DNA from: a virus
Strand: one strand, 5' to 3'
IMG/VR virus record: IMGVR_UViG_3300043446_005369
Span: 20,376-84,375 of that record
DNA length: 64,000 nucleotides
Shown here: positions 1-64,000 of the stretch, one piece after another
Layout: the number at the start of each line of letters is the position of its first letter
Numbering within the stretch: the stretch's first letter is position 1
Translations under genes and position numbers: made by a program
Notes under the pieces: model-generated
What the model saw: only the letters and a program-made list of their open reading frames with translations
Told to the model about the DNA's origin: nothing
Database searches by the model: none

Positions 1-133
1 GAATTGGACGTTCGGTTAGAACTTTATGTGGATTATGTAGCATATATCCACATAAAGAATTATCCTGTATAATTTCCTTTGCTTCAGAGATTATAGTCTC
101 ACCGGACTTCATTAAAATTAGTTTGATCGTCAT
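1..133 (-). CDS. Partial Sm-like conserved phage protein (C-terminus beyond window)
   Basis: Only the first 44 codons lie in the window; the frame is open to base 1. The N-terminus reads MTIKLILMKSGET and then alternates hydrophobic and acidic stretches. It resembles the opening of the 134-aa gene at 15926-16330 (LLKLISGEEIL), so both may share a small Sm-like beta fold common in marine T4-like phages. It sits last in transcription order, after a terminator. ATG at 131-133 is the only ATG near the open start. Function unknown; the Sm-like suggestion is inference from the short beta-rich pattern. Confidence 0.55.
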   Translation of the reverse strand, partial: MTIKLILMKSGETIISEAKEIIQDNSLCGYMLHNPHKVLTERPI

Positions 134-163
134 TTGGCTCAATACTCTGCCTTACCATCTTAG

Positions 164-199
164 CAAAAAAATGGGGAGATGTCAAGCGGCATCCCCCCA
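164..199 (-). terminator. Intrinsic terminator after the 52-aa gene
   Basis: On the minus strand a GC-rich hairpin (GGGG-GATG paired with CATC-CCCC, one bulged T) is followed directly by ATTTTTTT. It lies about 25 bases past the stop of the 52-aa gene and ahead of the partial gene at the window edge. Confidence 0.7.
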
Positions 200-222
200 A
201 ATCTCTAATTAGTTTTTAAAGC

Positions 223-381
223 TCAATCTCCGTTTCCTCCAGAACTAGAAGAAGACTTCTTTGCACAAGCCTTTCCTCCAGGAGCCATAGCATAAGGTAT
301 TACATTATAGCATTTTACTTTTTGACCAGAAGATGAATTAATATATTGAACTTTTTCAATAAATTGTTCAAAAGATTTCAT
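223..381 (-). CDS. Small putative internal head protein with capsid-targeting-like N-terminus (52 aa)
   Basis: A 52-aa reading frame starting MKSFEQFIEK and ending in a Ser/Gly-rich tail (KKSSSSSGGNGD). The first ten residues match the pattern of the T4 capsid-targeting sequence (MKTYQEFIAE in the internal head proteins), which directs proteins into the prohead core and is removed by the gp21 protease. The same N-terminus occurs at 17829-18236 and 19219-19404. A CTAAATA late-promoter-like element lies about 15 bases upstream, overlapping the hsp20 stop, and a terminator follows. The family match is by motif only; packaging into the head is inference. Confidence 0.6.
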   Translation of the reverse strand: MKSFEQFIEKVQYINSSSGQKVKCYNVIPYAMAPGGKACAKKSSSSSGGNGD

Positions 382-395
382 TTGAATTTTTATTT

Positions 396-402
396 TATTT
401 AG
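396..402 (-). promoter_or_regulatory. Late-promoter-like element CTAAATA upstream of the 52-aa gene
   Basis: Minus strand reads CTAAATAAAAT about 15 bases before the ATG at 381. The TAA of the element is the stop codon of hsp20. It resembles the T4 late promoter TATAAATA with a C at the first position. Assigned by similarity and recurrence in this window. Confidence 0.45.
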
Positions 403-824
403 AGATAATCTTTTCTCGCATGATGATCTGGTATTGTTTTTTTCAGATAAATGCTCAATAATCCATCTTCGAAAGTTACATCTTTAATAATAACATCATC
501 GGATAAAGTCCAAATTCTCTTAAAAGATCGAAGAGCAAGACCTTTATGAATATAATTCGTGTTAGATTCTTTATCTTCTTTTTGGCCTTCAACAAATAAT
601 TTTCCGCATTCAGTATATACCAATAATTCTTTTCGTTTAAATCCGGCTAAAGCAAGTTCTAATTTATTTTCAACACTACTTAGCTGAATATAATTGTATG
701 GCGGATAATTTGAAGTGGTTTCATGAATATTAAAAATTCTATCGAAATATTCTTCAATACCGATACTATTTTTTGAAATTTTATCCATCAAAGCGGAAAG
801 ATCCGCTGAAGTATATTTTGTCAT
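399..824 (-). CDS. hsp20: Hsp20-family small heat shock protein
   Basis: The 141-aa protein has the alpha-crystallin-type core seen in marine T4-like phages. Residues about 50-85 contain LELALAGFKRKELLVY; then come GLALRSFKRIWTL, DVIIKDVTFEDGLLSIYL, and the typical phage ending IPDHHARKDYL (IP-x-HH). Small heat shock proteins hold unfolded proteins; in phages the target is not established and a role in capsid or scaffold folding is usually proposed. The start ATG has a good ribosome binding site (GGAGAATTAA). It follows regA with a terminator hairpin between them, so it probably has its own transcription. Length is normal for the phage family. Confidence 0.93.
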   Translation of the reverse strand: MTKYTSADLSALMDKISKNSIGIEEYFDRIFNIHETTSNYPPYNYIQLSSVENKLELALAGFKRKELLVYTECGKLFVEGQKEDKESNTNYIHKGLALRSFKRIWTLSDDVIIKDVTFEDGLLSIYLKKTIPDHHARKDYL

Positions 825-895
825 TTAATTCTCCTTAAAAAGCGAGTTTGAATAGAAGGATCCTTTCGGCATCCAACATTATTTAATCATAAAAA

Positions 896-934
896 AGAAA
901 AAAGAGGAACAGTGAAAACCGAACCTCTTTTTTG
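896..934 (-). terminator. Intrinsic terminator downstream of regA
   Basis: On the minus strand AAAAGAGG and CCTCTTTT pair around a 16-base loop and run into TTTTTTC. A-rich sequence on the other side makes it look bidirectional. It lies about 50 bases after the regA stop. A second small hairpin (GAGAC/GTCTC, about 955-974) lies just before it. Confidence 0.65.
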
Positions 935-981
935 GGTGTTCCGAACTTTTCTGTAGAGACCGCACGAAAGTCTCATACTAT

Positions 982-1422
982 TTAGTTAAATTCTTCAGGC
1001 TTCTTTTTCTTTGCCCCGATATTATATTTTGTTTCTAAAATCCATTCGTCTTTTTCCTTATACGAAAGAACTTTAATTTGATTCAAGGGAGCAATGTTTT
1101 GTATTTTAGATACATCGACAATTGTAATAAGTCCCCAATCGGCCAATAGCTGTGCAATTCTATTACGGCGTTGTACATCATTTACTGTTAGATTGGCATG
1201 TTTACCATCTAAAGCAAAAAGTTCTTTAAAATGAATAATATAATAATGACCCTGCTTATGTAAAATATGACAGGATTGATACAATTTTTTTTCTTTTCTT
1301 GAAGCAACCCCAATACGAGTTAAGGTTTCTCGTACTTTTAAAAAGTCATCGGGCTCATTGAGAATCACCTCCACCATTTGATCTGGTGTCCATCTCACTT
1401 CAGGTTCTTGAACTACGCTCAT
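982..1422 (-). CDS. regA: RegA-like translational repressor of early genes
   Basis: A 146-aa protein homologous to T4 RegA, which binds ribosome binding sites of early phage mRNAs and blocks translation. Diagnostic stretches are FLKVRETLTRIGVAS, LYQSCHILHKQGHYYIIHFKELFALDGK and RRNRIAQLLADWGLITIVD. It is somewhat longer than the T4 protein (about 122 aa), with an extra N-terminal segment (about 20 residues) and a lysine-rich C-terminus. Its ATG overlaps the gp62 stop (ATGA) and is preceded by GGAGGAAC, so it is probably translationally coupled in the 44-62-regA operon, the same order as in T4. Confidence 0.95.
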   Translation of the reverse strand: MSVVQEPEVRWTPDQMVEVILNEPDDFLKVRETLTRIGVASRKEKKLYQSCHILHKQGHYYIIHFKELFALDGKHANLTVNDVQRRNRIAQLLADWGLITIVDVSKIQNIAPLNQIKVLSYKEKDEWILETKYNIGAKKKKPEEFN

Positions 1423-1799
1423 TTTGTTCCTCCAGTTTCAAACTTTGATTTTATATAATTAAGCTGTTCTTTATTTAGAATCATCAAAGCTTGCTTTGCC
1501 TTTTCATTACTATAGCCATAATAACGTTTGACATAATCAAGGTCTTTGATATTATCTTTACGGAGCCAGGGAGAATATCTCTTCTTTTTCCGCAAAATAT
1601 TTATATAAAAATCATACTGCATTTTTTTAGGCAAAAAATGATTTATATTCATTTCATTTGCAAACATCACACAATCGATGTGACCAGAAAGACACCGATT
1701 AATGATATATGAATTATATTCTTTTTCCAATAAAGAGTTTTCATCCATCAAATTGATTTTTGATGAATTAATTGAATTTAGCCAATCCTTAAGTTCCAT
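1419..1799 (-). CDS. 62: Clamp loader small subunit gp62
   Basis: This 126-aa protein lies between gp44 and regA, exactly where gp62 lies in T4. It has the FLPKKMQYDFYINILRKKKR and WLRKDNIKDLDYVKRYYGYS stretches found in phage clamp-loader small subunits. gp62 joins four gp44 copies to load the gp45 clamp. It is shorter than T4 gp62 (187 aa), as is usual in marine relatives. Its start lies one base after the gp44 stop, and its last codons provide the regA ribosome binding site. Identification rests on position plus pattern. Confidence 0.88.
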   Translation of the reverse strand: MELKDWLNSINSSKINLMDENSLLEKEYNSYIINRCLSGHIDCVMFANEMNINHFLPKKMQYDFYINILRKKKRYSPWLRKDNIKDLDYVKRYYGYSNEKAKQALMILNKEQLNYIKSKFETGGTK

Positions 1800-1800
1800 A

Positions 1801-2745
1801 TTATTTAAATGAACATTCGACCATAATTTCAGTTAAAGCAGCAAGAAGATTGATTTCCTGGTCACAAACAAAAGCACACTGATATTGATACCTTGCAATG
1901 ATTAAAACTGCAGCAGGAATTGATGCTGGAATTAATGCAGTATAAAGAGCATCATAAACTCTACGAAGAAGCACAGAAGCATCATTATCTAAATTTGATA
2001 CCACCCATTTACGAACTTCCGTGAAATTCTTATCCTTTAGATTTTTAATCAATTCATTTACGGAAATATCAGAAAGTGATGCAAGAATTCCGGAGTCAAT
2101 AATTCCTCCAGCAGAATATCTCTGACATTCATTCAAAACTCGTCTAAAATCAGGAAAATACTTGGTTACAAGTTCTGCAACTACTTTTTGATCATATTTA
2201 ATCCCCTCATTATCCAAGATAGTTTGAAGACGTTTGAAAAAAGCTCCAGCCAGTTGAGCTTTTTGTTTTCCTTTGATTGTAAAATCAATGACGGCACATC
2301 GGGAATGCAATGGCTCAATAATCTTGTTCTTGTAGTTGCAAGTGAAGATGAATCTACAGTTGTTATAAAATGTCTCAATATTCGCCCGTAGTAAGAGTTG
2401 AACATCTGAGGTTGTGTTGTCACTTTCGTCCACAATAATGACTTTGTGTTTAGATGTTGACGTAAGTGAGACGGTCGAAGCAAAGCTCTTTGCTTGGTTT
2501 CGGACAGTATCCAAGAAACGCCCTTCGTCGGATCCGTTAATGACATAATAATCTGCTCCTAATTCATTGCATAATGCTTTTGCGATTGTAGTTTTACCAA
2601 TACCAGGTGGACCAGAGAGAAGGAGATTTGGAATCTCTCCTTTGGCTACAAACTCCTTAAAGGTTTTTTTAGTATCTTCCGGAAGAATACAATCCTCAAT
2701 AGTTTTTGGTCTATAGCGTTCCACGAAAAGGAAGTCACTTGTCAT
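1801..2745 (-). CDS. 44: Clamp loader ATPase subunit gp44
   Basis: A 314-aa AAA+ ATPase of the clamp-loader type. The opening FLFVERYRPKTIEDCILP is characteristic. Walker A is GPPGIGKT at 45-52, Walker B is VIIVDESD at 102-109, and the SRC arginine-finger motif is at 148-150, followed by the helical collar domain. It hydrolyses ATP to open gp45 and load it at primer-template junctions. Length agrees with T4 gp44 (319 aa). It heads the 44-62-regA group. Confidence 0.97.
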   Translation of the reverse strand: MTSDFLFVERYRPKTIEDCILPEDTKKTFKEFVAKGEIPNLLLSGPPGIGKTTIAKALCNELGADYYVINGSDEGRFLDTVRNQAKSFASTVSLTSTSKHKVIIVDESDNTTSDVQLLLRANIETFYNNCRFIFTCNYKNKIIEPLHSRCAVIDFTIKGKQKAQLAGAFFKRLQTILDNEGIKYDQKVVAELVTKYFPDFRRVLNECQRYSAGGIIDSGILASLSDISVNELIKNLKDKNFTEVRKWVVSNLDNDASVLLRRVYDALYTALIPASIPAAVLIIARYQYQCAFVCDQEINLLAALTEIMVECSFK

Positions 2746-2754
2746 AATTTAAAA

Positions 2755-2928
2755 TCAATCAGATCTTTTTAAAATAAAATAAGGATATTCATCCTCTTCA
2801 GCATATAATCCCATCGGGTAAAGTGCTGCAGGATATTCTTCGACAGGACCAACATAAAGAGTTACCTCCAGGTCCAACTGATCTTCAGATAATTCTTGAA
2901 GTTTTTCTATAACTTCTCTATATTTCAT
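2755..2928 (-). CDS. Small acidic hypothetical protein (57 aa)
   Basis: A 57-aa frame between gp44 and the 169-aa gene, starting MKYREVIEKLQELSED and ending YFILKRSD. It is strongly acidic, with a predicted N-terminal helix followed by a short beta-like segment (LEVTLYVGPVEEYP). The start is three bases past the stop of the 169-aa gene. No family is recognised. It is supported by packing, strand and an intact frame only. Confidence 0.55.
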   Translation of the reverse strand: MKYREVIEKLQELSEDQLDLEVTLYVGPVEEYPAALYPMGLYAEEDEYPYFILKRSD

Positions 2929-2931
2929 AAT

Positions 2932-3441
2932 TTAGATCCATTCAGGTTTTCGTTCTGGCATACGAAGATAATTAGATGCAACCCAAGGTTTGCTGCTAAT
3001 GTACATCTTGTAAGCAGTAAAAGTGTCAATCCCTTCGTCAAGTTTATACTCATCTGGCATCGCCCTCACAAATGGTGTTACTTCAGTAATTTTGCCTTTA
3101 GGAAAAAGATAATATGCTTCCAGTAAAGTAGTATAACAAGAATGCACCTTACCATAACGAAGTGCATATTCGTCGCACAAATTCATACCATGTTTAATCA
3201 ACCAATAAGCATTATTTGGGGATTGGCTGGTCCAGATCGTACAGGGATGATTGCGGAAAGCTCCCTTGGTGGTACTGTAAGGCGTCCCATCGGCCTTGTG
3301 AAGGGGACCATACCCATGATACCAGTCGGATGCTACGATCGCCAAGAGTTGGCAGCATTCCAAAGGCATTTTAACAATATGCTTGTCGGGAAGACAAATA
3401 GCACTTTCAGCTGGGAATTTGTTCGTTACAAAGATGTTCAT
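2932..3441 (-). CDS. Conserved T4-like phage protein, function unknown (169 aa)
   Basis: The protein begins MNIFVTNKFPAESAICLPDKHIVKM and contains RNHPCTIW, WLIKHGMNLCDEYALRYGK and a C-terminal PEWI. I recall this pattern (DK.VVKM..E..Q....NHP..IW..W) from marine T4-like phages, where it is often labelled as resembling pyrimidine-dimer glycosylases. The similarity to such enzymes is weak and no catalytic residue can be assigned from sequence alone. It lies in the replication cluster downstream of gp45, which would fit a DNA-related role but does not prove it. Confidence 0.7.
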   Translation of the reverse strand: MNIFVTNKFPAESAICLPDKHIVKMPLECCQLLAIVASDWYHGYGPLHKADGTPYSTTKGAFRNHPCTIWTSQSPNNAYWLIKHGMNLCDEYALRYGKVHSCYTTLLEAYYLFPKGKITEVTPFVRAMPDEYKLDEGIDTFTAYKMYISSKPWVASNYLRMPERKPEWI

Positions 3442-3447
3442 AATAAA

Positions 3448-3924
3448 TCAATCAATACAGTACTTCATAATCATTTTTTTTGTTTCAGTTGGATTGTCCT
3501 CCAACCAAAAAGCTTCGTGTTCTACATCTTCCGTACTCGGATTAATGACAACTGCTTGCCGTAATGAGACTAGTTTTTGCTTAGATAGTCTCATTTCACT
3601 TTTAGGAATTCCAAAAGGACTAAAATAGTCATTACTAAAAAGTGATTTGAAGAATGAAAAAATATTTCGCTTTTCATTCCTAGATTTACATGACTGTGCA
3701 TAATGAACACTTTCATGTACCAATGTTTGATTAATATTGAATCTTACATTTGGATACTGCTTAATTTTGTCCGTGCAGATCGACAATTGATTTAGTCTCG
3801 CTTCATAAAAGCCAAAAATATCATACTGCTGACAAACCTCAGAATTTTCAACCACTTGTATCTTATTAGACATCAATTTATACATGTCCATAGATTGAGT
3901 GGAAAGATAAAGAAGAAATTCCAT
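3448..3924 (-). CDS. Metallopeptidase-like protein (HExxH)
   Basis: A 158-aa protein with a zinc-binding HESVH motif at residues 70-74, inside NQTLVHESVHYAQSCK. A later EHEAFWLEDNP segment could supply a third ligand. This is typical of small gluzincin-like metallopeptidase domains seen in marine T4-like phages; substrate unknown. Its start overlaps the gp45 stop by one base (TAATG), so it is translated right after the clamp. No signal peptide or membrane segment is seen, so it should act in the cytoplasm. Catalytic activity is inferred from the motif only. Confidence 0.75.
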   Translation of the reverse strand: MEFLLYLSTQSMDMYKLMSNKIQVVENSEVCQQYDIFGFYEARLNQLSICTDKIKQYPNVRFNINQTLVHESVHYAQSCKSRNEKRNIFSFFKSLFSNDYFSPFGIPKSEMRLSKQKLVSLRQAVVINPSTEDVEHEAFWLEDNPTETKKMIMKYCID

Positions 3925-4592
3925 TATTCGTTAAATTTACTATCTGGCTCTAATGCAATCCAATATGAAAGATTATACTTTTCGTTTGTAAATTTAGAGT
4001 ATAGTTTAGAAGAAACTACGACATCATATGATCCAGAGATGATTTTAATGTGTTCTATTTTAAAGTTAAACACAAATACATCATTAGTTTGGCCAACTAC
4101 TATAGAATATTCATTCGAGGTATCATTATTTTTATCACGAACCACCAAACGAATAACTCCGTTTTCTCCAATTGCAGAAAGATCTGGAAGTTGATAGATG
4201 GAAGATGCCTTAATCAATTTGTCTAAAGAACTACTATCGAGCTGAAAACAAACATCCTGAGAAGGCAATTTAATCTCTTTATCTGGAGGTGTTACAATTA
4301 CATTTGGATCTGCATAAAAATATTTTGCTCGCCAGTTGCCCTCCCGAATCGTAACATACGAATCATTTGTAAAATCCAAATCAGGACTTTGATGTAGGCT
4401 TAAACCATTTAGGAATTCACTTAAATCATAAATCGCAAATTGACGAGGGAAATCTTCCTCAATTTGTGCTTCAGCCAAAATATTTTTTGCAACTGAAATA
4501 GTTCGAAGATGATTTCCATTTTTTACCAAAATTGAATTATTAATTTTAGAAAAATTCTTAAGAATGCTTAGTGTTTTATCAGATAATTTCAT
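3924..4592 (-). CDS. 45: DNA polymerase sliding clamp gp45
   Basis: A 222-aa protein of the gp45/PCNA-like clamp family; T4 gp45 is 228 aa. It starts MKLSDKTLSILKNFSKINNSILVKNG, has the IYDLSEFLNGLSL segment, and ends YWIALEPDSKF as in T4-like clamps. The homotrimer tethers DNA polymerase and also works with gp55 as a mobile co-activator of late transcription. It lies upstream of the metallopeptidase-like gene and the clamp loader genes. Confidence 0.96.
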   Translation of the reverse strand: MKLSDKTLSILKNFSKINNSILVKNGNHLRTISVAKNILAEAQIEEDFPRQFAIYDLSEFLNGLSLHQSPDLDFTNDSYVTIREGNWRAKYFYADPNVIVTPPDKEIKLPSQDVCFQLDSSSLDKLIKASSIYQLPDLSAIGENGVIRLVVRDKNNDTSNEYSIVVGQTNDVFVFNFKIEHIKIISGSYDVVVSSKLYSKFTNEKYNLSYWIALEPDSKFNE

Positions 4593-4602
4593 TTTATTTC
4601 AA

Positions 4603-4968
4603 TCAACGGAACTCATTTAGGCCATTGTCTTTGCGAGTGTAGTGCCCATCAAAGTGAAGAAGAAGCATAGCATAATGAATTACTTTAAGAAGATCCCTTT
4701 TGTTTCTTCCATCCTTGTCACCATAACGACTCCCATACTTTAGAATATTGGCTTGACAAAATTTTACTGCCAAATCTTTAGAAGCCATTAAATCGATTGT
4801 TTGAATATTTTTATACTCTTCATTATGACCACAATAATGACTAGTATAAGTTTCAGTTACATAATTTTCAATATCTTTGATGATTTTATCTTCATTATAC
4901 TTCCAAAGATGATTTGTTTTTTCTGATTCGTGTGAGTTCATGCGTAAATTGTTTTCATAATTTTTCAT
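4603..4968 (-). CDS. DUF3310-like protein (121 aa)
   Basis: The C-terminal half contains AVKFCQANILKYGSRYGDKDG and RDLLKVIHYAMLLLHFDGHY. This is the helical motif of the DUF3310 family, which includes the T7 gp1.7 nucleotide-kinase-associated protein. The function here is unknown. A longer frame exists with a TTG start at 4998, but that TTG lies inside the terminator hairpin of the upstream gene, so the ATG at 4966-4968 (MKNYENN) is chosen. A second ATG at 4939-4941 (MNSHESEK) is also possible, and no strong ribosome binding site decides between them. Confidence 0.72.
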   Translation of the reverse strand: MKNYENNLRMNSHESEKTNHLWKYNEDKIIKDIENYVTETYTSHYCGHNEEYKNIQTIDLMASKDLAVKFCQANILKYGSRYGDKDGRNKRDLLKVIHYAMLLLHFDGHYTRKDNGLNEFR

Positions 4969-4969
4969 A

Positions 4970-4997
4970 AAGAAAGGAGAGGCGTAGATCCTCTCCA
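4970..4997 (-). terminator. Intrinsic terminator after the CobS-like gene
   Basis: On the minus strand a perfect 7-bp stem GGAGAGG/CCTCTCC with a 7-base loop is followed by TTTCTTT. It begins about 6 bases past the stop at 5004 and abuts the start of the DUF3310-like gene. Confidence 0.8.
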
Positions 4998-5003
4998 AGA
5001 TTA

Positions 5004-6134
5004 TCAGAATGGGATCTGGGTGTCAATAGGTGTGTTTTCTTTTGTTTCTGCTTGCTGATTCATTTTAAAATCAACATCAATTTTATCGTATAACTCAAGA
5101 AATGATTGTTTCGTTTCATCATCAAAACGATTAATACAAATCTGAATTGCCTTCGATTTATCTTTAAAGATACTATAAGCTTTGATAATATGAACTAGAC
5201 GACGAGTACTAATGATTTCTTCAATTCCTCCATCATAAAAGGTTTTACGAATTACATCCCCCCAATCCACCAATCTCTTGCAGAAATCTTCGTCAGTAAC
5301 TTCCAATTGATTAGCAACTGCATTGAGAATTTTTTGTTCTGTGGAAACTGAAGGATACTCTTGTTCTAGAGTTACTGGAAACCTCTCTAGAAACGCTTCA
5401 TTCAGAACATTAGTTCCAATAAAACGACCATCATCAGATCCCTTACCCTTTGTATTTGCAGTTGCAATTACATTAAATCCTTGAGCAGGTTTTACGAATG
5501 TGCCAATTTTTTTGAGGAAAACACCTTTACCCTCTAAAATAGATTGAAGACATAGAATTTTATTTGATGCGAGATCAATTTCATCTAGAAGTAGAATTGC
5601 ACCCCTTTTGAGAGCTTCAATTACAGGACCATCATGCCATGCAGTTTCTCCATTTACTAGACGAAACCCACCGATCAGATCATCTTCATCGGTTTCAATT
5701 GTAATATTGACTCGAATGAGTTCCCTCTTTAATTGGGCACATGCTTGCTCGACGCTAAACGTTTTTCCGTTACCGGAAAGACCAGTAATAAATGTAGGAT
5801 AAAAAATACCAGATTGAATAATCTTTTTAATATAAGAAAAACTACCAAATGGCACAAATAGTTTATCTTTCGCTGGAATTAAATTTTGTTCATTCGTTGG
5901 AAGAACAGAAAGTGAATGGTATGAACGTTCAATTTCTTCAATTTTCTCAGAAGTTACTTCAAGATTCCAACGCCCACGGTCAGTTTTATATGGTTCGAGT
6001 TTACGTGTTAGTGTGGGATAAGATACCCCTTTAGATGCACAATATCCCCTAATGTCACCAGAAGTAATATCCGTTCCAAAAAGAGAAATGAGTTCATTTA
6101 CTAGCTGATTATCATTCATTGGACTATTGGTCAT
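5004..6134 (-). CDS. cobS: CobS/MoxR-like AAA+ ATPase
   Basis: A 376-aa protein with an N-terminal helical region (1-60) followed by an AAA+ ATPase domain. Walker A is GLSGNGKT at 118-125, Walker B is LLLDEID at 181-187, and NVIATANTKGKG supplies sensor 1. It matches the protein called CobS in marine T4-like phages. True CobS is the AAA+ subunit of aerobic cobaltochelatase and works with CobT, which carries a VWA domain. A VWA protein with an added HExxH site lies upstream at 7108-9288, so an AAA+/VWA pair acting as a remodelling machine is at least as likely as a cobalamin role. Terminators flank it on both sides. Confidence 0.88.
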   Translation of the reverse strand: MTNSPMNDNQLVNELISLFGTDITSGDIRGYCASKGVSYPTLTRKLEPYKTDRGRWNLEVTSEKIEEIERSYHSLSVLPTNEQNLIPAKDKLFVPFGSFSYIKKIIQSGIFYPTFITGLSGNGKTFSVEQACAQLKRELIRVNITIETDEDDLIGGFRLVNGETAWHDGPVIEALKRGAILLLDEIDLASNKILCLQSILEGKGVFLKKIGTFVKPAQGFNVIATANTKGKGSDDGRFIGTNVLNEAFLERFPVTLEQEYPSVSTEQKILNAVANQLEVTDEDFCKRLVDWGDVIRKTFYDGGIEEIISTRRLVHIIKAYSIFKDKSKAIQICINRFDDETKQSFLELYDKIDVDFKMNQQAETKENTPIDTQIPF

Positions 6135-6174
6135 AACAAATTTAATTCATCGATTTACTTGTTGAGTATACAAC

Positions 6175-6198
6175 AAAAAAGGGACCTTATTGGTCCCT
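6175..6198 (-). terminator. Intrinsic terminator before cobS
   Basis: On the minus strand AGGGACC/GGTCCCT forms a near-perfect stem with an AATAA loop, followed by TTTTTTG. It lies just past the 286-aa gene stop. A second small inverted repeat (CACTTT/AAAGTG) sits at about 6206-6219. Confidence 0.85.
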
Positions 6199-6219
6199 CT
6201 TGTGCCACTTTTGAAAGTG

Positions 6220-7080
6220 TCAACTTTCGAAATATTGATCATAAAGATCATACATTTCCTCCCAAGTAAAATCAGATAAATCATATCCTTCATAGATTAA
6301 ATCATTTACCCAAAGTTCCACTTGTTCAGTTTTTGTTTTATTCTTAGGAAATCTCATTGTAGTTTGACGATATTTTCCAGTTACTCTTTTTGGTTTAGAC
6401 CTTTTAGGGGCAGTAACTTTACCAAGTGGCTTACTTAATCTTCCTTTTGGAGTATCAAATAATGATCTCTGTCCAGATGCATCTTCGGAACCATACTTAG
6501 AGGGGGGCAATGCTCTCCCGGATGATGACGGAGAAACTGAAGAATCTGACCTAGAGGATTTAGTTACTACTCCACCACTAGAAGCTCTTTCTTGACCAAG
6601 ATTGGATAAGCGATATCTTCCTCGGGCTTCATGTTTTTTTCTATCAATCGCCCTATCTATAGACGCTGCAGCTTTATCCGCAGCACCAGCTCCTGCATCA
6701 CCAATTTTAGTGAGAGTATCACCTATTGCCCCCAATGCCCTACCAGCTTTAGATTTTCCAAATTTTTCAGTTGCCCGACTGTGCCTCTCTATACCTTTGA
6801 GAATTTGGCCAGCAATTACGTCTTGTAATCTAGCCTCATTTAATTTGTTTATACTGAAAATGTTATTAACTAAATCATCAAATTCTTCTACATTCAAATT
6901 CTCAATTATAATATCAATATGTTCGTCAGATAACCCCATTTCATAAAAATATTCCAGAGCTTGCTCCGGAATATCCTCAGGAAAGATCGTATTATTATAC
7001 AAATGAGCGTATTCTCTCATTTCTGAGTCATACACCGCCTCATATAAGAGGCGGATATTTTGACAATCTTGACTATTCAT
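6220..7080 (-). CDS. Putative virion protein related to the 590-aa protein (286 aa)
   Basis: Residues 1-100 are acidic and helical (QNIRLLYEAVYDSEMREY, SDEHIDIIIENLNVEEFDDLVN, INKLNEARLQDVIAG). The middle is basic, Ala/Gly/Ser-rich and probably disordered. The C-terminal end is ELWVNDLIYEGYDLSDFTWEEMYDLYDQYFES. Both ends resemble those of the 590-aa protein at 9374-11146 and of low-complexity structural proteins in marine T4-like phages. An AATAAATA element just upstream suggests late expression. LNEA is followed by R, so gp21-type cleavage is possible but unproven. Function unknown; a head-internal location is inference. Confidence 0.65.
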   Translation of the reverse strand: MNSQDCQNIRLLYEAVYDSEMREYAHLYNNTIFPEDIPEQALEYFYEMGLSDEHIDIIIENLNVEEFDDLVNNIFSINKLNEARLQDVIAGQILKGIERHSRATEKFGKSKAGRALGAIGDTLTKIGDAGAGAADKAAASIDRAIDRKKHEARGRYRLSNLGQERASSGGVVTKSSRSDSSVSPSSSGRALPPSKYGSEDASGQRSLFDTPKGRLSKPLGKVTAPKRSKPKRVTGKYRQTTMRFPKNKTKTEQVELWVNDLIYEGYDLSDFTWEEMYDLYDQYFES

Positions 7081-7101
7081 ATGAAAATTAATTTTTACTT
7101 A

Positions 7102-7109
7102 TATTTATT
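7102..7109 (-). promoter_or_regulatory. Late-promoter-like AATAAATA upstream of the 286-aa gene
   Basis: The minus strand reads AATAAATATAAG about 22 bases before the ATG at 7080, overlapping the stop of the VWA gene. It differs from TATAAATA by one base. Confidence 0.35.
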
Positions 7110-9288
7110 AAACAATGAGATTAATAAATTCCGTAAGAATTTTTTTGTTTGTTTTTTTATTTTTTAGACTACTCATAAATGCATCTTTAATTTGCCTTTT
7201 AGATGCAGTATCCGAAACAACAAAAGATGTGTCTTGGAATAAAGAACTAGAAGCAATACCAAAATAAGTATGATATCCAGATGTGTCTTTAATTGAACAA
7301 GATTTATTATCTTTCCACTGCTTCATATATTTTTTATATTCTTCTCTATTATCGGCATATCTATTAATAAAGTAAGATCCATCTCTAGAGCAAATAATTC
7401 TAAATCCAATAAAATTGGTATCAGGATACATATCTCTTAAATTATTAAGAAATACTGAGGGTGTTTTATAATAATCTTCTGAAAATTTATAAGTATTACC
7501 AGTTTTTCGATTTCGAAGAAATGTACTAGAAGAAACTTGATTATATCCATTACAAATATGCGTCCCATAAGGAGAAATTGAGTCGATAATATGATACTTA
7601 GGGGGAGAAGCATCCCCATCAGTTAATATAATGCACTGAACCTTCTGTAGTTTATATTTACTCTTAAAAGTAGGAATAATTTCTTGTAATGCTATGATGG
7701 ATTCATTCAAGGGGGTTCCTGATAATCTAAGTTCAGAGGGAATGGGATAACTACTACCTACGTTATAAGCATAAGCTACCCTAAAAATATTTTTCATCAT
7801 ATTATTTAACGTATATGAATTCATTTGACTATTTAAAAAATTCATTAACGAAAATGTACGAGGAATTTCAACTAAACCATTCTTACTTTGATATGCAAAT
7901 TTTTTGTTTCGAAGTGGATAATCATGTGTAAATGCATATACTTCAAATGGAATAGAAACTTTCTTACAAAACCAAATAAGATTAAATAATTGCTTAATTG
8001 TGTCTAAAATTACGTTAGACATAGATCCTGACCAATCTAAAATAAAAATCAATCCATGATTTTTACCATCAGGTAAAGTTGTAATTTTTTTAAACAAATC
8101 TTCATTGAATTTATATGTATGCAATTTAGAACAATCTAAGATTCCAGTCCTAAAAGTTAATGCTCTAGAATAAGCATTAGCAGCTTTTTTCGATTCAAAC
8201 TCTTTCACAAGAAAATTAACTTCCTTTTGGGAAGACTGTTTAAATTCTTTAAATTGCGCATCTGTTCTTTCGAACATTATGGAATCTGTTGTTTTCCAAG
8301 CAGAATCAAAAACTTTGTTTATTTCTTTACATGGAATAATAATTTGATCAATATCTAAAGTGGGCGTTTCCACATATACATTGTAGTTCAAACCTCTAGA
8401 TACTAATTTTTGTATCGCTTGATTTAACTTGTCTACCGTTTTAACATCGTCGGTTGTAGATACCTGTGATCCAGTGCTACTTCCAGGACGAGATTCATTT
8501 GAGTTTTCCCCTGATTTTGATTTATTCGAAGAATTAGTTACCTCGTTATTGTCCCCAATGTTTGAGTTCTCTTTATTGGTAGCCTCAGACGTTGATGATT
8601 CTCCACCCAGTTCTAATTGCTCTTTAGGTATTTCGGTATGCGTAGATTCTTTCCCAGCATTACTATTTTCTTGTGTATCTCCGGTGCAATTTCCAAAGAC
8701 AATAGTATCTAAAGAAGTTGAATTTACTTCTTCATGATTCTGTTTCTTATTGCAATACTCAAAAAGTATCTTAGATGCCTCTAAAACATCATCAAATGTT
8801 TCGCATTGTGCAATTAAATCTATGATTGATTGTTCTTCAGAATTAAAATTTAATTGTAGGTGATTGCCAATTTTGAAATACAAATTTGCTCTATCTGCTA
8901 GACCATACTTGGTGATATCATTTTTACTCAGTTCAAAGAAATCTTTTTCCGCCATTTCTTTATATCCAAGATAAAAAGTCTTAGATAAGCCCCCATATCG
9001 TCTCTTTACAAGTTTTTCAATTCTTGCATCTTCAACAATATTCACATATGAAAGGGGAATTTCATGGTCCTTACACCAATCGTCAGTAGGAGTGTACAAT
9101 GCATGGGCAGCTTCATGACTCAATAGAAGATCATAAATTTCATTTGACGCCCTTTCCCACATTGGCAGCGTAAGAACCCTACTTTTTACGTCAAAACATG
9201 CGGTTTCTACGTATCGATGTTCCACAATAATATCCTCAGTCGCCAAAAGACGTGCAAGCATTCCTTTAACTTCAAAGTTAATTCCCAT
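7108..9288 (-). CDS. HExxH metallopeptidase-like protein with a VWA domain (CobT-like)
   Basis: A 726-aa protein in three parts. Residues 1-180 carry a zinc-protease-type HEAAH at 58-62 followed by NIVEDARIEKL (about 83-93), a plausible third-ligand helix. Residues 185-285 are a low-complexity Asn/Ser/Glu linker. Residues 410-700 form a von Willebrand A domain with the MIDAS motif DWSGS at 418-422 and a later ILTDGDAS segment. CobT and MoxR-associated proteins combine VWA domains with an AAA+ partner, and the CobS-like ATPase lies two genes downstream. A joint metal-dependent remodelling or proteolysis role is inference; the substrate is unknown. No signal peptide is seen. Confidence 0.8.
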   Translation of the reverse strand: MGINFEVKGMLARLLATEDIIVEHRYVETACFDVKSRVLTLPMWERASNEIYDLLLSHEAAHALYTPTDDWCKDHEIPLSYVNIVEDARIEKLVKRRYGGLSKTFYLGYKEMAEKDFFELSKNDITKYGLADRANLYFKIGNHLQLNFNSEEQSIIDLIAQCETFDDVLEASKILFEYCNKKQNHEEVNSTSLDTIVFGNCTGDTQENSNAGKESTHTEIPKEQLELGGESSTSEATNKENSNIGDNNEVTNSSNKSKSGENSNESRPGSSTGSQVSTTDDVKTVDKLNQAIQKLVSRGLNYNVYVETPTLDIDQIIIPCKEINKVFDSAWKTTDSIMFERTDAQFKEFKQSSQKEVNFLVKEFESKKAANAYSRALTFRTGILDCSKLHTYKFNEDLFKKITTLPDGKNHGLIFILDWSGSMSNVILDTIKQLFNLIWFCKKVSIPFEVYAFTHDYPLRNKKFAYQSKNGLVEIPRTFSLMNFLNSQMNSYTLNNMMKNIFRVAYAYNVGSSYPIPSELRLSGTPLNESIIALQEIIPTFKSKYKLQKVQCIILTDGDASPPKYHIIDSISPYGTHICNGYNQVSSSTFLRNRKTGNTYKFSEDYYKTPSVFLNNLRDMYPDTNFIGFRIICSRDGSYFINRYADNREEYKKYMKQWKDNKSCSIKDTSGYHTYFGIASSSLFQDTSFVVSDTASKRQIKDAFMSSLKNKKTNKKILTEFINLIV

Positions 9289-9320
9289 AAATCTGTGTGT
9301 GAAAGAATAGTATCATACAC

Positions 9321-9345
9321 AAAAAGAGGGCACATAGGCCCTCTT
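9321..9345 (-). terminator. Intrinsic terminator after the 590-aa gene
   Basis: On the minus strand AAGAGGGC and GCCCTCTT form a perfect 8-bp stem with a 6-base loop followed by TTTG. It lies about 30 bases beyond the stop of the 590-aa gene and ahead of the VWA gene. Confidence 0.82.
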
Positions 9346-9373
9346 GGTGGACGGTTTTTAAATTGGTTGAGTA

Positions 9374-11146
9374 TCAATTTGTAGATTTCAAAATTGAATA
9401 CAACCACTCATCACTCATTGAATTGATAATTTCATGTGCAGATTTTTCATCATTTGCATAACCTTCAGATAATAGAGAATACATAATATCTGAATAGAAT
9501 TCCTCTTTAGCCAATTGAGTTGTATATTCACCACTCCCATATTTGAATGTTTTCTTACCAAATTCTCTATTTTTCCTAAATGCATCTTCAAAATCTTTTG
9601 CGGGACCAAGTGCGGCACCACCAACAATCTTTGGGCCAACAATCTTTGAGCCAACATTCAAACGACTACGAATTGTGCCACTTGGATCTTTCGTATTATA
9701 TACATCATATTTTTGCTGTTTTTTATTCATTTGATCTGCACCAAGAATAGCACCTGCGCCAGCCACTGTTGCTGCGGCAGCACCTAAAGCTGGTTTTCTA
9801 GGAATTCCACCTTTCTTTGATGTTGCAGATTGAGATGCCAATCTTTCTAATGTTGGATTTCCACCTGAAGGACCAGTTGCCCTAAATGGAGCACGACCTC
9901 TTGAAGATGTATGACGATATGGAGAATTTGGCTTAGTGCCCCCAAACGTAGGTTGTGTTATTCCACCAGAAGGTTTAGGTGTACCTTTAGGAGCTTTGGC
10001 TATATTCTGTGAATTGGATCTAGCCATCGATTTGCCTGTCGTGCCCCCAAAAGTAGGTTGTGTTATTCCACCAGAAGGTCTAGGTGTACCTTTAGGCATC
10101 TTGGCTAAAGTTTGCGTATTAGATGATGCCATTGATTTACCTACCGATCCAAATTCCGGTTGAGATATATTGCCAGAAGGTTTAGTGGCACCTTTAGGCA
10201 TCTTGGCTAAAGATTGTGTATTAGATGATGCCATTGACTTTCCTGCAGTATTTTTTGCTGCAGGAAGTAATCCTTTTGGTTCTGGTGATGGTTTTGGTAA
10301 AAATCTACCAGGAAGTGGACTAGAAGGACCTTCTCTCGGTAATCCATATTGTTTTGGCTTAGAGCCTTTCATAAATTGCATCCAAGGATCTGCAGCTGCT
10401 CCAGCTACTTTTCTAGCTGCAGGGGCGACTTTTTGACCAACATTTTTAACTGTACTTGCAATCGGCGCTGCAGCTCTAGATACCCCGGATATTGCTTTTG
10501 ATACTGGCAATCCGGCCATTTGTGCTACCCCAAGCATAGTAGCTAAAATTGTAGGATCCGCAGCAGCTCTTTGCGCAATTTTCTGAGGACTAGGACCACC
10601 TGCAGCAGTATGTCTCTCCCATCCCTTTTGCACAAAAGATCCTCCACTGGAAGAAGCTCTCTTCTGGGCAAGCATATCTGCATACTTATTTGGAGCTTCT
10701 GGTGCAGGTGGTTTTCTTGCAGCTCTTGCTTGTTGAATTGCTCTAGTTTGAGTTGCTCTTGCTTGAGGATTTAGAATTTTACCTGTCTTTCCGAATCCAC
10801 CAGGAGTATATCCTTTTTTGGCTAAAGTTTTTGCAGACATTCCTCTAACTGCGGGAGTCACCTTTTTAAGTACTCCGCCGGCAGCCTTTAATCCAGCTTT
10901 TATAAGTCCTGTACTTACTTCTGCAATATAAGATTCATCTAACAATTGTTCTTGATTACAATATTCCAGAATATCATCAATAAATGTATCCGAAAGATCA
11001 TTTTCAATAATCAGACTTGCGAAGTACTCAGATTCTTCTACGTGTTCAAATATATTGAGTTCTTCACAAAAATTTACTATATCCCCGTAAAAACTACTTT
11101 CATCATAACAATATACATCTTGATACGCTTCGTAAAGTGATTTCAT
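9374..11146 (-). CDS. Repeat-containing putative virion protein (590 aa)
   Basis: The N-terminus is MKSLYEAYQDVY followed by an acidic helical region (20-80; NFCEELNIFEHVEE, SDTFIDDILEYCNQEQLLDESYIAE). The central 90-480 region is Ala/Pro/Gly/Lys-rich with three tandem repeats at 302-404. A short hydrophobic Ala/Gly stretch (about 460-475; ALGAAAATVAGAGAILGA) precedes the acidic end (SDIMYSLLSEGYANDEKSAHEIINSMSDEWLYSIL). The ends resemble the 286-aa protein at 6220-7080. A perfect TATAAATA lies 21 bases upstream. I recognise the general style from marine T4-like structural proteins but can assign no function. Confidence 0.68.
   Translation of the reverse strand: MKSLYEAYQDVYCYDESSFYGDIVNFCEELNIFEHVEESEYFASLIIENDLSDTFIDDILEYCNQEQLLDESYIAEVSTGLIKAGLKAAGGVLKKVTPAVRGMSAKTLAKKGYTPGGFGKTGKILNPQARATQTRAIQQARAARKPPAPEAPNKYADMLAQKRASSSGGSFVQKGWERHTAAGGPSPQKIAQRAAADPTILATMLGVAQMAGLPVSKAISGVSRAAAPIASTVKNVGQKVAPAARKVAGAAADPWMQFMKGSKPKQYGLPREGPSSPLPGRFLPKPSPEPKGLLPAAKNTAGKSMASSNTQSLAKMPKGATKPSGNISQPEFGSVGKSMASSNTQTLAKMPKGTPRPSGGITQPTFGGTTGKSMARSNSQNIAKAPKGTPKPSGGITQPTFGGTKPNSPYRHTSSRGRAPFRATGPSGGNPTLERLASQSATSKKGGIPRKPALGAAAATVAGAGAILGADQMNKKQQKYDVYNTKDPSGTIRSRLNVGSKIVGPKIVGGAALGPAKDFEDAFRKNREFGKKTFKYGSGEYTTQLAKEEFYSDIMYSLLSEGYANDEKSAHEIINSMSDEWLYSILKSTN
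9935..10243 (-). repeat. Three tandem repeats of about 34-35 codons
   Basis: Residues 302-335, 336-370 and 371-404 of the 590-aa protein repeat the pattern GKSMA-SNTQ-LAK-PKG-(T/A)-PSG-ITQP-FG. Copies 2 and 3 are most alike; copy 1 has more substitutions. Units are about 102-105 bases. Confidence 0.9.
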
Positions 11147-11166
11147 CTTTAATATCTATTTTTAGA

Positions 11167-11174
11167 TATTTATA
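11167..11174 (-). promoter_or_regulatory. Late promoter TATAAATA upstream of the 590-aa gene
   Basis: Perfect match to the T4 late consensus on the minus strand, 21 bases before the ATG at 11146 and directly after the terminator of the preceding gene. Confidence 0.6.
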
Positions 11175-11203
11175 AAAAAAGCACCCTTTTCGGAGTGCTT
11201 TTT
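11172..11203 (-). terminator. Intrinsic terminator after gp46
   Basis: On the minus strand AAAGCACTCC and AGGGTGCTTT form a stem (one G-T pair) around GAAA, followed by TTTTTTT. It lies between gp46 and the late promoter of the 590-aa gene, separating early and late transcription. Confidence 0.85.
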
Positions 11204-11246
11204 CTTTAGTGCTTGTCGGCGTGCTTTTTCTTTAGTGCTTGTCGGC
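11195..11246 (-). repeat. Two exact 26-base direct repeats in the gp46 downstream region
   Basis: Bases 11195-11220 and 11221-11246 are identical 26-mers, followed by a partial third copy (about 11247-11262). The repeat contains the GTGCTTT arm of the neighbouring terminator hairpin. Confidence 0.9.
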
Positions 11247-11275
11247 GTGCTTTAGCTTGTCGAAGTGCTTGTGGT

Positions 11276-13063
11276 TTAAGTTTTCGTTTTTGTTCCTTTT
11301 TGGAATGTTTTTGCCAATTTGGAAGATTCATCTGAATTTGTGGATTCTACTGAACTAATTATACGAGAAAATCCTTTGATCTTCTCAAACTGTATGACAC
11401 TTCCAAATTTGTCATACAAGTCAGCTTTATGAGAAATAACAAAAATATTAGAATCTTTAATCACATACCGAATAATCTTCAGGAATTCATCCGTTCCAAA
11501 GCTATCAAGAGATCCGTCAAAAACCTCATCGAACAAAAGAATATTACAATTTGCTGAATTTTTAATTCTCGCCAATTCTCTCCAGGCAAATATAAGTGCA
11601 AGATTAATCTTTGCTCTTTCCCCTTCAGAAAAAGAAGAATAGGAAAAATCCTCATGTATAGGAGATTTAATTTTTTCATTAAACTCAGAATCTAATTCAA
11701 AGTTAATATAAAAATCCATCATTCGTAAATATCGATTCACTTGTTGATTAATGAAAGGAAGATACTTTTGAATAATTTTAGTTTTTACTCCATCATCTTT
11801 TAATAAAGAATTTATAAATTCATAATATTTTATATTTTCTTTTTTTGTTAAAAGATCATCATATAACTCTTGAAGTTTTTGTTTAAAATTTTCTAACTTT
11901 TCATGTTCAATATTTCGATTTTTAAGTTGCTCGGTAATTTTTTGAATTTCTTTTTCAAAATCTCGGATCTGTCTTTGATTGGATGATATCCGAGTATTAT
12001 TTTGAGAAATCTCATGATTTAATTTTGTAATTTCCTTTGAAAGATTTAAAAATTTTCCTTCTCTTTCTTGTTCGAGTTTTATTGTATCCTCAAGTTCTTT
12101 AAAACTTGTTTGAAGCTCTTTTGCTTTATTTTGTGAAGTTTCAATTCTATTTAATCTAAAATTTTCATCAATTTCTTGAGTGCATGTAGGGCATACCGAA
12201 TTTTCTGTAAAAAATTTATATTCTTTTGTAATCGTTGTTACTTTTTGTGAAATTTTACCTTTTAAATTTAATAACTTAGAGAGTCTATTAGATGAATTCG
12301 AATATTCTTCTTGTTGTTGTATTAATTTAAGAGATTCCGCTTCTAAACTCACATTATTAGAAAGATATTGGGAAACTTCTTGATCGAGTATTTTAATTTT
12401 GGAATAATTTAATTTTATATTTTCGTTTCCTCTATTTTCTATTTCTTCAATAAAGTTTTTTTGCATCTCAATTTTATCTTTGAGATTTTCTTTATTATTT
12501 TCAAGCAACTTAATTTGTTCACGCTCAAATCGAATTTTTTCTTTTACAAGTCCATTCATTGTGGAAAAAATTCGAATATCTAAAAGATCTTCTATAACTT
12601 CTCTTCGATTTGCAGCAGTAAGTTGCATAAACGGAACAAAATTACTGCTACCTAAAATTACAATTTGCGTAAAAGATTTATAGTTTAATTTTAAAATATT
12701 CTCTTCAAGCAATTTTTGATTAGCTTTATCATCAGATTCTCGATTTAATCGATTTCCATCTATCTCTATGTCAAATATGCTGGGTTTAATTCCTCTACGA
12801 ACTAGATAATTTTTATTATTTACAGAAAAATCTATTTCTACTAAACAATCTTTTTCATTTGTACTATTAATTAGTTGATTTTTATTTACTTTTCTAAAAC
12901 TTTTATTAAAAAGTACAAATGTCAATGCATCCAAAAATGTCGATTTTCCTGATCCATTTACGCCTATAATTAAATTAGTATTGTGTTTTTGAAAATCTAT
13001 TTCAGTGAACTGATTTCCTGTAGAAAGAAAGTTGCGATATCTAATTTTTTTAAATGTAATCAT
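11276..13063 (-). CDS. 46: Recombination endonuclease subunit gp46 (Rad50/SbcC-like)
   Basis: A 595-aa SMC-type ATPase. Walker A is GVNGSGKST at 34-42. Long coiled coils flank the zinc hook CPTC at 291-294. The C-terminal part holds the signature YSSFSEGERAKINLAL and Walker B NILLFDEVFDG. With gp47 it resects DNA ends for recombination-dependent replication. Length is close to T4 gp46 (560 aa). A TTG five codons upstream extends the frame, but the ATG at 13061-13063 (MITFKKIRYRNFLS) matches the family start and overlaps the end of the preceding gene. A terminator follows. Confidence 0.97.
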   Translation of the reverse strand: MITFKKIRYRNFLSTGNQFTEIDFQKHNTNLIIGVNGSGKSTFLDALTFVLFNKSFRKVNKNQLINSTNEKDCLVEIDFSVNNKNYLVRRGIKPSIFDIEIDGNRLNRESDDKANQKLLEENILKLNYKSFTQIVILGSSNFVPFMQLTAANRREVIEDLLDIRIFSTMNGLVKEKIRFEREQIKLLENNKENLKDKIEMQKNFIEEIENRGNENIKLNYSKIKILDQEVSQYLSNNVSLEAESLKLIQQQEEYSNSSNRLSKLLNLKGKISQKVTTITKEYKFFTENSVCPTCTQEIDENFRLNRIETSQNKAKELQTSFKELEDTIKLEQEREGKFLNLSKEITKLNHEISQNNTRISSNQRQIRDFEKEIQKITEQLKNRNIEHEKLENFKQKLQELYDDLLTKKENIKYYEFINSLLKDDGVKTKIIQKYLPFINQQVNRYLRMMDFYINFELDSEFNEKIKSPIHEDFSYSSFSEGERAKINLALIFAWRELARIKNSANCNILLFDEVFDGSLDSFGTDEFLKIIRYVIKDSNIFVISHKADLYDKFGSVIQFEKIKGFSRIISSVESTNSDESSKLAKTFQKGTKTKT

Positions 13064-13064
13064 A

Positions 13065-13334
13065 TTAATTAATAACAATATTTTTAGGTGGTACTACAAT
13101 ATCATCTGGAGTAATTACAACATAATTATAATTATTCATTTTACATGAATTTATAACTAATTCATCATCAACATCTACAACTTCCATTTCTATATTTTCC
13201 TGATCCTCTAGCATTAAAGCATAACGGCTCGCATCATCTTCTTCTTCGAAAAGAAATAAAACTTTTTGGCCATATTGATTTTGTACTGCATATGCACCTT
13301 CTTCTTTTTTATCCTTCAATGCTAGTATAAACAT
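13065..13334 (-). CDS. DUF3110-type conserved protein between gp47 and gp46
   Basis: An 89-aa protein beginning MFILALKDKKEEGAYAVQNQYGQKVLFLFEEEDDASRYALMLED, with VVITPDDIVVPP near the end. The same protein sits between gp47 and gp46 in marine T4-like phages. Its function is unknown; position suggests a link with the gp46/47 nuclease. A TTG start at 13349 would add five residues. The ATG at 13334 is preferred because it follows GTGGAGTA and overlaps the gp47 stop (TAATG). The acidic character and length are typical. Confidence 0.88.
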   Translation of the reverse strand: MFILALKDKKEEGAYAVQNQYGQKVLFLFEEEDDASRYALMLEDQENIEMEVVDVDDELVINSCKMNNYNYVVITPDDIVVPPKNIVIN

Positions 13335-14371
13335 TACTCCACTTCGCAAGACTGTTGATAAAGATCCTGAAAAAGATTTTTAATCGTATTTTTATTTAAA
13401 TCAATTTCAGCATCGTCAATATATCTATTTAAGATTGAAAGTGTATTTTCTTCTTCATAAATTTCAAAATTTTCACTTTCTTGAATTTGGAAATTTTCAA
13501 TAATTTTAAGTTCTTGAACTTTTGAACTATAAAGTTTGTCTATAAATTTTTCAAAAGCTTTAGGATTTGTTTTTTTCTTAACGATAACCTTTACGATTTT
13601 ATTTTCATACTCAGATGTATTGAGCATTTGATGAGGAGTATCTTCGTAATAAAGAATATAAAAAAGTTTGTAAGGATTATTAACTGGAGTATGCTTTAGT
13701 GTTTCTGTATCAAAAATATGAAATCCTCTAGGATCATTCAAATCACTCCAATACATTTCATATGGATTTCCGAGATAATATATCTTACCATCATTTGAAC
13801 GAGTGTGATAATGACCTGAATATACTCTTTCAAATTTATCAAAAATAGATGGGCTTAATCCATGCTCATCCATTACCATATTATGATTTATTTTAAATCC
13901 CTGAAGTTCCAAATGACCCAATACAACTTTTGCTTTTGTATTTTGAATTGCATTCATTGTTTGATTATAATTATTTTCACAAATCCAAGGAATTAATAAT
14001 ACATCTAAATTTTCAATTCGAGTTGTTGTTGGCGAATCATAAACTTTTATATTTGGATAATCCTTAAGTAAAAGAGAAGGAGAATTAATATCGGTAGAAT
14101 TTCGAAGAAAAATATCATGATTACCAACAATCATATGAACATCATACTTAGAAAGCGGATCTAGTACAACTCTTCGAGTCCAATCTAGTCCCCAAAAATC
14201 AATACCTTTACGATTATCAAATGCATCCCCCATATGAATAATTGTATCGATTCCTTCTTTTTCTAAAGTTGGAAAGAAAATATTTTTGTAAAAAAGTTCA
14301 AAATGATCATGCAAATGTCTTGATGATTTTTTTGCCGACCAGTGAGTATCGCTGACCAAACCTATACGCAT
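13334..14371 (-). CDS. 47: Recombination endonuclease subunit gp47 (Mre11/SbcD-like)
   Basis: A 345-aa metallophosphoesterase of the Mre11/SbcD type. The metal-binding motifs appear in order: SDTHW (7-11), GDAFDNR, GNHD, GHLE and GHYHTRS. It is the nuclease partner of gp46 in DNA end processing. Length matches T4 gp47 (339 aa). The start ATG has GAGG upstream at good spacing. It lies in the run gp55-gp47-DUF3110-gp46. Confidence 0.97.
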   Translation of the reverse strand: MRIGLVSDTHWSAKKSSRHLHDHFELFYKNIFFPTLEKEGIDTIIHMGDAFDNRKGIDFWGLDWTRRVVLDPLSKYDVHMIVGNHDIFLRNSTDINSPSLLLKDYPNIKVYDSPTTTRIENLDVLLIPWICENNYNQTMNAIQNTKAKVVLGHLELQGFKINHNMVMDEHGLSPSIFDKFERVYSGHYHTRSNDGKIYYLGNPYEMYWSDLNDPRGFHIFDTETLKHTPVNNPYKLFYILYYEDTPHQMLNTSEYENKIVKVIVKKKTNPKAFEKFIDKLYSSKVQELKIIENFQIQESENFEIYEEENTLSILNRYIDDAEIDLNKNTIKNLFQDLYQQSCEVE

Positions 14372-14380
14372 AATATATCC

Positions 14381-15808
14381 TCAACGATTTCCTCGATATT
14401 GAATAGCATCCTTAATGCTGTTATATTCTGCACTACTTCCTGACAAATGACCATCATCGACTACCATAACTTCATCATACCCACTTCTTTCGATTAACTT
14501 CGTTTTTACTTCTAATTGTTTCTTTTCTTTTTGTATTCTTCTTAAGAATGCATAATGTATGATTTGTGTAAAATATGCAAAGGGGTTTCTAGATTTTTCT
14601 GGATCAAAATTATGAATGTATTGTATACAATTTCCAGTAAGAAGACCATTACCCAAAACAAAAGAATTAGTTTCTGGTTCTTCTAAACAAAATACCTCAT
14701 CTTCACCATACTCTTTGATGTATCTCACCTTTGGTTGATAGTGTTCGGGTTTCGCTAAAGTAATTACATTTAAAGGTTTTCCATTTTTGAATGAGTCATC
14801 ATTTTCTGTTCTTTCAATAATTCTATGACTAATTATATGAAAACCAGCATAAGATGAATAATAAACTAACCATTCTGCAGCATCGGAATTACTAGTACTA
14901 ATTTGTAATCTATTTGTTGAGGTTGTTTTATATCCATCAGCTAACCACCATCCATATATAAATCCAGCGATATATTCTGGGTCAGTTGTAAATGGCAGAT
15001 CTTTAACTAGAGGGTATTTTCCAATATAAAAACAAGGATCACCATTAGCATGTTTTGGGTATGTGGAAGTATATCCAAAATCTGTTAATAATGCAACTAT
15101 TTCATCCTTAACCGAATCTTGTTTACATACCCGGATTCGTGCATATTTATTACCCTGCGATACTACCAAAGGATCCCCATAGGTTACGGATTTATGTCCA
15201 GAACCATCACCGTAAAGAATCCCGTGCAAAACTGCATTCTTATCATAAGTATTTTCTATAGGAGCATTCTGAAGACAATCACCTATTTTTAAATTAGTAA
15301 TGACTTCATTTTTATAATATAAACACCTATTTTTATTTCTCCTAGAGGAAACAAACCATCGATGATTCTCTGTGCATATAACTTTTTGATATACATCTTT
15401 CTCAGGAACATTGAATGATGAAAATCCATATTCATAAAGCATTTGAGTTCCATAAGATTTAACTAATGCTTCTCTCCATTTACCGTCAATACACCTAATT
15501 GTAACTTTCTTATTTACTATCTTTTCGATTTCTATTGGCCCATATTCAATTGTAGGAATAATTGTGGATCTATGAAAACAGTTTTCAACTCCATCAGAAA
15601 TCATATCATCCCTAAACATGTAATTCACAAAATTTGGCTTATAGGACAAATGAGTTGCAATCTTTAAAAAACATTCTCCAAGATAATTCGTAATCTTTGG
15701 CTTAGGTAATTTCTTTTCTTTTGCTTCTTGTAGCTTTGATCTATAAACAATTAATGCTTCTAGTAGCTCTTTATTGTTCACATAATGTTCTGATTTTTTC
15801 TTGGTCAT
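14381..15808 (-). CDS. 55: Late-transcription sigma factor gp55, interrupted by an intein
   Basis: The extein halves read MTKKKSEHYVNNKELLEALI to MISDGVEN, then CIQYIHNFDPEKSRNPFAYFTQIIHYAFLRRIQKEKKQ, the signature of T4-like gp55, which directs host RNA polymerase to TATAAATA-type late promoters. Between them is a 317-residue intein. Without it the protein would be 158 aa, slightly shorter than T4 gp55 (185 aa). An ATG 15 codons upstream (15853) also exists, but it abuts a GGGGG/CCCCC hairpin, so the family-typical MTKKK start is used. The reading frame is intact throughout, so splicing is needed for a normal sigma factor. Confidence 0.93.
   Translation of the reverse strand: MTKKKSEHYVNNKELLEALIVYRSKLQEAKEKKLPKPKITNYLGECFLKIATHLSYKPNFVNYMFRDDMISDGVENCFHRSTIIPTIEYGPIEIEKIVNKKVTIRCIDGKWREALVKSYGTQMLYEYGFSSFNVPEKDVYQKVICTENHRWFVSSRRNKNRCLYYKNEVITNLKIGDCLQNAPIENTYDKNAVLHGILYGDGSGHKSVTYGDPLVVSQGNKYARIRVCKQDSVKDEIVALLTDFGYTSTYPKHANGDPCFYIGKYPLVKDLPFTTDPEYIAGFIYGWWLADGYKTTSTNRLQISTSNSDAAEWLVYYSSYAGFHIISHRIIERTENDDSFKNGKPLNVITLAKPEHYQPKVRYIKEYGEDEVFCLEEPETNSFVLGNGLLTGNCIQYIHNFDPEKSRNPFAYFTQIIHYAFLRRIQKEKKQLEVKTKLIERSGYDEVMVVDDGHLSGSSAEYNSIKDAIQYRGNR
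14630..15580 (-). other. Intein in gp55 (317 aa) with LAGLIDADG-type endonuclease domain
   Basis: Residues 77-393 of gp55. The intein starts with Cys (CFHRSTIIPT) and ends GNGLLTGN before extein Cys. Block B is TENHRW, with Thr three before His. The endonuclease core shows two LAGLIDADG-like motifs, LHGILYGDGSG and IAGFIYGWWLADG. Block F is EVFCLEE. Trp follows the block B His by two residues, Cys occupies the usual Asp site of block F, and Thr precedes Gly-Asn in block G. That is the same W/C/T triplet that defines class 3 inteins, yet Cys1 is present. The penultimate residue is Gly instead of His. Splicing is inferred from intact motifs and frame. Confidence 0.93.
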
Positions 15809-15853
15809 TGAACCTATTACTCTACGCCTGAATGTCCGTAAATTGTAGCACAT

Positions 15854-15880
15854 TTAAAGGGGGTTGACAAGACCCCCGAA
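15854..15880 (-). terminator. Weak hairpin between the Sm-like gene and gp55
   Basis: On the minus strand GGGGG and CCCCC flank a 9-base loop containing TTGTCAA, followed by only TTTAAA. It could be a weak terminator for the Sm-like gene; the short T-run keeps confidence low. Confidence 0.35.
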
Positions 15881-15925
15881 TCCATGTAGACTAGCTTTGT
15901 CATCGATGAAGGGTGGGTTGTGTCT

Positions 15926-16330
15926 TTAAGTTTCTTTAAGACCTTTAAAGATCTTTTCAAGATTCTTTCTAGCTTCTTCTACAGATCCTAAGTATCCCAT
16001 CTTAGAAGTAATCTTGTTAGAATCATTATGAATATCAGTTGTATCTGAACTGTCTCTTAAATAAGAATTATAAAGATCTATTAGTTTTTTATCTTTAATT
16101 TCAGTCATAGTAATGACTTTATTAAGAGTAATAATAAAGAAATCATCAGTAGAGAATTCTATCCAAGGTTTTATTTTAATATGAGTTCCATACTGATTTG
16201 TTAAAAGTTTTAAGATAACAGGATCTTGTAAAACAATAAATGTATCATCTTCTGTTTCATCTATCATAATTAATGATAGTATCTCTTCTCCTGAAATTAG
16301 TTTAAGTAAACAGTAAAATTCCTCTCCCAT
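15926..16330 (-). CDS. Sm-like conserved phage protein (134 aa)
   Basis: It starts MGEEFYCLLKLISGEEILSLIM and continues with alternating beta-like segments (FIVLQDPVILKLL, IKIKPWIEFST, FFIITLNKVITMTEI), then a helical C-terminus (VEEARKNLEKIFKGLKE). The first 85 residues fit a small Sm/Lsm-like beta-barrel of the kind found next to uvsW in marine T4-like phages. No catalytic residues are visible; RNA binding would be inference. It sits between uvsW and gp55, ten bases after the uvsW... gene order on the minus strand. Confidence 0.7.
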   Translation of the reverse strand: MGEEFYCLLKLISGEEILSLIMIDETEDDTFIVLQDPVILKLLTNQYGTHIKIKPWIEFSTDDFFIITLNKVITMTEIKDKKLIDLYNSYLRDSSDTTDIHNDSNKITSKMGYLGSVEEARKNLEKIFKGLKET

Positions 16331-16339
16331 AGTTAATAA

Positions 16340-17803
16340 TTATTTTTGAAATGGTATATTGACAATATCATAGTTGAAGTTTTCTTCTGAATATATTTTA
16401 ATTCGTTCTATTAAATGATTTAATGTGTAATTTCTTTTAGATTTATAAGTAATATCATCAGCTATATCATATAAAGTTGCTTTTGTTTTTTGATCACTTT
16501 TTCTTAAAACTCTACCGATTGATTGTAAATTGCGAATTCTAGATTTAGATGGAGAAGCAAAAATTACATTATGTAAATTTTTAATATTAATACCTGTAGA
16601 GAATGTTCCATAAGATGCAACAATAATTGCATTATTTTCTCTTTCAGTAATTTCTCTTACTTTTTCACGATTCTCAGTATCTACTCCACCATGAACAAAA
16701 AATATTTGACGATTATTAATTTTGTTCTTATTTATTAATTCATATAAAGGTTGCCCATGAGTTTCTACTCTTGAGTATAGAATTAATGTATTACCCTTTA
16801 AATCTAGTGCAAGATTTTTGATAAATGAATTTCTTTTCTTATGATTAATAAGATACTGAACTTCCTCTTCGTAGTTATTAAATTGTTGAGCTGAATGTTT
16901 TAACAGAAGAATATTAATATCCAATTTGGCTAGATGACCTTTTTGCATGAGTTCATCAGTTTTTATTACTTTATATGATGGGCCAAAAAGACCTTCTAAT
17001 ACTAGTTTATGCACTTCTATGTCATCTAGAGTTCCAGTAAAACCAAATCTGTATTTTGCGTCCTTCAATTTTGAAAGTATAGTTGTAAGTGACTTAGCTT
17101 TTGCTGCATGACATTCATCTACAATTACACATTGAAATTTTTCAAAATAAGAATTAGGTAACTTAATTAATGATTGCCAAGTAGATATATAAACATTTTT
17201 ATCACTAATTTTTTCTCTTCCGGAATAAATCATATGACAATGTTGATTTGCATCCCAGCCATAATCATCGAAGTCCTTATATAGCTGAGATACTAGAGAT
17301 GTTGTTGGAACTATGATTAAGATATTATTATTTTTACTTATATAATATCTGGTAAGAGCATAAATCATCATACTCTTTCCACTTCCAGTAGGAGAAACTA
17401 TAACTTTACGATTATATTTTAATGCTTCTACGATACCATTAATTTGATAGTCTCTTGGTTTGATATGAGTAATTGAATTTAAGTAATCTTTAACACCTTC
17501 AATTGTGATATTTTGATTTGCCTCGAAAGGAAGGCCATAAAATTTATTATCAACAAATTCGTAAGTGTAATTATAATCTCTACAAAATTGAACAATTCGA
17601 TCTAGCAGTCCAACGTAAATTTCATGTGTGGTTACGTTAAACATATAAATGATTCCATCCCACCATCGATTTCGATATGCTGGGGAAAATTTTGCATTTG
17701 GAACCTCAAATTTAAATGCGTCTCTTAACTCATAGTAAACATGAGGTTCTGCTTTGATTTGAAGATAAACTTCGTTCTTCTTTGAAATAATCAAGTGAGA
17801 CAT
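16340..17803 (-). CDS. uvsW: RNA-DNA/DNA helicase UvsW
   Basis: A 487-aa superfamily 2 helicase. The N-terminal accessory domain contains RDAFKFEVPNAKFSPAYRNRWWDG. Motif I is SPTGSGKS (137-144), motif II is DECH (229-232), motif III is GFTGT, and motif VI is QSIGRVLRK. T4 UvsW (503 aa) unwinds R-loops and branched DNA and switches replication from origins to recombination. It lies downstream of uvsY and a small late gene. Confidence 0.96.
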   Translation of the reverse strand: MSHLIISKKNEVYLQIKAEPHVYYELRDAFKFEVPNAKFSPAYRNRWWDGIIYMFNVTTHEIYVGLLDRIVQFCRDYNYTYEFVDNKFYGLPFEANQNITIEGVKDYLNSITHIKPRDYQINGIVEALKYNRKVIVSPTGSGKSMMIYALTRYYISKNNNILIIVPTTSLVSQLYKDFDDYGWDANQHCHMIYSGREKISDKNVYISTWQSLIKLPNSYFEKFQCVIVDECHAAKAKSLTTILSKLKDAKYRFGFTGTLDDIEVHKLVLEGLFGPSYKVIKTDELMQKGHLAKLDINILLLKHSAQQFNNYEEEVQYLINHKKRNSFIKNLALDLKGNTLILYSRVETHGQPLYELINKNKINNRQIFFVHGGVDTENREKVREITERENNAIIVASYGTFSTGINIKNLHNVIFASPSKSRIRNLQSIGRVLRKSDQKTKATLYDIADDITYKSKRNYTLNHLIERIKIYSEENFNYDIVNIPFQK

Positions 17804-17828
17804 TCATAAAATAATCAGCTGCGATTAT

Positions 17829-18236
17829 TTATTTGTCCATATAAACAGGTTTTCCTTGATATGTCCCGGTTTTAACTCTTCCTGATGCAGTTGGTCTGGA
17901 TTTCATTGTCAGATATGCAGCTCCAACGGGTCCTGCCCCTCTCAAATATGGAGCTGCAATTGAAGCTGCTGGAGCTAGAGTTTTGATTGCACCTCCCACA
18001 GCACCACCAACTGCTTTTCCTGTAATATTTGTTAAAGTATTTGCAACATCACCTGCAGCACCAGTTATAGGATTAAAAGCAGATCCTATACCCTTAATAA
18101 TATTCCTCGAAACATTTGCTGGATTTTGTCCACTTACACTTGGAAGACGATTCCAAATATTTCGAGCAACTTGACCTGCTTTAGGTGATAAAGAATTTGC
18201 TTGAACTTCTAAAATAAATTCTTGAAATGTCTTCAT
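17829..18236 (-). CDS. Putative internal head protein with capsid-targeting-like N-terminus (135 aa)
   Basis: It starts MKTFQEFILEVQANS, almost the T4 capsid-targeting sequence MKTYQEFIAE, and ILE-V fits the gp21 protease cleavage pattern (hydrophobic-x-Glu before the cut). The rest is Gly/Ala/Pro-rich with weakly hydrophobic stretches (VGGAVGGAIKTLAPAASIAAPYLRGAGPVGAAYL) and a basic end. A CTAAATA element overlaps the uvsY stop immediately upstream, which fits late expression inside a recombination-gene block. T4 internal proteins enter the prohead and are injected with DNA; that role here is inference. Confidence 0.68.
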   Translation of the reverse strand: MKTFQEFILEVQANSLSPKAGQVARNIWNRLPSVSGQNPANVSRNIIKGIGSAFNPITGAAGDVANTLTNITGKAVGGAVGGAIKTLAPAASIAAPYLRGAGPVGAAYLTMKSRPTASGRVKTGTYQGKPVYMDK

Positions 18237-18245
18237 TTTTAATTT

Positions 18246-18252
18246 TATTTAG
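18246..18252 (-). promoter_or_regulatory. Late-promoter-like CTAAATA upstream of the 135-aa gene
   Basis: The minus strand reads AACTAAATAAAATT, with the element ending 10 bases before the ATG at 18236. Its TAA is the stop codon of uvsY. Confidence 0.45.
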
Positions 18253-18680
18253 TTATATCCAGCAATAAATTTAGACCACTCAATGCTGTTTTTAATCTGA
18301 AAAGATCTGTTAGAAACGGTCTTTATGATCTCTTCTAGGAACTTCAGCATGGTGTCATAGTAGCGAACCTTCATCTCCGCTTTGGAAAGCCTCTCATCGG
18401 CCTCTAGATGCCTCTGTAAGGCGTCTTTATCCCTCACCTTGTAGGGGAATGGCTCTTGGGCATAAACCTCTGCTGCAGCCTTTCCTGAGTAGTAGTTGTA
18501 GCGTTCCAGTTTGATTCTACTTAGAGTCTCTTTTGCACGTTCTCTGAGTAGAGTTGTGGTATTATATACAGTATAATATTTTGCATGTAGTTGTGGAATT
18601 TTTAAAGATTCTTCATGCAGATTATCGGGATCAATCACCGAATCTTTTTTCCACATTTCTTCAATATCTTCAAGTGTCAT
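18249..18680 (-). CDS. uvsY: Recombination mediator UvsY
   Basis: A 143-aa protein with the UvsY pattern: MTLEDIEEMWKKDSVID at the start, RIKLERYNYYSGKAAAEVY in the middle and IIKTVSNRSFQIKNSIEWSKFIAG at the end. UvsY helps load the UvsX recombinase on ssDNA coated by gp32. Length matches T4 UvsY (137 aa). It overlaps the end of the gp3-like gene by four bases. Confidence 0.93.
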   Translation of the reverse strand: MTLEDIEEMWKKDSVIDPDNLHEESLKIPQLHAKYYTVYNTTTLLRERAKETLSRIKLERYNYYSGKAAAEVYAQEPFPYKVRDKDALQRHLEADERLSKAEMKVRYYDTMLKFLEEIIKTVSNRSFQIKNSIEWSKFIAGYN

Positions 18681-19222
18681 AGGGGCTTGTTGTTTTTGTC
18701 AAGTATGTTGTAGATAGTATACTTGAACACTGCCTCTGTTGTAAAGTACTGTATGTCCGATTTTGTCGAATCAAACTCCAATGCAGAAAGTGAAATTGGA
18801 TATAAATCTTTAAATTTAATCACAATATTAGTATTGAAATTACTATCTAAAATTGATAGTGATCCATCACTAAACCCTTTTAATGAATCTTGATTTCCAG
18901 CATCATCTGTAATTAAATTTTTATATTGTTGCGCAGTTTCTGGAAATCCAAGACCAGTAATCCAATTATGAATAGCACTATAATTTACAAAATCTTCATC
19001 TACTAGAAATTTAATGCTAAAATCTCCATATGAAATTTTATCTCCAGGTACATCAATATCCTTTAAATAGGTGGATTGCGTTTCTGTTGATAAAGTAATA
19101 TCTGGAATTTTTGCAGAATTACAAAAGAAAGCTATTTTTGGATTTTTACTAATTGTAAATTTAAATCCTATTGGAGATAAAAAATTCCGATTTGAAATTT
19201 GATTCGCAAAAGCGTTTGTCAT
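18677..19222 (-). CDS. 3: Tail tube terminator gp3-like (gp19-fold) protein
   Basis: A 181-aa protein with a tail-tube-like fold pattern: FKFTISKNPKIAFFCNSAKIPDI, then ISYGDFSIKFLVDEDFVNYSAIHNWITGLGFP, and a C-terminal strand-rich segment. T4 gp3 (176 aa) caps the head-proximal end of the tail tube and has the same FLVDE-type segment. Marine T4-like phages carry gp3 between gp23 and uvsY, as here. It is distinct from gp19 at 26503-27093. The assignment to gp3 rests on position and the IPxI/FLVDE pattern. Confidence 0.8.
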   Translation of the reverse strand: MTNAFANQISNRNFLSPIGFKFTISKNPKIAFFCNSAKIPDITLSTETQSTYLKDIDVPGDKISYGDFSIKFLVDEDFVNYSAIHNWITGLGFPETAQQYKNLITDDAGNQDSLKGFSDGSLSILDSNFNTNIVIKFKDLYPISLSALEFDSTKSDIQYFTTEAVFKYTIYNILDKNNKPL

Positions 19223-19404
19223 GGATTTTTAATTGGAACCAATCTAAATGGAGTATGAGTAACACCTCTTGCTCTAGGACCCATTTGTCCTCTTTTTGCT
19301 TTATTTAAATTATCTTGTTCTACTGACCCAAGAGGTATTATATTATCTTTTGATATTCTTCTATTATTTGAAGCGTCTTCCAAAAATTGTTGAAAAGATT
19401 TCAT
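19219..19404 (-). CDS. Small putative internal head protein with capsid-targeting-like N-terminus (61 aa)
   Basis: It starts MKSFQQFLEDASNNRRISKD and is basic in the second half (KAKRGQMGPRARGVTHTPF). The first ten residues follow the T4 capsid-targeting pattern, and QFLE could be a gp21 cut site. It lies between gp23 and gp3, next to the head genes, and its end overlaps the gp3 ATG. A CTAAATA element lies 16 bases upstream, just after the gp23 terminator. Role in the head core is inference. Confidence 0.65.
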   Translation of the reverse strand: MKSFQQFLEDASNNRRISKDNIIPLGSVEQDNLNKAKRGQMGPRARGVTHTPFRLVPIKNP

Positions 19405-19419
19405 TTTACTTTTTATTTG

Positions 19420-19426
19420 TATTTAG
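19420..19426 (-). promoter_or_regulatory. Late-promoter-like CTAAATA downstream of gp23
   Basis: The minus strand reads TCTAAATACAAATA between the gp23 terminator and the 61-aa gene. The same CTAAATACAAATAA string occurs before gp13. Confidence 0.5.
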
Positions 19427-19428
19427 AT

Positions 19429-19454
19429 AAAAAAAGAGCCCCTCTCGGGGCTCT
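19429..19454 (-). terminator. Intrinsic terminator after gp23
   Basis: On the minus strand AGAGCCCC/GGGGCTCT forms a perfect 8-bp stem with a GAGA loop followed by TTTTTTT. A second hairpin, TGTGAG/CTCACA, spans the gp23 stop codon (about 19460-19475). Confidence 0.92.
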
Positions 19455-19471
19455 AAGATTTGTGAGATTGC

Positions 19472-20884
19472 TCACATTAGATTTTGTACTTTAACTCTTC
19501 TGTAGTATACGTTAGAGTTTGCAGTAATGTTATCAGGTGAAGTAGCAGCAGTAGCACCCTTCGCAAATGGATTCGCAACAATACCATAACGAGTCTTAAA
19601 TCCAATTTTTGGTTGGAAGGTTTGCTCACCAACTGCACGTACCATCTGTAGAGGTACGTATGGGCAATAGAAGAGACCTGCATCATAAGGAGAGGCACCC
19701 TTATAACCCATTACATAGAATTGATTAGCAGAAACGTTTGCGGAATATGGGTCAATGTATACACGATACTTACCCTGAAGAATTCCAGCAAAAGTATTGC
19801 CAGTATCATCTACTTGAAGATTTGAGTTTAGAGCTGGGGTATAATCCAGAACTCCGGCCATAGTTAGTGCAGAAGCAACGTCGGCAGAGCAAAGGATCAT
19901 ATTACCCTTTCCTCTACGAGTTTGCTGAGCGATAGCGTTGGCATCACGCTCAATCTGGAAAATTAGACCTTTAAACTTCTCAACAGACCAACGGCCATTG
20001 GAGTCAACATCAAGGTCAAAAGTACCAGCAGTTGCGGTATTAACTTGAGCACCAGGAACAGCAATCTTATAAATGGTACGAATGATCTCACGGTTAATCT
20101 CAGCAAGAATCTCAGTGGAGAGAATATTTGCGAGTTCCGCTTCAGCATTCAGACCATGAATAGCCTTTAGGTCCTGAGCAAGCTCAAGTGAGTACTCAGC
20201 TTTTAAAGCACGGCTCCTTGCAGTAACGGTAAGCTTCTCGATTGAGAAAGCCATTTCGTTAAAGTAAGTTCCAGAACCACCATCACCGAGAGCTTCAGAA
20301 TCGGCAGTAACCATGCCTTCACCAACATTATAAGCCTGTTGATTAGCATTGGTTGCATCAAGAATTGAAGGATTGCTGCCTGAAACTGGTGATGTAGTAC
20401 CAAGACCAACAGCACCGTCAATAAATCCACGATCAAGATTACGTCCTTTATTTTGACCGGAGAAGGAAGAATCAGCTTCATTATAGAAAGCTTCAGTTCC
20501 AGTCATGTTATTATAACGGGAACGCATTGCAAAAATTAGACCTGTGGGGCCGTTCATTGGCTGAACACCACAAAGATCATATGCAATGAGATTAGGCATT
20601 GAACGGCGAATCAGAGAGATTAGCACTGGATCAAAACCTGCAACTGGAGTTCCAGTTGTATTTGAAGCACTACCAGTATATCCACCAGTTACACCAGCGG
20701 AACTAAAGCTTTGAGTAGGAGCTTCATATAGGAAAGAGCGTTCTTCACGTAGTTCTCTTTCTTGGTTCTCTAACAGGATAGCGGTTACGGCTCTACGGTG
20801 TGAGTCTGAAATGCGATCCATTCCTTGATAATCAAGAATTGGTGCCCACTTCTCCTGCAGATACTCTGCGTTATACATCTGCAT
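19472..20884 (-). CDS. 23: Major capsid protein gp23
   Basis: A 470-aa T4-type major capsid protein forming the hexamers of the head. Residues 1-54 are the helical prohead segment (LQEKWAPILDYQGMDRISDSHRR). FLYE at 51-54 before APTQ is the likely gp21 cleavage point. The mature part has RRSMPNLIAYDLCGVQPMNGPTGLIFAMRSRY and the C-terminal PFAKG region. Length is typical of marine relatives. The start has AAGAGG at nine-base spacing. A strong terminator follows, as expected for a highly expressed gene. Confidence 0.98.
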   Translation of the reverse strand: MQMYNAEYLQEKWAPILDYQGMDRISDSHRRAVTAILLENQERELREERSFLYEAPTQSFSSAGVTGGYTGSASNTTGTPVAGFDPVLISLIRRSMPNLIAYDLCGVQPMNGPTGLIFAMRSRYNNMTGTEAFYNEADSSFSGQNKGRNLDRGFIDGAVGLGTTSPVSGSNPSILDATNANQQAYNVGEGMVTADSEALGDGGSGTYFNEMAFSIEKLTVTARSRALKAEYSLELAQDLKAIHGLNAEAELANILSTEILAEINREIIRTIYKIAVPGAQVNTATAGTFDLDVDSNGRWSVEKFKGLIFQIERDANAIAQQTRRGKGNMILCSADVASALTMAGVLDYTPALNSNLQVDDTGNTFAGILQGKYRVYIDPYSANVSANQFYVMGYKGASPYDAGLFYCPYVPLQMVRAVGEQTFQPKIGFKTRYGIVANPFAKGATAATSPDNITANSNVYYRRVKVQNLM

Positions 20885-20928
20885 TGAATTTACCTCTTAA
20901 AAGTTTTGTTTGATTTATGATTTAGAAA

Positions 20929-22098
20929 TCACTTTCTAGCGACTCTACTAAGAGTTTCTAAGTAAGCTTCCATTGCAGGAGATACTGAGGAATACTCGGT
21001 ATCCCCATCATAGTAAACTTCTTCTGAAAGAATCTCTGTAGTTTCTCTTTGAGTACTAGTAGTTGAAGGGAAATAAGATTCTCTTAGTGTTACTAGCTTC
21101 TCACGATAGTTTTCTTCACCATCAAACTCAACATTTTCGGCAAGAGAAGCGAGTTTGTCTTTTTGAGAAAGTGCAAGACCTTCTGCGACATCTGCAAAAA
21201 TTACATCAGCAACTGACTCGGCTAATCTTCTATTAAGAGCAACATTTCTTTCAATTTGCTCGTTGAGTTTTTCTTCCATTTCATCAAGTTTATCTACCAT
21301 ACTCTCGACAACATCATATTTATCTTCAGGTATTGATACATAATGTTCTTCAAAAAGTTGTCTCATTCCATAAAGAAATGATTCTGTCATTTGATTTTTG
21401 ATACCCATTTCGACTGCAAGAGCATTTTCTTGCATCCATTCGTCTGCAGCATATTCTAGATAAGTATCCAGACGATCTGTGAGTTCTTCTTTAATAACTT
21501 CAATTTCTTCTACGAGTGCATTCTCGTAGGTTTCTTGAAGTTGCTCTTTAATTTCTGAAACTTTAGAACGAATCGCAGCTTCAAAAATAGTGCGAGCCTT
21601 TTCTTGAAATTCTTCAGAAAGATCTTCACCATCTAGAAGAGCACTGACATCTTCATCGATATCAAATTCCTCTTCCATTTTCTTTTCTTCAGTCTCTTCG
21701 TCTTCGTCTTCTTCGTCGTCTTCGGCTTCTTCAGAAACTACGTCTTCGTCCTCATCATCTTCTAGATATTCGTCTTCATCTTCAACTTCTTCTTTCATTC
21801 CTTGACCTGGAAGTCCAACAGGAGTTGCTGAAGTACGTGGACCTTCGGCAGCTTGAGCCCTAGCATTGACTACATTTCGTACCTGTGCTAAAGTTGCTCC
21901 AGGTGTTCTGAGAACAGCTGAATCATCATCAGGACGATAATTTTCGGGAGTAGGGCCACCTAAATCTTCCCAAGCTCCAGTTTGTCCAGGAATCATAACT
22001 CCTGATGCATTCTGTGCAATGCCTTGCATTGGATCGGCAGCTGAAGCCCCTTTGGTTACTACGTTTTCCATTTCTTGTAAATTTCTACCAACGGACAT
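20929..22098 (-). CDS. 22: Prohead core scaffolding protein gp22
   Basis: A 389-aa acidic, helical scaffold protein. Residues about 100-155 are an extreme Glu/Asp run. The rest is long amphipathic helix (VSEIKEQLQETYENALVEEIEVIKEELTDRLDTYLEYAADEWM; DVIFADVAEGLALSQKDKLASLAENVEF) typical of T4-like gp22. It forms the prohead core and is degraded by gp21. The N-terminal 100 residues are Gly/Pro-rich. A TATAAATA lies about 28 bases upstream. Position between gp21 and gp23 matches T4. Confidence 0.95.
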   Translation of the reverse strand: MSVGRNLQEMENVVTKGASAADPMQGIAQNASGVMIPGQTGAWEDLGGPTPENYRPDDDSAVLRTPGATLAQVRNVVNARAQAAEGPRTSATPVGLPGQGMKEEVEDEDEYLEDDEDEDVVSEEAEDDEEDEDEETEEKKMEEEFDIDEDVSALLDGEDLSEEFQEKARTIFEAAIRSKVSEIKEQLQETYENALVEEIEVIKEELTDRLDTYLEYAADEWMQENALAVEMGIKNQMTESFLYGMRQLFEEHYVSIPEDKYDVVESMVDKLDEMEEKLNEQIERNVALNRRLAESVADVIFADVAEGLALSQKDKLASLAENVEFDGEENYREKLVTLRESYFPSTTSTQRETTEILSEEVYYDGDTEYSSVSPAMEAYLETLSRVARK

Positions 22099-22125
22099 TT
22101 TAGATTTCTGTTTTTAATCTATATT

Positions 22126-22133
22126 TATTTATA
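22126..22133 (-). promoter_or_regulatory. Late promoter TATAAATA upstream of gp22
   Basis: Perfect match on the minus strand (TTTATAAATAAATATAG) in the short gap between the gp21 stop and the gp22 ATG at 22098. Confidence 0.65.
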
Positions 22134-22135
22134 AA

Positions 22136-22786
22136 TTATAAATTTGAAAGAAACTCTTGGAACAATTTTACTTTATGTTCTTGAAGTGTTCTTTCATCAA
22201 CAAGTGTATTAATTCTCTTTTTTGTGGATTCTACAAGTTTTTCCTGAAGAATACCTCCACTCCACACCCACTCTTTTCCTTCCATAATACCCTGAACAAA
22301 TGCGTCAGGGGCAGAAGGATCCGCTACAATGTCTGCAGCAGTAGCCAACATAAAATCTTCTCCAACAATTTTATGACCTTCATTAGTCATTTTTAATGAT
22401 CCGACACCACGAGAAGAAACTCCCAAACATACACCTTCATGAATAAGAGATTTTGCAATCTTACCCATTGGAGTTTCAAGAAGTTGAGCCTTACCTACAA
22501 AATTTCTACCTTCTTGACGAAGAGATACAATTTTATGTGAAACTCGATCTAAATTTACAGTAGGTCCATCAGGATGTCCTAATTCGCCAAGAGCACGACC
22601 TTTATTGATAAATGATTCTGAATAACGATTTACTTCACGGCGAAGTGTTTCTAATGGATACATTCTTCCATTACGATTACAAATGTCTCCTTGAAGGAAA
22701 ATACCTTCAATAAACATTTTTTTCTCAGATCCCTTACCTTCGGTAATGAATTTTACTTTTTGAGCTTCTTCTGTGATGAGTTTCAT
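22136..22786 (-). CDS. 21: Prohead core protease gp21
   Basis: A 216-aa serine protease of the T4 gp21 family that cleaves prohead proteins during maturation. It has NRNGRMYPLETLRREV, the catalytic His in GELGHPDGP (His71) and the catalytic Ser segment LGVSSRGVGS (Ser124/125). ADIVADPSAPDAFV follows. Length matches T4 (212 aa). The protease would act on gp23, gp22, the gp67-like protein and probably the capsid-targeting small proteins in this window. Confidence 0.97.
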   Translation of the reverse strand: MKLITEEAQKVKFITEGKGSEKKMFIEGIFLQGDICNRNGRMYPLETLRREVNRYSESFINKGRALGELGHPDGPTVNLDRVSHKIVSLRQEGRNFVGKAQLLETPMGKIAKSLIHEGVCLGVSSRGVGSLKMTNEGHKIVGEDFMLATAADIVADPSAPDAFVQGIMEGKEWVWSGGILQEKLVESTKKRINTLVDERTLQEHKVKLFQEFLSNL

Positions 22787-22788
22787 TT

Positions 22789-23331
22789 TTATTCTGAGAC
22801 TAGGGTTACTACTTCTGCAATATTAAAGAAAGTATTTGGTTCATAAGATAAGCATGAAACCTTAACGCTTCTTGCAACTGTCGCTCCCGCAACTACTGGA
22901 GAAACTATTGATGAACTATTAAAATCAATGGTAATTGATGAATCTGTAGACGATATAACTGGCTTATGCGTTGTGTTTATTCCAACTGTTTGAGCATTTT
23001 CAATTGTTACATAATCACCAACTTCAAATGGATTTCCTGCATTATTTCCAAAAATTAATGTAGTTGAAGTGCCAGTAGTGATACCTGAAATAACTTGTCT
23101 TTTTAGTGTTTCCTTAAGAATATCAACACTATAGGAAGTGATATGATAGTTATTTTGTGTTGCAACTGGATTATTTCCAATTGCAATATAGCCTCCAGCA
23201 CTTCCTGTAGTTGAACCAATAGTAATTCTCAAATAACCACTCTTTAATGCAATAGGCACACTAGTTGCTGCAACTCCTACTGACGGAGTAAGCCTTGGTA
23301 TATTTGTATCTTGAACTATTTTTGTGGCCAT
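22789..23331 (-). CDS. Unknown head-cluster protein between gp67 and gp21 (180 aa)
   Basis: A beta-rich, Ser/Thr/Gly/Val-rich protein without recognisable motif (GYLRITIGSTTGSAGGYIAIGNN, TSTTLIFGNNAGNPFEVGDYVTIENAQTVG). It sits inside the prohead gene block and overlaps the gp67-like stop (TAATG) with GGAGAAAACG upstream, so it is probably a virion or prohead component. A similar gene often lies here in marine T4-like phages. Function not known. Confidence 0.7.
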   Translation of the reverse strand: MATKIVQDTNIPRLTPSVGVAATSVPIALKSGYLRITIGSTTGSAGGYIAIGNNPVATQNNYHITSYSVDILKETLKRQVISGITTGTSTTLIFGNNAGNPFEVGDYVTIENAQTVGINTTHKPVISSTDSSITIDFNSSSIVSPVVAGATVARSVKVSCLSYEPNTFFNIAEVVTLVSE

Positions 23332-23495
23332 TATTCGTTTTCTCCGGATTCATAATCATCAAACATTGATGCTGTAACTTCTGGAACAACACTATCAATT
23401 TTTTCACCAGCTTTTGCGTATAATAATTCTTTGATTTTATCAGTAATATCTGATGGTTTTCCATCAGTTGCAATCAAATCGACGAGATCTTCCAT
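23331..23495 (-). CDS. 67: gp67-like prohead core protein (54 aa)
   Basis: A 54-aa acidic protein, MEDLVDLIATDGKPSDITDKIKELLYAKAG, ending SMFDDYESGENE. T4 gp67 (80 aa) begins in the same style (MEGLIEAI) and lies between gp20 and gp21 (with gp68), as here. It would be a prohead core component degraded by gp21. It is shorter than T4 gp67 and lacks the very long acidic tail. A perfect late promoter lies 25 bases upstream. Assigned by position and pattern. Confidence 0.75.
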   Translation of the reverse strand: MEDLVDLIATDGKPSDITDKIKELLYAKAGEKIDSVVPEVTASMFDDYESGENE

Positions 23496-23519
23496 AAAAT
23501 TTAAACTATGTTATAGAGT

Positions 23520-23527
23520 TATTTATA
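23520..23527 (-). promoter_or_regulatory. Late promoter TATAAATA overlapping the gp20 stop
   Basis: On the minus strand the gp20 coding end GGKI is followed by TAA, which is the TAA inside TATAAATA. It lies 25 bases before the gp67-like ATG at 23495. Confidence 0.65.
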
Positions 23528-26471
23528 TTTTTCCACCTTTAGGATTGGGAATTTCCACCGCAGAGGTATTCATAGATGGTTCAATTGGTGTTTCTCCGGT
23601 TGGGGATTGTTCTACTCCTTGAGGGACACCACCTTGTTGATCCGTCGCAATGGGGTTTCCAAATTCATCTACTGGTTGATTTGGATTTGGTAAAATACCT
23701 TTATTAATTTCATCTTCAATTTGCATATCAATTTCAATGATTTCGGAATCAGTTTGACGCAGAATTTTTTTACGAATGTATTCTGTGGAATAATATTTCC
23801 CGATATATGGCTCAATTGTAGTTGCAAGTGTTAAACGATTTGTCATCAATTCTGCTTCCTTTAATTCGGCAAAATGATTATCATAAAGAAAATCATACTG
23901 AATATGATCTGCCATTTTCTCCCAATCTTCAGGAGAAACGATGTTTTTAAGAATTAGTTGACTTCTCAGAATATCATTAAAAACATTTGCGAATTTTTTT
24001 CTTAATCTTCCAACAAATTTGGAGAACATTAATTCGTCACGAAGAATTTCTGAAGATCTACCTAGATTAAATCCATCTCCACTACCAGCAATTCTAGATT
24101 CAGGAACTCCAAGTGCTCTATAAAGTTTTTTCTGAAAATATTGAATATCGCTGAGTTCACCTAAGTTTTGACCGCCTGGAAGAGTTGTAATTTCTGTTCC
24201 TCTTCCACCTTCTCTTCTAGGAAGCCAGAAATCTTCTAGCATACTCATGAATTTGCGATCATCTCTTATTTCACCTGTGTTTGCGTCATATACCAATTTA
24301 TTCCTATAACGAGACATAACTTCTTTTAAGTATTGCTCAGCTTTTACTTTAGGAAGATTGCCGACATCAATGTAAAAAATTCTACGTTCAGGAGCCCTCG
24401 AATTATGAACTACAATACCGTTCGCCACAAAATTATGCTTTTCATGAGAAACTTCAATATCATAAACATCCTCGACTTCTGCAGTTTCCACAGAAATAAT
24501 TTTTTCAAATTTTGGAAGTTCATATTCACTTAAATACAATTCCCAGCATTGAGTTTCTGGAATTAATCTTGTCTTATTTTCCTCACCTATAATTCTTGTT
24601 TGTTCTGGTCGGATTCTATGGCGAATTTGTCCGGAACAAAGGCCAATTGAAGTCCAGATTTCTTTAATATCTTCAATAAGCTGTTTATTTGCTAAAGAAA
24701 TTTCACATGAAAATCCATTTACTAGATCTCTATAATGTCCATCTGCATCTAGAAGTCCAAGAATAAATTCTCTTTTAATGTTATTTGGGGATGTAAATAC
24801 CCAATCTGGAATTCTCTTAATTTTAGCTCCATTTTTAAATCCAAGCTTTTGCAGAAGTTCCGAAGCAAGCGTGTTGCTTGAATGGTAATTACTATATTTT
24901 CTATTAGATTTTGACCTCGTACAATTACCAAAAAACTTTTCCATCAACTTACTATAATATAAGTTTTGAATCTCATCTTCACCTTCTGCGAATGTTACAC
25001 CATATTTTGTAATACATCCATCACCAATTAAAAATCCAAATAGTCTTGCAAATTCTTCATCGATATATTCTGGAAGATTTAGTTGATTTGTACCCCAACC
25101 ATATAGTTTTTCCTCGAATTTTGCATCTTTAAGTACTTCAATTTCTTCTTGAAGTACTGCAACATCAGAAGATTCTAATGACTGAGATCCATATAAGAAA
25201 TTTTGAATACTACTCCTATTGATATTAGTTTTTTCTGAAATTTGTTGTATAACTTTTTCTTTATTGTCAATTTTATAGGAGGACCACAAGAAAGTATCTT
25301 TTAGTTTATAGCATTTTTCTCGAACTTCTGGAAATGCAGTTTGAGTAGAGCATTCTTCTGGTCTAATGTAAGTTAAACTATGTCTTTTTGGTTGAAGATC
25401 TTTGATAGGAACGTACTTCACGTCTTTAGTCTCATTATCATAAACGAGAACTGGGTGAGTATCGGTTCCTACAACACTATGATGCTTAGACTGAACTCTA
25501 AAAGACTGTTTAGTTCCAGTTAACCACTTATTAGATACAGTTGTTTCAACTAATTTATCAACACGATTATCATAACTATAAACTTTATCTCCAACTTGAA
25601 TATCTTTAATGTATGAATAACCTTTGTCTGTTTTTACTCGGGTATCTCCAATTAAGCAAAGGCGATAAATTACCAAAGAATCTTCAATCATTCTAAGTTG
25701 ATTGAGAGCCTTAATTGCTTTATGTAAATAAGATAAAATAGTTCCTTTATTGCGATCTACAAGCCCCGAAGTGCAATATGTAATAGAGTCTTTTGCAATT
25801 TTAACTCCCTTTTTGGATCCTCCGGAAATAGTTCCACTTGGAAAATTAGGAGTCGGAGTATACACAAAATACTCTTCAATTTCAGGAAAGTTATATTGTT
25901 GAGCATCAGTTCCATCATTTAGTCTAAAATTCTTATACTTATCCGCACCATTCGAAGTTCTTTTCTCTTGACGCACATGCTTCATTTTCATTGGATCAAT
26001 ATATCTCAATTCCTGAATTCCTTTCTCAGGATTTTTTTGATCAATGACTTTTAAATAGAATAATCTTCCATCCACATACCAATTCCTAAAAATTTCATGG
26101 CATTTTTTATCAAAATCCATGATTTCTTTAATATATTTAAATTCTATTCGAATTAGTTCTTTTAATCTATCACTCGCATTTAAATTTGATAGTTCAATTT
26201 CAACTGGAGAATCATATAGGTCACTGACAATAGCTTCATTGACTACACTTTCAATTGCACCTTCACATTCTGGATGTAAAGCCATTTCTCGGTATCTTCG
26301 AATCAAGTCGTACTCAGTTCGATAAACACCTTCAATATCTACATATTGACCATAAAATCCAGATTGAATAAAATGATCAACCCCGTCCTCATTATTTGCG
26401 GGAACGGGGGAAACTATAGATTTAGATTTTTTATCATTATCATCAATTGAAAAACCAAAAAGTTTTGCCAT
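23523..26471 (-). CDS. 20: Portal vertex protein gp20, interrupted by an intein
   Basis: A 982-aa frame containing a 563-aa portal protein split by a 419-aa intein. Portal features: FIQSGFYGQYVDIEGVYRTEYDLIRRYREMALHPECEGAIESVVNEAIV near the N-terminus, then LVIYRL joined after splicing to SRAPERRIFYIDVGNLPK, and GFNLGRSSEILRDELMFSKFVGRLRKKF. The portal dodecamer is the entry for DNA and the attachment site for the neck. The extein length is near T4 gp20 (524 aa). A CTAAATA element overlaps the gp19 stop upstream. Splicing is required for a functional portal. Confidence 0.97.
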   Translation of the reverse strand: MAKLFGFSIDDNDKKSKSIVSPVPANNEDGVDHFIQSGFYGQYVDIEGVYRTEYDLIRRYREMALHPECEGAIESVVNEAIVSDLYDSPVEIELSNLNASDRLKELIRIEFKYIKEIMDFDKKCHEIFRNWYVDGRLFYLKVIDQKNPEKGIQELRYIDPMKMKHVRQEKRTSNGADKYKNFRLNDGTDAQQYNFPEIEEYFVYTPTPNFPSGTISGGSKKGVKIAKDSITYCTSGLVDRNKGTILSYLHKAIKALNQLRMIEDSLVIYRLCLIGDTRVKTDKGYSYIKDIQVGDKVYSYDNRVDKLVETTVSNKWLTGTKQSFRVQSKHHSVVGTDTHPVLVYDNETKDVKYVPIKDLQPKRHSLTYIRPEECSTQTAFPEVREKCYKLKDTFLWSSYKIDNKEKVIQQISEKTNINRSSIQNFLYGSQSLESSDVAVLQEEIEVLKDAKFEEKLYGWGTNQLNLPEYIDEEFARLFGFLIGDGCITKYGVTFAEGEDEIQNLYYSKLMEKFFGNCTRSKSNRKYSNYHSSNTLASELLQKLGFKNGAKIKRIPDWVFTSPNNIKREFILGLLDADGHYRDLVNGFSCEISLANKQLIEDIKEIWTSIGLCSGQIRHRIRPEQTRIIGEENKTRLIPETQCWELYLSEYELPKFEKIISVETAEVEDVYDIEVSHEKHNFVANGIVVHNSRAPERRIFYIDVGNLPKVKAEQYLKEVMSRYRNKLVYDANTGEIRDDRKFMSMLEDFWLPRREGGRGTEITTLPGGQNLGELSDIQYFQKKLYRALGVPESRIAGSGDGFNLGRSSEILRDELMFSKFVGRLRKKFANVFNDILRSQLILKNIVSPEDWEKMADHIQYDFLYDNHFAELKEAELMTNRLTLATTIEPYIGKYYSTEYIRKKILRQTDSEIIEIDMQIEDEINKGILPNPNQPVDEFGNPIATDQQGGVPQGVEQSPTGETPIEPSMNTSAVEIPNPKGGKI
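24402..25658 (-). other. Intein in gp20 (419 aa) with LAGLIDADG-type endonuclease domain
   Basis: Residues 272-690. It starts CLIGDTRVKTDKGY (Cys1) and ends NFVANGIVVHN before extein Ser. Block B is GTDTHPV with the TxxH motif; block F is DVYDIEVSHEKHNF, with the usual Asp; His-Asn end the intein. Two LAGLIDADG motifs are visible, ARLFGFLIGDG and FILGLLDADG. All features fit a standard class 1 intein. The insertion lies between YRL and SRAPERR, a strongly conserved portal segment. Confidence 0.96.
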
Positions 26472-26499
26472 TTTATAAATTTAAAATTGTAACGTATTT

Positions 26500-26506
26500 T
26501 ATTTAG
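26500..26506 (-). promoter_or_regulatory. Late-promoter-like CTAAATA overlapping the gp19 stop
   Basis: The minus strand reads AACTAAATAAAATACG 29 bases before the gp20 ATG. Its TAA is the gp19 stop codon. Confidence 0.5.
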
Positions 26507-27093
26507 TTAATGTCTACACCACCAGCCGCAGGAGAATTACCCTTAACAGCTTCCCACCAGAGAATTTGGAATTCCACAGGAAATTCTTCAATTGAACTTG
26601 TACTATAATCTAACTGAATTGCGCCAACTTGAGTTGGAAATATGTCATAAAAATGATATGCTCTTAGAGTTGATCCGTCACGATCTAACTGATAAACAAA
26701 TGCATCTGCGGTATATGCAGATGGATCAGTAACACCAGTATTGTCAGATACTCGATTAACTTTATTCATCCAATTTTCAAAGGCAGAACGAATTGCAAAG
26801 TCAGTATCATTTAAAACAGTTACTGTCCAACTATCAAATGTGCGATCTCCTGCAACTTTAAGAGTTCTACCTCTAAAATTTACATCGATTGGGGCAATAT
26901 TTGATCCAGGGAGATTTGCACCCTTTACCAAAAATCTTGCTTTGTCTAAAACGTTTGTATCTGCGGGTGCAATAGAAGGAAATGAAAGAACTACCTCAAA
27001 AAGATTAGAGCGAGTACCACCACCAGTAAGTTTACTTTTGAAGTCAGTAATCTTTCTTAGTGGAGGTGGATTGAATTGGGTTCTAGTTGTCAT
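26503..27093 (-). CDS. 19: Tail tube protein gp19
   Basis: A 196-aa tail tube monomer. It has SNLFEVVLSFPS, ARFLVKGANLPGSNIAPIDVNFRGRTLKVAGDRTFDSWTVTVLNDTDFAIRSAFENWMN and YHFYDIFPTQVGAIQLDYST, all characteristic of T4-like gp19. It forms the hexameric rings of the inner tail tube. Length is slightly above T4 gp19 (163 aa). The start has GAGGTTAAAC upstream. It lies between sheath and portal as usual. Confidence 0.97.
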   Translation of the reverse strand: MTTRTQFNPPPLRKITDFKSKLTGGGTRSNLFEVVLSFPSIAPADTNVLDKARFLVKGANLPGSNIAPIDVNFRGRTLKVAGDRTFDSWTVTVLNDTDFAIRSAFENWMNKVNRVSDNTGVTDPSAYTADAFVYQLDRDGSTLRAYHFYDIFPTQVGAIQLDYSTSSIEEFPVEFQILWWEAVKGNSPAAGGVDIN

Positions 27094-27111
27094 AGTAGTT
27101 TAACCTCTAAA

Positions 27112-29748
27112 TTAAAAGTTTCCGATTACTTCTTCAAAATCAACGCCAGTCTTGGTGGCAATAAAGTTCAGTCCAATAAAGTTGATAGATCTTGATGGTT
27201 TAATGTAAATATCAGCAATAAATTCATTATTATCAATAACTGCACCTGTATTATTTGTTTCATCACAAATTACAATATAATCAAAGATACCTCTCTTTGC
27301 CTGAATATCACGAAGGAAAGGTTCGATAGTATTCACAAAATTAGTTCTTGTAACTTCATCATTAAATTCAAATAGAACATCTTTTGCTGCTTGAGAAATT
27401 GCATTTTCAATATAAACAAACAGGCGACGAACATTAATTCTGTCAAATGCAGATGCTCTTGAGAGACCTGTTTTATCACCAAAAAGAATAATTCCCGAGC
27501 CAGGAGAAGAAATTACTGGATTAATTCGGTTTGAATATAGTCTATCTCTTTGGGATTTAGTTGGATTATATGCAAGTTTAACTGCATTTAGAATAGTTCC
27601 TCTTGCAGTCCCTGCAGGTGAATACCAAGGGAAATTATTAATATCATTTCTTGCACAAGTACCAGCAATATCCCCATTTAATGGTACATATCTAAAGGTA
27701 TTCGAGAAACGATCATACATGTACTTATAACCACTATCGAAAACTGCATAAGATGAAGAAGTTATAGGTGAATAGAAAGAAATTAGATTTTCTGTAATAT
27801 CTGCGGCAGATCTTACAGTAACTTCAGATGGAACTGAAGTATCACTAATTGATGCTCCTCTATATGGAGAAATAAATGCGATTGAATCTTTTCTTAATTC
27901 CGCAATAGAAATTAACTTGTTTGCAAGTGCTTGAGTGGTTTCCATATCATATGCTGCAGATCCCATGATCAAGAAATCTACCTGATGATTTTCTGTTGAT
28001 TCAAATAAGTCATAACCATCCGAAAGCTTTGCTAAAGTTGCAGTTAATGCACCAGTCGAAAAATCGGTTTCTCCTCTATAATTTTGTCCACCAGTCATAA
28101 TTTCATTTACTGTACCACAGCATGAGAAAATAATCCCATCTGCATTTTGGTCCCAATCATCGTCAGAAACGAGATTGAAATCTGTGGTATAACCAGTCGT
28201 AGCTGTAGCATTTGGCTGACCCAATCCAAAAACATATTTTGAATTATATGCTAAATATTTTCTCCAATAAGAAGTACTTCCAGCAGAAAACTCCGCATCT
28301 TTTGCTTTAGATAACCCAAGATGCTTTTCTAAAATTGTACCAGCATTTCCGGAAATGGATCCATTTGCATCAATTATAACAACATGAATCTCATCAAATC
28401 TTGAATTTCTTGCTGCCGCATATCCAGATGTTCCTGGTCGTGGAGCAATATTATTCCAATTAATACTAGTGGTCTCAGTAATTTTTATATCTTGTGCATC
28501 AAACCAATCATAACTGGAACTATAGGATAGTGAAGTGTTTGAAGTAGTCTGACCATTTTTATAAAAATTGAATTCTCCACCACTTGGATCAAATTGATAT
28601 ATACCAGATTGCTGATAATCTACTTGTTCTTCAACACCATTCGGTGCAATATAACTTAAAACTTTAACACTAATTGTATCACCAATAACTCTAGTAACAA
28701 TACCCTTTAGATCTCCTCTAAGAGTTGTTTTATTACCTACTCCAGGATTTATTTTACCGGATAATGACTGCCTAATACCATCACCAAGATTAATTGCAGT
28801 AAATCCAACAGAAATTGTACCGAAATCAAAAGTAGAAAAAATGTCATTTCTTCTTACTGAAGCAGTAGATAATCCAATAACACCTGATCCTATTGAAACT
28901 ACTGTGGCAATTCCAGGTAGTACTCCAAGGGTATTACAACGTACTCTCTGACCAAGAGAAATATTATCTGTGGAAATTGCTACAGTGGATGCACCACCTA
29001 CAATAAGACCACCCTTAGGATCTGAAATTATACTAAAATCAAATGTGGAATTAATATTACCAGTATCTTGTGAAGCCTTAGATAGGGTAATGATTCCTGA
29101 TCCAACTGAGACTACTGTTGTATTTTCAGGAAGAACATTGGGCGTATCGCATCTTACGATTTGACCAGCAAGAATTCCGGTTGTGGTAATTGCTACAGTA
29201 GATGCACTACCAACAAGAACACCTTGTCTATTTGAAACTATTGAAATTTCGGCAGGAGTAAAAATACTTGCGGCTTGAGTATCAATACCATCCAATACTT
29301 GATCTGCTCTACTATCGATAAATGCAACTCTAACTCCATTTGACCAAGTTCCTGGATTTTTTGCTGCAAAAACAACCTGGGGAAGAGTATTTTCATCATA
29401 TCCCAGCTCTTCATAGTGTTGTAAACTATTAATTCTAACTGATGTTGCAACTCCCACAAATCCATTTTGAAGTTCATCATCATTTGCTCTTACTACTTTT
29501 AGTGATCCACCATAAGCAAGGTAAGAAGATGCGACCAACCAATGTTCATAATGATTATCCGTAGAATATGGTTGCCCGAAATTAACTAGTAAATCGTTTT
29601 CATTTTCTACAAGTGTTGGTACGTCTACAGGACCTTTCGCAAAAGGTGCTACAATTGCTCCAATCTTATTTGATGATGGAGTGACTCTGCCAAGCGTTAA
29701 GTCAAATTCTTTTACTAAAATTCCAGGAGATGCTAAATTTAGCGGCAT
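27112..29748 (-). CDS. 18: Tail sheath protein gp18
   Basis: An 878-aa contractile sheath subunit. The N-terminus MPLNLASPGILVKEFDLTLGRVTPSSNKIGAIVAPFAKGPVDVP and the C-terminal AFDRINVRRLFVYIENAISQAAKDVLFEFND are diagnostic. T4 gp18 is 659 aa. The extra length is mainly an inserted beta-rich region with two repeats (residues about 177-312). A TATAAATA lies 35 bases upstream, and GGAGAATAAA serves as ribosome binding site. Confidence 0.97.
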   Translation of the reverse strand: MPLNLASPGILVKEFDLTLGRVTPSSNKIGAIVAPFAKGPVDVPTLVENENDLLVNFGQPYSTDNHYEHWLVASSYLAYGGSLKVVRANDDELQNGFVGVATSVRINSLQHYEELGYDENTLPQVVFAAKNPGTWSNGVRVAFIDSRADQVLDGIDTQAASIFTPAEISIVSNRQGVLVGSASTVAITTTGILAGQIVRCDTPNVLPENTTVVSVGSGIITLSKASQDTGNINSTFDFSIISDPKGGLIVGGASTVAISTDNISLGQRVRCNTLGVLPGIATVVSIGSGVIGLSTASVRRNDIFSTFDFGTISVGFTAINLGDGIRQSLSGKINPGVGNKTTLRGDLKGIVTRVIGDTISVKVLSYIAPNGVEEQVDYQQSGIYQFDPSGGEFNFYKNGQTTSNTSLSYSSSYDWFDAQDIKITETTSINWNNIAPRPGTSGYAAARNSRFDEIHVVIIDANGSISGNAGTILEKHLGLSKAKDAEFSAGSTSYWRKYLAYNSKYVFGLGQPNATATTGYTTDFNLVSDDDWDQNADGIIFSCCGTVNEIMTGGQNYRGETDFSTGALTATLAKLSDGYDLFESTENHQVDFLIMGSAAYDMETTQALANKLISIAELRKDSIAFISPYRGASISDTSVPSEVTVRSAADITENLISFYSPITSSSYAVFDSGYKYMYDRFSNTFRYVPLNGDIAGTCARNDINNFPWYSPAGTARGTILNAVKLAYNPTKSQRDRLYSNRINPVISSPGSGIILFGDKTGLSRASAFDRINVRRLFVYIENAISQAAKDVLFEFNDEVTRTNFVNTIEPFLRDIQAKRGIFDYIVICDETNNTGAVIDNNEFIADIYIKPSRSINFIGLNFIATKTGVDFEEVIGNF
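28813..29220 (-). repeat. Internal duplication in the tail sheath insert
   Basis: Residues 177-240 and 248-312 of gp18 repeat the pattern G-ASTVAI-T-I--GQ-VRC-T--VLP--TVVS-GSG-I-LS-AS, ending STFDF. The two copies share the VRC Cys and the order of all segments. Each is about 65 residues. Confidence 0.88.
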
Positions 29749-29782
29749 TTTTTATTCTCCATGTCCAGAATTATTCTAAAAG

Positions 29783-29790
29783 TATTTATA
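29783..29790 (-). promoter_or_regulatory. Late promoter TATAAATA upstream of gp18
   Basis: Perfect match on the minus strand 35 bases before the gp18 ATG, in the gap after gp17. A second, partial element (TTTATAAAC) lies 20 bases further upstream. Confidence 0.65.
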
Positions 29791-29816
29791 AATTCCTAGT
29801 GTTTATAAATTATACT

Positions 29817-32540
29817 TTATTGATATTCCCACATGTAGCTCCATTCGGAAGAAACATCACCATATTCATCTAAATTCCATACTTCCAGTGATCCTTTTTG
29901 ATTATTTTGATTTGCAAAAACCCACATGTCTCCAGTTTCTTTTTCAATATCAATTCCAGATAGTTCTTCTAGACCATCAGAAATAAATCCAAAAGGAGAC
30001 ATGTCTTGATCAATTTGGTTTTTTTGTTCCTCATAAATTCTTTTTCTGACATCATTATCTGTCATTTCTTTGAAATATTCTTGAGCAACAAGCCAAGCAA
30101 ATATCACAAGACACATTGCTAGATCATCATTACAACCTTCTTCAGCTTCAAATGAATTATGTTTTTGAATAAATGTGGTTAACTCTGCAATGATGTCATA
30201 ATCATTAATCATTAATTTATCATCTTCAATCAGCAATTTTAAGTTAGAGCAACCTAACTTTTTAACTGCAGATGTCATTCTTACACCCATTTGCGATTTT
30301 TTCCCACTAAAACCTGAACCAACAATCTGCCCAGCTCGACCTCTCATAGAGCACATAAGCATATTATCATATTCAAGATCATAATGCAAAATACTAGCAA
30401 CTTGCTCACCAATATCATTAACTTCTGCTAAGACCCAAGCATTGTTATAACCTTTTGCTACTTTTTCAATAATACTTGGAAAAAGCATAGGTTTGATTTC
30501 ATTATTTTTATATTTTGCTACTACTTTATATGGAAAATTGGTAATATCAAATACAATAAATGAAGAATAGTCATTTCCAATTCCTCTCGCAACATCGACA
30601 GTAATTAGATAATTATTTTCTTCTTTTGGATTTTCATATACATCTAATCCCTTTTCCCCTCTTTTAACTGGATCATCATAAGTTAAAATTTTAAGTTTAC
30701 TTGGATTGATTAATGTTCCTACAGATCCCAGGAATTCGCAAAGGTGCTCAGCCCTAAACTGTTCTTCACTAGTATTTGCAATTGTCTCTGCTTTCCACTT
30801 TTCATCTCTACCTGGAACTTCTGACCAATGAACTTCAGTAGCAACAAATTGATTTTTATTTCTTTCAGCATCGTGCCACATTCTATAGAAGTGGTTCATG
30901 CCTTTTGGTGTTGAAACGACAATAACTTTTGTTGATTTACCTGAAGAAATTGTAGGATATACAGAAGCAAAGAAATCGTCTGCAATGTGATTCGGAACGA
31001 ATGCAAATTCGTCAAGGAAGATAATATTAAATGTCATACCACGAACTGCAGATGCAGAAGTAGATGCTGCAATAATCTTAGAACCGTTTTCTAATTCTAG
31101 AGATCCTTTGTTCCACGATATAATACCCTGTTGCATCCATTTTGGTAGATTCTCATAAGATAATTGAAGTCTACTTAAAAGTTCTCTGGAAGTAGATGCC
31201 TTGTTTGCCAAAATTCCAATGTTTACGTTGTCATTAAAAACAACATAATGCAATAGATAAGATACTACGGTAGTTGAATTGTGAGTAGGTATAAATGTTT
31301 TTCCGCACAAAAATAAATGATCATCACTATCTACTTGGAGGCAACAAACTGGAACACTTTCAACTTTTTCTATTTTATGTATATAAATTCGTTTATTTTG
31401 TGGCCTTTCGTTTTTATTAAAATTAATTAATTTTATTTTTCTAGGAAGATTAAATATTTTTTCTTTACTCGCAAAACGAATCGTATAATACCAACAATTA
31501 TTAATTAATTTCCTAGATACTCTAGATTTTATTCCCAATGAAGAGAGTAATTCTATAACTTGAATAATGAGTTCGTAGTTTTTTTGATAAAATTCAAATG
31601 ATTGTGTTTTTGTTATTGACCCATCAGTGTCCATCAAACCACGAAGTAATTCCATTCTTTGTTCGACCGATGAACGAAGATATAATTCTGGAATATGCTT
31701 GTGTTTTAATAAATTATTATCTTTTAATTTTTTTTGCAAATTTTTACACTTAAATGTAATACAATTATTATTTTCTCTTTCATATTCAACATCAATTTTA
31801 GTTTTATAAAATTCATAATCATCTTTATGTGAAATAATTCTTCCATCCGAAGAAAATCCATCACCTAACCAAACACCAAGGAGGTATGGATCAATCGGAA
31901 GATTTTTATTTTCTCCCACAAAAGGATTTGTATAATCGATATATAATGATCCGATTACGCCCCTTCCTCTTTTATTGTTTATTTTTTTTAAATATTTTGA
32001 ATAAATCTCATTTGTTGTTAATATTTTTTTTCCAGTTCTCCAATATACCGAATTTACTTCCCATAAATGATCACCATCAGCAATAATTTCTTCCCCATTA
32101 TCAAAATATATTTTATAACATTGATGATTAAACATCGTTTCTGTTTTAAAAGTAACAGAAACAGGATTGCCGCTTGGTGATAGTATTTTATCTCCAACTT
32201 TAACTTCCTCCATTGTTGTCCAACCAGCTGGAGTTGGAATAGGAGTATCCAATGCCAAAGCCTTTCCAACCTGTCTAGGCATCTTGCAAATATTAAATCT
32301 GTTTTTATGGAAATTTGTAATCAGTTTTTCTTGAAATGGCCATAAGTTAAATTTAACTAAGCCATCATCTACGTTTACGATTTTAATATAATTTTTAGCA
32401 AAATATACAGGATCTTCCTTACACTTCAAAAATTCAATGACTTGCTCTTCAGTCCATTGAATAGGGGTATTTGCTCTCTTTAAATTTGGATTGGAGAGAT
32501 AAGCATCACCTTGTTTTAATTGGATATCTTCAATTGCCAT
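29817..32540 (-). CDS. 17: Terminase large subunit gp17, interrupted by an intein
   Basis: A 907-aa frame coding for a 579-aa packaging ATPase/nuclease split by a 328-aa intein. The ATPase Walker A is PRQVGK joined to STTVV after splicing; Walker B is NIIFLDEFAF. The nuclease domain has VDVARGIGNDYSSF and a later GCNDDLAMCLVIFAW. T4 gp17 is 610 aa. It translocates DNA through the gp20 portal and cuts concatemers. The intein interrupts the P-loop between Lys and Ser, so the unspliced protein cannot bind ATP normally. Confidence 0.97.
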   Translation of the reverse strand: MAIEDIQLKQGDAYLSNPNLKRANTPIQWTEEQVIEFLKCKEDPVYFAKNYIKIVNVDDGLVKFNLWPFQEKLITNFHKNRFNICKMPRQVGKALALDTPIPTPAGWTTMEEVKVGDKILSPSGNPVSVTFKTETMFNHQCYKIYFDNGEEIIADGDHLWEVNSVYWRTGKKILTTNEIYSKYLKKINNKRGRGVIGSLYIDYTNPFVGENKNLPIDPYLLGVWLGDGFSSDGRIISHKDDYEFYKTKIDVEYERENNNCITFKCKNLQKKLKDNNLLKHKHIPELYLRSSVEQRMELLRGLMDTDGSITKTQSFEFYQKNYELIIQVIELLSSLGIKSRVSRKLINNCWYYTIRFASKEKIFNLPRKIKLINFNKNERPQNKRIYIHKIEKVESVPVCCLQVDSDDHLFLCGKTFIPTHNSTTVVSYLLHYVVFNDNVNIGILANKASTSRELLSRLQLSYENLPKWMQQGIISWNKGSLELENGSKIIAASTSASAVRGMTFNIIFLDEFAFVPNHIADDFFASVYPTISSGKSTKVIVVSTPKGMNHFYRMWHDAERNKNQFVATEVHWSEVPGRDEKWKAETIANTSEEQFRAEHLCEFLGSVGTLINPSKLKILTYDDPVKRGEKGLDVYENPKEENNYLITVDVARGIGNDYSSFIVFDITNFPYKVVAKYKNNEIKPMLFPSIIEKVAKGYNNAWVLAEVNDIGEQVASILHYDLEYDNMLMCSMRGRAGQIVGSGFSGKKSQMGVRMTSAVKKLGCSNLKLLIEDDKLMINDYDIIAELTTFIQKHNSFEAEEGCNDDLAMCLVIFAWLVAQEYFKEMTDNDVRKRIYEEQKNQIDQDMSPFGFISDGLEELSGIDIEKETGDMWVFANQNNQKGSLEVWNLDEYGDVSSEWSYMWEYQ
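31278..32261 (-). other. Class 3-type intein in gp17 (328 aa) with LAGLIDADG-type endonuclease domain
   Basis: Residues 94-421. It starts with Ala (ALALDTPIPT), not Cys or Ser, and ends FIPTHN before extein Ser. Block B is GDHLW: Trp lies two after the His, and the usual Thr three before it is absent. Block F is PVCCLQV, with Cys at the normal Asp position. Block G ends Thr-His-Asn. Trp/Cys/Thr at these sites is the signature of class 3 inteins, which use the block F Cys as first nucleophile. Two LAGLIDADG motifs are present, LLGVWLGDG and LLRGLMDTDG. Confidence 0.94.
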
Positions 32541-32541
32541 A

Positions 32542-33786
32542 TTATGTTAAATCTAAAAATTGTATAGAACCGATAAAATTAGTTGACGTGCCTTCGACAA
32601 CTCTTGCTGCAAGTGTATAAATATCACTAACTTTCGATTGAGTTCTTCCTAATTGTAGATCCCAATTATAGGTTGTTTCAATGTTAATAGGATTTGTTAC
32701 TTTATTTGCAGCAGAAACATAATCATTTAGAACTATAGTTCCTCCAGTTACAATTCCAACCGAATCATAGTTTTGTTGGACATTAGGTGATGATGTATTC
32801 ACCCAATTTGTGGCTGAAATTTGACCATTTTTAATAAGTACTACTTCTACAATAGACCCACCGCCACTGGAATCCGCAGAAAATGAAAATGCTTTAGGTA
32901 AAATAATTGCATCTTCCCTGCCAGGAGCCAAACGAATACTCACAATAGGAGTAAAATTACTACTACTTGCAATTCCAGTAACTAACGATGGTCTTCTTGC
33001 AATATCCCTTGCAACTACTTTTTCGTATCCACCATTAGATTGAACTGAAACACAAATCTGTTTCATAGTAGATGGTGATGTTGTAATTCCAGTATTTAAA
33101 ATTTCATATCTAACAGGAAGAGATGCAGTTGTCATATATACACTATCAATAATATTAGCATGTTCAAATCTATGAGCTATATGAAAATTGCCTTCTTCAT
33201 GAGCAAATCCACAACGTACTGCCCCCACTCCCAACCATTCATATTCAGTAAACATTAATTGAGCTTTGGTTAAATCTAAAATATGACCAGTAACACCTTC
33301 GCCATCGAATTTGTCTACATTCCATTCAGATTGGGGAACACGGATTTCTGTAGTAATTCCAGATTTAGCAGTCCTCATCATCCAATATGTAGTAGTAATT
33401 CCAGATTCCGAAGTAATTTGTTCTAGAAATACTCCATTTTGCGATGATCCATAACCAACTCTCTGTGTGAGATTTGGTTTTGGTAGATTCATTACAAATG
33501 TTTGTAAAACTTGCAATGCTTTTCCGGACTGATATGAAAAAACTCTTTTACTTTCTCTTATAAAAGAACATCCTGCAGTTGTCCCCACTCCAAGAGTTGC
33601 AGTACTTTGATGAGTAATAATTCCTACAGTGGATCCAGTTCCAACTATAACATCATCGAAATCACCATCTTGACTATATCTATGTGTACTATCAAAAAGT
33701 GTATATGGTGTAGATACCTTTAATCTTCCAAATAAATCTCCGCTAAATCCTTTTCCAAGTGGTGACTGATCATATAAATGAGACAT
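32542..33786 (-). CDS. Virion structural protein upstream of gp17 (414 aa)
   Basis: Beta-rich, Gly/Ser/Thr-rich protein starting MSHLYDQSPLGKGFSGDLFGRLKVSTPYTLFDSTHRY. This start and the YEWLGVGAVRCGFAHEEGNFHIAHRFEHAN segment are familiar from structural proteins of marine T4-like phages. The role in the particle is not known. A TTG five codons upstream extends the frame; the ATG at 33786 is preferred because it follows GGAGGGTAATCTA and overlaps the upstream stop (TAATG). It ends two bases before the gp17 ATG. Confidence 0.78.
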   Translation of the reverse strand: MSHLYDQSPLGKGFSGDLFGRLKVSTPYTLFDSTHRYSQDGDFDDVIVGTGSTVGIITHQSTATLGVGTTAGCSFIRESKRVFSYQSGKALQVLQTFVMNLPKPNLTQRVGYGSSQNGVFLEQITSESGITTTYWMMRTAKSGITTEIRVPQSEWNVDKFDGEGVTGHILDLTKAQLMFTEYEWLGVGAVRCGFAHEEGNFHIAHRFEHANIIDSVYMTTASLPVRYEILNTGITTSPSTMKQICVSVQSNGGYEKVVARDIARRPSLVTGIASSSNFTPIVSIRLAPGREDAIILPKAFSFSADSSGGGSIVEVVLIKNGQISATNWVNTSSPNVQQNYDSVGIVTGGTIVLNDYVSAANKVTNPINIETTYNWDLQLGRTQSKVSDIYTLAARVVEGTSTNFIGSIQFLDLT

Positions 33787-34499
33787 TAGATTACCCTCCA
33801 AGAATTACCTTTCCATATAAATGTTAAACTACCATAATCATAAGCAAGAATTGCACGATCTCTACCATCAATCAAATCATCCCCTGAAGGTAGTATTGTA
33901 ATATATCTATTCGTTCCTTTGGATGCTTCTCCTAACTCATCTTTAACTACAAATATCTTTCCTTGCCTATCTGCTTTTGGAAGTCTAATTGATACTGCAC
34001 CTGAATAATTAACTCCAATATAATAATCTCTAGGTGTAATTGTATAGAATGATGTAGTTACCGAAGTAACTGGCACATCCATAAATGCGAGATTTGTTTC
34101 ACCACCTCCACCAAGAGTAGAAAGTTGTTGTTGAATTCTCTCCAAAAATAACTTATAATGTTTTTGCAAATCTTCATGTGTTGCAAAATTTTGATTTATT
34201 GGAGTGATTGGATCTTCTTTTTGTTTAATATTTGATGGTTCAGATAAAAGTCCCAAAGATTTTTCTATCAATGTCTCTTCCTTCAAGGGAGGAGGAGAAA
34301 TATTACTTAAATTACCAAAATCATCAGGAGGATCTGGTAATTTAATTTTTTTATCTTTTAATTTTTTCTTTACTTTGTTATCTGGATATATAAAATTTTC
34401 AAATTCTTTTAGAATTTTCTTATCCTTTTCAATTTCTTCATTTTTTTGTCGTCTTTCTTGAGCTATTAATTTAAAAAAATCAGATAATTCGTTGCTCAT
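33786..34499 (-). CDS. Putative structural protein with coiled coil and beta domain (237 aa)
   Basis: Residues 1-75 are highly charged (Lys/Glu) and probably coiled coil; 75-150 are a Pro-rich linker and a short helix. The C-terminal 100 residues form a compact beta-like domain (RDYYIGVNYSGAVSIRLP, GKIFVVKDELGEASKGTNRYITILPSG, DYGSLTFIWKGNSWRVI) of the kind found in phage neck, whisker or fibre proteins. It lies between gp16 and gp17 with the two neighbouring structural genes. The exact role is unknown. Confidence 0.72.
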   Translation of the reverse strand: MSNELSDFFKLIAQERRQKNEEIEKDKKILKEFENFIYPDNKVKKKLKDKKIKLPDPPDDFGNLSNISPPPLKEETLIEKSLGLLSEPSNIKQKEDPITPINQNFATHEDLQKHYKLFLERIQQQLSTLGGGGETNLAFMDVPVTSVTTSFYTITPRDYYIGVNYSGAVSIRLPKADRQGKIFVVKDELGEASKGTNRYITILPSGDDLIDGRDRAILAYDYGSLTFIWKGNSWRVI

Positions 34500-34500
34500 A

Positions 34501-35862
34501 TCAGCAATTCCAGGATCTTAAGGATTTATTGATCCTCGAATTTGGATCTCTTGCTGTTTTCGCTGAAGTTAATTTTTTCTTCATTCCAGTCATACGTGAG
34601 CAAAAGCTCTTTCTTCTATTCCAGGCTTTTTCTCCTTTTTTGAGTTTTGAAGGATCTTTAGTTACTGCAGTTTTTAACTTTGAGCCGGGATTTTCTTTTC
34701 TATAAGATTCAACACCAGCTTTATTCAATCCTCCGGATTCCCTTTTCCCTTCTTTACGTTGCCAAGCTGCGGTTTTAGCTTCAAGTACAAATTGCTCAAA
34801 AGTTTTAAGTTTTGAAGGATGTATAGAAGCAGCTTGTTTTCGATCAAATTTTTCTTGTTCAGCATCTTCTCCAATATAATTGCCATCAGGATCATAATGT
34901 GCTACATCTAATTTTCTAGATTTATTTTTAGCTAAAGGAAATAGTTTAGCTCCAGTTGGTTTTGGCTCTTGATCTTTTGGATAAATTCTTTTTCCTTTTT
35001 CGCCTTTAAGGCCAGGGGCATTTGGCAATACTGGACCACGTTCTACGTTCTCTTTCATTTCACCACTATCTACATAATCCGCAGCAGAATCTAGATAGTC
35101 GGCAGCTTTTGTGATTTTTGATTGCACCCACGCCTCGATATTTCCTTCTCCCTTCATTTTTTTACGAAGTCTTTTTACAGCAGATGAAATTGTGTAAAGT
35201 TCTGATCTTGCCATAGAATGCTCATGATCAACTGCTTCTGGCATATTTCCGGGATGTGGTGTATTTGGAGTGTATTTATTTCCCAAACGTATTGGCTGGG
35301 AAAACATATCCCAAACTCGTTCTCCATATTTACACTCATTTCTGGTTTCATTTTTATTGCATTTAGGGCAATATCTGACACCATTCGATTCGGCCACTGG
35401 CACACAATTCGGAACTTCTTTGCCATTTTTTATTTTTGTGCGTGGAGTTCCTAATTTTTTTCCTGACCAACATTTGCTTGCTCCAACATTTTTTCTAGCT
35501 TGTTTAATTCCCTCATCAATCTTTAAGGTTTTGGGGTATCCTTTTTCACCTTTTTTTGCTGGACGTTCACCACGGGCTCTCTTTGCATGAATGTTATCCC
35601 ATAAGCCCATTTTTTCTTCATTTACATCCTTAAATTTTTTATGGTTTTTAATTGCAGATTTTTCCATTTTTTTAAGTCTTGTGTAATAATCGGGAATTTC
35701 GTCCAAATGTTGAAGAGCAATATCAGTAGCTAAATCTTTATCTTTAGTATGTTCATGTTCAATTTGAACTCCCATCTTGAGTTGATTTTGAACAAATGAA
35801 ACATCTAAACGATGTTTTTTTGCTATGCTTTCTACTGTGCTATGAGATTTTATTTGAGTCAC
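34501..35862 (-). CDS. Mosaic conserved phage protein with an internal capsid-targeting-like motif (453 aa)
   Basis: Several modules follow each other. Residues 1-70 contain HEHTKDKDLATDIALQHLDEIPDYYTRLKKME, a DUF5661-like pattern. CPKC with a later Cys (165-177) could bind metal. Residues 210-265 hold EAWVQSKITKAADYLDSAADY, a common marine phage module. LKTFEQFVLEA at 352-362 matches the capsid-targeting motif. The end 366-453 is a basic segment (KSFCSRMTGMKKKLTSAKTARDPNSRINKSLRSWNC) seen in many large phages. The start codon is GTG, chosen because family members begin there. The role is unknown; a virion place is likely. Confidence 0.72.
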   Translation of the reverse strand: MTQIKSHSTVESIAKKHRLDVSFVQNQLKMGVQIEHEHTKDKDLATDIALQHLDEIPDYYTRLKKMEKSAIKNHKKFKDVNEEKMGLWDNIHAKRARGERPAKKGEKGYPKTLKIDEGIKQARKNVGASKCWSGKKLGTPRTKIKNGKEVPNCVPVAESNGVRYCPKCNKNETRNECKYGERVWDMFSQPIRLGNKYTPNTPHPGNMPEAVDHEHSMARSELYTISSAVKRLRKKMKGEGNIEAWVQSKITKAADYLDSAADYVDSGEMKENVERGPVLPNAPGLKGEKGKRIYPKDQEPKPTGAKLFPLAKNKSRKLDVAHYDPDGNYIGEDAEQEKFDRKQAASIHPSKLKTFEQFVLEAKTAAWQRKEGKRESGGLNKAGVESYRKENPGSKLKTAVTKDPSKLKKGEKAWNRRKSFCSRMTGMKKKLTSAKTARDPNSRINKSLRSWNC

Positions 35863-35871
35863 AATAATATG

Positions 35872-36297
35872 TTATTCTTTATTATTTAGAAAACCTTGTT
35901 TTAGAATTTTAGATAGTTCTGATGTTGATCCTACAAAGATTGCATTATTCATAGTGTTATTTGTAGTTTTAATATTCTTATCATCATCAATTTCTTTGAG
36001 TTTTTTCTGAAGATCTATCAATTTATCTGTAACATCACCCACACTTTTAATTAATTGACCTGCAACTTCATATGCTCTAGCTTGCCCACCCTCATTTGCA
36101 ATTTCTAATATTCCATTAATTGCTTCCTGTCCTTTTTCAATTAATGAATATAAATTCGCTCTTGTATATTCATAATCTTTATCAACATCATCTATTTTAA
36201 TTGGGGATACTTCAATACTTTCCTTTACCTTTTCAACATCGGCAAATTTACTTTCAATATTTAATGCTGAATCTAAATTTTCAAATTGATTTTTCAT
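35872..36297 (-). CDS. 16: Terminase small subunit gp16
   Basis: A 141-aa protein with the gp16 core DYEYTRANLYSLIEKGQEAINGILEIANEGGQARAYEVAGQLIKSVGDVTDKLIDLQKKLKEI, followed by NAIFVGSTSELSKILKQG. gp16 recognises DNA and stimulates the gp17 packaging ATPase. T4 gp16 is 164 aa. Unlike T4, where 16 and 17 adjoin, three genes lie between them here. Confidence 0.93.
   Translation of the reverse strand: MKNQFENLDSALNIESKFADVEKVKESIEVSPIKIDDVDKDYEYTRANLYSLIEKGQEAINGILEIANEGGQARAYEVAGQLIKSVGDVTDKLIDLQKKLKEIDDDKNIKTTNNTMNNAIFVGSTSELSKILKQGFLNNKE
35883..35889 (-). promoter_or_regulatory. Late-promoter-like CTAAATA within the 3' end of gp16
   Basis: The minus strand reads TCTAAATAATAAAG 21 bases before the GTG start of the 453-aa gene. 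Confidence 0.4.
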
Positions 36298-36302
36298 GGT
36301 CT

Positions 36303-37100
36303 TTAAATATCAGATTGTTGGGTTGGACTATATGATTTACCGTCAAAAAACATTTCCAATGATTCATTGAATCCATAGTCATCAGTAGGTTCTGCATCAA
36401 TTGGATCAGGTGTTACTGTGTATCTCATTTCCCTCTTTGCGGTTTGAGTATCGCTTCCACTATAATAATCAACTTGGACTTTTCGAATAAGACCTTCTGC
36501 GGTGTCTGAAATTGGACCAAAAAGATATATTTTTGCGGTAAAGTTAAAAGTATATATTAAAATTCTTCTTGTTGAAAAATCTCCTTCATAATCGTCAGTA
36601 AAACTAACACTATCCAATACAATTGGTATATCTTTTTTTTCTCCTATCGAATCTACAAGATCTAAAGTTAGATTAAATGATGGTTGAAAATAAGGTAAAA
36701 TTTGCTCAACAACTTGTAATGCATCATCTTGCAATTTACTAATCAAGTTTACTTGAAATCCTATATTATAGGGCACCGGCATAAAAACTTTTTTCAAATT
36801 TGCCCCATCAGAAGCCTTAAATGATTGCGTCACACCAGCTTTTCTTGACGGATCATATTCTATCGATACCATTTCATAAGCCAATCTAGGCAATGTCATT
36901 GCAATTGGTTTATTTAATTCTGGTTGTTGTTCAATTCTGGCAAGAAATTTTTGAATTGGACCGTAAGCGATTGGTACTTTAATTTGACTTATACTATCAC
37001 CATCAGAATTTTTATGACGAATATCGATGTCATTAAATAATGTACCAAAAGCTATGATTGTTTTTCTAATAATTTGATGATAGAAATATGAGGATAACAT
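36303..37100 (-). CDS. 15: Tail sheath stabiliser gp15
   Basis: A 265-aa protein homologous to T4 gp15 (272 aa), the hexameric tail terminator that joins tail to neck. It begins MLSSYFYHQIIRKTIIAFGTLFNDIDIRH, has VPIAYGPIQKFLARI and LPRLAYEMVSIEYDPSRK, and contains the typical DDALQVVEQILPYFQPSFNLTL. Located in the 13-14-15 run. Confidence 0.96.
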   Translation of the reverse strand: MLSSYFYHQIIRKTIIAFGTLFNDIDIRHKNSDGDSISQIKVPIAYGPIQKFLARIEQQPELNKPIAMTLPRLAYEMVSIEYDPSRKAGVTQSFKASDGANLKKVFMPVPYNIGFQVNLISKLQDDALQVVEQILPYFQPSFNLTLDLVDSIGEKKDIPIVLDSVSFTDDYEGDFSTRRILIYTFNFTAKIYLFGPISDTAEGLIRKVQVDYYSGSDTQTAKREMRYTVTPDPIDAEPTDDYGFNESLEMFFDGKSYSPTQQSDI

Positions 37101-38497
37101 TAGTAAAAACCGAAAGGATTTGTTTCTGAAAAATCTATAATTTCATTAGCTTCTGTTTGAATTATTTCATTATCACCATATTTATCTTGTTTATCCCATA
37201 AATCAAAAGGTGCTATCGCATACGTTGCGGAAGATATTGATCCAACAATAGTTTCTCCCGGTTGAAATCCAAGTGTATTATTACTAATATTCATATATGA
37301 TACTTTAAGAATCTTTGATGGAGAATCCCATGATTTAACTCTCGCAGTAGTACCAGAAATCGAACCCGTTACAATTTCATTAAATATATAAGTTCCAAAT
37401 CCACTAATAATAGAAGGAGGATCAATAATTATATTTGGTGATTGATTGTATCCGATTCCCGGACTCGAAATTGCAATTGAAACAACTTCTCCATTTCCAT
37501 TGATGTTTGTAACGGCTAAAGCTGTTTGGCCAACACCAGATGGCCCAGAAATGGAGATATTCGGTCTATTAATATATCCGGAACCGGAATTATTTACTAA
37601 AATTTGAACTACACCACTTTGATTTTTTTCTATTTCACATGTTGCTGCTGCGTTTGTCCCTCCACCTCCAGTAATAGTAACGGAGGGGGCTATAGTATAT
37701 CCAATACCAGCATGTGTTAATAAAATATTCTTTATGGATCTTGTAGAGCCATTCAATGAGGACATAACAGCAACTGCGCTTGCGTTAGTTCCTCCGGGTG
37801 GTGCAGGAGTTATGTTTATTTGAGGTGTAGTAGTATATCCAAACCCATCGTTAATTAAATATATATTTTTGACGTAACCAGTACCGATTGTTGCTGTTGC
37901 CGTAGCAGTAGATCCAAGTGATACCAAATTTAAATCTACAATATATCCTTCCTCTTTAATACTATGATCCACATCAGGTATAGTGGTATCAATGATTTCA
38001 TCTTCATATTCAAATAGTTCACATTTTAGTTGATAAACATAAAGTTTACCTAATTGATAAAATGGATTTTCATGTTCAACAAATTTAACTTCGAATAATC
38101 TTTTTCCTAATGGAAAAAAGATTAAGTCTCCTTCTCTGGGTCTATTTGATAATTCTATTTCAGAAGGATTTTTATTATTTAAAAATTGGACTATAAAATT
38201 TTCAAATCTTTCTCTAGATATAACTAAACTTACTTCATCCTTTAAGGATACACCGAATTTCGATAGTATATCTCCTTGACCAGTATATCCATCATAATTT
38301 TCTAGGTATGCTTCAATTGAGAAAGAATCATTAAATTTTGAAGAAGAAACTTCTTTTAAAATTGTTTCTTTTCTTACAAATTTTCTAGGTATGTATATGA
38401 TTTCAACGCCAAACATTCGAATTTGTTCGTTAATTAAATCTTGCAATAACCCTTGTTCACCCAGACTACTATTTAAAAAAAATGAATTAAGTGTCAT
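37100..38497 (-). CDS. 14: Neck protein gp14 with a repeat insertion
   Basis: A 465-aa neck protein; T4 gp14 is 256 aa. Residues 1-190 match gp14 (EQGLLQDLINEQIRMFGVEIIYIPRKFVRKETILKEV, FFPLGKRLFEVKFVEHENPFYQLGKLYVYQLKCELFEYEDE), and the end (NEIIQTEANEIIDFSETNPFGFY) is also typical. Between them (about 200-430) is a beta-rich insert with four GxGYxxxP repeats. It overlaps gp13 and gp15 by one base each and joins them in the neck. Confidence 0.94.
   Translation of the reverse strand: MTLNSFFLNSSLGEQGLLQDLINEQIRMFGVEIIYIPRKFVRKETILKEVSSSKFNDSFSIEAYLENYDGYTGQGDILSKFGVSLKDEVSLVISRERFENFIVQFLNNKNPSEIELSNRPREGDLIFFPLGKRLFEVKFVEHENPFYQLGKLYVYQLKCELFEYEDEIIDTTIPDVDHSIKEEGYIVDLNLVSLGSTATATATIGTGYVKNIYLINDGFGYTTTPQINITPAPPGGTNASAVAVMSSLNGSTRSIKNILLTHAGIGYTIAPSVTITGGGGTNAAATCEIEKNQSGVVQILVNNSGSGYINRPNISISGPSGVGQTALAVTNINGNGEVVSIAISSPGIGYNQSPNIIIDPPSIISGFGTYIFNEIVTGSISGTTARVKSWDSPSKILKVSYMNISNNTLGFQPGETIVGSISSATYAIAPFDLWDKQDKYGDNEIIQTEANEIIDFSETNPFGFY
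37418..37876 (-). repeat. Four GxGYxxxPxIxI repeats inserted in gp14
   Basis: Residues 208-360 hold four units of about 38-45 residues containing DGFGYTTTPQINI, AGIGYTIAPSVTI, SGSGYINRPNISI and PGIGYNQSPNIII. The same pattern occurs in gp7-like, gp8 and the DUF4815 protein in this window. Confidence 0.88.
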
Positions 38498-39339
38498 TAT
38501 CCAATAAAATCGTAAGGTGGTAATTCGTATTCTTGGGTCATTCTAGATTTAATATCCTCTAGTTCCTTTACCCCTTCGTCATATAGCTCTCTGGCATTAA
38601 ATTCCAATCCACCGGGGAGTTTGACACCTCTATATTTAATTAAATTCCAGCCCCACTGCTTTTTCATTAAAGCAGTAAGGTATTTTTTTAAGAAACTATC
38701 ATTATATACTTTAGTAAAATTATTTGGATCTAAAATTCTATAACAATCAATAATAATAAAAGTATCTTTAGATTTTGCTCCCCAATCTATATCTAAATAA
38801 AGCCTATTTTGTCTTTTATTGAATCTAATTTGTTTATCTGGAGATAATAGAAAATCAATATCTTCTAGATAACTTTTTACCATTGCATATTGTAATAATT
38901 CAACTGAATTAAAATAATATAAATCATTTAAAAATAATTGATATTTAATGCTCCACATTCCACCAGAAATAGAGCTAGTATCAAATTTAAAAACTTTTTC
39001 TATACCAATTACGGTGTCTGGAACTTGTATAAAATTAGAGTTTTCATAAAAATTATAATTAATATTACCAATACCAGGAACTTCAGCGGACGCAGTAGTG
39101 GTTACAATTCCAATTCCATCAGTATTTTTTGCTTTACCTCTATCTATATCTTCTTGCGTAATTTTATATTTTAAGAACATTCGTTCGACACCATCGAAAT
39201 GTCTTTCATAAAAATATTGAAGAGCATCATCCACTAGATCATCGATCTGTTCTTCATCTAAATTAATTTCTAGAACTGGTGCCCCCAATTTTCGGAGGCA
39301 ATAATCTATTAGCTCTTGTCTACTTGTAGGTTTTGACAT
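38497..39339 (-). CDS. 13: Neck protein gp13
   Basis: A 280-aa homologue of T4 gp13 (309 aa), a head-completion and neck protein that connects the portal to the tail. It begins SRQELIDYCLRKLGAPVLEINLDEEQIDDLVDDALQYFYERHFDG and has FLKKYLTALMKKQWGWNLIKYRGVKLPGGLEFN and DIKSRMTQEYELPPYDFIG at the end. A CTAAATACAAATAA element lies upstream. Confidence 0.96.
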   Translation of the reverse strand: MSKPTSRQELIDYCLRKLGAPVLEINLDEEQIDDLVDDALQYFYERHFDGVERMFLKYKITQEDIDRGKAKNTDGIGIVTTTASAEVPGIGNINYNFYENSNFIQVPDTVIGIEKVFKFDTSSISGGMWSIKYQLFLNDLYYFNSVELLQYAMVKSYLEDIDFLLSPDKQIRFNKRQNRLYLDIDWGAKSKDTFIIIDCYRILDPNNFTKVYNDSFLKKYLTALMKKQWGWNLIKYRGVKLPGGLEFNARELYDEGVKELEDIKSRMTQEYELPPYDFIG

Positions 39340-39362
39340 TCAAGTATTTAATTAGTTATTTG

Positions 39363-39369
39363 TATTTAG
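39363..39369 (-). promoter_or_regulatory. Late-promoter-like CTAAATA upstream of gp13
   Basis: The minus strand reads CCTAAATACAAATAAC about 24 bases before the gp13 ATG. Its TAA is the stop codon of the 57-aa gene upstream. The same string occurs at 19420. Confidence 0.5.
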
Positions 39370-39539
39370 GAATTAATATGAATAGCTGCTAAAGTTTCCT
39401 GTTGTGCAAGATATAATCTACAAAATAATTTTGCATATTTTTGAGAATCACTCAAAGATAAACTATCAATTGTTCTGGCAACTTTTTCATATTCAAATAA
39501 TTTATTAATTGACTTAAGTTCAATATCATTTGGATCCAT
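39366..39539 (-). CDS. Small hypothetical protein upstream of gp13 (57 aa)
   Basis: Starts MDPNDIELKSINKLFEYEKVARTIDSL and is helical throughout, with LSLSDSQKYAKLFCRLYLAQQETLAAIH. Its ATG lies within the last codons of the 66-aa gene (14-base overlap). A short gene commonly sits here in marine T4-like phages. Function unknown. Confidence 0.65.
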   Translation of the reverse strand: MDPNDIELKSINKLFEYEKVARTIDSLSLSDSQKYAKLFCRLYLAQQETLAAIHINS

Positions 39540-39726
39540 TTAGTAACTCCTTTAATAAACATTTAATTTCATGAATATCCTTTTTCATATCTTCAATTTC
39601 TTTCTTTTGATTTTTTCTATTTTCTAAAGAATTTATATATTGATTATATGAGATATTATCAGTGTTAATTATCGCTCCAGAATATTCATCCCGAAACAGA
39701 TTTGGGTGCCCTTTTACTGGTATCAT
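39526..39726 (-). CDS. Small conserved phage protein (66 aa)
   Basis: Begins MIPVKGHPNLFRDEYSGAIINTD, then a charged coiled-coil-like segment (ENRKNQKKEIEDMKKDIHEIKCLLKELL). This short protein, with the KGHPNL-RD-GAIIN opening, is familiar from marine T4-like phages next to the DUF4815 gene. It overlaps the end of the large gene by one base. Function unknown; probably structural or assembly. Confidence 0.72.
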   Translation of the reverse strand: MIPVKGHPNLFRDEYSGAIINTDNISYNQYINSLENRKNQKKEIEDMKKDIHEIKCLLKELLNGSK

Positions 39727-42700
39727 TATCGAATAGCAATTGTTCTAAGATCTTTAATTTTTGGAGGATATGCTTGATTTGTCGAGGACATCACAATTTT
39801 AATTATATATCCACTAAATTGGGAAAGATTATTTGCAGTAAATTCGTATTCTAAGTATTCATTTTCTCTACTTGGTCGAACATACATGTCTGGTAATCCA
39901 CTATTATTTCCTCCAGCTAGTTTATCATAACCAGGGAATAATTCAAATGAAGTAGCAATTTCACTAGAATCTGGAGTAATCAAACTATACAAAACTCTAA
40001 AATCTGAATCTGCATGGCGATATGCAGACATTATAACCTTTAGTGATGTTGCATTTTGCGCTAAAATGACTGTGTTAGAAACATATATCGCAGAATGAGG
40101 ATCACTAATTAGAGAATTTACTCTATTATCTTTAATATAATTAAAAATTGGTGAATTAATTCTATAACTATGAAAATCCGTAAAACAATTATCTAAGAAA
40201 ATTTGAGGAGAAAGATTTTTATCACTTGTAGAAAGTGTTAATGCAGTTGTAAATGATTTATTTCTTGGCAAATCATTTAAGTATTGATCTTCATTAACTT
40301 TTGAACAAATGAGTCTAGTAGATGATAATTTGTTAGGGGTATTAATCTGAATTTCCTCATATCCAAGATCCACAAAAGAGCTTTCGTCCCCACTCACACT
40401 AGTTCCACTGACTGTTCTGATTTTACCAGAGATTGAAGTATCCGCTGATGGCATTGATACATTATACAGAGGAATGATAGTATCGAACTGAATATTCTCT
40501 GAGGCAAAAACTTGAGAACCACCAAATGATCCTTCAGAATCAAATGAAAGTTGAGGAGTATTGCTCAAAGACCCATCGGAAGATCTATTTGTGCCATTAC
40601 TATTTCTTAAAAATTTAATATAATATTCATCCATATCGATACTAGAATCAAAAATATCATGAGTTTTATTGATTCTTCTTAATGACACTCCATTTAATTG
40701 ATAACTATAAACAAATGCGTTTATATCATGCGTAATTATTTTTGTTGAATCTTGCCCTCTTGTTATTGTTCCAAGTGAATTATTCCCAACACTTTCATAT
40801 CTAATAATTTCATTTTCAATTAAAACATATCCAGGATTTGTATTACTTACTGGGATACCTTCAAAGGATGCGAATTGGGCAGTGCTCGCAACAGATATAA
40901 TAACCGAAGAATTAGTTAAACTTTGTGTGAGTGTAGTAGGAGATGAATTTGGAGTAATGCCAGATAATTTTATTTTGTTATTAGGTGCATACATTCCATG
41001 ATTAAAATGATTAACTTTAAAATAATCTCCACTTGAATAATCCCCACTCAATGAGGAACTATAAATGTATGTAGTATCGAGTGTTATTGCAGCATTTGAG
41101 TTATTATAATATACCAACTTTGCAGTACCATCATTTGTAAATGATTGTCCTTTTACATTACTTAGATAAAGAGTATCAATTCCATTATTATTTCCAGTGA
41201 TTGTGATTAAGGCTCCCGCACCACTATTAGACGAAATAGATGAGGTAACTATACCAACAATATCTCCCACCGAATATCCTTTTCCAGGATTTACGATAGA
41301 AACCGCAGTTACAATCCCTGCAGTTGCTTCTATATTTAAAATTAATCCAGATCCATTCCCACTGATATTATAGGTTAAAACGCCAGTATTATCGGTAACA
41401 TAATTCTTACCACCAGTAGTTATTCCGACTGATGAAACTGAACACCCAGTACCGACAATATGACCAGTAACATAAGTTTTAGTTGTTTCACTTATTTTTC
41501 TTCCGGGTGTCAGAACATCAATAATATTACTGTCCGTTGTGGTAGTGATACCTATTGTTAGTTTTCTTGGAAGTGTAGTAATTGGATTACCTAGAAGATT
41601 TTTAACATATCCATTACTTTCATTTAATGTTGGATTATAAAAATAAGCAGTTCCTGGCGTATTAGTTACAAATTCTGCCTTATATAATATAAATTTCATA
41701 TCTTGATATTGATTTGCAGTCCAAATCGATCCATTTTGAGATTTGAATAGACTACCTAGAGCAAATTGTTGAGTGTAAGATACGCTTTGAGAATCTGGAA
41801 GATTTCTAGATTGTATAGTCTTTTCTCCCATTTCTGCGATAAACACTTCATATTCATTGCTTTCCGGGGCTAGAAGTACAATACAATATTCGAGAGCGGG
41901 TTCTAAAAAGATTGGATAATCAAAAGTAACTGTTGTTGCTATTGATCCATCATCAGATATATTGATTTGATCTGGCTTTAATGTTACTGAATTACCTAAA
42001 ATTGTTCTTGTGGGAGTTCCCAATTCGACTGTTCTAAGTTCTACTGTCAATGGGCTATTATTCGAATCCTTTTTATAGAAAAATAGATCAACTGAAGTGA
42101 TAAATACGCCATTTTCATCATCATTTACAGTGTTACTTCCACCCACACTAAAAGATTGTGCAAGTGGATCAAAATATGTTGCAGTTGTTCTTGTTAATGT
42201 AGTAGTTGTAGTTTTAGTAGTTGTAACTGTAGATTGATTGGTAATCACTGTTTCATAAAGTTCTAATACTCCTTCTGAGGTATAATTAGTTTCCGCTGAA
42301 GAAATAGTAGTACTACCAGGAGCCGCTGTTTGATTTGTGGAACTAGAAGATACTTTATATGTTTTATTACCAGTATTAATTCTAACTGAAGGTGGAGGAT
42401 TGGTATTTGGATCACGAATAAAAAATGATCCAATCAAATCGCCATAATTATCAGATATAAGTTTTAGATCCTTAACATAAGCTATTGCCCCACTAGTCTC
42501 ACCAATTAAACGAGTCCCTTTTACCAAATATCCAGAATATAAGCCCTGAGCTTCCTCCGAAAGAGAATACGTATCAATATTTAAAACTTTAGAAGATTGA
42601 TTATAAAAATTAGATAAAGATTCAGTTTTAATATAAGGATTAATATTAAAGATTTCACTTGGGGCATTATATGGACCATACTTATGATTCGGGGCTGCTA

Positions 42701-45700
42701 ATCTAAAAGTAATTATTGGAACGTATAGACCTGATCCGGAATTTATCCAACCTGTTACAGTTTCTCCAGTAATGAATGAACCAGAAGAACCATAGTTTTC
42801 CAAAGAAGAATCAACAGCAATTTCTAATAATTTTGGAATAAAATCAACTGAACCATTTCCATCTAGGAAATGATAATACTGTGTTAGTGGTTTTAAATTA
42901 ACAATAGAGAATTCAGTATTTCTAGATCTCATATATTCTTCAGATCTAGATTCAATTAAATTGGTTGTACTAGAAGAACTTGTTATTGTATTTGTGCTTG
43001 TTGTGACATTTTGGGATGCACTTATACCTAAATCTGCAGTCGTACCTCTTCTATTTGGATCTGCGATACTAATGGATCTATTTTCTAAAAGAACTCGATC
43101 AGTTTCCAATAAAACATAATCAGTTACTGAAATTGTTTTATTTGGCAATTGAACAGTTCTTACCCAATTATCTCTACTTGGAGACAATTTAATATTTCCT
43201 CTATAGGATACTATATTAAATGGATTTACATTTTCAACTCTAGTTGCAAAAGGTTGTTCGATCCATTTTTTGGAGATATACTTTAATGTAACTGTTTTTC
43301 CTGTCTTTTGGACATTAGAATCAATTAAGTCATAATTTGTAGATAAATCTATTTCTTCATCTATAATATTTGCAGCTGGAGCCAAATAATTTTTTAAGCT
43401 ATTCCTAGAAACAATTGGAGTTAATTCTTGATTATTTTTATCTATTTCAATAAAAGACACATTCGAATTTAATCTAGAAGTATCTTTAAAATCGTCAACA
43501 AAAAATCCAGTTTTAAATCTATCGAATCCCTCAGCATCTTGTATCTGAAGAGTTTGGGTACTTAGTTCTAATAGTGACAAGGAAGTAACTCTTTCTAGAT
43601 TCTTTACTCTATTTTCGATTGATCCAATATCTCTCATAGTGTATCTTCTATTATCAACATAAGATAATAATGCATTATTTGGGCTGTAGAGATAAGGAGG
43701 TAACGTAATGGTGGCAATTTCCATTAAGTCATCGGATCTTTTTTTGGATTTAGGATCAACGGAAGAGGAACCTAAATCATATATAAAATTCCCATTTTTA
43801 TCGAGATAAATTTTATCTTGTCTACCAAGATAATAATCATATCCAATAATCGTATTCTCATTAGGAAGAAGATTAAACTTGATAGACGATAAGGAATTTC
43901 TTGATGTAAAATAGAAAGGAGATCTATTAAATGTAGTTAATACTGGTACTCTAGGTCTAAAATCTAAAATATCAGATGATTTAATGTTATTAATTCCAAT
44001 TGAAGGTAAATTAGAATATTCTTCTTGATCGTAACTTAATACAGTATAAACATCTCCATTATCACTGGAAGGTACTTTATAGTAATCAAAAACGACTAAT
44101 AGTCTTTTAGTTGGCTCTTTTTCTCTTGTATTTCTAATCAATCTCGAATAATCATAATATTGTTCTCGTTGACCAGAATCCAATTTATAACGATTTGTAA
44201 TATCATTATAACTTCCTAAAGATATAGTAGTAATATTATCCTCGATATTAGAAATTTTAAATGTAACTAATTCTCCTTCAATAAATCTATTGGAGTTTAA
44301 GTAAACAACACGTACACTATCAACATCTTTAGAGACTACTCTACCTAAACATCCACTGACTGATCCTAATATGTCCTCTCCAACTACTGCATTTGTTTGA
44401 ATATTTGAAAATGCACTAAAAAATAGAGTGTCTAATGTTGGAGTAGATGAATTCCAAGATTCGTAAATTGCAAGAATTTTTGATACATCTGGATAATTTA
44501 GGCATATTTCTTCATCTTGAACACGTAATCCATAATAGGAATTATACGTCAATCCATCATTCAAGGAAGATCCAGCAATAGAACCGGATTGTGGATTTTT
44601 CGAATAATTTATATTTACTGTAGCACTTTTAACTAGTCTCTTTTTCTTACTTTGTACATCAGTTTTTACAAAAGATGCATTAATAAGTGCCGTTGATTTT
44701 CCAGGAGTAAGATTAGAAAATGTAACTTGATTATTGGATAAAGAAAATTTATCAGCTGTTAAGGTTTCGATAGTACCATCTGTATAATGAATTGAATATC
44801 TTTCTTGATCAAATGGTAAAAATTGCGGAGTTCCTAAACTAGGCGGAAACACAAAATCTGCAACTGAAAGTGTGATTGGAGAATCAGATGATTTTTCGGA
44901 AGTAGATTGATAAACAAATGATAAAGATGAATTTTTTAAATTTACTGAAGATATATTAGCATTAGGTATTTCTGCATACAGCGATCCCTTACTTTGATTC
45001 TTAATATTGGGAACTCCCAATACAAAAGGAATATTAGAAATTGCAGTTATAGTGCCGTTGCAAACTCCAGAAACATTAGGAACTGCTTCAACAACCATAG
45101 ATGTTGCAGTCTCATTAATACTCACAACTCTATTATATTTCTCATCAGAACTAGTTGATGATTGGTATCTAATGATACTTCCAATTTTAATATTATTGAA
45201 AAATTTACCTGGACAAGTAACTACTCCACCAGAATCAATACTAATCGTATCAGTAGGACCAAATCCATTTGGAATTTGGCGATCTAATACAGTATCTGCA
45301 AGAAATGGAGTGGCAAATTCAGAAATACCAATTGGTTGATATATTTGTTTAATGTCATCCACATCATATACATCTATCTTTGAAATGGATCTAGATTTAT
45401 TTTTAATTCCATTTATGATAAGTTGTTCTCCAACAATAAATGACCCAGAGGTTTGCCCTACAAAAACTACATTAGTACCATCGCCATTAGACACAACATA
45501 CCCAACAGCTCCACTACTATCTCCTTTAATATATGAAGTTGCGGGTAATTCTGTTGCAGATACGGGTTGATTTAGAGTAAGTTTTGTATTCGTTTGAATA
45601 TCATACAAATAAAGATCCCAATTAGTTGTGGATCCATTATATGGCTCGTCAGTCAAACTCAAACTATAAACTCTCGCATTTCCAATTCTGGTGTCTACAG

Positions 45701-46982
45701 ACGGATTACCAGAAGAACTTCTTCGTACAGAATGTAGAAACACTCTGCTATTATTTTTTAAAGCACCTGAGATATTATTGATTCGAATTAAGTTACCCAT
45801 TTCAAATGGAATACTTGCATCTTCAACTGCCTTTGTTTCTCTGGGTTTTTGTATATCGAGAATTGTGGTAAAGTTTTTATCAATATCATATCCCTTTACA
45901 TATGCCTTTCCTGGGGATATTTTTACACACATCAAATCGTCAGATGGGGTATTATTTAAATCTGTTTTTTGATTTTCAAAATACAACCCATCATTACCCA
46001 TTCTATTATTCAGAGAATTATGTAAAGATACCTTAAAGGCATTAACTGAATAATTTCCAGACTCATCGTAGGTTCTTTGAGCTAGATAATCACGAATTAA
46101 AGAATAATCCGTTTTTACATTTAATTTTTTAATCTGCCCATCTTCTACTCGCAACAATTCAATAAAATCTACATCAGTATCTTTACTATCTAAAGATTTT
46201 TTGGTTAATGATAGATTTATTTTAAATCTGTCCGCTCCAGGAGCCGCATAATTATTAAATCCCTTTGCATTATCATATAAAGTTTCGTCATCTTTTGCTG
46301 TGATGATTTCTTCAGAAACTTTTAAACCAACTCGATATGATGGAGTATTTGTATAATAATCTAAAATTATGGTATCCTTAAACACTCTAGCAAATACACC
46401 TCGAATGAAATAAATTCCATCATCGATAGATGCGGAAGAACCAGTGCTAGTAGAATTTGAAGTTATTGTTTTTACAAATGGTGTTCCTGAAGGTATAGTG
46501 GTATTTCCGTAATTTATATCTCTATTTGAAATTAATGATTCCCCGTCTTGAAATTGTGATATTTTAAAGGAATTATCAGAATCGATATACTTTACATATA
46601 GAGTGATATATTCTAAATCATTTTCTAAATCTGGGTAAACAATTTTTTTTATAGTTGCTGAAACTCCAGATACTTGCCCTGTAATTTTTTTACCAATATA
46701 CTGATCTAGGTATTGCGCTACATCTATACCAAAATTGATATTGTTAACTTTTACTGCAAAATATTGCGAATCAAATGTAATATTTCCTGGAATTACAACC
46801 GATCCTTCTTTGAAGATATGACTACCGAAAGATTCGATTTGATTCTGTAATATGGATTGTAAATTATTCAGTTCTCTAGTTTGTACAGGAATTCCTGGCT
46901 GAAATAGAACTTTATAATAATTTTTTTTAGAATCAAAGTCGTCAAAATATGGACTTACATTAAGATTTGTTTTTTGTGCCAT
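39726..46982 (-). CDS. Giant baseplate/tail structural protein, DUF4815-type (2418 aa)
   Basis: The N-terminus MAQKTNLNVSPYFDDFDSKKNYYKVLFQPGIPVQTRELNNLQSILQNQIESFGSHIFKEGSVVIPGN is the DUF4815-type start of marine T4-like phages. The middle is beta-rich and Ser/Thr/Asn-rich, with repeated Gly-rich modules including GGKNYVTDN and GKGYSVGD. The end (FRVLYSLITPDSSEIATSFELFPGYDKLAGG, YVRPSRENEYLEYEFTANNLSQFSGYIIKI) is also conserved. It stands where T4 has gp9-gp12, after gp8 and before gp13, so it probably does the fibre-attachment or baseplate-periphery job. The exact equivalent is not assigned. Confidence 0.85.
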   Translation of the reverse strand: MAQKTNLNVSPYFDDFDSKKNYYKVLFQPGIPVQTRELNNLQSILQNQIESFGSHIFKEGSVVIPGNITFDSQYFAVKVNNINFGIDVAQYLDQYIGKKITGQVSGVSATIKKIVYPDLENDLEYITLYVKYIDSDNSFKISQFQDGESLISNRDINYGNTTIPSGTPFVKTITSNSTSTGSSASIDDGIYFIRGVFARVFKDTIILDYYTNTPSYRVGLKVSEEIITAKDDETLYDNAKGFNNYAAPGADRFKINLSLTKKSLDSKDTDVDFIELLRVEDGQIKKLNVKTDYSLIRDYLAQRTYDESGNYSVNAFKVSLHNSLNNRMGNDGLYFENQKTDLNNTPSDDLMCVKISPGKAYVKGYDIDKNFTTILDIQKPRETKAVEDASIPFEMGNLIRINNISGALKNNSRVFLHSVRRSSSGNPSVDTRIGNARVYSLSLTDEPYNGSTTNWDLYLYDIQTNTKLTLNQPVSATELPATSYIKGDSSGAVGYVVSNGDGTNVVFVGQTSGSFIVGEQLIINGIKNKSRSISKIDVYDVDDIKQIYQPIGISEFATPFLADTVLDRQIPNGFGPTDTISIDSGGVVTCPGKFFNNIKIGSIIRYQSSTSSDEKYNRVVSINETATSMVVEAVPNVSGVCNGTITAISNIPFVLGVPNIKNQSKGSLYAEIPNANISSVNLKNSSLSFVYQSTSEKSSDSPITLSVADFVFPPSLGTPQFLPFDQERYSIHYTDGTIETLTADKFSLSNNQVTFSNLTPGKSTALINASFVKTDVQSKKKRLVKSATVNINYSKNPQSGSIAGSSLNDGLTYNSYYGLRVQDEEICLNYPDVSKILAIYESWNSSTPTLDTLFFSAFSNIQTNAVVGEDILGSVSGCLGRVVSKDVDSVRVVYLNSNRFIEGELVTFKISNIEDNITTISLGSYNDITNRYKLDSGQREQYYDYSRLIRNTREKEPTKRLLVVFDYYKVPSSDNGDVYTVLSYDQEEYSNLPSIGINNIKSSDILDFRPRVPVLTTFNRSPFYFTSRNSLSSIKFNLLPNENTIIGYDYYLGRQDKIYLDKNGNFIYDLGSSSVDPKSKKRSDDLMEIATITLPPYLYSPNNALLSYVDNRRYTMRDIGSIENRVKNLERVTSLSLLELSTQTLQIQDAEGFDRFKTGFFVDDFKDTSRLNSNVSFIEIDKNNQELTPIVSRNSLKNYLAPAANIIDEEIDLSTNYDLIDSNVQKTGKTVTLKYISKKWIEQPFATRVENVNPFNIVSYRGNIKLSPSRDNWVRTVQLPNKTISVTDYVLLETDRVLLENRSISIADPNRRGTTADLGISASQNVTTSTNTITSSSSTTNLIESRSEEYMRSRNTEFSIVNLKPLTQYYHFLDGNGSVDFIPKLLEIAVDSSLENYGSSGSFITGETVTGWINSGSGLYVPIITFRLAAPNHKYGPYNAPSEIFNINPYIKTESLSNFYNQSSKVLNIDTYSLSEEAQGLYSGYLVKGTRLIGETSGAIAYVKDLKLISDNYGDLIGSFFIRDPNTNPPPSVRINTGNKTYKVSSSSTNQTAAPGSTTISSAETNYTSEGVLELYETVITNQSTVTTTKTTTTTLTRTTATYFDPLAQSFSVGGSNTVNDDENGVFITSVDLFFYKKDSNNSPLTVELRTVELGTPTRTILGNSVTLKPDQINISDDGSIATTVTFDYPIFLEPALEYCIVLLAPESNEYEVFIAEMGEKTIQSRNLPDSQSVSYTQQFALGSLFKSQNGSIWTANQYQDMKFILYKAEFVTNTPGTAYFYNPTLNESNGYVKNLLGNPITTLPRKLTIGITTTTDSNIIDVLTPGRKISETTKTYVTGHIVGTGCSVSSVGITTGGKNYVTDNTGVLTYNISGNGSGLILNIEATAGIVTAVSIVNPGKGYSVGDIVGIVTSSISSNSGAGALITITGNNNGIDTLYLSNVKGQSFTNDGTAKLVYYNNSNAAITLDTTYIYSSSLSGDYSSGDYFKVNHFNHGMYAPNNKIKLSGITPNSSPTTLTQSLTNSSVIISVASTAQFASFEGIPVSNTNPGYVLIENEIIRYESVGNNSLGTITRGQDSTKIITHDINAFVYSYQLNGVSLRRINKTHDIFDSSIDMDEYYIKFLRNSNGTNRSSDGSLSNTPQLSFDSEGSFGGSQVFASENIQFDTIIPLYNVSMPSADTSISGKIRTVSGTSVSGDESSFVDLGYEEIQINTPNKLSSTRLICSKVNEDQYLNDLPRNKSFTTALTLSTSDKNLSPQIFLDNCFTDFHSYRINSPIFNYIKDNRVNSLISDPHSAIYVSNTVILAQNATSLKVIMSAYRHADSDFRVLYSLITPDSSEIATSFELFPGYDKLAGGNNSGLPDMYVRPSRENEYLEYEFTANNLSQFSGYIIKIVMSSTNQAYPPKIKDLRTIAIR

Positions 46983-46985
46983 TTT

Positions 46986-48539
46986 TTAAAATTCCAGGAT
47001 GATTTTAACGTCCTCTTTTTGCCTGATGTTTCGAGTTACTAGTGGTCTATTATCTATGTAAATGATTTCACCCGACTTATTATTTATCTGAGGATTTGCT
47101 ATGCCATTATTGAAAACAACTCCTAGATTAATAATCTCATTATTAATAGAGGTTGTAATTCCGCTAAAATTTGATATTTGACCAGAAAAAGAACTTTCTT
47201 TTCCTATAACTTCGCCACCAGAATTTGAGAAATTTATACTTGAATTTGCAAATGTAGAAACTCCAACATAATCTGTTTGGTCATTTGTTGGTCCAAAATA
47301 TAAAGATCTATCTCTAAAATATTTTAAAATTTTAGTTTTACTGTCATAAGATGCAACATATCCAATTGCAACATCTCCATTGTTATAAACTTGAGTTATT
47401 TTTTCCCCAATTTTCGGCAATTCACTGTTGACACTATCGAAATTGATTGCATAAAGGCTCGAAAAATTATCCTCATAAAAAATATCATCAGAAGTAAATT
47501 TTTCCGGATCCTTTAATATTCCAACTTGACAAAATTTAGTGTCTATAGGAAAATTTCTAGTGCTAGAATCAAATCTAGCATAAATCATAACTCTATCTGC
47601 TCCTAATTCTTTATATAAATCATAACCATGACCATATGATGGTGGTATGATAGGAATCAGTTTGGCAGGAAATTGAATATTATCGTTTCTTGGTTGTAGT
47701 GATCCTAAATCTACAATTCCATAAGTATATCCAGATCCACCAGAAGTCACGGATACATTAATAATTTCACCACTACTATTTGCTTCAATAAAAGCTACTG
47801 CACCTGAGCCATCACCCAAAATAGGAACAGTGCCAGAATTATAACCTCTACCCGAATTTTCAATATAAACAGTTTTAATTTGATTAGTTCTACCTTCTTC
47901 TCTTACGTCTGTTATTTGTGGATCAGTAGAATCTAACCAATCATTAGGTAAGGTTATATATTCAGTAGAATCAAATTTAATAATGTCATTTGGAGAAACG
48001 GTGAAAAGATATTTCCAAAGATAATTATCCTCAACTGTTTTTACGATACCTGTAGTTGTTGGCTCTTCTTGAGATTGATTTCCTGTAGGATTAGATCCAC
48101 TTGACCCATTATTTAAGCAAATATAAACTTTATATTCACTATTCATTATATAATAATTACTATCATATAATCTAGATTTTTTGGATATTGGAGATAAATT
48201 ATTTACGTCATAATCATGACGATACATATCATACTTAGTTCCTCTAATCCAATCAATTCTTCTAATTACTCTTCTTACGTTATTTGAAGAGGTAATTCTT
48301 TTTCCAAATAAAATTGTATCTTTATATTGGGTTATATAATTTGTATTGTCAATCGGATTGGGAATGATTCCGCCAGAAATTTCCGGACGATCCCATTGAG
48401 TAGTTCTACCAATACCATTATTTACTTCAGGATTGGGTAATCCCATCCACACATAATATGAACTCGGTCCGTTTTCTATGGAATTTATAAAATTATTTGC
48501 GTTTAAAATTCTAAATTGATCTGTTACTAGTGCAGACAT
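46986..48539 (-). CDS. 8: Baseplate wedge protein gp8
   Basis: A 517-aa protein with the gp8 pattern: VTDQFRILNANNFINSIENGPSSYYVWMGLPNP, RRVIRRIDWIRGTKYDMYRHDYDVNN, SEYKVYICLNN, VEDNYLWKYLFTVSPNDIIKFDSTEYITLPNDW. T4 gp8 is 334 aa; the additional length includes two GxGY-type repeats (SGRGYNSGTVPIL, GGSGYTYGIV) and a long C-terminal beta region. It lies between the gp7-like protein and the DUF4815 protein, as in T4 6-7-8. A TATAAATA is 20 bases upstream. Confidence 0.92.
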   Translation of the reverse strand: MSALVTDQFRILNANNFINSIENGPSSYYVWMGLPNPEVNNGIGRTTQWDRPEISGGIIPNPIDNTNYITQYKDTILFGKRITSSNNVRRVIRRIDWIRGTKYDMYRHDYDVNNLSPISKKSRLYDSNYYIMNSEYKVYICLNNGSSGSNPTGNQSQEEPTTTGIVKTVEDNYLWKYLFTVSPNDIIKFDSTEYITLPNDWLDSTDPQITDVREEGRTNQIKTVYIENSGRGYNSGTVPILGDGSGAVAFIEANSSGEIINVSVTSGGSGYTYGIVDLGSLQPRNDNIQFPAKLIPIIPPSYGHGYDLYKELGADRVMIYARFDSSTRNFPIDTKFCQVGILKDPEKFTSDDIFYEDNFSSLYAINFDSVNSELPKIGEKITQVYNNGDVAIGYVASYDSKTKILKYFRDRSLYFGPTNDQTDYVGVSTFANSSINFSNSGGEVIGKESSFSGQISNFSGITTSINNEIINLGVVFNNGIANPQINNKSGEIIYIDNRPLVTRNIRQKEDVKIILEF

Positions 48540-48558
48540 TTATATAACATTTTTTTTC

Positions 48559-48566
48559 TATTTATA
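48559..48566 (-). promoter_or_regulatory. Late promoter TATAAATA upstream of gp8
   Basis: Perfect match on the minus strand, 20 bases before the gp8 ATG, in the short gap after the gp7-like gene. Confidence 0.6.
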
Positions 48567-48575
48567 TTCAAAATT

Positions 48576-51500
48576 TTAATTTAATTTTTTAGCCAAAGCA
48601 CCAGTATCTCTTAAGCCATATTTTCGTCTTTGTATAGTAGGATAAGTGGATAGTCCAGAGCTATATCCATTTGTAGTAATACCGATGCTGGAAGTATATC
48701 CAGAAACTCCAATAGAAATAGGAGAGGATGATCTACTAAATCCGGATAATCTACCCCAAGAGATATTTCCCACTGGATATTTTTCCGTTCCTATTGTTGT
48801 AATACCGACTATATTAGTACTAGTAGAAATATTACATGTTATAATTCCAGTTATTGCATTATATGCATGTACATAATAGATATTATTCAAAAATGAAGTA
48901 CTAATTGCTACAATATCTGATTGGGACACACCTAAAGAAGTGACCCCAGAACCTACGTTAGTATTATTAATGTAAATTGGGTAGCCAACTTTCAATTCGG
49001 AAAGATTTGAAGGAGATGTAATAATATTGAATTTAAGAGCCAATGGGGCTCCAATTCCAGTTGTAGTTGAAATTCCAACTATAGGGCAAGTAAATCCTTC
49101 AATATTAGATATATTTTTTATAGTTTCAACGTCAACTGAATTATTTTTATAATGGTAAATAATGGCATCAATATCAGATAAAGAATTACTTTCATATTCA
49201 AACAATTCAGTATTATCCACAAATAATTCAGTTGAAGATGAAGTAAATCCTCGAATTATATTTGCGGTGGGAAATATCTGAGATTCTAATGAGTCTCTAG
49301 ATTTAGAAACTTCTTCATTATTAATAATTAAATCAGTCTTTTGTTTGGTCCAATATAAAGGTTTTAAATTGTTTTCATCTATACCTAATCCTTTATATGT
49401 TTCAGTTTCAATCGTATTAGATGAAGTAATATTATATACAATTCTCTTATCTTGAGTGATAGTACTGGTTATATCATTATTACTAAAGACTTGAACATTA
49501 TCCCCAGTTTTTATAACAGTATTCACATTCACTAAGAAAGAATCGTCATTAATAGTACCCCTATAGAAGAATATTGAGACATTATCCTCTACCTTAGGGG
49601 GAGTAGTGAATTCGAATGATGTTCCTCCACTAAAACGATAAGCAACACTAGGTTCTTGTAGTATACCATTAATAAAAATTAATAAAACGGAATCTAAATC
49701 TATAAGTTGAGAATCGGAATTATTACTATCATTTTGAAAACTAAGAAGTTCACCACGATAATATAATGGAAATCTTGTTCTTATTCCATCTTGATATGAC
49801 TTAACTGAATCAATATAATCTAGTTCTCCAAATTGCCAGCACGCAAACGAATCATTGAAGGTTTCTAGAACAGTTAAAGTGAACTCATTAATAGGGGAAG
49901 ATAATCCGGATGCGGTAACTAATCCAACTGGTTTAAATACATCACCCTTCCTAAATCCGTAACCATTTCTGGTAACTTTAAATGAGTTTATCTCAAATAA
50001 AGTAGAACCTATTCCAGTTGATGAACTTGGTGACACTTCTACATTTAGAAGCAATCCAACCCCAGTTTCCGTTGTTTGTCCTATACCTATTCTAGAAACA
50101 CCTATAACTGAAAGGTCTTCATAAACTCCAGGCTCATATCCTAGTCCAATACTAGATCCCAGAGAAACAATCATTCCTCCCCTAGGTAATTGATTCTGAT
50201 TAATATCACTATCACTAATAAAGATATTCTGAGTATTTGCTGAAGTAATTCCCGTAAACGTAATACTTGTAATACCAGAATTTAGATTTTCATTTATAAT
50301 ATAATTATTTTTTGAATTATTTGTTGTAGTTGGAGATTGAAAAATACTATTAATCAAAACTATACCATTTCCACCTGTAGTTCCTAATCCTACCGTGTTT
50401 ATACCGAGTTTAGTAAGTCTGAATGTATTGGCAATTCCAGTAAATTGATCAGAAATATCATCATAAATTTGATTTGTAGTATAGTCATTTCTTAAAAATA
50501 CTCTACCATTAAATTCAGCTCTTTCTCTTGAAAGATTTTGATCATTAGGATAAATTAGATCTAAAGAGTTTCCTCTAGGCGCTTGAGTGAAATAAATTTT
50601 GTTACCTGAGATGTTGTAGGATCCCCTGTAAACCCCCACTGAAGACGAATCAGTATGAATCCCCGGTAAGGACCCCAAGAAGCCCCTTGTAGCCTCTACT
50701 AGGGGCACATTACCGGCATATGTGATTGGACCGATATTGGTAGTTCCGAGACCAACATTATTTACATTTAAATATTCATTATCAATCTTCAAAATGTCAT
50801 TTATTCGTATTGAAGTAATACCACTTAAAGCGAAAATCGTAGAAGATGCCCCAATCTGTCCACCATTACCATTTAGCGTATATGATACTAATGAATATGA
50901 AATTGGATATTGAATTAAATTATTAATTGTAATTAAACTTTTTTCGTTTTTCTTAGACATTTCAAGTTCATGAGCATTACCTAAGCCATATGAAGTAAAG
51001 GTAACGCCGATTCCAGATAATGCATATTCCTTTCTAGTAGCTAACCTAAAAGTAGTATTATCGTCTTTAATTGCATAAACTATTTCTGGTAATAATGTAG
51101 TCACTACTCCAACATAATTTAATGTTGCACCAATTCCCATAGGGGCAGTTCCAACTCCAATAAATGTAGATTTTGGTCGATATATGAGTTCTTCTCCAGT
51201 ACTAAAGAAATGGTCTTTAATATTGAATTGTCCAGAAGATAGAGTTAAAACTTCAGAATTTTCTGGATTAAATGTTTTCACAAAAATCGGCTGACCCTGA
51301 TAATTTAATTCAAAATCCAAACGATCAATATTTTGTAGATTTGTACCATAATAATTTGCCAATTTTACGGATTCAGTTATAGAACCATATTTTAAATCAG
51401 GTGGAATATTAATTTTATCCAAATCTTTATAGAAACTTTCATTAAAAGATAATACATTTACTAATTCATTATTTTGAGTATTTGGATAAAATACAACATT

Positions 51501-54500
51501 AAAATTATTTCCAGATATTTCTGAACCAAATGTACCAATTCCAGTCGTACTGCCTATTGATAAGAATGGTCCCTGAATTGTGTGACTATTAACTCCATCA
51601 AATACTGATAAAACCTGATGCAATGCACTTGTATTCCCATAGCCAATTTGGACTAAAGATTTGGCGGCGCTAAAGATATTTTTATCTAAAGATAGTACAA
51701 CTGTAGATCCACTTGATATACTTGTGTTTTGAGAATTATAAACAACAGTTCTTTCATTGCCATCAGATTGTCCGTTTACTTTAAAACGATAAGTTCCAAA
51801 TCCAATATTGGTATCTCCGAATGACGTAGATTTAAGATTTAAATTAACCTTTTCGTTAAGATTATTTGTATAAGTTAAGTAAACTTTTCCGCCAGATATA
51901 TCAGAGCTGAATGTTCCAATAGAAAGATTGTTTTCTTCGCCGGAATTATCAAAATAATATTCATTTAAATAAGTATCAGTTCCATTGTGTGTAAGATAAA
52001 TTTCAATATAATTAATAATACTTCCATTATCATTTGTTACATGGATATTGACAAAAAATGAAGTATATTTTGTTTTATTAAATTCTAAAATATTTGTAGT
52101 TGCATTAGCATTAATCGATTTAGTTGTTGAAATTAAATCGACAAATCCAACTGATTGAGTACTTGCAATCCCCACACTATTGAAAGTATTCTGTAAAATT
52201 TTAATATCAAAAGCGGAATTTTCTGTATCATAAGGTTCCAATTTCAAATAAAAGTTTTGAGACTCATTAATATATCCCGATACATTAACTAGATAAGGTT
52301 TATTGTTAGAAATAACTATATTATTTTTAACTAAATTATACGCATTTTTATTATTATTAATTGTTACAATTTCGCTAAATTGAATTTCATTATTCAATTT
52401 ATTCTGAATCAATACTAAAAATTTATTATATCTATTTCTCTTTTCCAGAGTAAGAATATTTGATATATCTTGATCTCTTTCATCGTCATAACTTGAAAAT
52501 TCATTACTAATATCATCGATTTTCAATACTCTATTGGTTTTACACAGAATATAATCAGATAGATTAAGAGTATTAAATTCTAAAAATTTAGACTTGCCAT
52601 TTAGCGTATCCACATCGAGAACTAAATCCAAATTATTAATAGTATCTACTCGAAGATCACTAATATAGTCTTTAATTAAAATATTGCTTAAGGCTTCAGT
52701 GGTTCCAATTCCTGGACCAACTCTGCCCAATGGGCTAGAGATAATTTGCGTATCTGCAAAATTTTTCAGACCACTAGTGTGCAATAAATTATTTACAGGA
52801 GTTACAATTTCTTCCCAAGTTTTAGTACTCTTTACAGTATAGGATAAATTTTGATAATAATCATTATCAGGTAAACGCTGAGTATCATCACTTAATTTTC
52901 CAGTATTATACTGCCAATCATTATTTTGTCGATTAAAATAATTTGTATTATAGATTCCATTAATAGATTGAATTAAATCTATAGTTGCGATATTTGAAGA
53001 TTCTACTCCTTTTATTATATTATTTAAATTGAGTGAATCATTACCAAAAACTTTAATAAAGTTTTGATTTGAATATTTAATAATTAAATCAGTATCTTCA
53101 TATTGATTTGTATTTCCATTCAAAATTAATAATCTTTCTCCAACTAAAAATTCTGAAATTTCTTGTTCAACCTTAAACTGTGGATAATTTTTGCGATTTA
53201 CAATCGTAGCATATCCATATTGAATCGCCTTTGGTATTCCCGGATTATCTGTATATTCAGAAATATCAAATTCGAGTATAGCGGGATCGGTACTGTAGTA
53301 ATTTGTGATGGTAAAAAATTGATATTCATAGTCTGATGAATTAAGTCCATCTCCAATGTTATCAATATTTTCGATGCCTTCTACAAAAATCTGATCCCCG
53401 ACTTCAAAAGGTATATTTCCAAATCCACCAAAAGGTGTGGTTAATGTACATCTGACAATAGAACCAATCAATTCAACACGATAAACACTAATTCCATTTG
53501 AATTATTAATTGTTTTTAGTGTAATTGGATTGTTAGGTAATCCTTTAGGATTTACAACAATTTCTATATTCCCTATAGAAGATCCGGAAAGTTTAGCTTT
53601 TAATAACCCAGAATTAATCAGTTCTCCAGTATCACTATTAATACAAATAACATCAGGAGGAGAAATATAATTTTTTCCACTATTTAAAATTTCTATACTC
53701 TTAATTGTATTTGAAGATGATACATATAAATTTTTTGCAATATTTGCTATTGGTCTTAATGTTTTATCTGATGAATATTCAAATCCTTCATTTATAGTTT
53801 TAGTTTGTTTGATTCTGCCTATGGAATTCGAAACTGGAACTATAAATGCTCCTGATCCATTTGTAGTAATTAGATTACTAACATTTGGAATCTTTTTATA
53901 ACCAAATCCACCAGAAGAAAGTGAAATTCTATGAATACCCCCAAGTGCAGTATTTGAATTAGTATAATATTCTATGACATCACACTGATTTCTATTATAT
54001 GTTAATCTTTCTGGATATTGATTTAATGAAATCGTAAATGATGTATTATTTTTATCAATTATATTAAATGTACCATTATATGAACTATCTTGATAGGTTA
54101 TTTCTGCATATGATAGAACCTCGTTATCTAAATTGATAGGAATTCCATTCTTCTCAAGATTATAATATAATTTATTGGGTATATTTTCCGAATATTTTAA
54201 CGTTAATGATGCATTTGTAGAAACTCCAGGAGTTCCAACTTTAGTTAATAAGATATTATCACTCTCTCCATCCGATATAAATTTTTTAGTATAATTTATA
54301 TCAGCATACAAATTAAAATCATATCCGGCCAAAGAAGAATCAATTAAGTTGAATTTAACATTATTATTTCTAATTAAGAATAATGACGGATTAATTAAAC
54401 TGATTGTATGAATTCCCAATCCTGAAGATTGTATGTCTATGATTACCGGAGGTGTAGAAATACTATTCAAATAAGTATCAGATAGACTAATATTATTTTC

Positions 54501-57500
54501 ATCTATTTTGTAAATAAAATAGTCACTATTAGATAATCCGCTTGGTGGAGTATTACTTTCAAAAAATATTTTATCTCCAGTATTAAAATCGTGCTCTCCA
54601 ATTTCAATGGAATTTTGTAAAGTATTGACTTTAGTGGAACTAATTCCAATTGAATTAATTAATAATTTATTTCGTGATTGATTAAATTTAACTCTAATAT
54701 CAGTAGAAGTACCAATTCCTACAGATAGAGATGGTTTAATGGTTAAGGATATTTGATCACCATAATTTAAATTATGACTTGTAGAAACTGAAACTACTGT
54801 ATTAATTCGATTCAAATCTACCAACACCGGATTATACTTAGTTTCGATAGAATAATCATAATTATCAGATCCCGATGTAATAAAATAAACTCCATCTGAA
54901 GTTGTTGTGAGACCAATATTAGTAACAACTCCAATAAAATCTTTAGATTTATTAATTACATAAAGAGATTCTGAATTTTCATTTAATATATTAAATGATG
55001 ACTCTTCTGGGTCATTTTTTACTGTGATTGATGATGATCCAGTTTCTTTTCTGAATAAAAGCTCCTGGCCAGTTTTAAATTGATGATTTGGTAAGTATAT
55101 ATTTTGTGTTGGAATAAAGATACTATATTCCGTAGTACCAACAGTATATGTTGTAGAAATTCCAGAACCACTAATTGTACCGATACCTAGACTATAGGTT
55201 GGATTAAAATAAATTTTTCGATTATTCTGTGAATTGAATATAGTTGTAGATTTATTGATTAATATAGAATCTGGTAGGAATCTTACAATAGAACCGGAAG
55301 AATGTGCGACGCCAGCTGAAGACCTTTTTGCTTTAATAATATTATAATTCAAATAGGTATTAAGGACAGAGAAAATTTCATTATCTATTTTAATACTACT
55401 TCCAATGGAAATATTATTTGGTATATGAGATAAGTAAATATCAGTATATTTTCCAGTAGATGAATAGTTAGGAATTGATTTACTTATAGTAGAACTAAAT
55501 GAAGTGACTCCAATTGTATATTTTCCATTGACATTCGATAATCCGGAAATGACAATATTATCACCATTAGAAAAATTATGATAAGGAGTGATAGTAAGTT
55601 TTAATTTATTTTCATTTTCCCAAGTAATCGGAATATTATTATAAGTAGTTACACTTGTTTGTACATTTAGTATGTCTACTCCGGTTACTTCTGAAACTTC
55701 TGCAGCAACTCCCTGCCCATTAGTATCAATTTCATTGAATACTAATTCATCACCAACAGAATAATTTTTTCCAGCATTAATAATTTCAAAACCATTTACA
55801 CTACCAGAACTAACTGATTCTACGATCGTTTTTTGAGATACAATTTCATTCGATTCAATGATAAAATCATTATCTGAATATTGATCATTGACTTTATATG
55901 GGTAAGTATTTCTGATCAATGAAGAATTATTAAAATCAAATGATTGATTTAGTATATCATTATCGGTTAATGGTTCAGAACGATAACTATTTCCAATAAA
56001 ATACGGAAATTGTCCAACTATTTCCCCATCATCATTTATTTCAATTGTTGCAAAATAAGCATAAACTCCATTTGGAAAATCTTTAGTTTTTCCAAATCTT
56101 CCATTGAATTGATCTAAATCTCCTGAATCATCATATACATAATCTTCAACAAAATATCCATACGGAAAATCCGAAACTGGTGGTCTATTTGTTATATTTG
56201 ACGAAACATAACTTGTTTTTAATTCTTTAATTGGTGAATTTTTATTCTTAGAATCACTATACCCATAAGGTCCATAGATTGGATTCCCATCATATGCCCA
56301 ACCAATAATAGGAGAATGTTCTTGACTATCTTTTCCTTGATCATTAAGATAATTTTTAAGATTTTGAGAGTATGAGATTACTGAATACTGTAAATTAGTA
56401 TCTGTTCCAAGTAGCAATTCACTGCATGTATTTCGGTAAGAATTTTTTTGAATTCCATAACGAACTGCATTATTTACTGTCAGTGCTCTTACATTTGCTT
56501 GTATAAAAGCATTTTTACCAGAAGATATTGCATAAATTGATGTATTTTTTGATGTATACCCACTTCCGGAATGAAGAATTATGACATCAATTATTTTATT
56601 ATTTTGTATAACTGCTCTTAATTTAGCACCAATACCATCACCTACAACAATTAATTCTGGTGTTGAATAATAATCGATTCCACTATACTGAACAGCCACG
56701 CTCACAATTTTGCCATTTTGAATTAATGTACTAAATTGCGCCCCAGAACCATTTTTAATATCAATTTTTGGTCTTTGATGAATATTTAAAATTTTAGATC
56801 CATAATTTGATCCCTTTTGATAAGTATATACCTGTACGATTTCTCCCTTTACAACTGGATCTGCGGTAATGGATTCGACTATATTTGTATTTTCACTACC
56901 AGCAAGAGTATAATATACGTTTAATTTAATATCAGGATAACTAAAAATTTGATAACCTACTCCACTACTTGTAAATTTTAGATATTTTTTCTGCTCATAA
57001 TTTGTTCGTATTGTTCCTCCAATTCCTGCATCACAAAGTTTAAATTTATTAGAATCAATTTTTAAAACATAATAATAATTTTCTGTGGATATACCAGTAA
57101 TAGAATTATTATTATATGAGTATTGAATTAACTCTCCATCGGAAAATCCATGATTTATATAATTAATTGAATAATCACTTGTAGATATTTCTGAAGGTGA
57201 TACTCTAAGTTTTCTATTTGTATAATTTTGCCCACCATGAATAACTTTAATTTCCTTTAAAGTATTTTTTAATTCAGTTTTAAATTTATGAATTCCCGCA
57301 TTTCCAATTGTAGTAAATCCTACAGTATTAATTCCTAAATTATAATCATTAATATTTTCATAAAGTTCAATAGTCCTATCATTTATAATTTTTGTGTAAT
57401 AGGTTGCACCATCAATTAATGATTTAGACTGATTATTATTTGATCCTTCATAATTCCCAACACCAATTGGATTGTTATTCGTATTTTTAATATAGACAAT

Positions 57501-60020
57501 TGATTGACCATTATTTAAATTATGATTCTGTAAGAATGTAATGGTTTCATTATTGAAGTCTAGGCCACCACCATTTGCGATAGATCTTGCATCAAATTCT
57601 AATTCTCTTGCGGTTTTTTCTATGACTGGTTCAAACACTGCTCCCGTGCCATTACCACCAGTCAATTCAATCTTAATTATTGAATCAATATTAAAATCCT
57701 GAGGATCAACATAAACTTCTCTAACAGTTCCAGATACGACTGGTTGTAATAAAGCATTACCATCTACTTCAAGGCGTGGAGGATTTATTACATCATAATC
57801 AGATCCACCATTTAAAACTTCTACATTTTCTAATGGACCATAGAAGATTTTATCATTTGATTTATAATTATAAATTTCCACACCATTGTTAAGCATTCCA
57901 ATAGATCCCGGAATGGTGGAATTTTGAAGATTGCTGTATAAATTGGGTTCTAGCTTAAATTTTTTTAACAGTTTTTGAGCTGATATCTTTTTATTATATT
58001 GTGAATATAGAGTAAAGATATGATTTGGGGATAAAGATGTATTTGAAGTATTTTTAAATACAACAAAATCTTCCGCTGAAATTGCGGTTCTACTTTGATA
58101 TAATCTAATTGATTTTTTATCGTCCAATACTTCAACATAATAGATTCCATTTTCTAAACCTAAAATTTGAGAATTATTAGATGAATAATAAATCTTATCT
58201 CCAGTCACAAAGGAAATTACTTTATCAAATGTAATTATAGAACAAAATATATCAAATTCTTGATTCTTAATTACTGATTTTGCAGTATATTTTAGAATAT
58301 TTGTCGTAATTTCATATGATGGTAATGAGTTTGAGGCAACATACATATATTCTGAATTTTCATCATATATGTTTTGTATATTTGAGAATAATGTATTATT
58401 CCCATATTCAATTGGAATTATTGATGATGATGCCTTTTTAATTTTTCTACGAATATCATAAAGACCAGAATCTTTCAATGAAGAAGTGTTTACATTTATT
58501 CGTAATTCTTGTTTTGATTGAGAAATCGAAATGACTCTAATATCTTCAAAATTTGGTATTACTAATTCGCTATCACGACTTAAAATTTCTATTTCATCTC
58601 CCGGTACTAAATTACAAGAATCAACAGTAGTTTTTAATATAATACTTGCACTTTCAAATTTTTCAACTTGATATCTTGTGCTAGTATTATAAACCCAACT
58701 ATTTGCAAATATTTGTTTTCTTGTATTTCCAGATGTAATTTTTTCTCCTAAATTTTTTGGTGAAATTTCTTCATTTTCAATAAAACTATATGAATCATTT
58801 TCAAAAGTAATATTAGATAAAACTCCCGTAATTCTAAACTCAACTTTTCGATTCAAATCACCATTTTCATATCCATAATAAGTATTGTTTGAATTTACTA
58901 TTTCAGTTTTATGAATATCGATCTCTTCATTTTTACTATAACATCCTAAAAATTGATTTATAGTTTTGGCTGTATACAAAATCTCCTGATTTTTATAATA
59001 AAAACTTCCAGATTCAGGAAATCCAATTGTAGAATCTACTGTAACTACTGATAAATTTGGTAAATTTGAAATTGTCACATCTTCAATAACATGACTACTT
59101 TCTGTAATTGAAAATGTACCAGTAATGGTTGGATAAGTATCATCATATCCAACAAAACAATAAAGTTTATAGTATGTTTTATCTTTTCTAGTAATTGTTT
59201 CAACCCTAGAGACAGAGGCTGTAGTATATGAATCTGTATTTTTTTTAATTGTTTGTCCAACAAGTTGTGATGGATTTCCACTAATTACATCAATAACAGC
59301 AATATCTCTTCGAATATAGTTTGCATTTGATGATTTAAAGAGATATTGTTCTAAATCAATGATATTTGGCGTTTCACCAAATAAAACATTAAAAAGAATT
59401 CTGAACGATTCTACCGTTCCCTTTGTTTGATAAAATGTTTTTGCATTGCGAATAAAATTTCCAACATTTAGGTTTTCAACAAAATTTGTTTTTTCTAGAC
59501 CAGGAGTCAAAGAAAATTTAATTTTCTTATAAAATTCTTTTAAAAATAAAGAACTTAGATTTTTAATTAATGTATCTTTTGAATGATTCGTCGCAAAAGA
59601 AGTATTAAAAATTAATTCTTGCTGTTGATAATTTGTAATACCACTAAATCCACGAATACATCCAATAAAAGAGTCTTCTGTTGAATCAGTATAGGTAATA
59701 ATTTCATCATTTATCTGTAAAAGACCATATTTTTGGGGAAATCCTTTTGTAGTATTAACCCGTATAGTTGTAGATGTAGATGTAATATCAAATTTTAAGG
59801 TTGTTGAATCTACAATAACTTCCGGAATTAAATGATCAAGATTTAAATATTGATCTAAATTTTCTGCAATATCTACTGGTCCACTTTGATATTCTTGGGA
59901 AATATAATATTGCTTTAAAAATTCCGCTGCCTTGGGATTCTCATCTAAAATAAACTCAGGAAGTTGATTTTCAATAATTTGTTGAATTTTTATTCTAGAT
60001 TCAAAACCATTTTCTAACAT
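48576..60020 (-). CDS. 7: Giant baseplate wedge protein gp7-like (3814 aa)
   Basis: The first 260 residues (NGFESRIKIQQIIENQLPEFILDENPKAAEFLKQYYISQEYQSGPVDIAENLDQYLNLD; NLNVGNFIRNAKTFYQTKGTVESFRILFNVLFGE) are the conserved head of marine T4-like wedge protein gp7. The remainder is a very long chain of beta-rich modules, including GxGY repeats, NGIYYV-type cell-surface-like repeats and a YHYH-like domain near residue 1240. T4 gp7 is 1032 aa. It lies between gp6 and gp8 and has GAGGTCATAA as ribosome binding site. Nearly a sixth of the window is this gene, and the frame is intact. Confidence 0.88.
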   Translation of the reverse strand: MLENGFESRIKIQQIIENQLPEFILDENPKAAEFLKQYYISQEYQSGPVDIAENLDQYLNLDHLIPEVIVDSTTLKFDITSTSTTIRVNTTKGFPQKYGLLQINDEIITYTDSTEDSFIGCIRGFSGITNYQQQELIFNTSFATNHSKDTLIKNLSSLFLKEFYKKIKFSLTPGLEKTNFVENLNVGNFIRNAKTFYQTKGTVESFRILFNVLFGETPNIIDLEQYLFKSSNANYIRRDIAVIDVISGNPSQLVGQTIKKNTDSYTTASVSRVETITRKDKTYYKLYCFVGYDDTYPTITGTFSITESSHVIEDVTISNLPNLSVVTVDSTIGFPESGSFYYKNQEILYTAKTINQFLGCYSKNEEIDIHKTEIVNSNNTYYGYENGDLNRKVEFRITGVLSNITFENDSYSFIENEEISPKNLGEKITSGNTRKQIFANSWVYNTSTRYQVEKFESASIILKTTVDSCNLVPGDEIEILSRDSELVIPNFEDIRVISISQSKQELRINVNTSSLKDSGLYDIRRKIKKASSSIIPIEYGNNTLFSNIQNIYDENSEYMYVASNSLPSYEITTNILKYTAKSVIKNQEFDIFCSIITFDKVISFVTGDKIYYSSNNSQILGLENGIYYVEVLDDKKSIRLYQSRTAISAEDFVVFKNTSNTSLSPNHIFTLYSQYNKKISAQKLLKKFKLEPNLYSNLQNSTIPGSIGMLNNGVEIYNYKSNDKIFYGPLENVEVLNGGSDYDVINPPRLEVDGNALLQPVVSGTVREVYVDPQDFNIDSIIKIELTGGNGTGAVFEPVIEKTARELEFDARSIANGGGLDFNNETITFLQNHNLNNGQSIVYIKNTNNNPIGVGNYEGSNNNQSKSLIDGATYYTKIINDRTIELYENINDYNLGINTVGFTTIGNAGIHKFKTELKNTLKEIKVIHGGQNYTNRKLRVSPSEISTSDYSINYINHGFSDGELIQYSYNNNSITGISTENYYYVLKIDSNKFKLCDAGIGGTIRTNYEQKKYLKFTSSGVGYQIFSYPDIKLNVYYTLAGSENTNIVESITADPVVKGEIVQVYTYQKGSNYGSKILNIHQRPKIDIKNGSGAQFSTLIQNGKIVSVAVQYSGIDYYSTPELIVVGDGIGAKLRAVIQNNKIIDVIILHSGSGYTSKNTSIYAISSGKNAFIQANVRALTVNNAVRYGIQKNSYRNTCSELLLGTDTNLQYSVISYSQNLKNYLNDQGKDSQEHSPIIGWAYDGNPIYGPYGYSDSKNKNSPIKELKTSYVSSNITNRPPVSDFPYGYFVEDYVYDDSGDLDQFNGRFGKTKDFPNGVYAYFATIEINDDGEIVGQFPYFIGNSYRSEPLTDNDILNQSFDFNNSSLIRNTYPYKVNDQYSDNDFIIESNEIVSQKTIVESVSSGSVNGFEIINAGKNYSVGDELVFNEIDTNGQGVAAEVSEVTGVDILNVQTSVTTYNNIPITWENENKLKLTITPYHNFSNGDNIVISGLSNVNGKYTIGVTSFSSTISKSIPNYSSTGKYTDIYLSHIPNNISIGSSIKIDNEIFSVLNTYLNYNIIKAKRSSAGVAHSSGSIVRFLPDSILINKSTTIFNSQNNRKIYFNPTYSLGIGTISGSGISTTYTVGTTEYSIFIPTQNIYLPNHQFKTGQELLFRKETGSSSITVKNDPEESSFNILNENSESLYVINKSKDFIGVVTNIGLTTTSDGVYFITSGSDNYDYSIETKYNPVLVDLNRINTVVSVSTSHNLNYGDQISLTIKPSLSVGIGTSTDIRVKFNQSRNKLLINSIGISSTKVNTLQNSIEIGEHDFNTGDKIFFESNTPPSGLSNSDYFIYKIDENNISLSDTYLNSISTPPVIIDIQSSGLGIHTISLINPSLFLIRNNNVKFNLIDSSLAGYDFNLYADINYTKKFISDGESDNILLTKVGTPGVSTNASLTLKYSENIPNKLYYNLEKNGIPINLDNEVLSYAEITYQDSSYNGTFNIIDKNNTSFTISLNQYPERLTYNRNQCDVIEYYTNSNTALGGIHRISLSSGGFGYKKIPNVSNLITTNGSGAFIVPVSNSIGRIKQTKTINEGFEYSSDKTLRPIANIAKNLYVSSSNTIKSIEILNSGKNYISPPDVICINSDTGELINSGLLKAKLSGSSIGNIEIVVNPKGLPNNPITLKTINNSNGISVYRVELIGSIVRCTLTTPFGGFGNIPFEVGDQIFVEGIENIDNIGDGLNSSDYEYQFFTITNYYSTDPAILEFDISEYTDNPGIPKAIQYGYATIVNRKNYPQFKVEQEISEFLVGERLLILNGNTNQYEDTDLIIKYSNQNFIKVFGNDSLNLNNIIKGVESSNIATIDLIQSINGIYNTNYFNRQNNDWQYNTGKLSDDTQRLPDNDYYQNLSYTVKSTKTWEEIVTPVNNLLHTSGLKNFADTQIISSPLGRVGPGIGTTEALSNILIKDYISDLRVDTINNLDLVLDVDTLNGKSKFLEFNTLNLSDYILCKTNRVLKIDDISNEFSSYDDERDQDISNILTLEKRNRYNKFLVLIQNKLNNEIQFSEIVTINNNKNAYNLVKNNIVISNNKPYLVNVSGYINESQNFYLKLEPYDTENSAFDIKILQNTFNSVGIASTQSVGFVDLISTTKSINANATTNILEFNKTKYTSFFVNIHVTNDNGSIINYIEIYLTHNGTDTYLNEYYFDNSGEENNLSIGTFSSDISGGKVYLTYTNNLNEKVNLNLKSTSFGDTNIGFGTYRFKVNGQSDGNERTVVYNSQNTSISSGSTVVLSLDKNIFSAAKSLVQIGYGNTSALHQVLSVFDGVNSHTIQGPFLSIGSTTGIGTFGSEISGNNFNVVFYPNTQNNELVNVLSFNESFYKDLDKINIPPDLKYGSITESVKLANYYGTNLQNIDRLDFELNYQGQPIFVKTFNPENSEVLTLSSGQFNIKDHFFSTGEELIYRPKSTFIGVGTAPMGIGATLNYVGVVTTLLPEIVYAIKDDNTTFRLATRKEYALSGIGVTFTSYGLGNAHELEMSKKNEKSLITINNLIQYPISYSLVSYTLNGNGGQIGASSTIFALSGITSIRINDILKIDNEYLNVNNVGLGTTNIGPITYAGNVPLVEATRGFLGSLPGIHTDSSSVGVYRGSYNISGNKIYFTQAPRGNSLDLIYPNDQNLSRERAEFNGRVFLRNDYTTNQIYDDISDQFTGIANTFRLTKLGINTVGLGTTGGNGIVLINSIFQSPTTTNNSKNNYIINENLNSGITSITFTGITSANTQNIFISDSDINQNQLPRGGMIVSLGSSIGLGYEPGVYEDLSVIGVSRIGIGQTTETGVGLLLNVEVSPSSSTGIGSTLFEINSFKVTRNGYGFRKGDVFKPVGLVTASGLSSPINEFTLTVLETFNDSFACWQFGELDYIDSVKSYQDGIRTRFPLYYRGELLSFQNDSNNSDSQLIDLDSVLLIFINGILQEPSVAYRFSGGTSFEFTTPPKVEDNVSIFFYRGTINDDSFLVNVNTVIKTGDNVQVFSNNDITSTITQDKRIVYNITSSNTIETETYKGLGIDENNLKPLYWTKQKTDLIINNEEVSKSRDSLESQIFPTANIIRGFTSSSTELFVDNTELFEYESNSLSDIDAIIYHYKNNSVDVETIKNISNIEGFTCPIVGISTTTGIGAPLALKFNIITSPSNLSELKVGYPIYINNTNVGSGVTSLGVSQSDIVAISTSFLNNIYYVHAYNAITGIITCNISTSTNIVGITTIGTEKYPVGNISWGRLSGFSRSSSPISIGVSGYTSSIGITTNGYSSGLSTYPTIQRRKYGLRDTGALAKKLN
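56030..56310 (-). other. YHYH-like domain inside the gp7-like protein
   Basis: Around residues 1240-1330 the protein reads GWAYDGNPIYGPYGYSD, then PPVSDFPYGYFVEDYVYD, DLDQFNGRFGKTKDFPNGVYAYFATI. The DGNPIYGPYGY and Y-x-YFATI strings match the YHYH domain of bacterial secreted proteins. The central YHYH motif itself appears as VYAYF here. Boundaries are approximate. Confidence 0.65.
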
Positions 60021-60021
60021 T

Positions 60022-61950
60022 TTATGACCTCTTTAAATCTCCATTTGAATAACTTGAACGATACGAACTCTGAGTGAATATTACGCCAGAGGTATCATCC
60101 CCAGATGCAATTGTATCTTTAACCATATTTATTTTACTTTTCGATACATCAAAAGAAATATAAAGATCTTTTAATCCGACAACATCGTTTGATTCTGGAT
60201 ATGCTTGAATTTCAATAATATCATTGCTCATTTCGGTAGATGTAATTTCAATAGTTGAAATACGAATTTCTCCGGTTAAGTAATTTACTGTACCTGCAGA
60301 TTGAATTACGATGTATGGAGTAGATTCTGATTTATTTGGAACAGAAGTTGTGGGTTTTACAATTGAAATCACTCCACTTTTCCCATCTGCATTTGGAGTA
60401 TCTGTGAAATACACCATATCAGTTTCAATTTCTGGTCTCAATTTAAATCCAGTAGACTTAATATTGTATCCAATATTACTATAACGCTCGTTTACATGAA
60501 AACGATTACCAAAACAAATTTCATACTGAGCAGATTGATTTAAGAGAGCCTTAAGATCCCTTCGAATACGAACTTTAGTGATATTTGAAGTAATTGCAGT
60601 ATCAGTATTATCGATGACTTGTAAAAGTTTACTATATTTAAATCTTCCACCAAATTTATTTAAATCTAAAGATTCTGAATATTGATATAAAGATTGAGTT
60701 ACTGAAGTTTGTAAATCCGAGATACTTCCGATTTGATTATAATTATAATAGATATAAGACTCAATTTCAACGTATAGAATTTTTAGATCTATAATTTTAG
60801 CATTAATTCCAGATACACTGTATTGTCTTAATTTTGAAATGATTTGATCTTTATCAAAATCAGATATAAAGGTTCCATTTTTGGGTTTAATACTAATTAA
60901 AACCGTTCCAAATTGAGGTGGATTTAATTCTTCGCCACCAACAACAGAAATTGATTCCGCATTCTTATAAATTTTAGATTTGATAATAGTTTCATAATCA
61001 TTTGCAGTTACTGCTCGATATTGTGAAGAATAGAGTCGAGGAGCATAATAGCGAATCGAATCAATACTTTCAATTTCGGAACCATTTTGTGATTTTTGAT
61101 TTACAATAATATTGACAGTATTTTTCGGTACAGCAATCTCATCGTTTGCCTTTCTTAAAGATCCAGCGAAAGAAAACGAACTTACGTCATTTCCAGATCT
61201 TCCATTTGTTACAATATAATTTACGGTAATAATAGAATTATTTTCTAATTTTTTTCCAAAAATTCCATCTCCAAAAATAATTTCATATTTTTCATCTTGA
61301 ACCTCTTGAAGTAAAAAGATCTGAGATGTCGAGTCAATTTGAAAAATATTATCTACAAGATTATAAACCGCACCCAAGCCACTTTCACTTGGCCCCTTTA
61401 CATAAACACGTATGGTGGAAATATCAATAAATGAATTGTCTAAAATAAATTTTTGATCCAGAGAACCATCAACAGTAAATCTTTTAGTTAAAAATGTTCC
61501 TTCTTTTACTTCGATATTCTCGAATTTTGCAATTCCTTGATTGACCGAAACTGTAATACTCTCCGGAATTGAAAAAATGTAGGTAGAATCATTTGAGGAC
61601 CCAGTGCAGACTAAACCAGATTGAAGAGTTAACGTGGGAGTGTCTGTGGTACTGATTTCAAATGAAATATTTGCGCTTGATGCATTTCTTGAATACGGAA
61701 TATAACCGATATTTCTTGCAAGAGATACTACATTCTGTCTCACTACAGCAGAATCCAAGAAGGATTCATTTACCGCTAAATTGGTGTTAAATGCGGTAAT
61801 ATAAGTGTTATATGCAAGAGTGTCGATCAGAATCGAAAAATTAGATCCTTCAAAATCAAAATCCGTAAATGTTGAGTTTGCTCGAAGATAATCTTTAATC
61901 GAGGTACGAATTTGATCGAAATCTAAATTAGTAAATTTGGTGAAAGGCAT
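60022..61950 (-). CDS. 6: Baseplate wedge protein gp6
   Basis: A 642-aa baseplate J-like protein; T4 gp6 is 660 aa. It opens FTKFTNLDFDQIRTSIKDYLRANSTFTDFDFEGSNFSILIDTLAYNTYITAFNTNLAVNESFLDSAVVRQNVVSLARNIGYIP, the conserved gp6 N-terminus, and has YRAVTANDYETIIKSKIYKNAESISVVGGEE in the middle. Dimers form the inner ring of the baseplate. It starts directly after gp25 and ends just before the gp7 ATG. Confidence 0.96.
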   Translation of the reverse strand: MPFTKFTNLDFDQIRTSIKDYLRANSTFTDFDFEGSNFSILIDTLAYNTYITAFNTNLAVNESFLDSAVVRQNVVSLARNIGYIPYSRNASSANISFEISTTDTPTLTLQSGLVCTGSSNDSTYIFSIPESITVSVNQGIAKFENIEVKEGTFLTKRFTVDGSLDQKFILDNSFIDISTIRVYVKGPSESGLGAVYNLVDNIFQIDSTSQIFLLQEVQDEKYEIIFGDGIFGKKLENNSIITVNYIVTNGRSGNDVSSFSFAGSLRKANDEIAVPKNTVNIIVNQKSQNGSEIESIDSIRYYAPRLYSSQYRAVTANDYETIIKSKIYKNAESISVVGGEELNPPQFGTVLISIKPKNGTFISDFDKDQIISKLRQYSVSGINAKIIDLKILYVEIESYIYYNYNQIGSISDLQTSVTQSLYQYSESLDLNKFGGRFKYSKLLQVIDNTDTAITSNITKVRIRRDLKALLNQSAQYEICFGNRFHVNERYSNIGYNIKSTGFKLRPEIETDMVYFTDTPNADGKSGVISIVKPTTSVPNKSESTPYIVIQSAGTVNYLTGEIRISTIEITSTEMSNDIIEIQAYPESNDVVGLKDLYISFDVSKSKINMVKDTIASGDDTSGVIFTQSSYRSSYSNGDLKRS

Positions 61951-61951
61951 T

Positions 61952-62353
61952 TTATCTAGTTGCCTCTAATATGAATGTAAACTGTTGTGTTGGAAATTCT
62001 TGACCAATAATATCAAACGTCACGGTCACTTCAAATTCATTTAAATCTGGAATCGGATCTACTTGAATAATTACATTTGTGACTCTAGGTTCGTAATTAT
62101 TAATCACTTGACGAATTTGATTTTCAATATTCGATGCAGTACCGAAATCTACAAATTCAAATAAGCTTCTACGAATCTGTGAACCGATTGTTGAATTAAA
62201 AAACCTTTCGGTATTAATCGTTTCAACTAAATTTCGTATGGATCTTATGATCGCATTTGCATCTTTTAAAATACCCACATCCTTTGTGATCGGATGTGGG
62301 TCAAAGGATAGACTAATATCTTTAAAGGATCTAGATATCCTTGTAATGGTCAT
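61952..62353 (-). CDS. 25: Baseplate wedge protein gp25
   Basis: A 133-aa gp25/gpW-family protein with RSFKDISLSFDPHPITKDVGILKDANAIIRSIRNLVETINTERFFNSTIGSQIRRSLFEFVDFGT, the EPR-type loop NNYEPRV, and a conserved C-terminal strand. It seeds sheath assembly on the baseplate. Length matches T4 (132 aa). It lies before gp6. Confidence 0.96.
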   Translation of the reverse strand: MTITRISRSFKDISLSFDPHPITKDVGILKDANAIIRSIRNLVETINTERFFNSTIGSQIRRSLFEFVDFGTASNIENQIRQVINNYEPRVTNVIIQVDPIPDLNEFEVTVTFDIIGQEFPTQQFTFILEATR

Positions 62354-62385
62354 CTTAATTTGTCAAAAAGTTCTTTATTTATTTA

Positions 62386-62619
62386 TTATGATTTCCAAGC
62401 AGTTCCATATACTGGTTCTGTACCATAACTCCAGTCATCATAATCCTCATCATTTCGAATTTTTTCATGTAATTCAATTTGCTTACGAAAATCATGCTTT
62501 GGCGCAGAGTCGTGCATAATCTCTTGAATGACTCTTTTTGATTTGTCCGGTACATAATCAGTCACTAAATGTGTAGTTCCCCACATCTGATACATGTAAT
62601 CTTTGTCTCGATCGGTCAT
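62386..62619 (-). CDS. Hypothetical protein upstream of gp25 (77 aa)
   Basis: Starts MTDRDKDYMYQMWGTTHLVTDYVPDKSKRVI and ends DDWSYGTEPVYGTAWKS. It is rich in charged and aromatic residues. AGGAGCTATC directly precedes the ATG, so expression is likely. No family is recognised. It lies between speD and the baseplate genes, and a weak GGAG/CTCC hairpin with TTTAT (about 62655-62680) separates it from speD. Confidence 0.65.
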   Translation of the reverse strand: MTDRDKDYMYQMWGTTHLVTDYVPDKSKRVIQEIMHDSAPKHDFRKQIELHEKIRNDEDYDDWSYGTEPVYGTAWKS

Positions 62620-62685
62620 GATAGCTCCTGTTTTAGTGAATTAAAACAGAACTTTTATAAAGGAGGTTGCTATCTCCATAACTAT

Positions 62686-63081
62686 TTAACGATTTACCTC
62701 TCGAATTTGATAATTTAAAGAATTTAAGTATTTCAAAAGCTCAATCGCAATCATTTTTGGATTTCCTTCTCCACAAGTATAAACATCAATGGCAATACAT
62801 CCCTCTTCCGGCCAAGTATGACACGAAACATGACTTTCAGAAAGTGCAATCACAATCGTACAACCCTGAGGACTAAATTGATGAGCAAAAACATTCAAAA
62901 TCGTCATTTTTGCACGCTCAATACCATGTATCATGACATCTTCCAAAGCCCGCATATCGTTAATTTTGTCAAATTCGATGTCATACACCTCCAATAGTAG
63001 GTGCCTTCCCATTGAAAATCTATCCAAGGTGTTCTCATTCGCAAAAAAGCTATTTATTTCTGATTTTTTGAACGATTTCAT
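62686..63081 (-). CDS. speD: S-adenosylmethionine decarboxylase proenzyme SpeD
   Basis: A 131-aa enzyme of polyamine synthesis that decarboxylates S-adenosylmethionine. It has MGRHLLLEVYD (24-34), MTILNVFAHQFSPQG (59-73), the self-processing ESH segment (Glu82-Ser83-His84, which makes the pyruvoyl group on Ser83), SCHTWPEEG, and DVYTCG with the conserved Cys103. Phage speD is a known auxiliary metabolic gene in marine T4-like phages. A GTG two codons upstream is possible, but the ATG at 63081 has GGAAAG at suitable distance. Its start overlaps the upstream gene by about 32 bases. Confidence 0.95.
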   Translation of the reverse strand: MKSFKKSEINSFFANENTLDRFSMGRHLLLEVYDIEFDKINDMRALEDVMIHGIERAKMTILNVFAHQFSPQGCTIVIALSESHVSCHTWPEEGCIAIDVYTCGEGNPKMIAIELLKYLNSLNYQIREVNR

Positions 63082-63553
63082 AGTCACTTTCCAAAATTTG
63101 TTTTAAATAAGTCTCATTCCAAGAGTCATAATAAGAAGTTTTCGCCAAAATACAGCGCATTTTTGTTAAAAATTCACTATTTTGATATAAAATTAAGTTA
63201 TATTTACCATTATTTGTTTGCACCGGCCCGATATGACTCGGTTTATCTCTAAAATCATCAAAAAACTTGTATTTTGAGTATTTTTGATTTAATTCTTGTA
63301 TTTTAAATCGAGCTAATTCTAGGTTTACATCATCTTCAATCAAAAAAATCACGACACCAAACTCTTCTGAAAGAGGCTGAATGTCGTGAATTGATGAAGA
63401 AATGATTTTATAGGTGTGATGTTTTGCAAATGGACAGATCGAAAAGCCCTTTAAATCTACGTTAGATTGAGAAATTCGTTCTATCCATTGTTTTAAATCA
63501 CTTACCTTGTCCTCGATACTTTTTGCGGGCTTTATTGGCGGATGTTGCTGCAT
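63050..63553 (-). CDS. Conserved marine T4-like phage protein (167 aa)
   Basis: Contains LKQWIERISQSNVDLKGFSICPFAKHHTYKII, DVNLELARFKIQELNQKYSKYKFFDD and VQTNNGKYNLILYQNSEFLTKMRCILAKTSYYDSW. The GFSICPFA segment is slightly reminiscent of DUF1415-type proteins, but I cannot assign a function. An upstream GTG (63568) also exists; the ATG at 63553 follows GGAGGAACCAAAT and is chosen. It overlaps the neighbours on both sides (the 48-aa gene and speD), indicating coupled translation. Confidence 0.75.
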   Translation of the reverse strand: MQQHPPIKPAKSIEDKVSDLKQWIERISQSNVDLKGFSICPFAKHHTYKIISSSIHDIQPLSEEFGVVIFLIEDDVNLELARFKIQELNQKYSKYKFFDDFRDKPSHIGPVQTNNGKYNLILYQNSEFLTKMRCILAKTSYYDSWNETYLKQILESDYEIVQKIRNK

Positions 63554-63644
63554 ATTTGGTTCCTCCACCGTCTCCTTGTAGAGTTTTCTTTGGTGGTCCG
63601 GGATTGTAGGATGTTTTTGTGAAGCTTTTAGTTTGTTTTGCCAT
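63498..63644 (-). CDS. Small basic conserved phage protein (48 aa)
   Basis: Begins MAKQTKSFTKTSYNPGPPKKT and ends TSANKARKKYRGQGK. The TSYNPG-P-KT...GQGK pattern is familiar from marine T4-like phages. It is strongly basic and probably unstructured. GGAGAATTAAATT precedes the ATG. It overlaps the 167-aa gene by 56 bases in another frame. Function unknown; nucleic acid binding would be a guess from charge. Confidence 0.7.
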   Translation of the reverse strand: MAKQTKSFTKTSYNPGPPKKTLQGDGGGTKYAATSANKARKKYRGQGK

Positions 63645-63647
63645 AAT

Positions 63648-63800
63648 TTAATTCTCCGTTGTTTCAGTGTGTAAGTCTTCAGGTTTAGGAGATCCAGTCT
63701 TATAAAACTGGTCCGCCAGGTCTTGCATTTTATCAGACCATTCCTCTTCCGTCAAGTCCTCATGTAGAATCTCTTCTTTATCACGAATGACGTATTTCAT
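63648..63800 (-). CDS. Small acidic conserved phage protein (50 aa)
   Basis: Begins MKYVIRDKEEILHEDLTEEEWSDKMQDLADQFYKTGSPKPEDL, an acidic helical peptide seen in this neighbourhood in marine T4-like phages. Its ATG is two bases after the stop of the glycosyltransferase-like gene, and its end is followed by the ribosome binding site of the next gene. Function unknown. Confidence 0.68.
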   Translation of the reverse strand: MKYVIRDKEEILHEDLTEEEWSDKMQDLADQFYKTGSPKPEDLHTETTEN

Positions 63801-63802
63801 AA

Positions 63803-64000
63803 TCAAATGACTCTTGTTTTTTCATGACCCACACGAATTCGAGGATCACACCAAATTTCAAATCCAGCTTCTTTTGCATCTAAGCAGAATGAAACATCTT
63901 CACCACACATATCCTGAACCGCCCCCGATTCAAAAACCTGCATTTTTGGTGCAAACCAAGGATATTTGATTTCTGAATGTTCAAAAACTCCTTTTTTAAT
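63803..64000 (-). CDS. C-terminal part of a glycosyltransferase-like protein
   Basis: Only the last 65 codons are in the window; the frame is open at base 64000. The end reads CGEDVSFCLDAKEAGFEIWCDPRIRVGHEKTRVI. ED-x-x-FC-x-x-A at a late position followed by a VGHEK segment is typical of the acceptor region and C-terminus of GT-A (family 2-type) glycosyltransferases. The donor, the acceptor and whether the gene is complete cannot be told. Confidence 0.7.
   Translation of the reverse strand: MKKGVFEHSEIKYPWFAPKMQVFESGAVQDMCGEDVSFCLDAKEAGFEIWCDPRIRVGHEKTRVI

Follow-up and report, generated by a model that had tools for sequence, protein, structure and literature searches.

A 317-residue intein in the late sigma factor gene (gp55) of a T4-type phage combines the Trp-Cys-Thr (WCT) triad of class 3 inteins with a class 1 type cysteine at residue 1. 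We consider it probable, judging from sequence, that the insert is an active, mobile intein in which the class 3 centre was assembled while Cys1 was still in use. The intein belongs to a previously unseparated family in which the chemical elements of both splicing mechanisms coexist, and a branch of this family that has lost Cys1 suggests a route by which class 1 splicing could give rise to the class 3 kind.

The window analysed, 64 kb out of an 84,375-base virus record, contains the gene at positions 14381..15853 on the minus strand, the strand of all gp55 features described here. The 490-aa ORF (173 aa once the intein is excised) was identified as a T4-type late sigma factor by its match to phrog_234 (E 1.4e-64). 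The N-extein (15581..15853) ends in ISDGVEN, with Asn at position -1, and intein-free homologues align over the joined junction. The C-extein, including the stop codon, occupies 14381..14629 and forms a second phrog_234 stretch; its first residue, Cys+1 (14627..14629), is present in intein-free gp55. The joined extein query is covered to 80% or more by 2,357 phage records. Because intein-free alleles such as L416 read straight through the site (SDGIEN-CVQYIHNF), both boundaries are fixed. A miscalled boundary was likewise ruled out by intein-free alleles of gp55 and of the class II reductase described below. The Asn-Cys repeat at the two ends (N/C, the slash marking the junction) leaves a one-residue ambiguity in the excised stretch; Cys1 was placed as residue 1 because the mechanism and the homologues put it there.

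The intein itself (14630..15580; ORF residues 92-408) extends from Cys1 to Asn317. It begins with CFHRST (residues 1-6), the block A cysteine (15578..15580) being the presumptive N-terminal nucleophile of class 1 type. Block B, TENHRW (residues 70-75; 15356..15373), supplies Thr70 at B:7, His73 at B:10 and the triad residue Trp75 at B:12. Block F, EVFCLEE (residues 295-301; 14678..14698), has the triad residue Cys298 at F:4 (codon 14687-14689), and block G, LLTGN (residues 313-317; 14630..14644), comprises the triad residue Thr315 at G:5, the penultimate Gly316 and Asn317. Between blocks B and F lie two LAGLIDADG endonuclease motifs, HGILYGDGSG (15197..15226), in which G120, G124, D125 and G126 are invariant in alignment A3, and IYGWWLADG (14933..14959), matched by PF14528 with an E value of 3e-4, just under the cut-off. 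An earlier note on this DNA had described Cys1, the class 3 triplet and a penultimate Gly in the gp55 intein and had placed Trp, Cys and Thr at the positions that they occupy in the intein of the phage's gp17 gene; both descriptions were borne out, W75, C298 and T315 aligning with the gp17 intein. The gp55 intein thus carries the class 1 signature (Cys1, a TxxH motif formed by T70 and H73, N317 and Cys+1) along with the full class 3 triad, and its Cys1 sets it apart both from class 3, which is defined by having no Cys at residue 1, and from class 2, which has no nucleophile there. It also shows the features by which we delimit the family described below: Cys1 or Pro1, the WCT triad, in most cases a TGN terminus, and an N/C site with Cys+1.

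The gp55 copies are under purifying selection, with pN values of 0.10-0.20 against pS values of 0.60-0.71, and the codons for Cys1 and Cys298 switch between TGT and TGC among them with the residue unchanged. An AlphaFold model of the intein (pLDDT 90) is made up of a HINT splicing domain and a LAGLIDADG endonuclease. It matches NpuDnaE (Z 18.0), the class 3 structure 6bs8 (Z 16.2) and the WCT variant of gp41-1, 6riz (Z 16.1); since class 1 and class 3 structures align about equally well, the model leaves the mechanism undecided.

A search with the gp55 intein returned 15 viral loci, including gp55 copies with 77-83% identity, plus one at 69%, and clamp-loader and ribonucleotide reductase copies with about 47% identity. 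Wider searches were made with patterns that mostly required the family's own endonuclease motifs, so that members without these motifs may be missed; the phage host genes found for the family are gp55, the clamp loader and many ribonucleotide reductases. A different pattern found a Cys1+WCT mini-intein that has no endonuclease and ends in THN/C, in a reductase gene (L414:1501-1935). A scan of genome contigs yielded 5 loci in all, of which two are close; one is in Magnetospirillum, on a contig that is also recorded as viral (L014/L256). Ninety-one unique family inteins were aligned. Trp at B:12 and Cys at F:4 are found in 91/91, a count that includes L362, which clusters with inteins of class Ia reductases (see below); without it the figure is 90/90. 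At G:5 there are 85 Thr, 4 Ser, 1 Met and 1 Val. B:10 is His in every member and B:7 is Thr in all but one (90/91), whereas G:6 is Gly in 74 of 91; the terminal residue, G:7, is Asn in 85 and Gln in 6. Cys+1 is present in 91/91 of the tallied set and Asn occupies position -1 in 84/91. Residue 1 is Cys in 80 members and Pro in 11. Among relatives, Ser+1 or Thr+1 replaces Cys+1 in L405, L411, L412 and L407, and a terminal Gln occurs in L407, L019, L063, L065, L237 and L252.

Two reference sets were tallied in the same way. The class 1 set, 47 inteins drawn from the genomes of two phyla and a gp20 pair, never has Trp at B:12 (0/47). F:4 is Cys in 4 and Asp in 39, and Thr occurs at G:5 in 2; this sample was filtered to start with Cys and is for that reason uninformative on how often Cys1 is lost. 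The 21 canonical class 3 inteins have Trp in 20 and Cys, Thr and G:6 His in 21 each; their +1 residue is Ser or Thr, B:7 is mostly Asp, and residue 1 is one of A, P, L, S, Q, D or E. Taken together, the three tallies show that the gp55 family joins the complete class 3 triad to class 1 features (Cys1, TxxH, Cys+1). The possibility, raised by the earlier note, that Trp or Thr is there by chance was not borne out: the triad persists across 91 unique relatives in several host genes, and B:12 Trp is absent from the class 1 sample. Chance convergence in one divergent sequence was accordingly discarded, its probability being negligible.

All 11 Pro1 inteins lie at a single class II reductase site, where the sequence reads MTAGxALERDNVAGYN/PVxGxT at the N-terminal junction and TGN/CSYxxxDDPRxFDE at the C-terminal one. 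The same site is occupied by the Cys1 inteins L048, L050, L053, L208 and L209. That Pro is indeed residue 1 follows from the intein-free allele L415, annotated as a cobalamin-dependent reductase, which reads AGYN-CSYLPVDD. Trp, F:4 Cys, Thr, Gly and Cys+1 are retained in 11/11. A tree of full-length inteins, used to place these sequences and built from 306 columns including the endonuclease, from which residue 1, the triad columns and G:6 had been removed, unites the Pro1 inteins in one clade (support 99/98). This clade is sister to the Cys1 inteins L209, L053, L074, L050 and L208 (99/89), most of which sit at the same N/C reductase site; the next branches are the Cys1 intein L061 (99/90) and, beyond it, a broader set of Cys1 inteins (100/93). 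A tree of the splicing domain, rooted on class 1 inteins, likewise places the Pro1 members inside the family (100/98; whole family 92/95), and it is this outgroup that gives the change its direction, from Cys1 to Pro1. A constraint uniting the Cys1 members alone in one clade was, however, not rejected on the splicing domain (p 0.37). Pro1 members have diverged with pN values of 0.18-0.29 and pS values of 0.61-0.86, indicating that they have long been maintained under constraint. Among the gp17 inteins, a canonical class 3 family, some copies (L111, L160, L165) also have Pro at residue 1 and others Ala; Pro1 thus recurs among class 3-type inteins.

The relation of the family to canonical class 3 was examined by trees and constraint tests of the splicing domain, which rest on 110-112 columns, and by profile comparisons in which the triad, residue 1 and G:6 had been masked out. 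In the free tree the 21 canonical class 3 inteins form a clade of their own (100/99), with the gp55 family outside it. Constraining the family and class 3 to be one clade was not rejected (p 0.40), nor was the union of the Pro1 members with class 3 (p 0.29; 112 columns). In the masked profiles the Pro1 members score 226 against the Cys1 family, the family 142 against class 1, and the Pro1 members 105 against class 1; the scores are 87 between class 3 and class 1, 63 between the family and class 3, and 24 between the Pro1 members and class 3. These scores point to two separate origins of the triad, one in the gp55 family and one in canonical class 3, but fall short of proof, since the union constraints were not rejected. 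The splicing-domain phylogeny proposed in the earlier note as a check sets the gp55 family apart from canonical class 3 in the free tree while leaving their union unrejected (p 0.40). The note's suggestion of an intermediate between class 1 and class 3 holds up within the gp55 family itself; as an ancestor of canonical class 3 the family is unlikely, canonical class 3 being a separate clade and farther from it than class 1 is in the profiles, although the constraint tests on 112 columns do not reject kinship. Within the canonical class 3 group falls L360 (Mycobacterium phage Alice), an intein with WCT and Ala1 in a gene annotated as DarB-like.

Class Ia (nrdA/nrdE) reductase inteins, a widespread phage group that includes those of ICP1, Staphylococcus St1.CM and Corynebacterium Stickynote (331 phage records match one of them), join the Cys1+WCT family with support 91/96. 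Nine were read. They share with it Cys1 (9/9), F:4 Cys (8, with 1 Asp), G:5 Thr (8, with 1 Ala), mostly Gly at G:6, and Cys+1, but differ in B:12 (7 Phe, 1 Tyr, 1 Trp), in an insertion site that is mostly SNL/C, and in a divergent endonuclease. The sequences concerned are L417-L424 and L362, with Trp in L362 alone, possibly a second gain of the triad. The simplest order of events, drawn from these nine sequences and one moderately supported clade, would have F:4 Asp to Cys and G:5 Val to Thr first, B:12 Phe to Trp next and the loss of Cys1 last.

The sequence anatomy, the conservation across the family, the nesting of the Pro1 clade and the purifying selection are seen directly, whereas splicing activity and the part played by each cysteine are inferred. 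The gp55 intein most likely initiates splicing at Cys1, as class 1 inteins do, while already possessing a class 3-like centre. Cys1 would form the first thioester by an N-S acyl shift aided by His73 and Thr70. The acyl group would then pass to Cys+1; Cys298, which stands where most class 1 inteins have Asp, would either assist or serve as a relay nucleophile, and Trp75 and Thr315 would keep both Cys298 and the C-terminal tripeptide positioned much as in class 3. Asn317 would cyclise without a penultimate His and the exteins would join. Cys1 is regarded as the working first nucleophile because, outside the Pro1 clade, it is kept even though F:4 Cys is present throughout, while residue 1 drifts in class 3; F:4 Cys and Trp are conserved more strictly than Cys1, which argues that they too are used, as helper, relay or second nucleophile. 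In the one clade at the class II reductase site, where Cys1 has given way to Pro, the obvious candidate for starting the reaction is F:4 Cys, as in class 3, with direct attack by Cys+1 as the alternative. It is tempting to go further and to propose, tentatively, that the family has both initiating nucleophiles, Cys1 and F:4 Cys, on its pathway, as a relay or, as the earlier note suggested for the gp55 intein, as either/or, and that it gave rise independently to a second class 3-type lineage, the Pro1 clade, in which Cys1 was lost after the triad was complete.

The most serious rival to a class 3-like centre assembled around a working Cys1 is a plain class 1 intein, in which F:4 Cys merely replaces Asp, as it does in other class 1 inteins, Trp packs and Thr tunes the C-terminal step, the resemblance to class 3 involving no second nucleophile and the Pro1 clade being class 2-like through Cys+1. 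We give this reading roughly a one-in-three standing. Cys is the second commonest F:4 residue among inteins (PMC4031507), gp41-1, a class 1 intein, has Thr at G:5 (PMC12245125), and the class Ia reductase sisters, which pair F:4 Cys and Thr with Cys1 and Phe at B:12, indicate that both residues can function in a class 1 setting; the invariance of Cys+1 in the tallied set would also suit a class 2-like route. Against this reading, Trp at B:12 is absent from the class 1 sample but present in every family member, alongside an invariant F:4 Cys, and a class 2-like route would not require the F:4 Cys found in all 11 Pro1 members. The penultimate Gly carries no weight in this question. The earlier note was right that Gly316 stands in place of His, but its value as a class marker was dropped, since the class 1 RDF intein of a mycobacteriophage (Bethlehem), compared here on this residue by description, also has a penultimate Gly (Gly316), splices well, and is slowed by the change G316H (PMC5050341).

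It is rather improbable that the gp55 intein is already class 3 in mechanism, with Cys298 attacking the N-terminal junction and Cys1 a leftover. The Ser1 of Catera gp206, and experiments on it, were reportedly described by Tori and Perler in 2011. Catera gp206 is classed as class 3 (PMC3196547), and L351, of this type, likewise combines a complete triad with a nucleophilic residue 1 inside the canonical class 3 clade; it is, however, a single Ser1 member with a THN/T end, not a Cys1 family. Against a class 3 mechanism, residue 1 drifts in class 3, whereas the deeply diverged family members outside the Pro1 clade all have Cys1; the Thr at B:7 matches class 1 and is not Asp-like; and Cys+1 with mostly Gly at G:6 contrasts with the THN/S or THN/T of class 3. 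Unlikely too is descent of the gp55 family and canonical class 3 from one triad-bearing ancestor, which would make the family a genuine link between class 1 and class 3. The unrejected union constraints and the Pro1 copies of the gp17 family would accord with it, but the masked profiles put the family and class 3 each nearer to class 1 than to one another, and the free tree separates class 3 and joins the family with the class Ia reductase inteins (see above).

Known class 3 inteins (Bethlehem DnaB, MsmDnaB1 6bs8, MchDnaB1 6rix, gp17) resemble the gp55 intein in Trp B:12, Cys F:4, Thr G:5 and His B:10, and share with it a LAGLIDADG insertion and a phage setting. The gp55 intein differs in Cys1, Thr B:7, Gly G:6, Cys+1 and its separate clade; in class 3, Cys1 is missing, B:7 is mostly Asp, G:6 is His and the +1 residue is Ser or Thr. 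Natural gp41-1 has Thr at G:5 like the gp55 intein, but Phe at B:12 and Asp at F:4; its engineered WCT variant (6riz; C1A F65W D107C), which has the same triad without Cys1, gave no productive splicing (PMC7664689). Class 3 is described as having arisen once (PMC4031507, PMC3196547), and in the accepted view the loss of Cys1 came first and later changes rescued splicing (PMC3196547). Direct evolution of class 3 from class 1 has been disputed, and a separate origin argued, on the grounds that the changes must coincide and that the gp41-1 graft failed; WCT is said there to occur in class 3 alone (PMC7664689). For one published catalogue, which lists 1,701 class 3 inteins, the criterion was absence of Cys at the N-end and its presence at F:4 (PMC7891396), a definition that would leave out the Cys1+WCT family. 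Phage reductase inteins as such are already known (PMC3653736); no published Cys1+WCT family or Pro1 offshoot was found in the literature searched, which was covered in part. WCT by itself is an insufficient criterion for a class 3 call. Each proposed intermediate is alive in nature, as Cys1 with Cys and Thr, Cys1 with WCT, and Pro1 with WCT, and naturally matched sequences at one insertion site offer a handle on which nucleophile is used and on when Cys1 becomes dispensable. If the family indeed has dual nucleophiles and an independent Pro1 lineage, class 3 would be polyphyletic and reachable from class 1 in single steps.

Two further inteins lie in the window, both on the minus strand. The gp17 terminase intein (31278..32261) is canonical class 3, with A1, GDHLWEV, VCCLQV and FIPTHN/S, that is, Ala1, the W, C and T of the triad and a THN/S end; it has matches to two solved class 3 structures, 6bs8 (E 4e-26) and 6rix (E 1e-24). 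The gp20 portal intein (24402..25658) is an ordinary class 1 intein (C1, HPV, VYDIEV, VVHN/S). With the Cys1+WCT intein of gp55, this one phage has three inteins of three kinds, in its sigma factor, terminase and portal genes. Among the other ORFs of the minus strand, that at 9374-11146 (590 aa) is without a PHROG match and contains repeated blocks, such as GKSMASSNTQ..AKMPKG..PSGxIxQPxFG. The 3814-aa ORF at 48576-60020, in which a YHYH domain alone was recognised, adjoins baseplate genes and probably encodes a tail or adhesion protein.

Follow-up and report, generated by a model that had tools for sequence, protein, structure and literature searches.

A predicted class 3 intein with a LAGLIDADG homing endonuclease in the P-loop of the T4-type large terminase of a cyanomyovirus-like phage

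The gp17 gene of a T4-like phage raised the question of what kind of element splits the P-loop of its packaging ATPase, by which route that element would leave the protein, and whether it is mobile. The window, that is, the whole stretch of 64,000 nucleotides analysed, ran from base 20376 to the last base, 84375, of a virus record of 84,375 bases. Genes for the capsid, portal, sheath and terminase were T4-like, and the closest annotated terminases were those of Synechococcus and Prochlorococcus phages. An uninterrupted minus-strand frame (29817-32540; all features below lie on this strand) encoded one gp17/TerL precursor of 907 aa, consisting of 579 aa of extein and 328 aa of intein. The outer parts were those of a T4-type large terminase (Pfam Terminase_6N, 3e-22, and Terminase_6C, 5e-12; PHROGs, terminase large subunit). 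The intein corresponded to TerL residues 94-421 (31278-32261) and lay in frame within the Walker A P-loop, between the PRQVGK ending the N-extein (93 aa; 32262-32540) and the STT of the C-extein (486 aa; 29817-31277). An intact frame with a 328-residue insert splitting PRQVGK/STT had been claimed in a first-pass annotation, and this claim was exact. On sequence evidence, the insert is very probably a full-length class 3 intein with a LAGLIDADG homing endonuclease, placed after the Walker A Lys of a T4-type TerL in a cyanomyovirus-like phage, splicing by the class 3 route and spreading by homing.

The intein ran from Ala1 (32259-32261), which is no nucleophile, to Asn328, and was followed by Ser as the +1 residue (31275-31277), the predicted nucleophile of the C-extein and, once spliced, the GK[S/T] residue of the P-loop. 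Block B possessed DxxH, Asp62 (32076-32078) to His65 (B:10; 32067-32069), instead of TxxH, as well as Trp67 (B:12; 32061-32063); block F was PVCCLQV (residues 304-310; 31332-31352), with Cys307 (F:4; 31341-31343) as the putative initiating nucleophile; Thr326 (G:5; 31284-31286) was followed by His327-Asn328 of block G (31278-31283). Trp67, Cys307 and Thr326 make up the WCT set. The Ala start, the Trp two residues after the block B His, the Cys of PVCCLQV and the Thr before His-Asn, all named in the first-pass annotation, were located at residues 1, 67, 307 and 326, respectively.

In a phmmer search, the best PDB match of the intein was the class 3 intein DnaBi1 of M. smegmatis (6bs8, E = 4e-26), followed by M. 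chimaera DnaB1. The alignment with 6bs8 was gap-free over residues 1-69, His65 and Trp67 having the same numbers in both, and Cys307 fell on the catalytic Cys118, Thr326 on Thr137 and Asn328 on Asn139 (catalytic residue numbers of DnaBi1 from PMC6195587 and PMC5222942). A placement of the Cys, Trp or Thr outside blocks F, B and G, which would speak against class 3, was looked for and was not seen, the three residues aligning onto C118, W67 and T137 of DnaBi1. DxxH in place of TxxH in block B has been described as typical of class 3 inteins (PMC6195587). No intein model exceeded its cut-off in the Pfam/NCBIfam profile search of TerL (Pfam Intein_splicing, 12.7 versus 35.8 bits required), and the classification therefore rests on PDB matches and relatives.

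A scan of IMG/VR with the intein gave 97 related stretches, 80 of which were kept, and 77 of these spanned residues 1 (or 2) to 328. All 77 full-length relatives, which had the same junction and came from other contigs, kept PTHN, the Cys of VPVxC and, in block B, the His and the Trp; in alignment A2, D62, H65, W67, C307, T326, H327 and N328 were invariant. The +1 residue was Ser in 50 relatives and Thr in 27. Residue 1 was Ala in 68, Ser in 6 and Pro in 3, a variation expected if this residue is not the nucleophile; Pro at residue 1 cannot be one, and thus represents a natural mutant that a class 1 intein would not survive. Cys306 (31344-31346), beside Cys307, was found in the window copy only, the 77 relatives all having Ala, and may alter the redox behaviour of the window copy. 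In an intein tree of 113 columns only, the intein grouped with those of M. smegmatis DnaBi1, Brevibacterium phage Rousseau DnaB (a class 3 intein in a P-loop), Krischvirus and mycobacteriophages and with other WCT inteins (31 rows, 96/91), and the same 113 columns placed the RaK2-like inteins, the mini-inteins (see below) and the Vibrio 12VC501 intein outside, beside long class 1 branches.

The intein has Trp at B:12, Cys at F:4 and Thr at G:5 with no need for a nucleophile at residue 1, together with the block B His, the C-terminal Asn and a +1 nucleophile. Every testable sequence feature that defines class 3 was found, including the block B DxxH, in agreement with the class first assigned, and the class 3 route is strongly supported as the predicted splicing route of this TerL intein. 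The class 1 nucleophile (Cys, Ser or Thr at residue 1) was absent, Ala1 taking its place. Were splicing to follow the class 2 route, the +1 Ser would attack the N-junction directly for want of a residue-1 nucleophile and Cys307 would be structural, for which Ala1 and a +1 nucleophile are both there; however, class 2 inteins have been described only in KlbA, with attack by Cys+1, whereas the host here is TerL, the +1 residue is Ser and Cys307 is present. As Trp67, Cys307 and Thr326 are also jointly invariant and the homology lies with class 3 DnaB inteins, this route is highly improbable. There is likewise hardly any chance that the element is a degenerate, non-splicing insert or an assembly artefact, since the frame is intact, the motif set full, dN/dS near 0.1 and the 77 relatives from other contigs; moreover, an insert at this point of the P-loop that failed to splice would wreck an essential ATPase.

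A second IMG/VR scan, with the C-extein alone, showed that among the 80 nearest terminases 72 were empty, with an intact PRQxGK/[ST] (slashes denote junctions), and 8 were occupied. These natural empty alleles at the same junction fix the splice boundaries and, with the E value of 4e-26 and the 77 full-length homologues sharing the junction, put the match far above chance. At least 18 gains or losses of the intein were counted on a tree of 118 extein sequences, at least 14 of them forced by supported branches; about half of these sequences had been fetched via the intein, which biases the occupied proportion, not the interleaving. One allele pair, L018 (occupied) and L117 (empty), was 96% identical and differed by the intein. 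Seven differences between the two fell within the 60 bp just upstream of the insertion, mainly in the 24 bases nearest to it, and only one of the seven altered an amino acid; the preceding 180 bp had none (patch versus rest of the gene, p = 0.0015, the region having been chosen after looking). This patch fits a short co-conversion tract following homing. In a different pair, L018 and L005, synonymous divergence was 0.30 in the endonuclease region versus 0.04 in the splicing region (about 6x), which suggests recombination within the intein.

Both LAGLIDADG motifs possessed the catalytic Asp, LLGVWLGDG with Asp134 (31857-31883) and LRGLMDTDG with Asp213 (31620-31646), and matched Pfam LAGLIDADG_3 (3e-9). 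An AlphaFold model of the intein, predicted from 28 family sequences (window and IMG/VR rows only), had a mean pLDDT of 83 and a pTM of 0.84, the last 12 residues being poor and the C-terminal residues of the model (block G and C-extein) having pLDDT below 50. In Foldseek searches with this model, PI-SceI and other intein-endonucleases matched over most of the length, and the Hint part matched the class 3 DnaB structures; I-DmoI was a further match. Purifying selection was indicated by a dN/dS ratio of about 0.10-0.15 for the endonuclease region, a value as low as that for the splicing region. If the endonuclease were dead and the splicing domain alone active, the patchiness would stem from ordinary phage recombination and loss. 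Phage genes recombine freely, and one relative (L058) has Gly for the second LAGLIDADG Asp and retains its splicing residues; nevertheless, the window copy retains Asp134 and Asp213, selection on the endonuclease region is as strong as on the splicing region, and the L018/L117 patch adjoins the insertion, so that a dead endonuclease is unlikely. The prediction of a working LAGLIDADG endonuclease in the window intein is strongly, albeit indirectly, supported by the two Asp residues, the dN/dS near 0.1, the very patchy occupancy of the site and the mostly synonymous patch in one allele pair.

Cys48 (32118-32120) takes the position of the redox Cys48 of M. smegmatis DnaBi1, in which stalling of splicing by a disulfide involving this residue has been reported, and was invariant in the IMG/VR alignment (C53 of A2). 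By analogy, a Cys48-Cys307 disulfide might form in oxidising conditions, stall splicing and leave TerL off, which would be compatible with class 3 splicing. Such a switch is doubtful, because all substitutions of DnaBi1 Cys48 abolished splicing, meaning that conservation can be structural, Met occurs at position 48 in RaK2 and Kae01, and no benefit for a lytic phage is evident. A further idea, put forward only as speculation, is that the Cys48/Cys307 pair might be a redox gate on packaging in a phage whose host cells produce oxygen, with oxidation driven by light holding TerL in an inactive, unspliced form until reducing conditions return; if true, the intein would be a regulator, more than a parasite.

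Varied degrees of likeness were found between the class 3 intein of the window and known elements. The TerL intein of Synechococcus phage B23 (MN695335, gp267, annotated merely as terminase) shares the gene, the PRQxGK/ junction, the WCT set and 66% identity over 328 residues, but has Thr at +1, Ala for Cys306 and a PRQCGK P-loop. M. smegmatis DnaBi1 (6bs8) and M. chimaera DnaB1 (6rix/6riy) resemble it in the ALALDTP/ALALYTP start, DxxH, W67, WCT and Cys48, and DnaBi1 also in the P-loop insertion and +1 Ser, whereas both are short, lie in DnaB and are without an endonuclease. The TerL inteins of Krischvirus (phage kvi), RaK2 and fENko-Kae01 have WCT and the RQxGK/T junction of T4-type gp17, as in the window, although identity is about 37-41% and RaK2 and Kae01 have Met48 and Cys62. 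Mycobacteriophage TerL1-c, -d and -e are likewise class 3 and in the TerL ATPase domain, but their hosts are Terminase_1 proteins and their insertion sites differ; in those phages it is TerL1-a that occupies the Lys/Thr site of the P-loop (PMC5050341). In the annotation of S-SRM01 (L085, MW015081), the terminase at 501-2222 is labelled tail sheath and the next gene terminase, the names apparently having been swapped.

TerL inteins and P-loop inteins of class 3 are of a known, published kind, and the novelty implied at first was overstated: class 3 TerL inteins had been found in mycobacteriophages (PMC5050341), and Hint and LAGLIDADG domains had been noted in RaK2 TerL (PMC5259590). By 2020, nr contained 1701 class 3 inteins, 82.5% with LAGLIDADG motifs (PMC7891396). 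A literature search for cyanophage class 3 TerL inteins found no paper.

In several relatives (L078/L079, L091, L093 and L082/L101), two predicted class 3 inteins were observed in one P-loop in the arrangement PRQ/mini/CGK/full/STT, separated by three extein residues (CGK); in L078, they are located at 3998-4438 and 4448-5428. The mini-intein is 147 aa long and possesses Pro1, the W, C and T residues and a penultimate Met. It occurs alone in L092 and L094-L100, and the full intein alone in B23 and L059. The tandem copies are non-identical and come from several metagenomes, which argues against assembly error. These apparent tandem class 3 inteins in the relatives are new; the literature on "tandem inteins" yielded no paper, and that on "adjacent inteins" only MCM inteins in Haloferax. 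A further TerL intein, with a Cys start and a Gln end (VVS/C...FLGHQ/TP), was observed about 700 nt downstream in L020, L024, L029, L072 and L078 (5795-7111 in the last), which, together with the tandem pair, makes three inteins in the L078 TerL.

The window phage has three inteins, in gp17, gp20 and gp55. That of the gp20 portal protein (24402-25658, minus strand, in ORF 23523-26471) is an ordinary class 1 intein with LAGLIDADG (VIYRL/C...VVHN/SRAPERR), and was the sole match when the whole record was searched with PF14890. The intein of the late sigma factor gp55 (14630-15580, minus strand, in ORF 14381-15853) has Cys1, TxxH and the full W-C-T set, with Trp at B:12, Cys at F:4 and Thr at G:5, and ends in TGN/C. 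Its Cys1, TxxH and W-C-T were invariant in 15 relatives (L194-L208) from at least three host genes (gp55, the gene of a clamp-loader-like ATPase and ribonucleotide reductase-like genes, read from the sequence by eye with no family search), and the same set of residues recurred in distant phage reductase inteins. Judged from these motifs, the gp55 intein may possess two nucleophiles and resemble the proposed class 3 progenitor, and the apparent combination of Cys1 with the full W-C-T triplet is what is new in the window. In 2011, Tori and Perler reportedly dealt with some inteins in which motifs of class 1 and class 3 are combined, and are said to have extended the class 3 definition. A Cys at F:4 is known from class 1 inteins too, and those that have it are polyphyletic (PMC3196547).

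For the class 3 intein of gp17, the sequence, the exact junctions, the homology to a solved class 3 intein, the conservation, the empty sites and the selection were observed; each chemical step and the DNA cleavage we infer, the splicing steps by analogy with the homologous DnaB1 inteins, whose structures and mutants have been described. Cys307, with help of His65 and Thr326, would attack the bond between Lys and Ala1, forming a branched thioester at block F, from which the N-extein would be transferred to Ser+1 (block G branch); Asn328 would then cyclise, and an O-to-N shift would join PRQVGK to STT and restore the P-loop, so that the packaging motor would be active only after splicing. Most likely, gp17 copies that lack the intein are cut by the endonuclease at the insertion codon, and the element would spread by double-strand-break repair.

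With these findings, the known range of class 3 inteins with predicted intact endonucleases comes to include the packaging ATPase, an essential protein, of T4-like cyanophages. Phages of E. coli and Klebsiella share the site, and DnaB P-loops have one of the same kind, which fits the proposed spread of class 3 inteins by phages. The family provides natural controls in occupied and empty alleles that are 96% identical, Pro1 variants and tandem class 3 inteins, and the gp55 intein, holding the residues expected of a class 3 progenitor, may bear on how class 3 arose.
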